Of a DNA stretch of 64,000 nucleotides, positions 1-64,000 are shown piece after piece (the stretch's first letter is position 1; each line of letters starts with the position of its first letter). Below the pieces are notes generated by a model that was given only the letters and a program-made list of their open reading frames with translations, was not told the DNA's origin and did no database searches. The position numbers were made by a program, and so were the translations under genes. The stretch is from Sialis fuliginosa (taxonomy: Eukaryota; Arthropoda; Insecta; Megaloptera; Sialidae): contig OY540811.1 of assembly GCA_961205875.1 (NCBI GenBank), positions 22,437,248 to 22,501,247 of the forward strand. Reading direction: 5' to 3'.

Positions 1-1474
1 TGAACGTTAAGAAAAATACATGTAGAGCTTGTTTCTCAAATGTTTCACTATAATAAATACTTTTAATTTGGCTAAGCTGAGCTCAAAAAAACGATATTTT
101 TTAAGTGATGAATTGTAGTGACTTTTAAAATAATATAAATGAAACAAAATACTTTCACTATTCACAATTTAATATATTTCAATGAACGGTAGATGGTTGT
201 AGGGTTTAAAGTGATTGTTTTATTGTCGCTGAAGTACTTTATGAGACACTTACGCTATTCAAAGAAGTTTAACACTGATTTTCTTTTACCACTGTTTACA
301 ATGCCGGATTTTTTTTTTTATTAGAAACCAATATAAAGACAAAAAAATCATTCATTGATATCATTCATTCTATATATATAATATTTTATATGCTAAATTT
401 GTCTTTTATAATGTCTAGTACAAAAATTTTGAAAAAAATTTGTAATAGGTATAAGTAAAAAGTTTTTTTTATAAATTGAAAAAAATACGCTACCATTTAT
501 GGTAATATGTACGTTATATAGTGGTTATGATGCATTAATGGTTGTTTAGATAAAAATGAGATCAATGATGCAAATATAAATTATTTGATACAATTATTGC
601 GGTACTACAATATACTCGTACGTCAATGGAATATTTATAAAACTGGAAGAACATTCCTTTGACTTCGTAAACTAGAGACAGTACTAAGAATGATGATTTA
701 TTCAAGCTCATGAGGTACATCCATGTTCTTATCGCAATAGAAACAAAACATTGCATTAGCTACAAACACATAATAATTTCATTACGCATAAAAGCAATTA
801 TCTGTTTTACAAGTTCATAATTCCGCACAGTGTTCTTCCTTATCGGCAGTTTTAAATTTTACAACCGACAATTTCTTCGGCTTCATGAACAGAATAAGGT
901 TTTATCGAACAACACAGATGCTGGAGAGATACCTCATGAATACTTTACTGTCTATCCAACTTTACATCCGACAAAAGAACTTTTACGATTATGTTTAATT
1001 TATTTCTCTTTTCAAAATTTTGTTAGACGTCAAGAAGTAAATGTTTTATTTAGTTGCATATATAGAGGTTCATATAATGTGCTAAAATGTTTTTCCCACA
1101 TTTGGTGTTGAAAAATCATATCTATCTGTATTCAGTGGAGCAGAAAAATAACTCATGGGTGTAGGGGAATTTATTGCCGTATAGGAAAAAACAAAACTGC
1201 AACTTTGAACACTTTAAATTCTTTTCTTTCTTTTTGATCGTATATATTACATACGTAGTTTGTAAGCTACCCACTTGTAAGAAATTGCCATTGACGTAAT
1301 AGAAAACAAATTATTGAAAAAAATATTTTAGAAACACCAACGATTTGATACTTTTGAAAGGAGTCAGCAAAGCATTCAAATACTATTCCATAATAGAAAA
1401 AGATGAAATAATGTGAAAATATTTGAAATAATATATGTATAAGGTTTGCCTTATTTAATAATAAATAATTTAAT
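1..1474. other. AT-rich intergenic DNA
   Basis: No coding exon or repeat boundary recognised. The largest open frames, such as 830-1111 on the plus strand, have composition expected of random AT-rich DNA and no recognisable motif. Confidence 0.5.
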
Positions 1475-1674
1475 AATTAATCACGATTAGTTAATCAGTT
1501 GTTTTAAAACCATTATTACGTCAATTCTAAAAAACAATCACGGTTATGATAAATTTTATAAAAGGTAAAAAATTATCATATTAAGTGAATTGTTCATTTA
1601 CAAATTGAGATTGAATTTAGAATTAACATTAATCATGGTTTGAAAACAACTGATTAACTAATTGTGGTTAATTT
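1475..1674. mobile_element. 200-bp MITE-like element with 54-bp imperfect inverted repeats
   Basis: Left arm 1475-1528 (starts AATTAATCACGATTAGTTAA) pairs with right arm 1620-1674 when reverse complemented (starts AATTAACCACAATTAGTTAA). Both continue through ATCAGTTGTTTT and AACCAT to AATTCT. About 90 bp separate the arms. No coding capacity. Element class not determined. Confidence 0.75.
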
Positions 1675-1986
1675 TGCTTTATGCAACCCAAGGTTGATGT
1701 CACTAATAATGCGAGTTTTTTTCTCGAATTTAAGGTAAAAAAATGTAAATGTTAAATGATTCTCTAGCATTCATATGCAACAGAAATTAAAGCTTTTTTA
1801 TATAACTAGTAGATAAAGTTTATTGTGACTATTTTATTCCCAAATTATTCTTTATATTTTCTAATAAAACTTAAAAGGTCTTTAAATTCCAAAAATCCAT
1901 AAAAAATCACAGTGTAATTTAATCAAGGGTAGATACAAAAGGTATGATTAAGATAAACTATAATATCAATAAAATACAATATTTAA

Positions 1987-2448
1987 CCCGCCAGTGGAGG
2001 CGTGAAAAATCCTCACGTTAGTGGAAACGTTGGGTCAAATTGACCCGTTAGACATAAGGAGCACTTCTTAATTACATAATTATTTTATTATTAAGTAAAA
2101 CATGTCGTTAGATCCCCAGTCTAATCAAATAATATACCCTATTTTTTATTTTAATTTTTAAGATTAGTGAATGTATACAAAATAAAAATTATCAAAACTT
2201 AAAATTATCTTAATCAGAACAATAATGACAAAATGTGTCTGCATGGGACAGATTGACCCATCAACAACTTTGAGGAGGACTAACACACCACGTTTCTGTG
2301 ATAAACTCAAACTAATTAATGTCAACTGTTCAACATTGTTCAGTTTGAAGGTAGACTGGCAGATAAGTAAAGAAATAATTTCGTTTTGTTAATAGAGCTC
2401 TTCATAGATGTCATTGGGTCAGATCAACCACATGCCTCCACTGGCGGG
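1987..2448. mobile_element. piggyBac-type non-autonomous element with TTAA target sites
   Basis: 462 bp bounded by TTAA on both sides (1983-1986 and 2449-2452). Terminal inverted repeats begin CCCGCCAGTGGAGGCGTG and end CATGCCTCCACTGGCGGG (one mismatch in 18). A TTAA target and CCC...GGG ends define the piggyBac superfamily. Internal motifs of the type GGGTCA..TTGACCC recur near both ends (2033-2050, 2249-2261, 2414-2431) and may be transposase-binding repeats. No transposase frame. Confidence 0.85.
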
Positions 2449-2452
2449 TTAA

Positions 2453-3881
2453 TAGGAATTATTAAAATTAACACTCTTTCATTAAAAAGAACACCCATCA
2501 AAGGAGTCTCAATTTTTAAAGGAGAGATGTATTTTGTTTCGGCTATCTATATTAAATATATACATTCACTTTTAACAATATAACAAACTTCTGACTCAAT
2601 ACTATTTTATCTATATCGTCTGACCATATTCTTATCAATAGTACTCAAATAAAGATTAAGATTTTTGATAAACTCCCATTATTAAGAAAAACTATTCCAA
2701 TATAAATATTTGTGTTAACAGGTAGGTATATACATGAAAATAAACACATGCAAACATATTAGAAACCACTGCACGTGAACGAACGGTTAATGATATTGAA
2801 TGTTAACAATTTGACAACCACACTTGCGATAGCGTGTATAATCACGCAGTTGCTAAACGATTTAGTATCAATAGAACGTGTGGTTTTACCATAAACTTCT
2901 AATGTTTGTAGCAATACCCCAATCCACTGCTAATGCAAATTACTGTTGGAATCAGTAACATTGTTTATGTACGGCTTTGTCTTTAATTTGTTAATATGTG
3001 TTTATGATTTGCACAAAATAACTAATATTTACGCTCTGCTTAAATCGAAAATTATTGTCGTGCTAAAGCGTGAATATGTGTAATTTTTTATAATAAATTT
3101 TAATGATTAATAGTGTTCAGTTATTTCTAGTTAAAATTTTAGTTTGCACCAAACATGTTAAATTTGTGTATTACAATAATTAGTATATTTATGAATGTAA
3201 AGCATTTCATTAATTAATCAAGTACATTTCTTTTGAAATTAGAAAATCAACTAAACATAAAATTAGTAGTTAAAATAAATTCCATTCTTTTATTGTTGTA
3301 ACAAAAATAACACATTGTTACATTTTTAAACATTACATTTATATTAAAGTACTTGCAATTACCAAAGTAAGACCTTTGTTTAACAAATAAGTATGTCTAA
3401 AATAATTACCACAGGAATAACAATAAAACATGATTAAGCAAAAACTTCTGACTTTAATCTCGTAAATGCCAAACTGAAATATCTAATAAATTACCAATTA
3501 GTTGCTGTACGTGTGCACCTTCAGGGGTTTGGATTAAATATAGAAGGGCCGCACGTTGGGAAGCTTACCTTTTGTCCCTCTAAACACAATCAGTATTTTA
3601 GGGGTGGTATCACTACTCAACTAATTATTTTCAACATAGAAAACGCTCACGTTCTCCATTTTATCAAGATATACAATAATGCATCACATACCTAATTTTC
3701 ACGTAACTTACATCTGAAAACTATTGATTGTTCCTACTTATTTGAGTTTCAATATGTATTTATAATTTTAAAACGTATAATTAAGTAAAAAAATATTTAT
3801 AGATAATAATATTATCTACAAATATTATATTATATTAATTAAAATTTTTATTCTATTACGCACCGTTTCAAAAATAATTTG
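2453..3881. other. AT-rich intergenic DNA
   Basis: No supported gene, RNA or repeat boundary. The small open frames here lack motifs and codon structure. Confidence 0.45.
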
Positions 3882-4502
3882 AACAAGCCTTGGGTTCGAC
3901 CCCTGAGTGCCACACAATCAGCTTCACAATACGGTATGACTATAAATACTTGAATACTGATTACTTATTGCTTCCATATAGTTTATGTGAATACATTTTT
4001 TTAATATTTATATAAAAAAATTTAATGGAATTTGTATTTATTAGTATTTAAAATTCAAATTTTGGGGACTGTTTTCACCCTTGCAATGGCTGTTTAGGCA
4101 CATATAACAAAAAAAATACTGAAATAGATATTTTATTATTTGTATTGTAGAATATTTATGGTAAGTTTCAGGTAAATCCGACCAAAAAAAACCTTTACAC
4201 CCGAAGGGGTTGAATTTCGAAAAATTCTTTCTTCCAAATCATATTCATGTCAAGACGCTTCGATTGGCACTCCAACGAAATCAATACCTTTTTTTATTTG
4301 CGAGATTTTGTTTACGAAAAAAAAATAACACGTACGTACATACGTACGTACGCACTTACATACACATAAACAGCCACATATACATCTTTCTGAAAATAGT
4401 GTAAATATACTATAGTGACCTAGAAACACACAAATATGTTGAAATTTTTTATTTTGATTTTCGAACCGATTATAATAACTTCCTAATGGGAAGTTAAATA
4501 AA
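3882..4502 (+). repeat. SINE-like dispersed repeat, copy A
   Basis: Shares its whole length, in inverted orientation, with 6387-7130; a tail fragment recurs at 57531-57650. It begins AACAAGCC, contains a Pol III B-box-like GGTTCGACC at 3893-3901, passes CATATAGTTTATGTG and CTGTTTAGGCAC, and ends in the tail TTCCCATTAGGAAG (compare TTCCCAACAGAAAG in the other copies). The common start boundary and B-box suggest a tRNA-derived retroposon, but no A-box is visible. Confidence 0.7.
4331..4382. repeat. ACGT/CATA microsatellite within repeat copy A
   Basis: A run of degenerate ACGTACGTACAT units grading into ACATACACATA. The equivalent place in copy B (about 6512-6530) is a GT-rich run, so this is a hypervariable segment of the repeat. 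Confidence 0.7.
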
Positions 4503-6386
4503 TAAGAGGAAACATCCATTTTCCGGATTGGAAATATTCTTCAGAAATTACATTTTGTTTGTAAGTTTCTCCATTTTGGTTGTAGAGCGTCACAGACATA
4601 CAGACGTTATTGAGTTAATGGTCGTACTCGATCCAGGGACCCTAAAAAAGTGTAATTTCATTTTAATCCCAGTTTCGACAATTTTCAAAACCACTATACT
4701 TTATTATATAATACATTTATTTCATGTTTGTATAAAAATAATGGTGATGTGAAATATATGTTGGTATACTATTAATTATAATGTTTAGTCTACAAGCTAC
4801 ATTATTGATAAACCACCAGTCAGCCAATTAGTACTAGTTTTCTAACATATGTATATATTTTTATCAGTCTGTATTGTATATAAAGCCAATACATAAATTC
4901 AATGGCATAGCTAGAGATTGGTCAAACCGACTCCCGTCGGTGCGGTGGCGCAAGATCCAGGGGCGTAGGAGCTAAATGGGGTAAAAGAAGTTTATGAGGA
5001 TTAAAAAATGACATGAAGGCTAAAAAAAGGTCTTCACAAAGTCCAAGAGAGCGCTAAAGTCAGTTTAAGAAGGCGTCAAAACTGGCATGATAACAAAAAA
5101 AAATGTTTTCAATATTAGCAAGGGGACGCCAATATATTAACATTGATTTACGATCTTTCATTGGGTATGCCATATATAATTTTGACTAAAAATTTAAAAA
5201 ATATTTTTTTACATCTATCACATGAAAGCGAGTGAGAGCCTTCACTCCCCTCTTTCAAGGGGTGAATAAACAGCGAACATGCGAAACTATCCGTTTCATA
5301 GACTAATGGTTATTACTTGAGAAGATGGCGAATAGCCTGAAGATGTACATTGAAATTATAAATAATGAGAGAGACCAAATTTGGTTATTTTTGATATGTT
5401 ATTTTTATTACTACAATAAGATCCATATTTAATTTCGTCTTCAAAGCTGCGGTCGCGGAAGTAGTGAATTTTTAAGTAGAGTAATGTAAAAGTCAATTTA
5501 AAAAATATATATTATTACGTCTAAACCGGACATCAGATGGGGCTAATATTTTAGATATGAATAAACATCCCCAGAAAAGTGTTAAACATTCAAAAATATT
5601 CAGGGCATTCCGTTTAAAAAATTACATTAAGCGTGCCACACTTTTTTTGTAGCACACTGTAAATTTAAAAATAATTTCTATATGTATGTGCATTTACCCA
5701 CAGTTTACATCTGCACTAGAAAGATTTTTTTTATCTGTTATGGTCTACGAGCTATCGAACTTCCATACACTATTGCCCCACGCTGTATATAAATCTATAA
5801 TTAATAATTGGTAATATCCATTTATTTGTATCAAAGATGCATACTTGTATACGCGCTTTAAGGTCAAAAAATGATAGATACAAGTTAGTCTGAAATAAGT
5901 AGGTATAAAACAAAAGCAAACATTTCGAATCGATAAAAAGCAACAAAATGTAGTTTATCGCGTTACTTTACTTTACGCTATCCGCTAAAAACGCGCCTTT
6001 AGTTGTGCATGTTCCGTGTTAACACTTAAATAAACTGGCATGTTCTAATTAGCAGTCACGTGATCGCCTCAATCAAAATACAGACAACTAGTTATTGTTT
6101 TCGCTAACGAAATGTTTGAATACTTTCCCACATGAAGATTAACTGTTTCACTGTAAATTGGATAATAGAAAATATATTGATTGTGAAGTAAAAAAAAGTT
6201 CTGACTAGTTTATTTTGTTATACCTGTACCTACATTTCGATATTTCCGTAATATAAAATACATGTTATTATGTTATTATTGTTATTATAACCATGAGTTT
6301 TATTATATAAACAATAATGTATTGAATGCATCAAATTCTATAAAGATATAGTCCGGCCAATTTAAAAAAAATGAAACTAACATTCA
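4503..6386. other. Intergenic DNA with degraded repeat-like patches
   Basis: A GC-richer patch at 4915-5130 resembles an old transposon remnant but no boundary could be set. Nothing else supported. Confidence 0.35.
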
Positions 6387-7130
6387 TTTTTATTAACTTC
6401 CCAACAGAAAGTTATTGTAATCGGTCCTAAAATCGAAATCAAAAATTTCAACAAATTTTTAAGTTTCAAAGTCACTATAGTATATTTACACTATTTTCAA
6501 AAAGATGTTCCGTGTGTGTGTACGTGCATGTCATTTTTCCCTGCACGAAATCTTGCAAATAAAAAATGCTATTGACTTCGTTAGTATGCCAATCGAAGCG
6601 TCTTGATATAAATTTGATTTGAAAGAAATGATTTTTCGAAATTCAAGCCCTACAGAGGTAAAAGGGGGTGTAAGAGCTTGTGTGGGTAAAAAAATTTTTT
6701 TTCTAAAATTTTCTTGAAACTTAGCATAAATATTCTATAATTCAAATAATGAAACACGTATTTCAGTATTTTTTATACGTGCCTAAACAGCTATTGAAGG
6801 GGTGAAAACCACCCTCAAACTTTGATTTTTAAATACTAATAAATACGTTTACTAATTCGTGTTGCCTTGGAAATGAACACAATTAAATTCGAATTGTCAA
6901 ATTATTTATTCTTAAAATGTGTAATTATTGACATTAGGATATTAGAAAACTAATATTCATAATCGAAAGGTGAATTTTATTTCTGACAAATTCCATTAAA
7001 ATGTTTCATATACATATGTATTAAATAATTATTCACATAAACTATATGGCAACGATAAATAATCTGTATTCAAATTATACCATGTTGGGATGGTTGTGTG
7101 GACCTAAAGGATCGCACCCTACGGCTTGTT
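6387..7130 (-). repeat. SINE-like dispersed repeat, copy B (inverted relative to copy A)
   Basis: Homologous to 3882-4502 in opposite orientation: tail TTCCCAACAGAAAGTTATTG at 6399, CAATCGAAGCGTCTTGATAT, GTGCCTAAACAGCTATTG, CATAAACTATATGG, and head ending GGCTTGTT at 7130. It has roughly 120 extra bases near 6860-6990. The copies have diverged widely and are clearly old. Confidence 0.7.
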
Positions 7131-10100
7131 ATTTTAACGATGGAAAATGAAGCTCATAATAAAATAATAAAAATATATCATGTAAAAAAAGGCAGAATTT
7201 GGACTTGTACTGTTATCGCCGATTCAATTATATTATACAAGGGGATCATTTTAATCTCCCCAGGTTGATTTTCAAAAACAAAATGTTTCGAATCAAAGTT
7301 GAAGTGTTCAATTATTTTTGGTGAAGGCTTAAAGGTCATTATCGTTTTTTAACGAAAGCCTAATATATTAATTGAACATTTTTTTTTTCAACGTCAATTT
7401 TCCAAGAATTTTAACAAAATGTTTCGAGGTTTTTTAACTTTCAAAAAATTTTTACTCAAAAACAAACACAGTATAGAAAACAATTATTTGGTAACCAAAT
7501 TTAACTTGAAATTATTAAATTAAATTAATGCGTCTAAAAAAACTCAATTCCATATTTCAAATACGTATCATTTAATCTTCTTAACACAAATATATTTCAC
7601 AAAATATCTACTAAAACGTCATTGTGATAATAAAATCCCTATTAATGTACATAAACCTACAATATTACCAACGACAGAAAAACGTTTCCTGTTATAGATA
7701 TGACAAAGATACAAATACCATTCTAATTAAATATTTTTGCATTTATGAAAAGGATTATACTTATAAAATTTAGAACGTTACATTTCATTAAATTGTTTTA
7801 ATCACATTCTATCTAGCTATCAGTCACCACACAAACGTTCTACATACCTACTTTTGGATTAGAAGCCTGGTTTATATGCACAGGTATACGAAGTGTAATC
7901 CTTTCATGGACGTATCATTACTTTTCTCCCAGCATTACAATTTCATGATGATATTTTATAAATATATAATGACATTGCTGGCTATAGCAGTCTGACAGCA
8001 AATATAGAAGCTACCTATTCGTAAATTTATTTTGAAAACCAGAGCGGTATTATTATGATGTACTTTTCTAGTATCGTGGAAAATAAATAAATTTGGTTTT
8101 TATTAATTCAGTAAACTAAATTCTATGCAATTTGTAAAAATATAAAACGTACTTTTTAAATCTATAGGTAATAAATAATACATTGCTAATACAGTTACCT
8201 TATCAGATCTACTAAAAAATGTACGTAAGTACAAGTACAACTTCTTTATACAAAAAATAGGTACTTAATAATACAAACACACTATAATTATACATAAATG
8301 CAATTACAATTACATTTGTATTTAATTACAAATACAAATACCCATCAAAAGTATGTATAATCACAACTCTGCACGGCTTTTTAGATTTTCAAAATAAGTA
8401 CATCCATGAAAGTAAAAACTATAAAGTTTTCATAAAATCCTAGATTACTAACTCATCAATGTCCAGTCCTGGACCTAGGAATATGATATTTTGGGAGTGT
8501 CTTCATTTTATGACGTATGCCCCCATTAATTGTAAGAAGGAACTTTCCAAAACTCATGAAGGAAAAAGGGTATTAAATTTTTCTTTATTTAAAATATTTA
8601 TTTGTGTAACTGCTTCTATTATAAAGGTGAGTTTCAGGCCAATATATTCTTCTATTAAAATAAAAATACATGTGTATCGCGGTATCTCGAAGTTCAAATG
8701 AATATGTATTCATTAACTCACTGACTCATCAACGTACAGCCCAAAGCACTGAAACTTTTTGCATGTCTTCCTTTATAAAATATAACCAAAGAAGAGGTAA
8801 ACAATTGTTCCAGAATAACAACACAAATTGTATTAGATTTTATAAATTATAAAAATATTCATAAAAACTAATACTAATTTAAAGTGTTTGTTGGAAACTT
8901 GTTTTCAAATGTAGAGCCGCCTGCCGAAGTGGTCGACCAGTTTTTATTCAAATACGCTTATCACAAACTTAGTACCACCAAACCATGACAGATATTTTTA
9001 AACTCATTTGGTAGATAAAAAAGTACTCTTCATTTATAGTACCTACTCATATATATTTCTGCGATTAAAATTATTATGTAATCTATGGACGTATATTTGT
9101 GTTCTTATTTAAAATGATATATGTTCACTATATAAGTTCCGCTCTAGAAAAAGATAACCGATGATGTTTGTCTTAATATTTTTGAATCTGTGGTAAGCGA
9201 TTCTGACCTTTACCCTGACAGACGACTTATAAAGCACATAGTACATACCTATTAATTTTTAAAAAGAATTCAATATTTCATTTGCATATTTCAGTAAAAA
9301 AAAACAATTTTGTGCTTCTCGTTTTAGTTTGAGTATAAAACATCACTCAACTGTGGTCTATGTACCAGGTATCTATCACCTAATACACTAATTGATAAAG
9401 TGACAATGCATGTTAACAGGAGTAGCATTCAAGACAATTCTGTGAGAAATCTTATCCCTTATACAATTAAATCAGTTCAATTATCTGAGTCTAATGTACT
9501 AGTGACATTGATCTGAAAGCATTGGGGATTAATAAGAGATGCTACTTATCAATTGATTTTTAATCCACATATTCATTTTTCCCGTTTTTAGTTCAATCAC
9601 ACTAAAAATTTTTCACTGTGTGAGACTCGAATTCACTCTCGGCAGTTCTGACATAATGTAATTATAATAAATATAAAATAATTATATTTGTTAGTAGTTA
9701 TATGTTATATATATAATAAGATGGTATTATATTAAACGTACTGTTTTCACGTTGGTAACAATTCCGAAACAGCCGATCATATTTAAGCCAGTAAGAAAAT
9801 TTGAATATATAAATACAAATAGAAGCTAATTTTTAAGTGGATTTGTGTAATTGGTCCAAATACAAAACCAGATCTTTAAAACCTAAATAACACAATATGT
9901 ATGAATTAAAATACCCAACAAATTAATAATTTTTAATAGGTATTGAGTAAGTGTAACGTTATGAGGTAATTATTTTTTTCGTTGATAATGTATTATACTT
10001 TTAATGAAATCAATAAAATTATGCACATAAAGAAAAAGAACATAATAGGTATTTGACAATCTGTTATAACTTTGTTATATATTGTCATTTAGATAAATGT

Positions 10101-10847
10101 AGATTATAAAAGAAAAAAGAAAACAAACTTATTAACCAACTTTATATCTATTGTAATAAAAAAATCAATTTATATTTGAACGTCTTGTTCAACGCGGTAC
10201 TGAATATGACAAGTTGTTCGAACACAAAACATTTTATGCATTAATCTAAGAATAACGAGACGAATTTACATTGGAGATGAAGTCGCAATGAATACAAAAT
10301 TTTCATGTAATCAGAAAAGAGATATAATAGGTACTTGGTAATAGCCACTCGATCCTGTTCAAATATTTAAACAAGGACGGAGGGACTGTGTTTTACGTAT
10401 ATATCACGAGTGGTCGTTTCTAAATAATAGGGGTGAATTAATTTTAGATACAAGTAAACTGAATTTCAGTTAGAAAATGTTGACTTTATTATCTTGTTAT
10501 TATAAATGAGTTGTTGGTATTATTCATTAGCATGATGAATATTGGATGAGAGTTTTTTTGTATACATATAGTACCTAGTCTGTTCTTACTTTTGTTAAAA
10601 CGTAATCAGAAAAAAGAATAAGCTTATAAGATATGCATTTAAAAAACTGTTAGCAATTTACATATAAAACCGCGAATAATATTTACAACACGAAGGAAGT
10701 TATTTTTTGTTGGTCGTGCAATGTTTACAATTGTGTGAACTTTTACAATGTAGCATCTCATCTCGTTAAGCGTTAATATAATTCTCTGTATATTCATACA
10801 CACGGGTACATGGGACCTTTTTCCTTTCGAATCCTTACATTGAAATA
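7131..10847. other. AT-rich intergenic DNA
   Basis: Contains two related short patches with ACTCATCAA near 8450-8475 and 8715-8765, possibly relics of one repeat. No supported gene. Confidence 0.35.
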
Positions 10848-10980
10848 CAGAACATCTCTTTGTCGTTCCACTGGCCAACTTACAGCATACCCACTTTTCG
10901 GCTTTTATTCTCTTTGAAGATATTTCACGCTGAGCTCCCGTTACCTCCAACCGCCTCCTGCCCTTCTTGGTTGGCTCCAT
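10848..10980 (-). CDS. Weak candidate first coding exon, unknown product
   Basis: From ATG at 10978-10980 an open frame of unusually high GC reads MEPTKKGRRRLEVTGAQREI then KRIKAEKWVCCKLASGTTK, reaching a plausible donor CAAT|GTAAGG at about 10848. The basic KKGRRR cluster is NLS-like. After that point the open frame becomes AT-rich and random-looking, which fits an exon boundary. No family recognised and no partner exon found; it may equally be a transposon relic. Confidence 0.25.
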
Positions 10981-11051
10981 GCACGTTCCTGCTTCGTAAA
11001 AATATGACAGCCATCAGAAAGCTAGCTATACCGCAGTACAACGGTGTATAG

Positions 11052-13530
11052 GTACACTTTTATGAATTATTTATGTTCTTCCCAGCTATATGGATTGTTG
11101 CATCTTTCTTTGTATATTTCTGTGTTATTTATATTTGACTCTCGCGCGACCTAACCGCTGGTTTGAGGTGAATATTATGTTTAATGATCCCACCAGGACG
11201 GAAAGTACTTAACCACGAAATGTCGGGAATTTTACATGTTTTCTATCAAAAATAATTATTCTCAAGGGAATGCTTTAACTGTTTAAAATTTGTTAAATGT
11301 TAAAAATAAACGATTCGATATGTAAAGATATAATCTTAACGCCATAGTTACTGAGGTGACGTAGAGACGAGGGCGTCTCGTCTTATCTCGGTTTTTGTAA
11401 CTGAAATTTCGACTCGATTTTAAATTTTTAAGTGACGATCTCGTATCGATTTTTTTAAAATATTTTTCCATTTATTATTTTGTAACAAACCAAGAAATTT
11501 TTAAACATAGCAATTATTTAATTATTAATTTAAATGTTAATAGGTACTAAATAGAAACTTTTTAGGAAGTAACGATAATCCTTTAAAGCCAAGATACATT
11601 TATATATAAATCTTTTTAATTTTTACCATCTCAATCTCATCAAGCGGTATTTTCTCGGTCTTGCTTCGTCAGAATTCAGCAAATTTCGTTTCCATGTCCA
11701 TTTAATTTCGAAACCGAAACATGCATCGTCTCTGCACAAAGTCCTACTTGTCATTATAAGTGTCAGTACACATTTTTACAATCTGCATTCTATCAAGTAA
11801 TCAATCTTGATTCATATGAAATATTTTTATTTTACCTATTATTAATTACATAAACTGGATTATTTATTAATAGCGAGTGATTCGCGTGCGCTCGGCAGGC
11901 ACTTGGTCCTCGGTCGTTGTCTTTTTTGATCGTTAATTATTTATTTAGTTTTCAAAATTAGCTTTTAAATTTAAATTGAACAAAAATTATTTGTACTTTT
12001 TGTTTTGATTTGTTTTTGTTAAGTAATTAAATCGATTTGTTATTATTTAACTCAACTATATTTTTCAAAAATCCTAAACAATAATTCCGTAGTCCACGCG
12101 AGCGAAGCCGCGGGCACAGCTAGTGTGATATATTTTTAAATAATTGTTCGTTAAGATCCAATAATCTGTAAATAATATAATTCAAGTTGTAGCCTAGAGA
12201 TATCAACCGAAATATAGAATTTCTTGAAGAACCCAAATAGTTCTCAATGTTGTTAAATCAAGGGTTTGCTACAAGAGGAGTGGAAAAGTTCAAGAGGCTG
12301 TGCGCTTGATCCCCTTGTTAATTTTTGACTAATTATGTATACCCTTTGTTAGAGGAATTTATTAAAGCATATCGCTGTTAAACTCTGTTTTTGGCAATAT
12401 ATCAGTTTTAGATTAATTAGACATATCCTGGTTTGTTCAACCAGTGCTTCTAAAAAAAGTTTGTGTTCCGTACCGAAATCGGAAAAAGGAACTTTTATGA
12501 GTTTTGGCATAATTATGGTAGATGGTGGACCAACAATGGGCAGACAAAAAACCGTTTTGATACTGTTGTAACTTCGTACCTTTACTAGGTTAAGGTATGT
12601 AAAATTCCGTAATTTACATAGATTCAATGTTAGTAGTATATTTTTCTATAAGATACTTATTGTTAGATACAGATAAATATTTTTTTAAGTTTTGGTTGAA
12701 ATTCATGAAAAATTGACGATTTTTTTTATACATTTGTTCAATGTGTAATTAATTCAGTTATTTTTACAATTCAGTACGTTAATAAGAACATACTGAAAAA
12801 TCAATTTAAAGAAAGCAATCGAATCGATGTTAGGGGGTACAGGTAGATTAAATGATATAACCCTTAACCTCTACAGCGGGCGTGGATTGTTTTTTAGCGT
12901 ATAATGGTAGATTAAATTTATAATAAGTTAAAACTTTACTTACAGTTTGTCCTGCTTGGTAGTTCCTGGACTGCATCCAGTGAACTGTATTTATGGTTAG
13001 GAGAAAAAGGGGGATGATGGAAATACAGTTTCACTTTAACAATACACAAAACACATAACATAAAACAAAAAGATAACTTAAATGTATTCACTTTTAATTG
13101 TGATAGTAAATAAGACTTATATCACAGAGGTGTGATAAAACAAAAAATATATTCTAATTTTAATGTACAAAGGGTGCAAACTATGCGGATAGTTAATTTA
13201 TAATAAGGGCATTAGCAAACGCTACTTAATGCTGCCTTTTCAATACTGTTTTGATTTAAATCTATTGCACGAAAACCAACATGTTTGCTCATAACAAGAA
13301 ATAACATGTAAAACTACAAATTAAAATTATGTAATTCTAAACTTTATTTGGCAATGGCGCCACCAGATGTACTTATAGAAATTATAACTTTGTATAAAAT
13401 ATTTTACATCTATTTTTGATGTAAGTATAAAGTATTTTTCAAGACATTAAAGAAAAATGGAAAAATCACTTAAAAAACACTAATTTTCTGAAATATTTTT
13501 AATATAATTCAAGAAAATTTTTGGTGTTAT
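11052..13530. other. Intergenic DNA with repeat remnants
   Basis: Around 11340-11700 there are several TCTCG-rich stretches, including a local palindrome at about 11365-11385. A transposon-like patch containing TTCCGTACCGAAATCGG lies at about 12466. No supported gene; the open frame at 12349-12627 on the minus strand overlaps this repeat-like patch. Confidence 0.35.
12092..12124 (-). repeat. Short remnant of a common insect retroelement end
   Basis: Read on the minus strand it is ACTAGCTGTGCCCGCGGCTT followed by CGCTCGCGTGGAC, the start of a repeat end very common in insect genomes. Related copies with the same start or body lie at 41348-41610 and 51711-51891. Confidence 0.55.
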
Positions 13531-13991
13531 CAGTGGCTTAACTATAGAAATGGGGCCCAAGACAATTTCTCAGAAGATGGCCCTTACCAGGGATTTTTTT
13601 TACATTATTCCCCCCCCCCCCTGCAATAATATTTATTGCTTAGAATTTTGAAGAGATGTACCTATTCGAGGTAAAAAAGTGATTTATGTAAAACATTTTA
13701 TTCTGATGCTACAAACCTAAAATGAAAAACAGTCAATAACACCGCAAATTTTCAAGTTTTCGAGATTTTGATATTCAATTTTAGAATTTTATACACCTCA
13801 CTTTTGCATCAGCAAACATGTGAATAATTTTTTCACTAAAAACTTTTTTTTGATCGTTTCGATTCTAAAAAAAAATCAACACAGCAAATAAAACAAAAAA
13901 CGTTTTTTTTCGTTCACCACTTTTGGGGGGCCCCTGATGCTTGGGGCCCGGGACAATCCAACCGGCCAAACTGGCGGTAGTTACGCCACTG
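13531..13991. mobile_element. hAT-like non-autonomous element
   Basis: 461 bp with ends CAGTGGCTTAACTA and TAGTTACGCCACTG. Flanks share the imperfect direct repeat GTGTTA(T/A). CAG...CTG ends and a target duplication of about 7-8 bp point to hAT. The interior has GGGGCCC-type blocks near both ends and a poly-C run at 13612-13621. No transposase. Confidence 0.75.
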
Positions 13992-16421
13992 GTGTTAAGT
14001 AATATGTTTCTTCAGATGATCTGATTTTTAAATATTTTATTCATGTGGGATATGGAGGAATATAATTTTTACGTTTTGAGTGAAAAAAAGGGATTAATGA
14101 AAAACACAAGTATTTATTGTACAAATATGGAATTTATTCACCATCATAATTTCAATTTACAATTTCACAATATAGCTAGATAACTACAGCAGTTTAGAAA
14201 AAATAAAAACTTAAAATAAAGATATGATAATGGCACAGATTCAAACTGTTTGGTTTGAATCTATGACTATATTTAACTCCATTTTACATTCACAATTTTC
14301 GTCACAGATTGTGCACTTATTTTTTGATATGATAATGAAATGAGATTAACACTAACTAATAGAAACAATTATGAATACACTGAAATGCGGTTAAGATATT
14401 CAGTCTCAATTTAAAATGTATTATAAAATGAGAGAGCTATTATATTTTATAATTAATAGAAAACATTAATTGCACATTTTATAAAAATCTGTAAAAAATT
14501 ATATATTAGTTGGGATGTTAAAATTATAAAATTGATAAAAATATAAAAAAATATCTTTGACCACTATAATCTACACAGAAACAAAATATGTATATATATA
14601 TATTTATAAAAATTAACACGACTGTTAAAATAATCTCACAGATATGTTTCTAATTTACAATTACAATGTATTAATTAATTATAATACAATTTAGAATATG
14701 AATAGTGTAAACGATATATTTAATATTCATGTAGTATAAATGTTTGTGATGAAATGTATAAGACTGCAACTAAAAAAAATAAATGTCTATCCTGTCTGAA
14801 ACACTTAAGTACATACAAATAATCACATATAATAATTAGTCTATTTCTCTCAAACAAATTTTATTTTGATAATACCAAAAATTTTGTTTATTTATAATGC
14901 AAAAAAGTAATATCGTTTACATTTTTCATTTTCTCAATCATTTAAATTAAATAATCGTGATGTAATTAAAGTAACTTTCATGTCAAAATTAATAACGTGC
15001 ATAGATGTAAAATTGTTAACAAGTGTAGAATACATGAGCTATATATATAAAATAAAATTTCAATATATTTTTTGTATGTTTCTAGAGTATTATCTTTAGT
15101 AATAAATTAATAAACTATATAATAAGACTTGGTTTGGAACTATTAGGTTCCTTATGAGGACTTCTTGTGAAGTCAAAATACATGTCGAGTTTTTTTATAG
15201 TTAAGTTGTATTTATTTAGTTTAAGTGACTAAGAAACTATAGTTTCTCAATTTTCCAGTAGTATATATTAAGTACCATAACAAATAAAATTTAAGGATAC
15301 AAATATACATACATACTACACATTTTATTGAATAATGTCTTATATAAATTAGCTCATATATTTGTGTATACAAATTCAAAAATAACATAATTCTTCTGGT
15401 AAAATTTAGTACCTTGAATACAATAATAAATCGAGATAAACTGTGTATTGATCTTTTATTGACTATTTAATATAATTTTCAGTCTGTTATACAATTAGTG
15501 CATAACAAATCTTTATCTTACAAAATGAAAAAAGTAAATTTACAGTATCTGAATAAAAACACAGTAATAAAATTATTAACATAGGCTATCTCCTTAAATT
15601 ATATACAATGATTTGTTCTGATGATAATTAGATTTCAATAATTGCATTAATTGATAACACTATATAACAGTAACCAATATCAACATTATACCAATGAGCA
15701 TTGCGACTCAAATGTAGTATAGAAAACAACAAAAGAATAGCATGTAAATGAAAATCATAGGTTGATCCGTAGTAATTATACTAAAATTATTTTTATATTA
15801 GACATGAAACAGGACCATCTTTATAAATTTTGAATAATTTTTTTAATAAAATATCCTTTAGTTTATTTCTATACTCTGAGGCAATTCATTTATACAATTT
15901 TAATTTATATATTTGCTTATATTTTCCATCACGTGAAAATTTATTTATTATCTATAAATATAAAATAATTTTTTATATAATGATATATCAACATTGGCGC
16001 TAAGGCTACACTACAGTTTCGAATATTTTATAATAAAATAATCCAATGTCGTCACTATACTTTCACAATCGGAGATATAACTTACGATTACAAGCACCAC
16101 ACAACATTTAACAAAACAAAAATTAAAATCTAATTATCGTATCTTACAAATACACATCGTTTACGATTACCCAAACTAGGCACGCTGTCATTAACACACA
16201 CGCAATTTAAATCAAGACTTATTTAGCATAGCTGTTTCAAGAATAAATTTATGATTACATTTATTGATTACATAATTCACTAATTGTCTATTACTTACAT
16301 GTAACTATACATTGTCACTTGTTGGCAGTTGACAGTTACAGAGACCGATCAGGCTTCGTCAAACAAGCCGAGTGCGTAGATTGCGTTTATTATCTCAACA
16401 CAACCTATCGATGGGTGAAGA
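13992..16421 (-). other. Sequence downstream of the Lar stop; probable 3' UTR
   Basis: Very AT-rich with no credible coding exon on either strand. Many AATAAA-type hexamers read on the minus strand (for example opposite 16260-16265 and near 15453), so the polyadenylation site cannot be chosen. How much belongs to the 3' UTR is unknown. Confidence 0.4.
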
Positions 16422-16490
16422 TCAGTTAGAGTAATGGTCAAATGAATTTAAATATTCCAAAGCTGCATTATAACAAAACTGATATTGTTC
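16422..16490 (-). CDS. Lar: Lar last coding exon and stop
   Basis: Encodes [20 protein letters not shown] then SN and TGA at 16422-16424, after the acceptor TTTTATAG. Only 22 residues, too short to be found by ORF length alone. Drosophila Lar ends with a nearly identical ALEYLGSFDNYTN-type tail, so this fixes the true C-terminus. Confidence 0.96.
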   Translation of the reverse strand, partial: EQYQFCYNAALEYLNSFDHYSN

Positions 16491-19400
16491 CTATAAAACA
16501 AGAAAACAAATATTAATATTCTTGTGGACAAATAAAACTATTATAAAAATCAATATTACCTCAGTTTGAACCATAGCTGGACGTTGTGTACGTAAAATAC
16601 GTACAGTCTGGAAAACATCAACCACAGCTTCATACTGCATTCTCTCCAACACGATACTCAAAGTTATAAATACACCAGTTCGACCAACACCAGCACTAAA
16701 ACAATAAAACATTATTATTAGTATATTAGCTAAAATAACATGTATTCGTTAATAAATTAATAAATTACCTGCAATGAACCGTAATCGGACCATCTTGTCC
16801 GAACTGTTCTTTAGTTTTATGGACTTGTCCGATGAAATCAATGAACCCATCACCAGATTTGGGTACACCTTGTTCCGGCCAGTCTATAAACTGAAACTGT
16901 CGTACTGTTCTTGACGACCCGTCTCTTGCATCAGTAACTTTGAACTCTCTTAAGATGTACTGTGGCATATTGTATTCTGCGATTGGATCAACCACAAAAC
17001 AGTTGTATCGCACAGATCGCTCGCTAGGCCAATACTGATGACATTTTTCACGACCCATTTCCTTGAGTTTTGTGAGCATCACAACAATAGTCGAGTTGTG
17101 TTCCCACAACATTCTCCAAAAATCATGAGCAGTATCTGCCAGAGGACCTTGTGTTGCTATGTAAGCATTACGGTATCGGTAACCATCTACAAAACTTGCA
17201 TTAATATAATCCGAGCCTTCAACCTGAAAAATACAAAATGTTTTTATTTACACGTTATCAATATAGGTAAATATTAATATGTAACATAAACTCAAAGTTA
17301 AATAAAATATCTATTTACATACCCCACGAACTGGAGACAAACAGACCCTGGTACTTTCCAAAGGAAGAATATGAACCAATCTATTTTTATGTTTATTACA
17401 AGGTAAATTAGCACTGATAAATCTGTTTGAATCATTTGTGATGGGTTTCATGTTAGATAATTTTTTAAACTCATGTGCCATTCCAGTCATGTTTTCATTC
17501 ATGCGACGTAACTTCTCAATATGAGCATGTAGACTTCTTGCAGGAACTTCTGTATTTCCACATGTAATCGCTTCCAAAAGTGCATCATGAATGAAAATAT
17601 ACTGATCTTCTGTTTGTACCATGTAATTACGCTGGGCTCTCAAACAAGTGACATGTCCATAAATATCAACAGTTCGTTCATGTCGCATTCGTTCGAGCAT
17701 AGAATCAATAACAATAAAGCATCCGGTACGGCCGACACCAGCTGAACAATGTACAACTATGGGGCCTGCAGATCCATCCTGTGGATTTAGACTACGTACA
17801 CGCCTTACAAATTGTAAGAAAGGAGCTGGATGATCAGGAACACCATGGTCAGGCCAAGCTGTGAATTGTAATTGTTTTATTTCGCGTCTGTCAAGTGAAC
17901 CTTGTTTTTGAATTTGGAAAGTGCGAATACAATAGGTAGCTAATTCTTGAACATCGATAACTGTAACTGTTATTATGCCATAAGTATCAGAGCCTCGTCC
18001 TGCAGGCCAATATTGATCACATTTTATACGCGTTCTCTCCTCTAGCTTAGTCATCATGACTATAGTTGCTGTGCGTAAATCCCAACACATTCTCCAAAAA
18101 TCACCCAAAGTCTCTTGTAAAGGTCCTTGCGTTGCCACATATGCATTATGTTTTCTATATCCATCACAGTAATTTGCATTAATATAATCTCCTCCGAGAA
18201 TACCATCTAATGGTTGTAAAATAACACGACTGTGATCGTACGCTATAACATTTGCATATCTATTTTTCGGTTTATTTACTTCCATACTTGAATGATCCCA
18301 AGTAAACTGTTGACCAGGTTCTATACTTTCATACTCTTGAGAAAATTTCAAATTATCATTGGCTTTAAGTCGTTCTATATGATTTGCAAGTTCAGATATG
18401 GGAATAGGAGGATGAGACATCATGGCAGGTGTTTGGAAATTCAGTCTTCGCATTTCAACAGGATCAGTTGGATCAGTAGAACCGTGATCTCCTGCACCTA
18501 AATCGGCTGCCATCAGAGGTCTAGTTACAGCAGGTCCATCAGAAGCTTTACAAGGGCGTCTACGTTTCTTTATGACATACAACAATACAAGTATGCCTGA
18601 CAGACAAGCTGCAGCAATTATAGGTCCAATTATCCAAACCATTCCAGCTTCTTCTGTGTTTCTATTAACTGAAACATCTGATTCAACCGGTACGTTAGGG
18701 TTAGGTCTGCGTGGTGGATCACCAGGTGGAACTTCACGCATATCTAATGCTAGGTATTCTGAGAATGGGCTACTTGTGTACAAATGTTTTTGTGGGGTAT
18801 CTACAACAGCTCTTACAAATATTCTATACCGTTTTCCACGTTCTAATTTTCTATTTACAAAACCATCATGCGTTCCTCCGCTACCTATAATTATAAAAAT
18901 ATCAAAAAGTTAATAAAATAAAAAATCATCCTTAAGCAATGCATATAGATACATACCTAGATGAAATGTATAAGGGATATTTCGTTGTGGAAATTTGGCG
19001 GCAATATATGGAGCGTTTTCCCGTTCTGCTTTTTGTCCTTTATTTGCAATCATATCTTCAGTTAAAAATTGATCAGGATGTTTGTGCGCTGTTGCTTTGT
19101 CTTCAGGAACAACAATTAGATAATAATGACTAATCGGACCATATTCTTCTGATGCTTGTGGTAAAATAACTTGTATTTCCTCTCCATGTGCAACACCGTA
19201 AAAATCTGGTTTTACCATAGGTTGTGGAGCAGCCATTTGAGTTGTGACAGTTATTTTTGTAGGTGGACGATAAATATAATCAGGAGGTATTGCACTAACA
19301 TTAACGTTGTAGGTTGTAAATGGTGATAATTCATTTATTGTATATGAAGTAACATCAGGTTTTAATAAAATTTCTTTTCTTGGTACAATTTGAGTTTGAG

Positions 19401-22400
19401 TAATTCCTTGTGAATCAACAAATTCCTTTACTGCATCAAATGATATTTTATAGTTTACCGGTGTTAATCTAATAGGAGGTGACCATGAAAGAGTCATTGA
19501 ATGAGTACTAACATCATGAGCGTTTAATTTTAGTGGTACATCTTCTGGTTTTACTTTAACAGTCACTTTTTCAGACAGTCGCCCTAACCCTGCCTTGGTT
19601 CTAGCTGCAACTGCTATTGCATATTGTGCATATTTTTCTAAATTCACTAAATCTGCAGATTCAGTCAAACCTACTATTTTATGCTGCCATTGATCTAAGT
19701 CTTCAACAGCAGTCATCGTATAAAAAATTTGGTAACCTATTAATTTAGCACGGGATGGAACTGCTTCCCAAAATACTTCTACACTAGATTCTGATGTAGC
19801 TACGGCATTGACTGACATTGGAGCTCGACCAATATCTCGTTCTGTGTGAATTAAGATCTACAATAGAAATATTTTTATCGATTAATATGTTTATTTAAAT
19901 TTCAATAACCATTTTATTTACCTTTTCACTAAACGGTCCAGCCCCTTGAGATGTGTGAGCTCGAACATGAAACACATAATCTGTGTTTTCTTCCAAATTA
20001 CCAAATACAGCTTTTGTCTGTGTTGTATTCCTATCCATTATAGTAGTATGATCATGAGCTTTATGGAACTGTACATCATAACGAACAACTTGACCATTAC
20101 GGTGTTCTCTTGTTGGTTGATCCCAGGTAATACAAACTACATCAGGAGTTTGGAAATGATAACTAATATTTGATGGTGGTCCTGTAGGCCGGCCTTCCGG
20201 TGTTTGTAAATATTTTATATTCTCTTGACCAACTCCCATATGATTTAAACCAGCTATACGGAATTCATATTCAACGCCTCTCTCAAGTTCATTTATACGA
20301 TGGCTTGTTTGAGTACTTTTCAGATGTTCTTCTCGTAAGGGTTGATCTTTCAAACCAAATCTCAATCGATATCCAGTCAGTTCTCCATATGTTTGGGATG
20401 GTCTGCTCCATTCTAATTCTATTGATACTGTTGGTTCACGCTCTAGTATCCTTTAAATTAATATTAAATTAAAGTTAAGCAGGAAAATTTATATTTAATA
20501 ACTATAAATTCTATGTAAGTCAATGTAGTATCAATACATAATTTTTAAAATGTATTTAACAAATAAAATATTAATAGAAACATACTTTAATGTTACTTGT
20601 GGCCTATTTGGTACACCCCCTGGAGTTTTTATTGTAACAGGTGAACTTCTGTCCCCATCACCTTTTCTTGTAAGAGCTGCTACTTGTACAGAGTATTTAG
20701 TATCAGGTTGTAAGCCAGTCACATTCATTTCTAAAGCTGCTCCATCTAATACATCAAGTCGTAGAGGTTCATTAAGTAAACTTTTACCCTAAAATTCAAA
20801 AGTATTAACAAATATTTTAATTTTTCCATAAAATAAAATTCTAAAAACTAAATGGATGTTATCACATGGTTTAACAATTAATAAATAGTCTTATAAAAAT
20901 TACCTCTTCTTTTGTTTCTTGCACGTGCACATGGTACCCTCGAATGACACCGTTCCGATCTTTCGCAAGTGGCGGTTTCCAAGTAACACGAATACTAGTC
21001 GAGTTAATAGCAAAAATACGTACATCTTGTGGGTCTCCAGGCACTGTTATCATACAAGTTACAATTAGTTTACTGTTATCAAGGAATTGTGAGAAAACAA
21101 AACTTTTTTTTAAATTCTTTATAAAAATTTAAAAAAATATGTAAAATTTAATTTAGAAAGAAATTTGTTAATGAAAAATCTAATAAAATCACTTATATTT
21201 TGAAATTAATTTTGAAAATAAATATTATGGTAATACAAAAGAACTGATAATTAAATTTTTTATTTAATGTTAGAATATAAGTGAATTTAAGAAAGTTATC
21301 TGGTTGGTAACTAAATTTCCAGATATACTTAAACATGCAAAAATATATTTTTTATTCTATTCAGTAGCGAAGTTAAGGAACCAAATTTACCCTCTTATAA
21401 ACATTTGAATACCAACACACACACATATTGGGTTACGTTGCGACATTATTTAGGTAGTTACCTGTCTCCTAATGTCATTTTTGGAACATACAAATAACTA
21501 ATATAAATAATAATTCTAATTATTTAAGAATTTTTAATCAATCCTTTGGCAGCGTAATAAATTAAATATATAAAAACCCTTTTGAGCTGCATTAAAAATA
21601 TTTAAAATTGTTCAGAACATTTAAATCTATAAATTATAAAATAAATTTTAAAGATATTATGAAAAAAATACAAGCAGTTCATAGAAAAAGAAGATCTAAC
21701 AATCAAATACTATAAAACCACTACTTGCACACCACAATAAGTCATATACTCACTCCTTGGTGCTGTCGGGAGTTGGACAATAGAGCAGAGCAAAAAAAGT
21801 CAAGAGAAAAAATGTATTTGCATGGTGCAAAATACTAATATAAAATATATCAGTTTTTATTTAAGGATTCATCATATCAGCACAAAATATAAATATATGT
21901 TAATAGGTATGTGATTTTAAATATTATGAAATAATTTAACAACTGTATTTACAATAAAAATGGCAAATTAATTAATTTTCAGTTAATATAATTTTACAAA
22001 ATAAAAAAATTGAGTATTAGTTTTATTTCATTTTAAAAATAACTTATATTTTATTAATTTTATATTTAAAAAAAACAAAATTAATATAAGATAAATACAA
22101 AATTTATAGTTAATGGGCTATAATGATGAATCCAGATATAATTATAACAATTGTGATCATAGAAATGGAAATGCAGTATTAAATTTTAGTTTTATTATTT
22201 TTTTCTGAAAAACAAATATACTTTTTTATAAAACATTTCGGTTCTATGTTCACATTATATTTATTATTAATCCAAAAATGTGCTGCTATAAAAAATAGAA
22301 AATCTGTAGAAAATATTGCATCCTCCGCTACAAAAATGCTTGAAGGAAGTTAGTGTACACTAAAAAAATTATGTGGAAAAATTGTTAAAATTGCACACTT

Positions 22401-25400
22401 ATACTGACGTAAGAATATGAAGAAAATAACGAAAAATTCTGATGGAGGGTACAAAAATGAAAAAAAAATGGGTACTGGAAATTGTGTAAATACCAAATAT
22501 ATTATATTAAAATTGTGTATTAGTGTAAAAAATCACACACAAAAAATCCTTTTTGTTAAAAAAATACATTTTGTTTTATAAAATCACGCATTCATACAAT
22601 CCTTAAAGTGATGTAAAAAATAAAATTGAAATGCAAAGAACAAAATAAAATAAACAAAAATTTTTACAAATACCAAAATATAAATATATACCTTCTAGAG
22701 CATGTTGAAATATTTTTCACTGTTGTTTTAGTAATACAAAATAATATTATACCCAGTTGATTGAATTGTTAAACAAAAAAATTATTAACAAAATAAAAAC
22801 TATCTATGATTAATGAAAGTATTGGTATTCAAATGTGATACATCTATAATTATATGAATAGATGATTAATGCAGAATATTAATAAATATTTAAGTACTGT
22901 TATACATATTTATAACTATATTCCGCATCGATCTCTTGTTGATAAGGTGAGGCATATTTTTACCACTTTATATCACAATATTCAAATGTTTGAAGTTATA
23001 ATATATATAAAAAGATAATCCATCAATTAACATGAATTGAATTATATAGGTATTTATTATATTTGAATAAAAATAAATACGAAAGTTACTGATTAACAAA
23101 TACATATCCTCACCTTAAGAATGGATTAATCAATTGAAGGGTTATTAAAGAAGTTGAATATTGTGATTTAATCGTGAAATATTAATGTTATTTTTAATCA
23201 AACTCCCACACGTTCACTCACACACACAAATACAATAAAATAATATGGTGCAGTGTTACTTCACAAAGTGATTAGTTAATTAAAATGTGCCATAAAGTGC
23301 ATATGTTAGCCTACTGTGAATTTTGTGCTGCCTAAGAGTAGATTATAACTAGGGACTGTTTGGTATACAAGGAATCATATGTGTAACTGCAATTTGTTTT
23401 AATAAATTTATGTTGTGTCTGATACATTAATACAATTTTGTTCACTTATTTTAAATTTTAAATTCATGTGAAATTGACTTCATAAAGCCTACAGTATATA
23501 TTCAGATTTTGTAAAAAAAAATTTTGACCCACTTAAATATGTATATACTCATTTTTTTTCTCACTCATTGCATTTACTCAAGTAATTATTTAAACTAGTT
23601 AAAGCAGCCATAAACAGTTTATATTATTTGAATTTAATGAACAATGTAGCAGGATGTGCAGTACTGTGCAGGTAGTGCTTGGCAAGAAACCTAAATAAAG
23701 ACAAATTCAAGAAAAAAACCCTGTACTAATGTTTCCAATTTCCTAAAAATTTTCAATCAGAGCAGAAAATTGCATTTCCAGAGAATTCTTGAAATTTCCC
23801 CCAATTTTTTTTAATTCTCAGTATCTAACTATAATATACATATATTTATACCAATATTTATATTTTATGAAATTAAGACACCCCTATTCCCCTCACCCAT
23901 CATCAGTAATTTCTGTTCAGAATTGTTTTGATTATGCATGTACACTATTACGTTTTACAATAGCATGCCATGAGATTCAGTAGTGCAACTATTGCGCTGC
24001 TAAAAGTCGCTTGTGTGTAAGGGGTCTAAGATAGGTAAAATAATTATTTCAAGATTTTATGTATGTATTTTAAATCCCTCCCATTTTCCCTCCAAGTACA
24101 GAATACTATATATATATAATTGAGCCTACTGATAAGAATTACACATGTATGTATACCTATCGTAAAATTTCATTTAACTTGGTTCTTTGATTTAATTTGA
24201 TAATATTACAACATTGTGTGGTTTCCTTTTTTATAAGCATTTATTTAAGATAGTATGGAAAAAAATTATATTACAAGAAATCATCTTTAATCTGTTCTTT
24301 TTTCTAACTTTTAACCCCCTAAATTCATGAAAATGTACAGAATGGAATGAATTATTACAATTAATTAAATACAAGTTAAATACTATTACATAAACTTAAA
24401 AAAAATAATTAAACCTATTAAAATTATTTTTAAATCATTAAGATCATTTTCCCTTCTTTTATCAGAGTCCACCTGCACCTCCACCGCATATTAAAAATGT
24501 ACATTGCAAAATGTACTGCATTTTTTTAATTTAGAAACAGGAGTTCAAATCCAAACCAAACAAAAATAATACATGTCGGTTAATAGATTGAAAAAAATTC
24601 TTATTTGAATTATTTTAAATGTATAAAATTTGAGTCATTTTAACTGCTTTTAAGAATTACAAAATGAACAAAATTACTTTATTATATCATATACAAACAT
24701 TATATTTATGTTTCCAAATAAAATTTGTAAAACTGCAGTTTTGAAAAATTAAATAAAACCGTTTTTTAAATAGATACTAATAATTTTTTAATTATTAAAG
24801 TAAGAAGAGTTAGTCACAATCTTAAGGGTAAAGGTTTAAGGTTTAGGAATATGGAGAACAAACAAAAATACATGCAATAAAAATGTGATATCTAATATAC
24901 CAAAAACGGTGCACGAACTATTAAAAAAATTCAATGATAGAATAATCAAAACGGTGCCGAGTACGATTTATCAAAAATGGTGCATTTGCAATGCAATGCG
25001 TCAGCGTGTGCCAATATTGTGCTCAAAAAAGCAATCATTAACAGTGAGCAAGTGTAAGATATTAATTGTAGACACAGAATAACAAAAACAAAATACAATT
25101 GACACTAAATTTTGTCATATATTTTACTCATTGTATAAATTATTTAAAACCTCATAAGTTGGTACTCCTGCAAACGCTTTTGTAGACAGAAGAAGAAAAA
25201 CTTGATTAGTATATTATTTTAAAATAGAAACTGTTAGATAAATCACAACATATTTTATGTTAGACCCGCCACCAGCAGAAGAAAAATACAAAAAGTTTCT
25301 GCAAAAAATGCTGAAAAAATATTTACATAGTAGTCAAAAATCTATCACCATGTACATATAAAACAATCTGAATATACAAAAATAAAAAAGTACAAAAATG

Positions 25401-28400
25401 TCTTCGTATCTATAAAATCGCACAATTTTATATATTCAGATTATCTTAAAAAATTCACAATATATATATAGAAAAATACAAAAACACTTCAACATATCTT
25501 ACATTGATATGCCAAAAATATATAAAAAATGTATTCTTTTTCAAAAATCTTTTAAAGTAATAAGGAAATAAAATATGATTTTCAATGAAATGAAATATGA
25601 TAGGTATTAATTTGGATAGGTTAGTAAGTTGTAGAAAATATTTTGTGTTAAGAATATTTATATAATTATATTAATTAATTAAGAACACTGCTTAAAATTT
25701 TTATAACTGAGATATTTTGGAAATAACTGATTTTGATATAAATTACATACAAAAGTTTAATGACGTTTAATTAAAATCAAATTAAAAATAAAAATTGAAA
25801 AAATGAAATTTTTGACAATTTTAATTTTGAGTATTTTTCTTTGCATATCAAGATAGTTTGTTAATAGTTATAATATGCTAATAAAAAATTATTATTTGAT
25901 TGTACCCAATATACCTATAATTAATTTAACATATTTTTTAATATATCTATAGTTCACTGTTAAAATATAAAAGTTCCAAAAAGTAAATAATATAAATAAC
26001 TTATATAACAACTTATACATACATTATTTAACATATTACAACTGTTAACAGAGAAAAGATCATTTTTCCTATAATTATCAGATTGTTGATCTCAAATAAT
26101 ACATAAACTTAGTGATACTGTATCACTAAGTTACAGTAATCAATCAACCAATCTTCCACTTATTAAATTTGATTTACGCCGTGATAACAAATACGTACCG
26201 TCTTCAAGAGTTCGCACTGTGATAGGATATGAAGGGGGCCCATCACCCACTGAAGTACCGGCAAGAACCCAAATGCGATATTCAGTCCATTTTTTAAGTT
26301 CATCCAATATAAATTTTGTTGCATTTAATGTTGTGATTGAAGCCTCACTATCTGAGCGTCCTGCTTCAACAGCTTGTAGTTTGTAGTAAACAATACGGCC
26401 GTTGGACCGCTCAACTGCTGGTGGTTCCCAGGATATTTGAATTGCAGTGGGGCTAATCGCTTCGGCTGTTACATTCCGCGGTGGCGCTCCGGGTACTACA
26501 TGTTTTGGGTTTATTTGTTTAGCAGGTTTCGTAGAGTTAAGTGTATTCAATTTGATTTACAAGGATCGTTTATAATTCATTTAATTATTATCGTTTAGAT
26601 TATGTAACACATTCTGGCCATGATTATATATTAAAACATGTTATTGCAGCGTGTTAATTAATATTATATAATACATATTGTATATAAGAATCTATATATA
26701 CGTGCAAATTGCAAGCCGCAGTGAATGTGTTGATTAATAAACATATAATAAACAGTTTAGTAATAATTGTGTGGATAAATAAATATTGCTAAATTACCAT
26801 ATGATTGTAAAGATAATGTGACGAGAAAAGTGCAATTAGAAAATAAATGAATATCCTTAACTCATCTGAAGCTAATAAACAGATAAATAATTTATTTTAG
26901 AGACACGATATAGTATAACTAGATTATAGATATCGGAGTACCTTCCTGTAAATTTATGAATAGATTTGTTTTGATCATCCTAACCAAAAAAATAAAAAGG
27001 CAAATAAAACACAAATACAGACGGTTTTATATGTAAATATTGCTGTAAACAGTGCAGTGCTGTAAAATAAAATCAATACCCACTGACAAATAAAAAATTA
27101 TTTCAATACGGCATGCGATAGTTATACACACTCGCACACAAAACCACACACATTTTAATCATCTTTTATAAAGGGCACTAGCTGTTTACAATATCTAGCG
27201 CTACTGTCTTCGTTATGTTGAAAACTTATTTTGTTATACAGTGTACTGTATAACAAAATCAAACATTGATTACAATAATAGTATTTTAAATAAATGTTTC
27301 CTGTAAAGTTTCCTACCATACTGTTTTGTGCGAACGGGTATTGGAGGTGTGCTTGCGCCCTCGCCTCTTTGGCTTCTCGCTGCTAGCCACACGTGATATA
27401 AAGTATTCGGGTATAATCCAGTCAGTGTATAGGACTCGGATACTGGAATTCTCCTGTGGTGCTGTTCTTTTGCATATGTGTCATTCCAATAAAGTTCATA
27501 ATCGACTATATTTTCAGATGAATGTTGTGGTCTAGTCCATTGCAATGTGACAGATGTTTCACCAATATCATTTGCCCGGAGACCGTCTGGTTGACTCGGC
27601 ACTCCTGTTAACATTTGTATTTTAATATTGTATTGATATAATATAATACATAATACATACCTTGCTGTGTTTTCACTTGTACAGGAACACTGAGTGGACC
27701 AGGTCCAACAGATGTAAAGGCTTGAACACGAATAGTATAAATAGTATGTGGTGTTAACTCACTAATTGTAGTTAACTGATTGTTATCAACTTTTTGTGAT
27801 TCCCATGAAGCAACAGGTTGTTGAGGATCTGTTGTATAATACACTTTATAACCCTAAAATATATTAATATACATTAAAAAATTGAAATTATATTTTACAT
27901 ATTAAATTATAAAACAGATCTATTCATTTAAAATTTTTTATAAAGTATGAAAATATATTTAACGTTGAGCATATTTACGTACACACACAATTGATTTTTG
28001 TCTATCTTGAAATATGAATTATACCTGTGATCATTTAGTAATTACGTCATATTATATATAATATGATACTAACCATTACTTGTCCATTGGGAGTATCTGG
28101 TTCATCCCATTGAATTACCATCGTACTAGAACTAAGTGGCCGCACCTGAACATTCCTTGGAGCCGTTCCAGGTTCTGTACAAATAACAGTGTTTGTTAAT
28201 AATAAAAATGAACACTTAGAAGAATTTTTTTGCAGTTTTAAATTTTATTTTTGTTAGCAAGTTTTTCACTCGAAAAATGCATTAATAGTATAGCTAATAA
28301 TTATTATTAATATAGCTAACAATAAATGCAACTAGTTATTTTTATGAGTAGAGAAAAATTTACCGGGTGTTCAAAATAAATATTTAAAAATTTTATCTCG

Positions 28401-31400
28401 AAAAGTAAAATATTTTCAAAAAAAAGTTACGGAGTTTGGAGGTTGTAATATCATGAATTTTATATTTGTGGGTATTTTTAACGGTTAACTTTTTGTATTT
28501 AAAAAAATGTTTTTTTCATGAACAATCAGATCCTTAGAACAAAAATACAGGTTCTCAATTAAATAATGAAATTACCAATAAAAAGATACGCATTAATAAA
28601 AATATTACGATATTGCAAATTGAGTAACTTTTGGAATTTGTAATGTTTTATTTCGAACACTCAGTATAGAGTGAAATTAAATTTATAAAAAAACATTATG
28701 CTTGCAAGCAAAATGTTTAAAATATACATAAATTTAAATAAAAAGTATACATAAAGTCATTATACAGAATGATTTACAACGAGTGTAAAAAAATTTACAA
28801 TAGATCGAGGATGTTTTTTTAAGTAAAAAACTGTGTAAACAAATAACAATGACTATATAAATACTTTATAGTATAAAATAAAATATAATAAATTATATTT
28901 AATAAGATAACAATAAACCTAAATATCAAATATAAAATTGTTAAATAAAAAATGTTTATGAACAATAACTATAAAATTAAAGAAAATTATAAACAATTAA
29001 TCAAATAATAAATAAGAAAAATAATAATATAAAAGTTTTGAACTTATAAAACAATTTCATATAGGTATGAAAAATATTTTTTAATAACTGTGAAATTATA
29101 CACATAAATAAAATAAACAAATAAATAACAACTTGGTACTTTTTCATTTACTTACTGGAGCCTCCATATGTAGAAGAATCAGCTAAAATATAAAATATCA
29201 ACTAATTATAATTTTGACAGATATTTTTTAACAAAAAACTAGATTGTGCAATTTTATACAAGTACATGTGATAAGAAATAAAAGTAGTAGACAAATCTAT
29301 AGTAAAAAAGTGATCCATTGAAAACAGTCAAAATACAGTGCAGTGGTAAATATAGTCAAAAAACAAAAAACTTTTTTTCAAAAATCACAAAAACTTACAT
29401 CAACATTAATCACAGAATTCCAATGAATTAAATTGAAAGTTGTTTGCATGAAAAATAGAAATCATTGTAGTATAATTCAAAAATCAAAAAATGTTTTCAA
29501 AAACTTAAGAAGTTGTACATCAATAGTACCAATCATTTAATAATACATATATAATATATATTTTTATATTTTTTATCATAATATTTATAAAAATATATTT
29601 AAAAGTAGACTTTATTATAAGTATATGGCATTTAGAATTAAATTAAGATTGCTTTAAAATACATTTATTTTTAATTCTGTTTAAGTTTTCATCGATCTTA
29701 TAATAATATGTATAACAGCTTCTAGCACAGCGTGCTGATGTTCCAGTTGAAAAATATTCCTGTTTATAAAAATAATTAGTCCTAAAGAATTAAATTATTT
29801 TTGTATTTAACTATTTTTCATGTTAGTAGTCAAAAAACTGTTTAACCATTATAATTAGTAAAAAGCAACATCAAATAAAACCTACTTGTCTCTCCTGTTG
29901 TAACAATAACTGGCGCACTAGCAGGCCCTCGTCCGATATTATTTACTGCAATAACGAACAGTTCATATTCAGTATACGGACTCAAATTCCTCACTGAGTA
30001 GTACATAGTAATAATGCCTGATATTTCGCTGTATGGCTGGTTAGCATGTTTTGGTTTGAATGTAACAACATAGTATTGAATTTCTTCAGGGCCTGTATAT
30101 GACCAACTTAGACGCACGGATGTCGCTGTTACTTCTGATACTCTCACATCGATTGGAGCACCAGGTAATGCTGAAACATTACAATTAAATATATTTTATT
30201 TTTGCTCTAGTAAATTTATTAAAAATAGAATTACAATCTTTTGATTTTATATAGTTAGGTGGGGCCGCATACAGAAGAAATTTTTTTTATGAAACCAGTT
30301 TCGTGAAACTTGGTTTGTGAAACATGTTTCATATTTACCGCACACAAATAAAACTTTTAAAATAAAATTAGAAATTAATTTCAACAATGTCCGACGAAAA
30401 GGAAGTGCTAATGCTGTATTGGTTGCTTCGAAAAAAAACGAAAAGGAAACGTAGGTTCTGGGTTCATTTATTTCGATAAAGATTACTGTTTTGCAGGTCA
30501 TAAGTCCATGTAAACAGAACCCAAACATTTTAAATTAAGAACTTGCAAAAAAACTTAGGTCACTGCACTGAATACCCCACTACTAAGGTCTATTATTTAA
30601 ACAATATATTTTTTTTATTTAACATTATATTAATAAATTATAATAATGATTGAACTTGGAACTTCCATGCAAAATTGATGAAACTATGTTTGATGAAAAC
30701 AAAATCACAAGTTTCACGAAACCGCGTTTGTGAAACCACGTAAAATTTAGGTTTCGAAACTCATTGTGCTATATCTGATTGTTTTTCAATTGAATGGTTT
30801 CATGAAACTAAAGTTTCAAGCTTCACGAAACTGGTTTCATAAAAAAAGTTTCCTCTGTGTTTCCTTCTTAGTTGTCAAGTATGATTTTATTAATCGATTA
30901 ATAGCTATACTTTATTTTTTATTTAAGTAAAGGATAAGTCACGTCAAAATGATTGTAGTAGGTATATATTTTATCACAAAGTAGCGGCAAGTAAAGTAAA
31001 GGAAAAATATATGCATACGTATATATAAAAAGTGCAATGTTAAATTTATCAGACTACTTTATGAAAATTATAGATAATATTTTTATAAAATTAGACAGCT
31101 TGTATATGAACATAAATAAAATAGTAACCATACACAAATATACATTTGTGTTACTTTCATTTGGGAAGCAGGTATAACCCTAAAAACATTGCATGACTGT
31201 AGGAAAAATTATTTCAATTTAAGTGTTTGACTTTCATACAATTATTTATTAATTTATTATATTATAATTTTAATTCATAAATTAACTTATAGTTTGTGTA
31301 ATAGACATTAGAAGTGGAAAAAACCTAATGAGTACTTTATATACGACGTAACTAAAAAAAATATACGTACGCCGCTGGACTGTCTCATTTACTTTGCTTT

Positions 31401-34400
31401 AAAAAATAGAGTATAGTACAAGATATATTTTAACATTTGGGTACATGAAGGACATAGACATAACCCTTTATTAAAAATAATAAAATAAACATTTACAACA
31501 GAGTATAAGAATTCCTTATTATATTGGAAATGAAATAATTAACTTACACTGCACTTTTACTTGTGCATGCGCCTCAATTTGTCCGAGTGCACTCGCGGCG
31601 ACGCACGTATAGTTTGCCGACTCGTGTACGTTGTCTAGTTGGAGCACATTGCGTCCGATGGGCATCTTGTCTTCAGGCGTGAGCTCCTGCACGTCACCCT
31701 TACGCCACTTGACAAACGGCATTGGCGAGCCGACGGCGACACATGTTAGAGTCACAGACGCGCCCAGCATCACCTCGGTTACTGGAGGCGGTGGTATCGA
31801 GAATTGGGGAGGCACTCGGCGTACTGCGGAACAGGTTATTATAAAATGGTAAGCACAAAGACTATGAAGAAACTATTAAATCCATCAAACAAAATAAATC
31901 GGATACAAATTTAATGATTACACTACGAGTATAATACAGATGTATCATCATTCTATAATTTATTTGTAAGGAAATAAAATGTTAAGTTATCATAAAAATA
32001 TAGGTTTATCTTCAAATTTTAAAAAAATCTCAAAAAGTAAAATACATCGTCATTACGCTGTAAAAATTCCATTGAATAAAAAAATCTCCTTCCTGCTTTT
32101 AAGAGGGGAGATCCATTTAGACAGCCGAAAATATGCGAATTTAAAAAAAAATTGTATCGAAATTATTAACTCTACATAATTGAAATATTATGTGCATATT
32201 TATTATATCTTTTAATTTTTAAAAATATTTTTTTATTTTATTTTTTATATTTAAAAATGGTGGCTGTACGACACGTGCTTCAGAGACGGTTGCCGCCTAA
32301 GTTGTTCCACTGCATGCATCGTAGCGTCACTAAATTGATCGGAAACATCAGAAACAAGAAGTATTAGATTTTTAAGACCCACACGCTCTATGTGAAGTAA
32401 AAAAATCCAAAGAAAATGAAAATTCTAAAAATGATATGTGTGAAAAATACGTTCGATTTTTCATGAAATTTTTACTAAATTTGTTAATGAAAAAGTATTT
32501 AAAAAAAAACTCAAAGAATTTTTGGTTCACATTGAAGTTAATTATGTTATCTATAAGTGTACAAAACAAAATTATCAATTAAATAGTTTTTGGGTTATCT
32601 TTACCGAGATTCGCGAAAAATGGTTTTCAGAAAACGCGATTAAAGTTTCAAGATTCAATGGTAGAGTTGATAACTCAGTATAGCGTTCACAGGATATAAC
32701 TTCTGAAGGACTGCGAATTTGGATTTAAAATTTTAGGACGATATTCTATGAATGTTTGACTATCATTTTATGCAAAAAAATGAAATTTTTGAATGGATCT
32801 CCCCTCTTATACATAAAATGAATAAAAATACTGCGGTATATAATAAATAACGTAAAAAATCTTGGAAACAATTTTTCTATTAAATCTGTATATTATTATT
32901 ATTCATAAACATCCATTTTCAATATTACAAAAGAGTGTAAAAACATACCTTTTACGTAGAGCGAAGTAGATTTGGAGTATTCAGTTCCGATTGAATTCTC
33001 TGCAACGCACTCATATTTTCCTTGATCTTCTTCTTCACTGTTTGTTATTTGTAGAGCACCTAGAAAACATAATGCATATTATATTTACGATAATGTACCA
33101 TATTTAATATTTAAATATACCTTACTACTTTATTGTTTATTCATTTTTATAACATATTGGAATTATGATTTCAAAAAATATAAATACATTTGTCATACAT
33201 GGTTACACATTATTTTAATAGAAATCAATTTAAAATCCAGTATATAATAAGATGAGAAAATAATTTTTTAACGTTATTTATAGTTAATTTATATTTTTTA
33301 CAAACATCTATAATCTATATAGTAGTAAAAATAAACCAATAAAATAGTAAAACAAATTTATCTGTACTAAAAATTGATGCGTTTTATAAATAAATCATTT
33401 TTATAAACATGGAGAATCGAATCATAAAAAATTGAAAGGATGAAGAGTACACCTTTTCTTATTTTACAGAGATAACCATAAAAACTTAAAATACGGCGAC
33501 AGGTAAACATATGGCTTAGCCTAAAAACGTATTTTACATTGGAGTACCCAGTTCAATAGGAATCTTTCCTGTATCATATGTTACAAGAACCCTTTCTTTT
33601 ATGTAGAGTTTTAGGTATCTCCATACTTTTACTGAAAGATATCACATTGAACGAAAGATGCAGAATTTTATTTTATATGCATCTTGAAAACTCTGAGAAA
33701 AATATCTTGTTTGTTTTCTCTATATGTAAGATGAGAAATTCGTATTTACAAAGTTATTTTACAAATAGAAATATAAAGGGGATGTATAGTTGTATACACA
33801 CTACTTGTATGTACACTCATTTCATGCAAAATGCAACCACTTACATATGTTTCCCCTATCTACTTTTTACTATATACTTTTTATTTAAATTGATGACCGT
33901 TGACGTGTGTTTGAGGTTGCATTATATATCTTCAATACATCATCATGAAGACAAGCAACAGGAAAATGCATTATGGTTTAAATGTATTATTATATGTGCA
34001 GATTTATTATTAAAGTAAAAACGTTGCATGACTGTAGTTAATAATATTCTATTTATTCTTTAATGAAAAGCATACAATCATGGAGGTGACGAATTTCATG
34101 ATAGAAATAAAAATAATATAAAATTAGCTTACAATAAAATTTAGTTTATATAGGGATATAATTTAAAACGGCCACTCATAATTTCCAAATTTAATAAATT
34201 TTATTATAAATTAAATTAGATTTGAGGAACAATTAATTAATTTATATTGTTCTCTAAATGACAATTGTTGACAAAATAATAAAAATAAAAAAGTCCGAAA
34301 GTCAATATTCAACTTTAAAATAATAAATATGTATAACAATTACAATATAAAAAATATTAAATTTTCATCTTACGTTCCCGAAATGATGTTTTCACACTTT

Positions 34401-35187
34401 TGTTTTGATAAAATGAATGTCCGTCATCTTGAATGCATCTACTCATCGTCAATAATGCATAAATTATTTCAAACTAATATTCTTTATTTCTCCGAAATAA
34501 CGCTTAATTGATGTAAGTTACTGAAATAATTATGTCATTCAACTTACCAATTAATTTAAAAAACATACTTAAAAAATACTCGCCGATAAGCAGAGCTTCT
34601 AAAGAATATATTCAGTGAAAAAAAATAAAAATAAAAAATAGGTACCCTTCACTACATAATATATCGACTTTCGGACAAACTTTGACAACTAATTTATTGT
34701 TAATGTTTTATAATTTGCTCTAAATATTTTACAAAATATTAAAATATAACGTGTATTAATCATGAAAACAGTTGTGTATAATTTTTGACAGTTATATTTT
34801 ATACAGAATATCGTAACTGAAAATTGAATTGGGACGCGTTCTCGAAATGATGTTTTGAATGTTTTTGTTCATTAAAAAACAAACAAAATTCACCAAATCT
34901 CCGTTTCTTTGTTCTTAAAGTGTCATTATTTTCTGTTACAATTTTATTATTATTATATTTAAAACAAAATAATAAATAAACTTCATACATACCTGGTGAA
35001 TTTTTATCTAGTAGAGAATACCGAGGGTTCGATGCGGTGTTAAGCGGTAACATATCTTTAAGCCATGTTATTTTCGGTAGCGGCTGCCCTTGAGCTCCAC
35101 ACGAGAGTACTGTGGAATGGCCAATCTCCACTACTTTAGTATTTGGTGCTTGCGTTATCAGCGGGAATCCAGGCGGAACTTTATCAT
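16422..35187 (-). CDS. Lar: Lar receptor-type tyrosine phosphatase (5'-incomplete, 16 coding exons)
   Basis: Type IIa receptor protein tyrosine phosphatase. It dephosphorylates phosphotyrosine at the neuronal and epithelial plasma membrane; in Drosophila, Lar acts in axon guidance and synapse growth. Joining 34993-35187, 32949-33059, 31548-31823, 29886-30170, 28074-28174, 27661-27853, 27317-27604, 26199-26495, 20904-21043, 20586-20788, 19922-20450, 18957-19857, 17323-18884, 16769-17223, 16560-16695 and 16422-16490 gives 5,741 nt in one open frame, about 1,912 residues. Order: Ig2, Ig3, nine FN3 repeats, transmembrane helix, D1, D2. All introns are GT-AG. Drosophila Lar is about 2,030 residues with three Ig domains, so signal peptide plus Ig1 (roughly 120 residues) are missing. 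They are probably upstream of the window rather than lost. Both phosphatase signature loops are intact. Identity is near certain; the absent 5' end and true transcript ends are the uncertainty. Confidence 0.97.
16560..16695 (-). CDS. Lar: Lar exon: D2 phosphate-binding loop
   Basis: Completes D2 [10 protein letters not shown] (the Cys and Arg are kept despite the weak domain), then [20 protein letters not shown] and [17 protein letters not shown]. The donor GAG|GTAATA is phase 0. The phosphate-binding loop is split by a 73-bp intron inside the Ser codon. Confidence 0.97.
16769..17223 (-). CDS. Lar: Lar exon: middle of D2 phosphatase domain
   Basis: Encodes [46 protein letters not shown] and [12 protein letters not shown], ending at the D2 VHC with AG of a Ser codon before GTAATT. 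The WPD aspartate is Glu (WPE). Together with the KNRL Leu, this is the known reason that LAR-type D2 domains are catalytically weak, so the domain is probably regulatory or scaffolding. Confidence 0.97.
17323..18884 (-). CDS. Lar: Lar exon: juxtamembrane, transmembrane helix, D1 phosphatase, start of D2
   Basis: 1,562 bp, the largest exon. The ectodomain ends with [18 protein letters not shown] single hydrophobic helix follows ([20 protein letters not shown]) with the stop-transfer KKRRRP. D1 has the substrate-recognition loop KNRYANV, the WPDHGVP loop with its catalytic Asp, the signature [10 protein letters not shown] at 17722-17751 with nucleophilic Cys, and the Q-loop QTEDQY, so D1 should be active. 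D2 begins with [11 protein letters not shown], where Leu replaces the Tyr of KNRY, as is typical of LAR D2. Ends CGT GGG in phase 0. Confidence 0.98.
18957..19857 (-). CDS. Lar: Lar exon: FN3 repeats 8-9 and membrane-proximal region
   Basis: 901 bp. Starts [20 protein letters not shown] (FN8), continues with [20 protein letters not shown], then [20 protein letters not shown] (FN9). It ends with the long membrane-proximal segment [18 protein letters not shown] and [19 protein letters not shown]. One base is left for a Gly codon before GTATGT. Confidence 0.97.
19922..20450 (-). CDS. Lar: Lar exon: FN3 repeats 6 and 7
   Basis: Begins [19 protein letters not shown], passes [20 protein letters not shown], the linker [17 protein letters not shown] and the repeat 7 core VCITWDQP. 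Ends [13 protein letters not shown] in phase 0 before GTAAAT. The [11 protein letters not shown] motif is almost identical to Drosophila Lar. Confidence 0.97.
20586..20788 (-). CDS. Lar: Lar exon: end of FN3 repeat 5, start of repeat 6
   Basis: Encodes [20 protein letters not shown], then [20 protein letters not shown] and [20 protein letters not shown]. It ends with AA of a Lys codon before GTATGT. Acceptor TGAATTTTAG. It finishes FN5 and begins FN6 at the PGGVPNRP linker. Confidence 0.96.
20904..21043 (-). CDS. Lar: Lar exon: start of FN3 repeat 5
   Basis: Encodes [39 protein letters not shown] and ends QETKEE before GTAATT. It begins with TG completing a Val codon after GATAACAG. Family-typical FN3 start with PGDPQDV and the WKPP motif. 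Confidence 0.96.
21754..21762 (-). CDS. Lar: Candidate 9-nt Lar microexon (FN4-FN5 linker)
   Basis: CACCAAGGA lies between an unusually long pyrimidine-rich tract of about 45 nt ending CCCGACAG and a strong donor GTGAGTATA. Phase 1 at both ends, like the flanking exons. Inclusion would replace the junction Val with Ala-Pro-Arg-Met (net three residues) between LED and PGDP. A long polypyrimidine tract immediately upstream is characteristic of neuronal microexons. Proposed from sequence alone; very short exons can be coincidental. Confidence 0.5.
26106..26132. other. Perfect 12-bp hairpin near a Lar 5' splice site
   Basis: AACTTAGTGATA, loop CTG, then TATCACTAAGTT. It begins 66 nt into the intron after the FN4 exon (minus strand). 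Confidence 0.8.
26199..26495 (-). CDS. Lar: Lar exon: FN3 repeat 4
   Basis: Encodes [39 protein letters not shown] and ends VRTLED with one leftover base before GTACGT. Phase 1 at both ends. It joins across a 5.15-kb intron to VPGDPQDV; that intron contains the 9-nt microexon candidate. Confidence 0.96.
26496..27316 (-). other. Lar intron (FN3-FN4)
   Basis: 821 bp, phase 1. Contains the perfect hairpin 27228-27259 and nothing else recognised. Confidence 0.8.
27228..27259. other. Perfect 15-bp palindromic hairpin in a Lar intron
   Basis: ATTTTGTTATACAGT, spacer GT, then ACTGTATAACAAAAT. It lies 57 nt downstream of the FN3-3 exon donor on the transcribed strand. Confidence 0.85.
27317..27604 (-). 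CDS. Lar: Lar exon: FN3 repeat 3
   Basis: Encodes [38 protein letters not shown], then [20 protein letters not shown]. Donor TATG|GTAGGA. The [17 protein letters not shown] stretch closely matches Drosophila Lar. A perfect 15-bp hairpin lies 57 nt into the following intron. Confidence 0.97.
27661..27853 (-). CDS. Lar: Lar exon: rest of FN3 repeat 2
   Basis: Encodes [19 protein letters not shown], then [20 protein letters not shown] and PVQVKTQQ. Starts in phase 0 after TATTTTAG and ends CAA G|GTATGT. It is separated from the FN3-3 exon by only a 56-bp intron, the shortest in the gene. Confidence 0.97.
28074..28174 (-). CDS. Lar: Lar exon: start of FN3 repeat 2
   Basis: 101 bp encoding [19 protein letters not shown] then [14 protein letters not shown]. 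It contains the conserved FN3 tryptophan. Acceptor TTTGTACAG, donor ATG|GTTAGT (a less common GTTAGT donor). It joins in phase 0 to GYKVYYTTD in the next exon, a junction conserved in Drosophila Lar. Confidence 0.95.
28363..28664. mobile_element. Mariner/Tc1-type MITE in Lar intron
   Basis: 302 bp. Left end TA|CCGGGTGTTCAAAATAAA; right end TTTATTTCGAACACTCAG|TA. About 15 of 18 terminal positions match on inversion, and TA flanks both ends (28361-28362 and 28665-28666), the Tc1/mariner target. No transposase frame. Confidence 0.75.
29156..29182 (-). CDS. Lar: Candidate 27-nt Lar microexon (FN1-FN2 linker)
   Basis: Inside the 1.7-kb intron between FN1 and FN2. It is bounded by a T-rich stretch ending TATATTTTAG and a near-consensus donor CCA|GTAAGTAAA. 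Phase 1 at both ends, so inclusion keeps the frame and inserts nine residues, TDSSTYGGS, before KPGTAP. A short Ser/Gly/Tyr linker insert is typical of mini-exons in this receptor family. Based only on splice-site quality, phase and composition; no expression evidence. Confidence 0.65.
29886..30170 (-). CDS. Lar: Lar exon: FN3 repeat 1
   Basis: Encodes (S)[18 protein letters not shown], then [11 protein letters not shown], through the FN3 tyrosine-corner region and VIVTTGET. Phase 1 at both ends. The donor ACA A|GTAGGT is weaker than most in the gene, which fits the possible regulated inclusion of the 27-nt microexon in the following intron. Confidence 0.96.
30171..31547 (-). other. Lar intron (Ig3-FN1)
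   Basis: 1,377 bp, phase 1. Nearly half is the inverted-repeat element 30272-30857; the rest is AT-rich and unremarkable. Confidence 0.8.
30272..30857. mobile_element. Inverted-repeat element rich in GTTTC/GAAAC motifs
   Basis: 586 bp. The left end CAGAAGAAA plus T-run then ATGAAACCAGTTTCGTGAAA is repeated inverted at the right end (30820-30857, reading CAGAGGAAAC plus T-run). At least ten GTTTCRTGAAAC-like half or full palindromes fill both subterminal regions, as expected for transposase-binding arrays. CAG ends hint at hAT, but no clear 8-bp duplication was seen. Confidence 0.75.
31548..31823 (-). CDS. Lar: Lar exon: Ig3
   Basis: Whole Ig3 domain in one exon, starting [13 protein letters not shown], with first cysteine in [15 protein letters not shown], then [10 protein letters not shown] and second cysteine in ANYTCVAAS. 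The acceptor is GTTCCGCAG and the donor is CAGT|GTAAGT. It is clearly richer in GC than neighbouring DNA. The [10 protein letters not shown] stretch is a strong family hallmark. Confidence 0.97.
31824..32948 (-). other. Lar intron (Ig2-Ig3), at vertebrate meB position
   Basis: 1,125 bp, phase 1. 710 bp are an inverted-repeat element. I found no convincing microexon here. Confidence 0.8.
32100..32809. mobile_element. 710-bp element with 17-bp terminal inverted repeats in Lar intron
   Basis: TAAGAGGGGAGATCCAT at 32100-32116 is perfectly inverted at 32793-32809. The interior carries a GC-richer block near 32265-32345 including GTACGACACGTGCTTCAGAG. No transposase. Class undetermined. Confidence 0.75.
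32949..33059 (-). CDS. Lar: Lar exon: second half of Ig2
   Basis: 111 bp, phase 1 at both ends. It encodes [20 protein letters not shown] followed by the linker to Ig3, including the second Ig cysteine in DxGxYxC. It starts exactly at the GALQI position. From what is known of vertebrate PTPRD/S/F, mini-exon meA is inserted at this junction and meB at the exon's other end, just before VRRVPP. Confidence 0.96.
33060..34992 (-). other. Lar intron inside Ig2, at vertebrate meA position
   Basis: 1,933 bp, phase 1. The plus strand has a 146-codon open frame at 33578-34018 with no recognisable motif, probably chance. ACNTTGCATGACTGTAG at about 34020 also occurs at about 31184 in another Lar intron. 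Confidence 0.75.
34993..35187 (-). CDS. Lar: Lar exon: first half of Ig2
   Basis: First Lar exon found in the window. It begins in phase with a leftover AT (probably GAT, Asp) after a TTTGTTTCAG acceptor and ends NSP-G before GTATGT. It reads [14 protein letters not shown], then the first Ig cysteine in [11 protein letters not shown] and the core tryptophan in ITWLKD. The preceding exon must end with one base of a codon and should encode the end of Ig1; I could not find it in the 28.8 kb upstream. Confidence 0.95.
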
Positions 35188-37320
35188 CTGAAACAAATTA
35201 AAAGTATAAATTAAAAAGTGGCTACAATAAAATATGGTTCAAATTTCAAATGCACCATTTGCTATTTTTAGTACCAGAATATATGATTAATTAATAATAT
35301 ATATATTACTAACGAAATTGCCTGCAAGCAAAATCAAAGTATGTTTTTTTGCAGGGTACACAATTGTGTTATGTTGTCTATGTATTTTGTTTGTGTAGAA
35401 ACTAAATTACTAAAATTCATAAACAACAGAACACTGCTATCGATCACATTGGAAATTCTATGTTTTTGTTTCGCTTTTTCTTACCAGGAATTTTTTTTTA
35501 AATACCAGGAGGTCATTAATAGTTTTAGTTTTTGATAATGACTTAAATATAAGACACTTATGGCCGCAGTGCATTTCTTAAAAATCTACAATGTAGGGTA
35601 GATCTTGTTATGTATGCAATAAACATATACCTATCTTACATTTTTTTGTTAATTTTATTAACTAATAGTAATGTAGATCATCAAATTATTATTAGTATAA
35701 GGTATAAAAAGAAGATGATATAGCAAATATATGTATAGTAGTAATACAATTTTAAAGTAAACTATCTATTACTGTTCACGTCCAGTTAATAATAATATTA
35801 ATTAAAACTTCTTTCAGGCGATAATAATGAGACATCACTCAGATAAAATATCAACCGTTCTATTACTAATAAGACAAATGTCGTCTATTTTCTACTACTT
35901 TTAGAAAAATCACAATTATAATTTAATATAAAAAATTGTTGAACTGTACAATGTTACTTTTATTTATATCGTTAATTACATACTTAGTTTTACTATGAAA
36001 ACTTGTATTCCTGTAACGAAAAAACAGCAATAAAAATCAAGTACCCTTTCTATACAGAAGAGAAAATACGTTGACTAAGTTTTAATTAGATCCAATTAGA
36101 ATTCTGTTTATAAAAACTAATAATAATTAATATATGCACAAATATTTGTGTTGAGTACATGAACTGTACTTTTATAAACATGTAGGTATACACACCTATA
36201 TTATGAAAATAATTTTTTTTCATAGCTTGATTAATCAATTATTGTCTAATTTAGCTTTTTGCAAAATATTAAAATGTAATTTTTTTACGTGAGTAATATT
36301 GCAAGAATTCTCGGAAATCCCTGATTTTTTTCTATCTAGATACTTAATCAACTACAAAAATTAATTTATAATAATAAATAAAATGGCGGCAAATAAAACC
36401 GAAGATTCATAAAAAACATATGCACAAACAAGCGAAAGCAAATATAGAACATTTTTTTTTTATAATATAAATTTAAAAATGGTTTCCGTTTTTTATAGCA
36501 TCTATTAACTTTTTTGTACGTACGTAATTGTTTTTTGCTTCCTCGACATTTATTGATTAACTTTTGTTAATATAATTTTTTTTTAAAAAGACACCAACAA
36601 ATTCGTAATTACGGAAAAAAATCCTATCGAATCTAACCTTAATATTTCGGGGATCTAACATACTCGTAGCATACTCAAGGGTCCTGTGATGTCGTACTAA
36701 CTATTTATAAAACAAATAAGTTACTTTATGTGTTTTCATTATATAAATATATAATGTAACGTTTAAATTCAATTAACGGTATACTAACAAATTGGCTTAA
36801 TGAAAACATACGGTTTTTCTGTTTGCTGAGACCAGTTTATCAATATAATGTAAACACGATAAATTAACTACAAAATTAACTTCGATGCCAACTTTGACAG
36901 GAAATGGTGCGGTAATAATTATATGAACTTTTCCCAGAGAGTAATTAGTAACTTCACAAATGTAAATTTTTGGCAACAAATATTTGAGTTGTAAGTTTTA
37001 CTTTGTATGTATCTGTGTACTCTGTTTAGAAATACTTCGACCCATATATACAACACATTTTACAATCTTTACAGTTTTGCTTAACTTGCATTAAAGTTTT
37101 AAGTTTTCAAACAGTCCTTTATAAGTAAGACGTTTATTTAAATAGTGCTATCACAGTTTGAAATGTTGGTACCTATTCTTTGAAAAAGTAAATGTATTTT
37201 GTATCAGATAAGTTAGAAGTTATTTTATAAAGAAATAACCTAGTATCTGGGGAGTATAAAAGAAGTAGAAGAAAATACTTCTAGTTACAATACAGTGTGT
37301 TATACATATGTATCTGTTTA
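35188..37320. other. AT-rich DNA, probably 5' Lar intron
   Basis: No Ig1-like exon, signal peptide or other gene seen on either strand. Confidence 0.45.
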
Positions 37321-37533
37321 CCAAAGCCGTACTTAGACATTTAAAGGACTGATGCGCAAAATAATTTTAAGCTACATTGAATAGAAATTGATTTTTATAT
37401 AAAAAAAATATTTAAAAAAATAAAAAAAACTGGTTACCATAATATGTAAGATTTTTTGCACTGACAAGACCCCTGTCCTTATGAGGTCCCCAGCTGGCAC
37501 TTCATGTGCCTGTTCATTAGTACGGATCTGCTG
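37321..37533. mobile_element. Short hAT-like MITE
   Basis: 213 bp, starting CCAAAGCCGTACTTAGA and ending ATTAGTACGGATCTGCTG. The ends match on inversion around CCGTACT(T/A)A. The interior ends with GC-rich GTCCCCAGCTGGCAC, reminiscent of short hAT elements. Confidence 0.5.
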
Positions 37534-38386
37534 TTTACATCGTATTAATTAATCATTGGTTAGCAAGTTTAATATATAATTATTAGAAAATCTGTATTAT
37601 CATAACTAAATAAATGTATACAAAACTTATAAAAAGTTTTAAGAAACTACCTATACTATTATTATTACTTGTGTTTTATCTTTTGAATTATTGGAAAAAA
37701 TATAAATAATATTTATTGGTATACAGTAATTAAAGAAATTAAATAAAAAATAACTTTTAAAATATTAAAAAACAAATAACAATTCCGAACTATATGGCCT
37801 GCAAATCTGTATGAGTTTCCCAAAAAGGCGTAAATATGTTTATTTACAGGAAAAGAACATGCAACGATTATAATGTTATCTATCACTGATAAAAACAAAT
37901 TGTGCTATTTGCTGCGAATGAGTTGTACTGTTTATGGTGCAATATAAAAACAAAAAACGTGTTATTGACGTTTCCAATCATTTACAGTTGTAACAGTTAT
38001 ATTAGTATTTTTTGATATTCCTTTTATAAAAAAAACATATGGAAATAAAAGTATCCTCTTTAGATTATAAAGTTTTTTTTAATAAATAAAAAATGATCAA
38101 AGGTATTGTCTTCTTTATGTATAAATAAATAAGATATGCATGGGAATATTTTTTTAATGTTAACCAATATATTTATAAAAAGTTTAAGTAACTCGGATTA
38201 AAGTACCTACATATGTACTTTTTTTTCCTACTAACGAACATGTAGTAGATATATTGCAAGTATTATATATAAAAGATTATATCTTAAAAAATATGTAAAT
38301 TGTAAATGAAAAAATGAGGTAGAAATATTCAGTTTTGATAGATCAAAAAAATAGTTTTTCAACTATTGCATAAAAAAAAATCATAT

Positions 38387-38885
38387 AAGGTACTGGCACT
38401 AGTCTTGGATATGACCTGAGTAATGGCTATTTTTTAATTAAATGTACTGAATTAGAAATATTTGTTGATATTTGATTATGTACTACCATTTCTGCATATT
38501 AACCTATATACATTTAATTGTCTTACAGCGTGATTTGATGACAATCGGCCAATAGTTGTCAAAATGGTGGACATTTAAACTAATTATTAGTATAATTTAT
38601 TTATTAATTATTAAATTATCATAGCATCTGCTTTACATTGTTTCAAATTTGACGATTCTTTTTTTATATCTTTTGTGTCGTAGTACTTATCATTTTGTAA
38701 TCATTAGCAAGTGTCCATCACTGCGTGCTCATTACTGGTTTTATTTTATCCATTACTGGTGAAAAAACATAAACAAAATAAAAAGCTATAATTTAAAAAA
38801 CAAACTATATTTACGGAATTTGGTAATCAATCACAAAAACAGTAAAATTTGCTTTTATAGCGGCTATAACTGGTGCCAGTACCTT
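38387..38885 (+). mobile_element. MITE family member 1
   Basis: Ends AAGGTACTGGCACTAGTCTT and GGTGCCAGTACCTT. The interior, including CATAGCATCTGCTTTACATT and TTATCATTTTGTAATCAT, is shared inverted with 46325-46876. Non-coding. Confidence 0.8.
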
Positions 38886-39565
38886 ATATGTATTTGTACA
38901 TTTCTGATGTCTTTTAATATCCATGTTTGATTAAATAATAATATGAAATAAATAAACCAGGTTTACCAAATATAAATAAAAGCCAAGAAGTAAAGATAGC
39001 ATGTAAGTAAATAATAATAAAAACACAAAAACATTCTTTAAAGTTATAACATAAACGATATAAAAACGACGACAATTTAAAAATATACGTATACTTCCAA
39101 CTTTGTAATAGCAGTCATTAGGTACAGTGTAGCTAACATTACAACAACCGAACCACAGTGATGATTTCATATAATTGGTATCGTGTATGTTCAGGATTGC
39201 CACAACATGGCCGCAGAATAAACGATACATTTGCTGATGAGTTACTGAACCAAAGCTATTCTACGTTTGTACAGTTCACGCTCTGTATGTTTTATGCGTA
39301 TACTTTAATGATCAAATGGCATATGATATTTTTCACTTTGATATTTAAAAATCAACTAGAATCGATACATTATAAGTAAATAATAAACTAGTGGCAGTTG
39401 GTTCGTGTGTTCTGTACCGCAAATTTGGTACAGTTATTCAGTTAGATGTTATTTTAAAATATACCTATGATTATTTTTTTACTACCTATGTGTTCAAAAA
39501 ATACTAGCCCCTAGTTTTACCAAAATATATTAAAAGTAACAGCCATATATGTAAATCTCCAACGC

Positions 39566-39861
39566 CCGTTATTATAAAAAATTTGCTTGCAGCTAACGCT
39601 ATCTGCTAGGTTAGTATAATTGTTATGAAATTGCTCGATATTTTAAAGCAGTGGTAATACATGTAAATGCTATGCATTTTATGAGGTACACTTGGCAGCA
39701 CTTATTTTAAGTCGCTGATTGTACTTGTAGCGCATGCGTCAAGGTTATGATATGTACGATTTCATTCGTTACAACTGTAAGTGTATTGTCATTTATATTT
39801 AATACCTAGCAGATAGCGTTGGCTGGAAGCTAATTTACGTGCAAATTCTTTATAATAACGG
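39566..39861. mobile_element. MITE with about 50-bp imperfect inverted repeats
   Basis: The left arm has CCGTTATTATAAAAAATTTGC and TAACGCTATCTGCTAGGT. The right arm is its inverse, with an 11-bp indel, from ACCTAGCAGATAGCGTT to TTTATAATAACGG. About 200 bp lie between. Non-coding. Confidence 0.75.
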
Positions 39862-41347
39862 ACACAAATGGACCAAATAACATTTGTTATTTAACAGATG
39901 TGTACCAAGCTGTCAACACAAACAATCTGGTAACATACATAGAAGAAATCAAACATTCATGTTAAATATATCAAAAAGCTGCCTACCATAATATTAGGGT
40001 TGTTGAAAAAGTTTGTAAGGATTTTAGAAGCAAGTTGCAACAATTTTCTCCAGGTTTGCAAAGAAATAAAACTCAACGTATATATGCGAAAACTTTATTT
40101 TAAATAATGTGTTACCTTTTAAAATATAATAAGTTATAATAATAACATCATAACCTTACATAAAGTTCGACACATATACGCGAGTTTCAAGCCATCTTTT
40201 GAAAATCCTTTTTCTATCTTATTTATTCTCTCAAATGGCTCTCAATATGATTTTTATATCTTACTTGATTAATGTTTTATAATAAAGTATAACAACTTAA
40301 CTGCAGAATCACCATAATATGTTTGAAAGTAATAAAATCTAATAGTAGTAAGCACCATTAAATCAATAAACCGTTTCGGAAAGTTGATATTAAAAAATGT
40401 CATCGATAAAAAATGTCATAGTCTCTAGAAAAAAATGAACTCTACCGTTACGGATGTAACAAAACGTAACAGGAATATATACATGTGACAAATAATTCTG
40501 AATAAAACATTTTTCATACAATATGAACGCGTATGTGTGAGTTTATTCCAGCGACGTGTATTGAGGGTGTGCAAATATATGCAAGTTTTTACATTTTAAA
40601 ATTATTTTAACAACATTTAGGGTAACCGTACTCGACCGGTTTTCGACTAGGTTTTCAAATCAGGTTCTCGGACCGTACAAGTTCTGCACACGTTCGGTTT
40701 TAATTTGCAAATTATTACATTTTTGAATTATAATATTTATAATTATTTTTTCTCTTATTAAATTTTCTAATTCAAATATAATTTATTTATTGAGAATTAT
40801 TATTCGTTGACATTTATAAAATTTAGTATGCTTGTTTATGTTAAATGTTCAAAAAATATATATCTCTGAAAAATGATATTCGATTGTTTTTTTTTTTGAT
40901 ATCGTTATTATTCATCCTGGATAAAATACTGATAAACGGTTCATTTAACCAATCTTCTAAGTCCAATAATACAAATGAGTGTGATAGCAATAGCTATTTT
41001 TCCATGCCAAAAAAACTGTACGTGTGCGGAGACAATAGCAAAAGCATGATAAGTTCAATTCCAGGTTCCCCAATTAGATTTTTATCCGGACGAGTCAACC
41101 CCAACTGTGCCCGCATTCGGATCGTACGTATGGTTCAAAATCGTACCGTATGTGTCTGTCAGATATTCCTATGGTATTTCGACCTTCAGGTGCTCTGATT
41201 AGATAACCACGCCAGGGAACCTAATATAATAACTGGATGTGTACGATCACCCAAATAGCTGTAAGGAAAATTAACTTTGCATTTGTTATCATATTTATTT
41301 TATCAGTAATGACTTTATTTTCTAATAACTTTGCATTAATAATAAAA
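39862..41347. other. AT-rich DNA with one unrecognised open frame
   Basis: A plus-strand 117-codon frame at 40845-41198 starts MFKKYISLKNDIRLFFFLIS, which looks like a membrane anchor, but has no recognised domain. It overlaps a GC-richer patch bounded by short inverted AGGTTCCC copies (about 41063 and 41215), so it is probably repeat-derived. Confidence 0.3.
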
Positions 41348-41610
41348 ACTAGCTGTTATTCGCGACTTCGTCCACGTGATAATACAGATTTCAATTATGA
41401 TAGTCGATAAAACAGGTTTTTAGTTACACACACCCATTTTTTATGTAATAAATTTTTCGAGATACAAAGAAGCATATGTCCTTCCTCATGATCTAAGCTA
41501 CCCCCCTGCAAAATTTCATCAAGATCGGTTTAGCGGTTCAGCCGTGAAAAGGTAACAAACATACATACAGACAGACAGAGATACTTTCGTATTTATTTAT
41601 TAGTATGGAT
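41348..41610 (+). repeat. SINE/RTE-type 3'-end repeat
   Basis: Starts ACTAGCTGTTATTCGCGACT, contains AAATTTCATCAAGATCGGTT and GCCGTGAAAAGGTAACAAAC, then ACATACAGACAGACAG and ends ATTAGTATGGAT. This layout (CGCGACTTCGTCC start, CAAGATCGGTT core, ACATACAGAC near the end) is very widespread in insect non-LTR/SINE tails. Also found at 51711-51891 in opposite orientation. Confidence 0.75.
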
Positions 41611-42891
41611 TATCTACGTTAATTAATTGCCGATTTTACAATCGCCTGCTCTAAAATCCTAACTGAATTCATACGATTAAATCGTTTGGTTTGATTTTGG
41701 ATTAGACCAATTTTTTTATAATACCAGTCATAAGCATGTTTTTTTCGTTGTCTTGTAAAACATGAGTTTTGAGGTTTATCCGACAAATTCTTGACAAATT
41801 GAAAATATGGATTGATACAAATTTATTATTGACGTTGGCTAGTTTAAAATTTTAATATTCGAATGAAAAAAACTGATTTGCACATTCGGCATTTTAAAAT
41901 TTTACCATTAATAGATGTTTAAATAAATTTCCAATTATAAAAGAAAAATATCAACAATTTACACAATATACCGTCATAACTGACAGCGTTCAATATTTAA
42001 CTTTTTTATTTTAAATTTTATGTTCAATAATAAATTATTAAATATTCTACCGTATAATATAAAAATTCAAAACAACACAAAAAGTACGACACTGACATAT
42101 ACGTGTGTATGAGGTATCGTGTGCTATTTTATGTTATCCCTAATGACGCAGATCGACGTACCGGCGTCACAATGCAACGCCACGACGCCCATTAGATACA
42201 CTGTGTCATCTGCACTACTCTCATTATATCAGCAGTATTTAAACGGAGCTGTCGTATTGATATCTAATGGATTTATCAACTAAACAGACAATCTGTTAAT
42301 ATGTATATCTACTACTTATTTTTTTCTCAATTAATATCATGCCATTCGAACTATACTGTAAGTCAAAGATAGTAGTTATGCTATAACCTAGTAAGTGTTG
42401 AAAAACTTTCATTAAAAATGTACTCCGTAACATACTAATATGTCCAATAAGATCTATTCGAAATTTATTGAGTAATCGCTAGAAGTTATAAGTGAAAGAA
42501 GAGTTCAAAGTATTTCCTTTTTTATTCACCAAAAAACATTTACTTTGAATCGCCCAAAAAATGCTTTAATTTAACTGAAAATTTTTATTATTTTTGATTG
42601 TTATAACATGGATTACTATATAACAATCGACACAGTAACTACCAAAAAGAGTTTATTGTGAGCATATATATGGTTACCTCAAAAAAATAACTTTGAGATG
42701 AATTTGGGGTTCAATGTTTATTGGTGTGATTACTTTTCATCATGTCCTCGAAAAGATACATTTCTAGACTGTTACTATTTGCTAATATATATTTTTTGTT
42801 ATTTTTCCTTGAAAATATTAGATAATATATAAATAAAGTTTTTGTATTTCGATATTTATTGTACGAAAAATTATCGTTATATTACGTGGGC
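41611..42891. other. AT-rich DNA with a CpG-bearing patch
   Basis: At 42145-42205 a patch contains GACGCAGATCGACGTACC and ACGCCACGACGCCC. A 49-codon plus-strand frame (start about 42132, stop near 42281) overlaps it. Not recognised; coding or regulatory role unproven. Confidence 0.25.
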
Positions 42892-43368
42892 GTTATAACG
42901 CCCGGTAGTAATATGTACGTAGGGGACATCTATAAAATTCGTCACACAAATTTTAATCATTCTTGACCTCTCTCTCTATCTTTGTCACGATGTATCACAT
43001 TTTTTCCTGCCCGTCCCAATAAAATCTATAGCTTAAAAAAATATGAATAAAATTGATGTAGGTATTTCAAATGTCGCGTTTGTTCGGACTCCCTCCCCCT
43101 CCTCGTCACATATCTAGGCAATTACTCCCCCCCACCTTTTTTTGCGTACGTATTATATGAACAACCCCCTATCTGCACTCCAACATAATTTTTTTTTATT
43201 AGTTACTTTTTTATCCAACTAATTTCTTTCTTCTAAATAACAAGTAAAAAAAACAAAATTTTCAATAAATACAACTTTTTCTATAGTTTTAGTCAACTTG
43301 AAGTGAATATAAGTGACTTAAACCGTTCTCCATGGCCGTAGTGGCTTATTATTACCGGGCGTTAGAAC
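42892..43368. mobile_element. Inverted-repeat element with GC-rich ends
   Basis: The left end GTTATAACGCCCGGTAGTAA (42892) is inverted at the right end (TTATTATTACCGGGCGTTAG, to 43368). The 477-bp body has pyrimidine-rich tracts including CTCCCCCCCACC near 43126. Class undetermined. Confidence 0.65.
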
Positions 43369-44251
43369 CATTTTCTAGCTTTTCCAGATAATATATATTT
43401 TTTTATTATTTTTCCTTGCAAATAACATGCAGAAATACACATATCAGAAAAATACAATAATTTTTTTTACAAAATAAAACTATCATTACTTGACTTTATT
43501 CACATCACCGATTATTCGATAGTAACGTTATAATTAATGTACAAAATAGTAAATTCAATTTGAAAATAGATATTTTATTTTACAATTTGCCTTCATATAT
43601 TGCGTCTTATCCGATATCTAATGATGTTTTACAACATTCTGTTGATATTAACATCCAACAGTATCTTTATTTATATAGTTTTATCAACATTACATAAAAT
43701 ATAACACACATAACAAACAATCTGAAAGATACAAAATTAACATTTACATTGTATGATATTGATATTTAATCAAGCAAACTTCCTTGATTAGAGCTCTTAT
43801 AGCAACATAGAATCGGTTTTAGAATACAGGTAGTATATGCACATCTAATATTGTACCCACTTTATTGTGCAGGCTGTACGCCTAATGGAAATTTGTATGT
43901 AATTGGCTAAATGTGAATTTATGAGGTCTCTTCCCTAACCCGACCGCAATCGTAGCTCCAGGAAGCGACTGAGATGGGACAGGAACACACTCCTGGAATA
44001 TACACTCGAGAAATTGTTCACTTTGATACAATCGATAGCAACTAAACTTATGCATCGTACATAATATCTTGATGGAACTTATGTTCCAATTTAAATTGAA
44101 ATTAATAATTTGTTGGGAATTTGTAGAATATTGTACGTTTATATTAAACAACAAATCAATATTAGATATTTTCTTCTTTAGGCTTTCGTGGCCGTTATCC
44201 ATAAGAGCTAACTTTTCGGGCTGTTGTCCACGTTGTCGTATTGTATTTCTT

Positions 44252-44285
44252 GACGTTTCGACATTCATGTCGGAGTCTTTTACAG
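44252..44285 (-). ncRNA. Decayed hammerhead-ribozyme-like core, left arm
   Basis: Minus strand reads CTGTAAA, then AGACTCCGACATGAATGTC, then GAAACGTC. Hammerhead layout is CTGATGA, stem II, GAAA. The first core is mutated and stem II is imperfect, so activity is not expected. Confidence 0.4.
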
Positions 44286-44783
44286 AAGTGTTTCTGAAAC
44301 TGATGTCCTTATTTCGCGTCGGTTCTTATTGTGAAAACAGTCTTCAAAGATTCTAGAAAGTTGGTAACGCATGTTTCTAAAGCCCGAGATGAACATCAAC
44401 AACGTCAGGGTCCGTGCACATGTGGGAAAGTATATGTTGGCCAAACTGGCATCAGCCAAGATCAACACGAGTCTTAAGGAGCATATCAGCCATACTAAAC
44501 ATCGCCACCGGGAAAAATCAGCAGTGGCAGAACACCACCCCCACACCGGGCATACCATTAAAATCAAGGACACGAAAATACTTGTTAGAGAACGAAGATT
44601 TTGACCCATACTTTACAAAGAGGCTATCGAGATTAAGAAACATTCCGACAATTTTAACCGTGACAAAGGGATCGAACTACTTAAGGCGTGGTTACCAGTC
44701 ATCCGAAACGTCACGCATGACTACAGATGACACAGGTATATAACGACCGACGCAAGATAAGGATATCAGTTTCATAAACACTT

Positions 44784-44817
44784 GTGAAGAAGACTCCGAC
44801 ATAAGAGTTGAAACGTC
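44784..44817 (+). ncRNA. Decayed hammerhead-ribozyme-like core, right arm
   Basis: Reads TGTGAAGA, AGACTC-CGACATAA-GAGTT (stem II with one wobble pair), then GAAACGTC. The first core differs from CTGATGA at two or three positions. Penelope-like element terminal repeats are known to carry hammerhead ribozymes. Confidence 0.45.
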
Positions 44818-45758
44818 AAGAAATACAATACGACAACGTGGACAACAGCCAGAAAAGTTAGCTCTAATATTCGATATTTTTTATAATTAATTGAAATATT
44901 TAATAATACGAATATATGTATGTAGCTAGCTACGTGCTTCAGATATTCACAAAATCGTTTTTATGCTGTTTACTTTATGATTTTCTTCTTGAATACCAAA
45001 ATTAAAAGCAGATAAATTATATTATACCTGTATGTAGAAAAACTTAAAATGCTATTCTGAAATTTTTGTTTACGTTAACCAAGAACTAATACTTATGTAC
45101 GACTCTTTTACTATTATATGGATACATTACGACTGGAAGCACTGTACACTCGTAAGCACAAATAGTATGTATATAGGTATAGAGTACCTATGTATTGCAT
45201 ATATACCTATATAAATGTTTAACAAAAGTCACTACGGAGATATCGTAAAAGTACGATTGAATGTGAAACGATTCAATTGTTACTGTTTTTTATTTATTTG
45301 TAACTACTAAATGGAGTTGTCTGTATTGGAAAACTATTTCAATAGTTTTCTGTATAGAATGTCTCTTAATCAATGAAAAAATAGAGATGAAGTTAATTTG
45401 ATTATTCATGTAACTAAATTAAAAGTTTTTATATTTTATCTTTAGTGGACTAAATAAATTCAAACATTTTTTTCAATAATAGTTTTTTTGTTATATTTGT
45501 ATCGATTTTAACATTTAATTGCAAGTTTCCATTTTAATTCAAATAAAGGATTTTAACTAGCAGCGTAATATATATTCAAAGTAAATATAAACTAAATATA
45601 AAACAGCAAAAAATTGACACTGTTATAGTAACCAGCTTGGAAGCTGCAATTATAATAATAAAATAAAAATAAAAATATCTGTTAACTTGAAATTTTAAAA
45701 CATATGCTTGATATTATTTCAAATAACACCATTGAATATTGTCACAAAACTATCAGTG

Positions 45759-45854
45759 TTAAAAGGAATACTTGCACGTGACACGCTTCCTGTATAGATC
45801 CAACTCCATTAACCTGTCAGTTGATGGCAGACGGCCCTCTTCCAGCCGGTCCAT
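45759..45854 (-). CDS. Small coding-like ORF in a GC-rich island, unknown
   Basis: Within a GC-rich island (about 45770-45955). From ATG at 45852-45854, in excellent context (CACCATGG), it reads MDRLEEGRLPSTDRLMELDL then YRKRVTCKYSF and stop: 31 residues. The frame is open for another 32 codons upstream without an ATG. A donor-like CAA|GTATTC lies just before the stop, so it could be a first exon. On the other strand a 46-codon frame (MSLTQQQKRVCDVFDSVD...) starts near 45893. Neither is recognised. Confidence 0.25.
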   Translation of the reverse strand: MDRLEEGRLPSTDRLMELDLYRKRVTCKYSF

Positions 45855-46324
45855 GGTGTAAGATTTCGCAGCATCAGCAACCGATTTTAATATGTCACTG
45901 ACACAGCAGCAAAAACGCGTGTGCGACGTATTTGACAGCGTTGATGTCACACATATTCACTTGAATTATCTATACATTTTGTCTGTGCATGCTGAAATTC
46001 GTATTTCAAATTATATCCGTAATATTTGAAAAGTTTAAAACGTTACACAGCTCAAATATAAAACTAATTCATTTTGATATTTTCATTGAGATATCTCATA
46101 ATAATATGTTTTGGATATTAATAAGACTCGCATTTATAGAAATATAGTTAAAAATTCATATACCATATACATATGTAAAGGCTATCTGGATGAGTCTCAC
46201 GACTTAAGGGACAAAATAATTAAAATTCACAATATTATTATTTTTTGTGAGGTTAAGTAAATAATAATTTTTGTTTGATTAACTACTAATATGTTTTTAT
46301 ATTTTCAAAAAAACCAACTAAAAT

Positions 46325-46876
46325 AAGGCACTGGCACCCGTCTTGGTCCCTAGAAGAGCAAGATATATTGTTTTTTGAGATTAATGGACAAATTTTTTGT
46401 AATTATCATGAACTCATGTTACTTATCAAACAAGTACCTCTTTATTAAATTAATTTAATTACCAATGTCCACTTGTCCACAAATATATTTTTTTAAATTA
46501 TAGCCTTTAAATTTACTTATGTTTTTTCTCCAGTAATAGATAAAGTAAAACCAGCAATGTGCACTCACAATCAGTCAGTGATGGATTTATGATTACAAAA
46601 TGATAAGTAATGTGACACAAAAGCTATATATAAAGAGTTGTCAAATTGAAACAATGTAAAGCAGATGCTATGATAATACATATAATAATAAATAAATAAT
46701 TGCACTAATAATTAATTTAAATGTCCACCAGTTCGATATCCATGGGCCGATTGTCATCACATGAAGCTGTTTCAAAAGGGCAGTAATCAAATATCATCAA
46801 ATATTTATAATTTAGTACATTTAATTAAATAAGAATTCAACACTGCGGTATGATCCAAGACTGATGCCAGTACATT
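46325..46876 (-). mobile_element. MITE family member 2 (inverted relative to member 1)
   Basis: Ends AAGGCACTGGCACCCGTCTT and AAGACTGATGCCAGTACATT. The interior, such as AATGTAAAGCAGATGCTATG and CCGATTGTCATCACATGA, matches 38387-38885 in reverse complement. About 55 bp longer than member 1. Confidence 0.8.
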
Positions 46877-48989
46877 ATATTGTTCTAGTGTAACATATCT
46901 ACCTACTGATAATAATAGTAGTGTACCTATATTTTATGTTTTCAATATACAAATTTTATATTCTGAATCAACACCTTTCAAATAACTCGTCGAAAAAAAG
47001 TTGACTACAAACTACATATAGCTTGTAGTTATCACAGAATCTTTTATGTTACGTTTGCTCACATTGTTTATTCATGGTGTTGAATATATTCAAGACAGTC
47101 GGTGACTCTGCGCCACTACCTTACTACTTATAATAAAAGCAAGCTTATGTAATATGAATGCAGAAAGACAATGACATACTATATTTTGTTTCACATCAAA
47201 AAGATGATAATGCAAAAGATTTCTCCCTACACTTCTGTCTCGACTATAGTTAAATTTAGGGGTATGATGTTAAATATTACGATACCCAAAGTAAATATTA
47301 TTATTTAATATGTACATCATACATGAATAATGAATATATATAAGATATATACATAGGTACTGTTTATTAAAATGAAACTTATCTAATACATTCTTTTAAA
47401 AAAAAAAACAAGAAAATTGTTTTTAAAATTCACTCTAACAAAACTCCAAATAAGAAATAAAAACTTTCTCTAATAAAAACATACGAAATGATATTTCATT
47501 CATTTTATAAACAGTACACAATATTCATAAAGAGCCCACTCAAAAAGATCGTTAGTTTCAACAGCATATATTGTTGGGTTAAATCCCCAAACATCTCTTA
47601 ACCTACTTGAGACTCATAATATGCGGACTGAACTGTCATAATTAACTTAGAGTTATGAGCTCGGCGGTGGGACAGTGTAGTGGGGGTCAGGGCGGTTTCA
47701 GACTACATGGCTCGCTGAAAATATATCACGAGACTGTATAAAATAGCGTTACAGGTTCCAGACCGTCTGAGAGCTATCTACTCTTAAACGTAATTTAACT
47801 AAAGATACTGTACGTACATTTTTTTTACTGTGGACTGTTTTTATCAAAGAGATTTAAAACTTTTAATAAGATATTATATTTCATTTATATTGTGATGTTG
47901 GTTTTTGGATGTACACTAGAGCGAGTGTGTTTTTGTAAAAAGGATGTTTACTTTGTTATATCAGGTAGTGAAGAAATAAAAGAAATTACCATTGTAAGTC
48001 GTATATCAATAAAAATTTATCTATTTTAGAGAAAGACTATAAAAACTGGTGACTATGATCAAACCACTGACAATATAATGTAAATTAACATATTTTAATA
48101 AAATACTATTACTGCTAAATATAATTTTACTAGGATAGTTAAAGTATTGTTATATTTTAAGAGTAATCTCAAATATTGTGTAAAGATACATTATGTTTTT
48201 GTTTATGTTGAGTCTAATTTAAGATTTTATTTGTTATCCACAAAAAGTGTGGATGATTTATTTCTGCTCTAAAACCACTAGAAAGAAACGGCAGACTGTA
48301 TATTTGTATAATTTCTGGTAATACCATAAGAAGTAAGTCGAATGTAAACGTTTAAGTCATAAAATTCAATAACGTCTACATAATTATGAGATAAGAATTA
48401 AAAGTCATATTGGTTTAATGTGAACCTATGTATGTACATACATAATACATATATGTATTAATTATTAGTTTGCTTAGATTTCAAACGTAAAAGACTTATG
48501 TAGAAATATTTTATACCAAATTAAATAAACTTACTTAATATATGTATTAAATCTCATATATCATCAAAGCTTTTGATACTCGTATTGAAATATAGTTCAC
48601 GTTTGCAACTTAACGGATTCAAAGAAATGATTAATTTAATATTTATTGAATACAAACAAACCTACATGTATTCCAATGAAAGATAAACAAAACTTCTTAA
48701 GTGTGTACCTATATATACATATATTTACAATATTGACATTTTAATGTAAACTATATACTACATTTATTCACATGCTATATCAAGGAATAACTGTACACCT
48801 TCTAAATTCTTAATCAATAATTCTTGATCATGATATTTATAACTCTATCACTTTTTGTTTGTGTAGTGTTTCTCACATTATAACATGACATCTACGACCG
48901 AATCACAAGAATCCATATAGTGCGAGAAAGACAGATAGATATTTTAACAAGCATTTATAATATCCTGTCTCTTTTGCACAAGTGTCTCT
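46877..48989. other. AT-rich DNA with a GC-rich patch near 47.7 kb
   Basis: At 47655-47775 a GC-rich stretch is followed by a plus-strand TATAAAAT at about 47736. It could be a promoter, but no exon follows, so none is called. Nothing else recognised. Confidence 0.3.
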
Positions 48990-49130
48990 TTAACGTAGAT
49001 AGCGCATAATAGATTTTCCAGTGCGAATATTGCCATCCATCAATGACTCATAACCGGAGCTATTAGGAAATGGGTTTCCGGGTTCCGGTGATGGCGCTAC
49101 CTGTACCAGCGCCTTCTTAGATACGCGCAT
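48990..49130 (-). CDS. 46-codon small ORF or terminal exon, unknown
   Basis: ATG at 49128-49130 to TAA at 48990-48992: MRVSKKALVQVAPSPEPGNP then FPNSSGYESLMDGNIRTGKS and IMRYLR. GC content and amino acid mix stand out sharply from surrounding AT-rich DNA. No signal peptide or membrane segment. CAG|GTA inside could mark an acceptor or donor, so it may be part of a spliced gene, including a nested one or an alternative Lar exon. The Ser-Ser-Gly-Tyr-Glu-Ser stretch reminds me of kinesin-like tail regions, but that is only an impression. Confidence 0.35.
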   Translation of the reverse strand: MRVSKKALVQVAPSPEPGNPFPNSSGYESLMDGNIRTGKSIMRYLR

Positions 49131-51710
49131 ATGTGTATGTGTGTGTGCGTGGCAGTGAGGGGGAGTAGGGGAAGTATTATATATATTTACGAGTTGCTTG
49201 CGTCAGAACTGTGATAAATTCAAAACGAATTGAAAATTAATTTAATATTGCTTTGAAGAAAATTCTAATTTGAGTAATAGCTTTCATATATATAATATTT
49301 TATCATCTCTTACTAATGACAATCAATACTTCTTAGAATATTTTAGATATGGTATTAACTCATATAAATATATTGAACTTTTGAAAAGAAAAATAGCTTG
49401 GTTCGTTTCAGTATTTCAACACCGACTAGTTATAGTTAATTTAAAATAAAAAATTTACAAAGAAAATTAGTCTATGTTTATGATACATAAAGCAAAACGA
49501 TACTTAAGTAGGTAACAAAACTTTCATTCAGATAACATCATTTTCATTACTATTAATCTCTTATTTACTCATACGACACAATACACAGCCGTCAACATGG
49601 TAAAGTCGTAATATAACAACAATAAGTTTTATAAGCGATCGTAAAAAAATCTGTTACCATAAAAAGCTATATAATTATCATTACACAACGTATTTATTCC
49701 ACATACGAAGCTCATTATGTGCACGGGGTGGAATTTTACATAGGCCATTAACCGCCGCTTTTACTGTGGTACTTATTTTTCTGTTTATACGAACTTTAAT
49801 AAGTTGTAAGTGAATTTTACAGAAGCGCGAAGCTTTGCTGGTTACATTGCTTTCAGAGATAATGCACGGATATGAATCGAGGATATATTAGCTGTTGATA
49901 TTCATAAAAAAATATACTACCTTGCACATTAATTATGAGTAGCTATACGTGTAAAAGTAAAAGATACTTTTAATGTATACAATTTTGTTAACGTATATTA
50001 TTATTTTATATTATGTAGATAACTTGAATCATATAACAATATTATATAGTTGACTTACAGTGGGATATTTGTTTTGCCTTTGTCATGAAATATGTATATT
50101 TAAAGCCATCAATGAGGTTAAAAACAAGCTGAAAATATTTTTTGTTTTCTTATTGTTAAAATATTTTGGTATAAAATTGTTTTTTAATTAAATTTTCCCT
50201 GAAAATATAAATAAGTTTTCAAATGCTATGTTTTAAGAGAAATAGGGGGGAAATGGTAGCTATGCAAAATTTATTATTGTAGTGAACCTATTGTAATAAA
50301 TACAAACGTAATTACGTAAGAAAGAGCTTTAGTTATTCTACTTTCACTATCTCAAACAAATTTGATGAAAATTTAAATACATACAATGAAGTTATATAGC
50401 AAAGAACACCAAATCCCATTTGCGCACCATTCCTCACTACATGGGGGTAAGCATAAGCGGATGTTTTGGGGAATGATGCGCAGTTGGGAAAACACAAGCC
50501 AAATAAAGAAAAAGTTGTACAATATAAAAGAATTTACAATATAAAAGAATTTATTTAATTTTTTTTAAACCATTCAATAACTATTTCTATCAGTTACTTG
50601 TAAATTTATTCCATATATTTTTTAGATTTACAAATAGTAGTGTCATTGTTATGAATTGGATAATTTTTTAAGAATATGTTTTTGATTATCATCATTAGAA
50701 AAAAAATATTCTAAATATATTTTATTATTTTTTAAAATCCAATCTTCTTTTTTCTATAGGCTGATTCGTAGAAACGGAGTTACATACAACATTGTTATTT
50801 TAAATGAAACACCCTATTGAAAAACTAATGAGGTCTAAGTTAAGTGAATACAAACATAAAAGCTGAATCTTTGTTTATTAACATTTTTAACCATCGATAT
50901 ACTCGTATGTTATAATACAAGTAATAAATTAACGCCAATTCATGGTGACCTATTGTTCAACCCTAATAAAATACGAACACACACATTAATAATCAACAAC
51001 ACAATTGTCATTTGTTTAGTTTTCGATATGCTTGCCTTTGAAAAGACAGGGCACCCTGTTTTTCTAATACCATATTTATTATAACAGTATCTAAAAAATA
51101 AAGTAAATGTAAAAAACTCGAAAGAAAGAAAATAAGTTATTTTTTATACGAACGCGTGACCCTTAATGTCTTGAAAAAAGATTAATGAATGCTACTACTT
51201 GACGAATATAGGAAAATTGTTATTATCTGAAATGATAATCTTTACATTATTACCATAAATACCGATGTCAGCCTAGTACAAGCTAACCACTCCTCTATTG
51301 TGATGCTGGTTGAATTCAAAATTCATATTTATATATAATTACATGCCCAAAATATTCTTAATGCTACATTATTAACTGTAATTTAAAGTTTAACAGTGAT
51401 TTTTTAACATTGTTATAACAACAAATGTACTCTAAGAGGTATTAATTTTGTACTATAATTACTATTTTAACATATACTTGTGATGTAATACGTATATAAA
51501 TAAAAGTTTCTTGATAAAAAATGTTTGATAAAAAAATAATTTTAGTACCTACATTTATTTGAAATTTTCGTAGAAGTATAATATAATTTTAATATTGTGT
51601 ATTTATGAAACTAATATTCCTAAATTTTGATATATAAAGTGATTATATGTATTATTAATATTACGTTACATTTTTTTAGGCATGTAATACATACTATCAT
51701 ATACATATAT
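49131..51710. other. AT-rich DNA
   Basis: Begins with a short GT-rich microsatellite (49131-49150). A short inverted pair, CCCATTTGCGCACCATTCC (50418) and GGGGAATGATGCGCAGTTGG (50469), could form a hairpin. No gene seen. Confidence 0.35.
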
Positions 51711-51891
51711 ATATTATAAATGCGAAAGTAACTTTGTCTGTTTGTTAACTTTTCACGGCTAAACTACTGAACCAATCTTGATAAAATTTGGCAAGTAGAT
51801 AGCTTGCATTCTGAGGAAGCACATAGGCTACTTTGTATTCCGAAAAGTGATTAGATAAAATATACAAATTTCACGCGGACAAAGTAACATC
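51711..51891 (-). repeat. SINE/RTE-type 3'-end repeat, second copy
   Basis: ATTATAAATGCGAAAGTAAC, ACTTTTCACGGCTAAACTAC and TAGATAGCTTGCATTCTGAG, through CACGCGGACAAAGTAACATC. Same family layout as 41348-41610 but inverted and diverged. Confidence 0.7.
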
Positions 51892-54800
51892 TATTATCAA
51901 ATACATTAAAATACAAAAAACGTTAAATATTATTATAATGATAGATTTAATTACAAAATTTTTATAAGCATTGAAATGAACAGTTTATTGTTGAAAGAAG
52001 TAATAAAATTGAATAAAAAAAATATTAAAATAATAAATGACTTGAGTAAAAGTTTTCTGAATAAAAAAAGGCACGCATAATATTTCTAACTACAACAATT
52101 AAATTCACTATCACAATTACTACAGTCATCCATCATATTTAGACGGATTCAATCGATACGATTGTTCCCTATAAATATTCGTTAATCATTTCATTATAAC
52201 AGAAAAGACATAACGCCATGTTCCGTAGAAAGTAAGTCGGTAAACAATGGCTAACTTCTTTGCAAGCTTATAATTTTCAGCGTAATCTACTTCAGCATGC
52301 GATTGCGCGATTAAAATTTTATAGTTGATATAAAAATGTAATTAACTCCGAATTACTTTTTAAAGAGAATAATAAATTATTTGCCTGAAGCTCACAATTT
52401 CGTAGCTACCGTTCTTTCCTTGATAATTGGATATTTTGAAATATTTTTTTGTTAAAATTAAAGTTATATTTTTCCTCGTCGCTGACGATTTTATGTAATT
52501 AAAATGGTATTTTATTAAATAAAAAAATAATAAAAGCAGTACTTTGTTAGTTTTATTAAAATAAGCAAATTATAAATCCGGTAAGTGTTTACATTATTAA
52601 TTGTGTGATGTTGATCTTTGTTTTTTTATTTTAATTTTAGATAGCATTGTTCACATTAAATACGTATTTATTATGTTATGAAGTACCTAATGTATTATTT
52701 AAAAAAAACGATTTAATTAACATGATATACAAATTAACACTGGCAAAAAAACAATATATTATTTGCAAAAAAAACTACGATGAATGTTATGGGACTTTCT
52801 AATACCCAATAAGTGTCCAGTGCTCATGTATCTACTTATATAATACAAATACATATGTATGGCTTACTAATAATAGATTTTAAAAATATTTAATGAAAAA
52901 ATTATAAATTATAGCTTTACTTTAAGGTTATTTTGAAATAAAAAAAAAACTTTATCCGTCGAAGCTGAGAAACCCTGTATGTCTTAAGCTTTAAATGATA
53001 ATCTATTATGAGAAACGAACACAATCAAAACTACAAAGAACAACAATAAGTAGATTGTGTATTCAATAAGTTGTACGCTTGTAAACAACCTCTGGGTGTA
53101 TAAACGCGGACATAGTTCAGACCTCGCTAGCGCTATATACTTTACCTAGCGCCTCCACCATGTTATGATTTCATTATACAGTATTTATCGAAATCGTATA
53201 TAATTATTATCTTATAGGTTAGTGTAAATAATAACAGATTATGTTTACTTTAGATTAAATAAGCATACAGTATATTCACATTGATTAAGGGATAGTTAAG
53301 ATGTGAAAATTATGTTGCACATAATATTAGTTTTATATTTATATACATACTCGTATATAAATAAGAAACGGTATCTCACGACTGCCATTTTGATTATTAA
53401 AAAAAATATAATCGAGATAAATTCAATGATATCTCATGTGTTGTAGTCGGTCAAATAGTTTAGGTTCTGCGAGGGAACAGATGAATTTACATGTATGTAT
53501 AATATTGTATACATATATTTAAACTGCCAAAATCATAATCATTTCTTTTTGGATAAAAATAAAATTTTACATATTATGTAACAATCTGATTAAATAAATT
53601 TTGAAAGTAATGGTTAAAAACATAAGAATTTGAAATAATTGCTGAGCTTACATACAAGTACATATATATTTTCAGCGTGAATAAATCACGAATATTTTGT
53701 ACAAAGACATTATTTCGTTTGAAAAGAAAAACAAAAACAGTAAGTCTTTATGTACAAAAGGATTTGTATCCGACATGAGCGGATGTAATGAAAGTAACCA
53801 CTTCTTTAGATGTTTTCTCAGCAGTTCCTTGAACTAAACATAAAATATATTATATTTCCTGCATACAAACGTATAATGATAATTTAAAATAAAAATTTTG
53901 AAATTTTTTCAAAGAAAGAAGCTTTCTATTATATTTTTCTACTTGGGTATTGTATTCAACATTTTATTTATTCATTTTTTTTCATAAGTGTATAGTACCT
54001 ATGTATTCGTACACTACAAAAGAAATTTATACGTACATATAATTTAATAGTTAATTATACATTTTAATTGAATATTTTTTAATAATAACTTTCTTATTTA
54101 CAATTTAATCCCATAATCAAAAAATGTGTATTTCTATATATTTCCTCCTTATTCAATTTTTTCATTGTTCACAAAGAAACATCTAGTACAAAACGACAAC
54201 AGAAAAATGCGATGTAATAACAGCCACAAACAAAAGCAAGATATTTATGACCATAGTTAAAATATCAGTTTTATATTATTCATACAACATTCCTAGCCGA
54301 AGTCACGAATATTTATAATACTGTAAGTGATTTATAAAAATGATGGACGACCTGTGATCTAACAACCCATTAGGCGTTTACCATCGGCAATATTTTCCGT
54401 ACATAAGACAGATTTGGCTCCAAAGTTGACCTTAACCCATACGAAACTTTTTAAAAAATCAATGAAGCGAAAAACTACACCCAAAGGAGTTGGTGAAACT
54501 CTATATTGGATAGAATTATCGGACTTTGATTTATGATTGTTCAAGACCAATTTGGGAACTAAACAATCATGGAATGTTATCTTCTGTAGAAAGTTTGCCA
54601 AAAATGCTTAAGTATTAATGCACAAGTATGTACATATGGTGCTATTGAAAAATAGAGGTATAATTTACAGAGCTATGTAATCTGAAATAAAATATTGGCT
54701 GTCCAAAAATATTTGTGTAGATCATTTTGTTAAAAACCGATATATTAATATGAAAATTTGATTTAAAATATTGTCAATATTTGAAACATAATTGTAATTT

Positions 54801-55964
54801 AATCTTTATCAATGTAAAGCATACCTACTGACAAAAAACAATATTTTCATCTAATCACTTTTACTATTAAACTTACGAATTGTTAATATATGTAGTAAGC
54901 AGCGTATCCCATTTTTATTTATGAAACTATTTTTAATAAACAAATAATATTATGTATGTATTTGAAAATACAAACATCAAAGTAATAGAATAATAAAATA
55001 GATAGAAATATCAGAATATTATGTTTGTATGTACATATATACGAAGTAATAGTTTTTAAAGGAGAAAATATCCTTGATCCTTGGAGCGGTGTTGAAGGCT
55101 CAGGTGGCAGTCGGGAGTCCATTAAATTGAGAGCACACACAAACTAAAGTAAACTTCGTCAGGATGCATGGTATAAAATTTCATAGTTATGTACACCTCG
55201 CAGTGAAGGTGTGGCGAAACTTGTGGAAATTGATTGTGTCTAGAGTTTCGTCTATAAGGTAAATTATGTCGAAAGTCAAACTAAAATATTTTCTCGCATA
55301 CAAATTTTTTGTGAAATTTAATAGAAATTGGACTATTCGTATCTTATAAATCTTTCAAACGTTCAAAGGCAAGCCGAGCAGTTAGAGAAATTTATACTAA
55401 ACGGATATTATCGTTTTTGATTATTCAACTTTCATGTTTCCATTTTCATTTTAAATAAAAACATTTAAACATTCAAAGTTATTTATTATAAATTGTAACA
55501 CCATTTACAAGCAAAAATAATGTGCTTTCATATTATAATGTTTGTGATCCAGGGATGTATAAATATCACAAGCTAAAGACCATATAATTACTGTATAAGA
55601 CATTATTTTTGCACAAAACAGAGCTTCTCGGCAATTTTACGTCACGGCACACTAATTTAATTATAAAATTCGCACAGTACACTGAAAAATCGTTATATGT
55701 ACTGATTCTTAAATTTTCTTAAGATGTTGAATTATATCGTCGAGAGTAACCATTTGTAGAAAAACATACCTGTACACACATTATAAATATTTGCTACTTA
55801 TCCAAATTTTAAGTAAGGTTTTTCATATCTATAAACCACAAATAAAACGGGCACCTCCTTTGGCAAGAAACTAAAACAAGTTTTCAAAAATCCTAATTTG
55901 ATAGGTACTATATACCAGTCGTTTTTATTTGTTATTTTGTATCTTTAGTTACAATTGATTTGTG
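51892..55964. other. AT-rich DNA without recognised gene
   Basis: A local GC-rich patch at 53085-53165 has the inverted pair CTAGCGCTATATAC/TAGCGC and GGTGTATAAACGCGG. A minus-strand 80-codon frame at 54359-54601 lacks an ATG start and is not recognised. No Ig1-like exon. Confidence 0.35.
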
Positions 55965-56326
55965 AAATATTGTAATAATGTATAAATACATTACATTTAG
56001 CACATTTTATCGATCAATAACAACAGAATATGATATAAATTTAACGGATTTTATACAAGAATTTCCACATCATATTTTAAATTGACGTATTAACATTTAA
56101 TCTTGCAATTAAAAATAAATAGGAACAATTATTCATCAATGTTCCTAAACACATAGGTACGTTTGTATTCATAACATAACAGAAAAAAATATATCAGAAC
56201 GTATGCACTTTATGCAACGTTATAACCACTTAAATACAGTACATGTATATATGTATGTATAGATAATTTTTAAATGCATATAAAATGCATACATCCAAGT
56301 ATAAACGTTACAATTGATTTGTGAAA
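55948..56326. repeat. Dispersed repeat copy 1 with 20-bp flanking direct repeats
   Basis: The body 55965-56310 is shared in the same orientation with 59762-60081, for example ACGGATTTTATAC, TTGACGTATTAACATTTAAT and GTTTGTATTC. It is bracketed by perfect 20-bp direct repeats GTTACAATTGATTTGTGAAA at 55948-55967 and 56307-56326, which look like a target-site duplication. Confidence 0.7.
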
Positions 56327-59093
56327 GCCTCTGAAATTCGTGAAATATACACTTTTGTCACATATCTTCCTAAAACTGAATTAGTGGTTATTTCACTAAT
56401 TGAATTACTAACTTTAAATTTCATTAAAAGAATAGTGATTTCGAATCGAAAGTGACGCCATTAAGGCATTTAATTTTACTTTGATTTGTCACATTTATCA
56501 ACGTATACAAATCAACTGCTTTGAGTGAGTTATTATCAATAAATCAGGTAAGTTTATTTATACAAAGCTTGAAAAATCTATTTTCTATTTATTTATGCTT
56601 ATTAAATAATGAATGAGTTTTTTTTTAGATTTCTCCAGTTTTTGACATAAAAAATAAATAAAATAAAAACTTTAAATTCTGCCATAACTTCAGAAGTATC
56701 TGTTCGCAAATTCAAGTAGTGAATAGTCACTTATTCGTAGTGGTATACTTTTAACTATTTCAATTAGTGAAAATAACTATGAATTCGTAGTTTCTCAATA
56801 AATCAGTTTTAGAGAGTAATAGTATTCTTTTTCTTGTTTTTTTTTTTATAATTTAATTTGGTAATCTCAAAATAATCTTTAAGAAGGCTATATATTACAT
56901 TGTACACTTATCAGCGGTTGGGAACCTTTGGCTTAAAAAATTCAACAATGAAACTTATAAAAATTTAAATAATCGTACTAAAATGGTACCAAAAAAGATA
57001 CAGCAATAATGGTTAAACATAATCGTTTAACCAATTAAAATATATATTTTATCAGTTATAGTTAATGACCCCTGCCTAAAACTTCCAGTTAAACGATTTA
57101 TAAAATATTTCTTATTCTTTTCTTTATTGCAACCATAGTAAAAAAATCAAGTATCACGATTATTTTTAATACTTAAAATATCGATTAGAAAATCGACGTG
57201 TAAGTAAATATTTTACTAGTGGACATAAAAACACCATCTACATGTCTGCGCGATGCCATTATGTAACAGTTCCTGTAATAAAGATAAAATTTAATGTTAA
57301 TATCACCTATCCTGTGATTTTAAACGCACTTGGATACAAAAACTCAACATGTGTGATCATACTTACTATATTAATGTGTAAATAAGATAGGCATTTATAT
57401 GCCACAATTTCTATATATATGTATTATATTGTAGATATTTTGTTTTACTTTATCGTCTAAGCGAATTAAGAAATTTATTTTATTGTAGAATATTTAATTT
57501 TGTAATTTGTACAATGCATATTATAATATTTTTATTAACTTCCCAACAGAAAGTTATTGTAATCGGTCCGAAAATCGAAATAAAAAAATGTCAACATATT
57601 TTTTATGTTTCAAGGTCATTATAGTATATTTATACTAGTTTCACAACCTACAACTTGTTATTATTTGATTTCATAATGGCGTATATATTTTCTGAGGGTT
57701 CAATATTGCAATAAAAATATAAATAAAATTGTTTCTACTGTATTCTGTTTTTTATAACTCAATAAAATTATTTTTCAACCACCCACACTGAAGCAACATT
57801 GAGGCAATAAGAATAAAAAATAGAGCAAACATTTTCTAAAAGTGTTTCGCATCAACATTTTCATAAATGCACATAAAAGTAATGCAGCTGTAGCAGCACA
57901 CGAGTATCTAAACGATACAGTTATATCTGCTCGAAGCACTTTGTGATAAAATTACATATAACTTTAGATAAATACAGAAATTTAATATTTATATTACATA
58001 CACATCTAACATTTAGATCAAAATTATATTAAATTTACGTTTACTTAGTATTTAATCAAATACACGATATTTTAATATTTCGGTGTTAAAAGCTTATGTT
58101 GGTTTAGGACAGAGGATAGTAAATAATGACCAAAAGTATAAAATTTTGGATTATTCGTACTTTCACAGACTTATAACAATAATAATAGTAATATCAAGTA
58201 TAATATTAATTAATGAATTAATATAATACTATCCACATATATTTATTTATAATATATACTAATGTATCTATTTAAATGTCATTAAAAAATGTTCATAAAA
58301 TTACGGTAAATAAATACAAATTAAAATAAAACTACTTCAATTACTAAGTACTCTGTAAGATATCAAAATTAGAATATCAACAAAAAGGGAATCGTTTGGC
58401 ATCTAAATAGCTCGTATAAAATTTAAATATACATGAACAAACTTCTTGTTGAAATGTAGAAATACACAAAAACCCGACAATTCAACATCGAGAACAATAC
58501 TTCAGCATCTCCCGCTTAAATCCAAACAATGTTTTTAAGAATTTTTCTAAGATATAGAAGATGAAGAAAAACCACCTTACTCGTTCCAAAAAAGAAATTG
58601 GTTTTATATTTGAATGCACACACATACAAGAAACACTTATTCAAACAAGTTTCAACATCGTTTTTATAGAATACGAAGAATGAAAGGGGCAGCGGCATTC
58701 AAATAAAATTCATGTTTCAAAACACTGAAAAGTTCAATGGAAATTCCGTAGTGGAATCAAGAAGCTATTGTTGCCACATAACAGGTCCACAAATGCAAAC
58801 AATAAGCAGGGCAAAACACAAAAAGGAAAAAATATAAAGACTTTATCTGTCCGTCTGATATAGAAATACTAAAGGATAATGCTAATACCCATTCCGCTTG
58901 TCGTTTTGTATCTTTTTCAATCTAGCCAATTATAGTAGAATTTTCTTGCTATATTTTTTATATACCTACCTACCTATAGATACAATAGTTTCAACAAAAT
59001 ATATATATTTCTTTTTGGCCTTATTGACAAATTCAACCAGTTAAATTTACAGCACACCTCTACCAGATATAGTTGATATATGGATGAGGACTG
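56327..59093. other. AT-rich DNA
   Basis: Holds only the tail fragment of the SINE-like repeat (57531-57650). No gene seen. Confidence 0.4.
57531..57650 (-). repeat. SINE-like dispersed repeat, tail fragment (copy C)
   Basis: TTCCCAACAGAAAGTTATTG then TAATCGGTCCGAAAATCGAA and TCAAGGTCATTATAGTATAT match the tail of copy B at 6399-6490. Confidence 0.75.
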
Positions 59094-59578
59094 TGCCCCG
59101 GGGGCATATTTCCAAAAGCCCGTCCAGTACAGAGCAACGGACGAAAATTGTGCTCTGTAAAGCACTGGAGTTTGGAAATCGTTTCATTGATATTTGCACT
59201 CCAAACCCCAGTCGAGTACAGAGCATACTCAGACTGAGGCTAATGTTAGACAGTAGTGAAAGCTTGTACCCCTATTCTCCGTATCAACCATAAAATTTAT
59301 TACATAATAAAATAGCATATAAGAATACTACATTTTCGCTGACGCGAAAATGTTTTAATTTGATATAATAATAAGTAACGCATATTTTTTAAACTATAGT
59401 TTATAAGCCCCACATCGAGATTCCACACCTAGTTCTAGTCTGAGTATGCTCTGTACTCGACTGGGGTTTGGAGTGCAAATATCAATGAAACGATTTCCAA
59501 ACTCCAGTGCTTTTTAGAGCACAATTTTCATCCGTTGCTCTGTACTGGACGGGCTTTTGGAAATATGCGCCCCGGGGC
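59094..59578. repeat. GC-rich long inverted repeat (142-bp arms, 201-bp loop)
   Basis: The left arm 59094-59235 and right arm 59437-59578 are inverse copies with only a handful of mismatches. Landmarks are GCCCCGGGGGCATATTTCCA, AAGCCCGTCCAGTACAGAGC and CACTCCAAACCCCAGTCGAG. Arms are about half GC, against about a quarter outside. GTACAGAGCA occurs twice in each arm. It would fold into a strong RNA hairpin if transcribed; otherwise a foldback transposon. Confidence 0.85.
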
Positions 59579-59761
59579 GACCAGGGCAGACAACACTCAT
59601 GAGGCCCGAATGTTCATGGAGATATGGTTAGGGGTCACACATTAGATTCTATTCTATCATAGACTATGACTTACAATATTTACACCTCTGACACCTACAT
59701 GTGTTAAGTGCGCATAATGTGTTATGTAGATTTCACAGACATAACGACAAACTTATCTCAT

Positions 59762-60081
59762 AAATATTGCAATAGTATATAAATAAATAACATTTAGCAC
59801 TTTTTATCAATAAACAATAACGGATTTTATACGAGAATGTCCACATAATATAATAAAATTTAACTTGACGTATTAACATTTAATCTTTCAATTAAAAATC
59901 AATAGAAACAATGATCCATCAATGTTCTTAATCACATACGTTTGTATTCAAAACATAACAGAAAAAAAATATCAAAACGTACTTATACATTTTATGCAAC
60001 ATTATAACCATTTAAATACAGTACATGTATACTGTATACATAAATGCATATAAAATGCATACATCCAAGTATAATCGTGTT
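59762..60081. repeat. Dispersed repeat copy 2
   Basis: Same orientation as 55965-56310, about 85% alike by eye, without the 20-bp flanking repeats. It ends near GCATATAAAATGCATACATC and CAAGTATAA. Confidence 0.7.
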
Positions 60082-61480
60082 ATAAAAAATAACGAAAGAA
60101 GTAAAAAAATAAAAAATAAAAACTGAATCGATTCCATATCGTCGATAGCGAGAGCTCGTTAAACTGGACGGGCTTTCTACGGGAGTTACGTGACATGTAT
60201 AGATGCGGTCAAGCTCGGAGCTATGAGCTACAATATGCACATCCAGCATTAAGTCGAGTGCAATTTTTCAACCACATTCAGCGTATTCCAATCATTCTCG
60301 TGTTTCCAACAGAGTATACGTTAAGTATACTTTAAAAAATTGGTAGGTACTTTTTTACCTTTTAAGCTTAGATGATAGTTTTTTTCATAAATGTAATTTA
60401 AATAGTATTCTATTATTAATGTAGACTAAGGCTTACATTTTACAGTATTTTTAATAATGTATTGAATTTTGATTACAATTATCTGTGCGAATAATTAAAC
60501 TTTTCGTATCTTATTCTACACTTTCTACAATTGTGTTTATTTTTCTAGTTTGTGCAGTTGCTCGTTTCAAAATTCTATATACATGTATGCATAATGTAAA
60601 AAGGACATGCATATATACATAATAAGTTGTTTTAAATATTTATACTAAACATAATTTATATTTATATTCAGTATGAAGTGAGAAACACTGTGAAACATTT
60701 CGTGTAGTTCTTTTTTGTAAAAGACGTTCCTGCAATGTTTTAACGGAAGGCCAAATAACAGAGGAAGGACGTTCGTGAGTGGATTCCAACAGCAAGAAGC
60801 TGAAAGCTACAGAATATATGCCCATAGGGATAGATATAGCACACAGATAATGGAGGTTAGGTGCAGCTTCGTTGTGTTTTAAATATTCAATGCTCTTATT
60901 GTACGGTCCACTGTATTCCAAACGAATTAACATATTTTATTCTGTTAGAAATATGATGTGGTACTGATTATTAATTCATTCATACAGATACGGAAAATAT
61001 AACTTTGCATTTGGTATTAATTAAAATGAAAATTACGAAAATGTGTAAAAGTTATGAATACGTTAGATATTTTTGGTATATTTTACAAAATTATGTTCAA
61101 TAAAATAATTTATCAATGCAGATATTAACTAACTATTAGATATATTTGGTTTTATTTTTATGACATTATGTACTAAAAAAACACTTGCCAAGTAAATGCA
61201 AAGTGCTTGCTCGTGCTAAATTCACCAAATGTAGTTCATTATTGAACATTTTATGTTCAGATAAATTGTCTGGCAATAGTTAACCATTTAATTTCTATAC
61301 AATTTTATTTAAAAATATTAGTTTGAATTTTTACTTAAGACACACCTGATTATTTGCAAATATATATGCAAACCTCAATATCATTTAAAAAAATAAATGA
61401 CGATTTTTTAAAGTAAATTGAGATAAATCTTTGTAAGGGAATATTTTACAACAAATGTTGTAGACTTATATTAGGATCAA
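60082..61480. other. AT-rich DNA with a GC-richer patch
   Basis: 60130-60245 is GC-richer and holds ACTGGACGGGCTTT, a 14-bp string also in the right arm of the 59-kb hairpin. No gene recognised. Confidence 0.3.
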
Positions 61481-61745
61481 CTGGGGTAAAAGTGAAACAA
61501 AATACAAATCTTTCATGTTTTTTGACAGTTAACGATACAGAAAGTAATGTTCAAAGAATTAAAATTTAATTCACACGTTTTGACATCGACTAACAGGAAA
61601 ATCTGTAGGGGTGACACATCACTTATTAGGCGATTCATATTTTCAGGTCGCTTTAACAAACCTTTAATGATGATGTCAGTTTTTATAAATCTCCTATAAA
61701 AAAATTACTTTTTTTAGATGCAAGCTTGTTTCACTTTTACCCAAT
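61481..61745. mobile_element. MITE with about 20-bp terminal inverted repeats
   Basis: 265 bp; CTGGGGTAAAAGTGAAACAA at the left is inverted at the right as CTTGTTTCACTTTTACCCAA. Non-coding. Confidence 0.7.
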
Positions 61746-61889
61746 TTTTTTGGCATTTCATATGTATTTACCCCGCTCGACTCTATAGGAAATTGAATGC
61801 TCTACAAAAAAAAAGATTCTATAAGACTTTAACGTAATATTTGTTGTTCTTAAAATATCTTGAAAAAAATAAATATTTTGGGGTCACCC

Positions 61890-62060
61890 CTTCCCCTTAC
61901 ACGTAATTTTGATGATTTTGAAATGAAACTGTCCTTAAGCCAGACCCAAACATCCAATCAAATTTCGTTAATATCGGTTCAGTTATGCGTGTGACAAGGA
62001 TTCGGGGAACAGACACACAGACGCGGAACGAAAAGTGTTTATCTTAACTTGAAACGGAAA
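61890..62060 (+). repeat. Degraded SINE/RTE-type repeat end
   Basis: AAATTTCGTTAATATCGGTT followed by CAGTTATGCGTGTGACAAGG and ACAGACACACAGACGCGG has the same layout as 41348-41610. Boundaries uncertain. Confidence 0.45.
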
Positions 62061-64000
62061 ATTTTGAAATCGGAGAACATTTTTTTGTCTCATTTTAAAA
62101 CGATCACAAAGCTTCTCGTATCTTCGATATTACCAGGAAGCAAAAAATTATAAGTACCTAAGTACTTTTTAAATAATTTTTAGCATTGATTGACAATACA
62201 TTTTGTAAACTATACTTAACTAATTCTATCCAAAACTTAACTAGGATTACTTGAAAGGAATGGAAATTGCCTTTGAGCTAGAAACGTTCACGAGGCTCAA
62301 GATTTATGGGGAAATCATTCTGAATCAAATCTAGACTCTGAAATAAAATGTTGTTCATATTATTGAATAAAGATTACCAGAAGGTAACGTCTTTCTGTTT
62401 GATGACAATATTCATTGGTATTATAATTTGATTGGAAAATCCATATTGGCTGCTGCAGATTTATCTTACATATAAAATCATATAACAAATAATATACATT
62501 TGAATTATTTAAAGTCGGAAGAGATGTGCGGGCGGAAGAATATCTTGTATGGATTAGTATGTATTTAATTTAAAATAAATCTTCAAATTGTGTTCTTATA
62601 ATAATAAATATAAAACATATATTAATAATTTACTTTCTACATATGAATAAAAAGCAATTGAAAATGTTTATGGTTTATAAATACAACATATATTTTTTGC
62701 TTTAATTCTGAAATAGCCATAAAATTAATCGAAATCAAATTCATTATCATTATACTGAATATATACTAACGAGTATGATATCCATGAATTACAATAATAA
62801 ACTCGTTCATAAAGCCCTTGTGATATTCACTCATTTAACATAATAAATTAGATTAAATGATCACGACAAAGTAACAAAATTATAAATCGCCCGAGCAGAA
62901 TATAATATATTAATATCGGCTGAGAAAAATAAAACAGCACAAACGTATAGTGCAGAAGATGATAAAATATACTCCCAGAGGGAGGCCCGTTATTAACTAA
63001 CACCATATCTCACGAGGGTTTAGCAGCCGTGGTCAGCGAGCGAAACTAAACGAGCAAGTGAGACGGATAAATGAATTTTCCATTAATTTCAATAACCCCA
63101 TAAAGTAAGAAATATTACAACAACTTAGACGTCCTCCTAACAAATGTTTATGTAGCTACTGCATTCTGGATGCAACTCGACATATTAGATAATATTAAAT
63201 CACAAATATTCATTGCAGTTTGTACTCATTTCCTGAATTAATGAATTCCTGAATTTAATATACATACGGTTATTACTATACGATAATATTCTCGGTTAGT
63301 GTGAAAATTGTTTTAAATAAAATAAGTATGATGTGTGTTTATTATATTATAAATAAAATTTTGTTTAAAATCAAATACAAAATTCTAAAAAAGATGAACG
63401 AAAGAACAGTATAAAAGCAAAAAAACCATTTGTTATTATTATTGTATGCTAAGCTTTTAATGAAAAGAACGAAATACTAGGTTTTCACATGGGAATTTTT
63501 TATGCTGAAACACTTTCAGATTGTTTTAAGAGAATGTGATAGACTGTAATTTTAACTTGCAAATTATATGTCCATCCTTTTCTACATACAACCATGTTAA
63601 CAAAACAACAGAGTAGCGTTTTAAAAAGTATATACATATATATCTGTCTGCTTTTACTGAGAACATATAACTTTTGCAGTTTGTCTGTTCTTTAAAGAAA
63701 AGAGTATGTATATTACATATGAAATTATATTATTCTCTTTGTTTTAAAGAGATTTCTTCTGAAGATGTTCCGAGGTGAATGGAGATAACAGATGATACTA
63801 TTATATAAATGGATATAGATGTATCTTTCTTGCGGAAAGCACCGAAAGTACTCTTTAAACATTTCCGAGTGTTTTTACAAATATAAAAATGATATACTCA
63901 TTAAAAAATCAATTATAATATCAATTATAATATATAATATATGAATAATGAATATACATAAGTAATTTTCTAAATGAGATATATACGTATTACCAAGGGA
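62061..64000. other. AT-rich DNA to window end
   Basis: A slightly GC-richer patch at 62975-63070 has no open frame of note. Lar Ig1 and signal peptide exons were not found. Confidence 0.4.

Follow-up and report, generated by a model that had tools for sequence, protein, structure and literature searches.

Known microexons of the LAR family and of insect neurons

Microexons are established at several sites in receptors of the LAR family (PMC10883964, PMC8711739; accessible text), and four of them have been named: meA in Ig2, meB between Ig2 and Ig3, meC in FN5 and meD near D1 (accessible text of PMC8711739). Vertebrate meB (ELRE/DQRE) lengthens a flexible inter-domain linker, and both RNA data and binding assays have proven it. 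As for meC and meD, which are small inserts outside the Ig domains, the available part of the report describes no role. In the excerpted text of PMC10883964, eight uncharacterised exons are given for mouse Ptprd and one for Ptprf, and an exon between FN1 and FN2 may be among them. With regard to this part of the receptor, no substantial FN1-FN2 interface was apparent in RPTP-sigma, and FN1-2 is where the binding of NGL-3 has been mapped (PMC4239663, in part). Among the literature matches listed, titles and abstract openings did not name an FN1-FN2 microexon in Lar, and 'Lar' as a whole word was absent from the main text, as far as available, of PMC8797185 and PMC8042270.

In insects, bee elavl2 provides a linker microexon whose inclusion changes with learning (PMC8553928, excerpt). 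The eMIC-dependent (Srrm2/3/4) microexons of Drosophila have a median length of 31 nt, and the accessible text of PMC8797185 marks them by a long AG-exclusion zone, UGC, UCUC and CUAAY, short flanking introns, an extremely weak 3' splice site, and a weak 5' site of their own together with a strong upstream 5' site.

The Lar gene of the window

The window, that is, the whole stretch of 64,000 nucleotides analysed here, comes from a genome of 392 Mb in 20 contigs. Exons of a Lar gene were placed by reading, which yielded 15 donors and 16 acceptors, and the joined exons were checked for stops (Table 1). The model extends from what we take, by the domain order of the family, to be the second Ig domain into the second PTP domain. 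Its first 387 residues were assigned to I-set and fn3 (Pfam), whereas the PTP domains were recognised by eye in the translation. The seven top PDB matches of FN1-FN2 (among the 60 listed of 191 matches) were PTPRD, PTPRF and PTPRS. With Ig, FN3 and two PTP domains and with PTPRF/PTPRD/PTPRS as its nearest relatives, the gene belongs to the type IIa RPTPs (Lar). No relative of the FN1-FN2 protein was found in scans of bacterial, archaeal and viral contigs.

Table 1 Features of the Lar locus in the window (positions are those of the window)
Feature	Positions	Strand	Details
Lar model	16560..35187	-	15 exons placed by reading; 1,890 residues, stop-free
FN1 exon	29886..30170	-	ends TGET plus one base (phase 1); donor CAA/GTAGGT
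First FN2 exon	28074..28174	-	leading two bases complete K of K-PGTAPRN
FN1-FN2 intron	28175..29885	-	1,711 nt, 20% G+C
Candidate microexon	29156..29182	-	27 nt, phase 1-1, insert TDSSTYGGS
Candidate acceptor	29183..29202	-	GTTGATATTTTATATTTTAG; score 3.34, AG-free zone 17 nt
Candidate donor	29150..29155	-	GTAAGT (full CCA/GTAAGT); score 7.9
6-nt alternative	29156..29161	-	CTGAT branch point, TTCTTCT tract, ATGGAG acceptor, in frame

Eight of the 15 Lar introns are no longer than 135 nt. A short motif search of positions 35188-64000, upstream of the Ig2 exon, recognised no Ig1 exon, which suggests either that the exon was missed or that the intron exceeds 28 kb. In the same upstream region, a 48-nt block on the minus strand (42162-42209; acceptor 7.3, donor 10.8, coding-like codons) was met in the null scan described below; either chance or a small 5' exon of Lar could account for it.

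A candidate microexon between FN1 and FN2

The candidate sits between the FN1 exon and the first FN2 exon of Lar and reads, with its flanks on the minus strand, ttttag/CTGATTCTTCTACATATGGAGGCTCCA/gtaagt (29182-29156). The first-pass annotation had described a 27-nt block with a T-rich acceptor and a near-consensus donor, and TTTTAG and GTAAGT are read at its two ends as claimed. Its further claims, namely phase 1 at both ends, compatibility with the flanking exons and the nine-residue insert, were confirmed in the 15-exon model. Skipping joins the FN1 and FN2 exons directly to give the linker TGETKPGTAPRN, and the product reads TTGETKPGTAPRN; inclusion adds TDSSTYGGS after TGET, keeps the frame without a stop and divides the intron into 703 and 981 nt. 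The two junctions of inclusion (29886/29182 and 29156/28174) and the direct one (29886/28174) are all compatible with the stop-free model. The block has the anatomy of a possible cassette microexon: it is not longer than 30 nt, is bounded by AG and GT, and preserves the reading frame at either end. Since the AG lacks a following GT, a recursive splice site at this position was rejected.

The block is unique in the window at up to three mismatches, and the only genome match of the 141 bases around it, in a search of the 392 Mb that skips very common words, was the sequence itself. A search with the spliced 126-mer for a retrocopied transcript that carries the insert gave matches in the two flanking exons and nowhere else, a result that was counted as neutral.

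Splice signals

Splice matrices were built from the gene's own 15 donors and 16 acceptors. The candidate donor scores higher than 7 of the 15 real Lar donors (leave-one-out; median 8.1), and the acceptor higher than 6 of the 16 real acceptors (median 5.0). Both scores are within the range of the gene and slightly under its medians, neither clearly weak nor strong. Of the 15 real Lar exons, 10 have a sum at least as high as that of the candidate, 11.2. Across the 15 Lar introns (13,025 nt), no other in-frame candidate of 9-60 nt equals the block in both scores; in the size range of 3-60 nt, both scores are reached by the block and by a 6-nt sub-block that shares its donor.

An AG-free zone of only 17 nt precedes the candidate acceptor, compared with at least 27 nt at all 16 real Lar acceptors; it is equally short or shorter at 42% of 1,271 other AG sites with an equal or better acceptor score. 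A branch-point-like TTGAT, whose A lies 16 nt before the exon, is present upstream. A YTRAY site within the AG-free zone is found at the candidate; such a site is also found at 12 of the 16 real Lar acceptors and at 13.7% of the 1,271 other AG sites. Since the short zone nonetheless holds a YTRAY site, the two facts were taken as about offsetting.

The 6-nt sub-block raises the question of a still smaller microexon, GCTCCA, which would add SS and for which the first 21 bases of the 27-nt block would serve as branch point, pyrimidine stretch and acceptor. We consider this very improbable: it shares the donor, is also in frame, has the A of its CTGAT 18 nt before the exon and has a better acceptor score (5.5 against 3.34), but a GAG acceptor occurs at none of the 16 real Lar acceptors, and its AG-free zone is likewise short (19 nt). 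GAG acceptors are rare, and by the scanning rule TTTTAG, being farther upstream, would usually be reached before it.

Coding signal and chance expectation

The 27-nt block contains 12 G or C among its 27 bases. Of 1,685 windows in the intron, 28 have this G+C count; 25 of these were listed, 4 of them at the block and 21 in a separate patch near 29744. Codon usage of the block is coding-like: its codon score against intron triplets is 5.13 bits, which places it above 56% of the real coding windows of Lar; of 6,122 intronic 27-mers free of stops, 80 score as high or higher. The second G+C-rich patch of this intron (29715-29760) contains a near-palindrome, CAGCACgctGTGCTAG.

We then compared these values with a null sequence of 248,000 nt, taken from eight 10-kb stretches chosen arbitrarily and from window positions 1-16000 and 36001-64000, in each case with both strands; the window positions may cover upstream introns of Lar itself, and L001, L010 and L011 were left out. 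For blocks of 9-60 nt, the splice sum was reached 35 times, both scores 8 times, and the splice sum plus codon score twice, corresponding to about 1.8, 0.42 and 0.10 per whole Lar intron set, respectively. The combined splice and codon rate is 0.014 per intron of the candidate's size and about 0.05-0.10 per whole-gene intron length, and one of its two matches is not longer than 30 nt. When simulated on the intron's own composition (two models, 400 runs each), the splice sum was reached by a block of at most 30 nt in 5% and 7% of runs. In another simulation of 1,500 introns (9-60 nt), splice signals alone were matched in 24%, and the joint signals in 0.2% (total codon score) or 1.2% (per-codon score).

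The principal rival reading is that of a chance pseudo-exon: in an AT-rich intron with many AG and GT, one pair would happen to enclose an open 27-mer of slightly raised G+C that is never or almost never spliced in. We regard this as quite possible. Splice-score matches of 9-30 nt occur (in 451 of 3,000 simulated introns of this size for the splice sum alone, and 23 times in the null sequence), the AG-free zone is shorter than that of any real Lar acceptor, and the criteria were picked after the candidate had been seen. On the other hand, the 451 simulated introns fell to 22 with the codon score (per codon), to 83 with a branch point, and to only 6 with both, which argues against chance. Scaled to the 15 Lar introns, the expectation is about 0.015 with the branch point and 0.10 without it. 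It should be noted that all these chance figures are rough and serve as guides, because the criteria were post hoc and the matrices came from few sites of one gene.

Thus, for the candidate, frame and codon evidence is good and a branch point is present, the splice sites are average, and the AG-free zone is short. We give a probability of roughly 0.5 to the reading that the 27-nt block is a used cassette microexon of Lar, at a site other than meA-meD. These even odds reflect the frame, the codons, the branch point and a receptor family that bears microexons, set against the short AG-free zone.

Comparison with described microexons

The first-pass annotation had placed the candidate at neither the meA nor the meB site, and this holds: its position, the FN1-FN2 boundary, is also neither that of meC nor that of meD. 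Like vertebrate meB, the candidate is short, keeps the frame and would extend a linker between two domains of a LAR-family receptor, but it differs in its linker, in its nine residues and in having no sequence likeness by eye; moreover, meB is proven by RNA and binding assays, whereas the FN1-FN2 insert is a candidate. Like meC and meD, it is a small insert outside the Ig domains, although at a different position.

Two Lar introns (34992-33060 and 32948-31824) presumably correspond to the sites of vertebrate meA and meB, according to the domain layout of the family. A search of these introns for meA/meB-like blocks of 3-60 nt gave none as good as the candidate in both scores. The top one listed, a 51-nt block at 34598-34548 with a sum of 8.8 and 27% G+C, was judged to be due to chance.

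As for the eMIC-dependent microexons of Drosophila, the length of the candidate is near their median, it lies in a gene known to act in neurons, and its acceptor is under the gene median. However, its AG-exclusion zone is short, and the introns around it are not. UGC, UCUC and CUAAY were all absent from the 60 nt upstream, where TTGAT is the only branch-point-like site. The upstream donor (7.5) is not stronger than the candidate's own. With regard to the 3' splice site, six of the 16 real acceptors score lower than that of the candidate. Most eMIC marks are missing. The microexon reading of the first-pass annotation stands in part: the anatomy fits a possible cassette microexon, whose splicing into the transcript, neural use and control of partner binding are inferences.

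Possible effect on the receptor

If the candidate is used, two forms of Lar would be made: one in which FN1 and FN2 are joined directly, and one in which nine small polar residues follow TGET in the same frame. The insert would lengthen and loosen the FN1-FN2 linker, as vertebrate meB does for the Ig2-Ig3 linker, and the longer linker might alter domain orientation or partner binding at FN1-FN2. In view of the lack of a substantial FN1-FN2 interface in RPTP-sigma, an insert may be tolerated there, and most likely would act through linker lengthening. The three aligned structures of the family, 4yh7, 6tpw and 4pbx (of the 60 listed from 191 matches), have no insert at this point, which counts against the microexon.

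More generally, insect Lar would have a cassette microexon outside the four named family sites and, through it, an additional form whose FN1-FN2 linker is longer, a proposal that we consider rather unlikely. If true, it would represent an invertebrate splice switch in the receptor region reported to bind NGL-3 in vertebrates. Use of the block would also mean that splice-coded linker inserts of type IIa RPTPs occur beyond the vertebrate sites meA-meD, and it would offer a testable insect case of a nine-residue change that alters receptor geometry. An unused block would instead illustrate how plausible microexons can arise in AT-rich introns.

Other elements in the window

At 43885-44887, open-frame pieces including CGKVYVGQTG were noticed by eye, with similar pieces on both strands; they look like the GIY-YIG end of a Penelope-like element. 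At 59045-59642, a nearly identical frame (SEYALYSTGVWSANINETISKLQCF) is present on both strands; the region is therefore an inverted repeat, perhaps from a mobile element.
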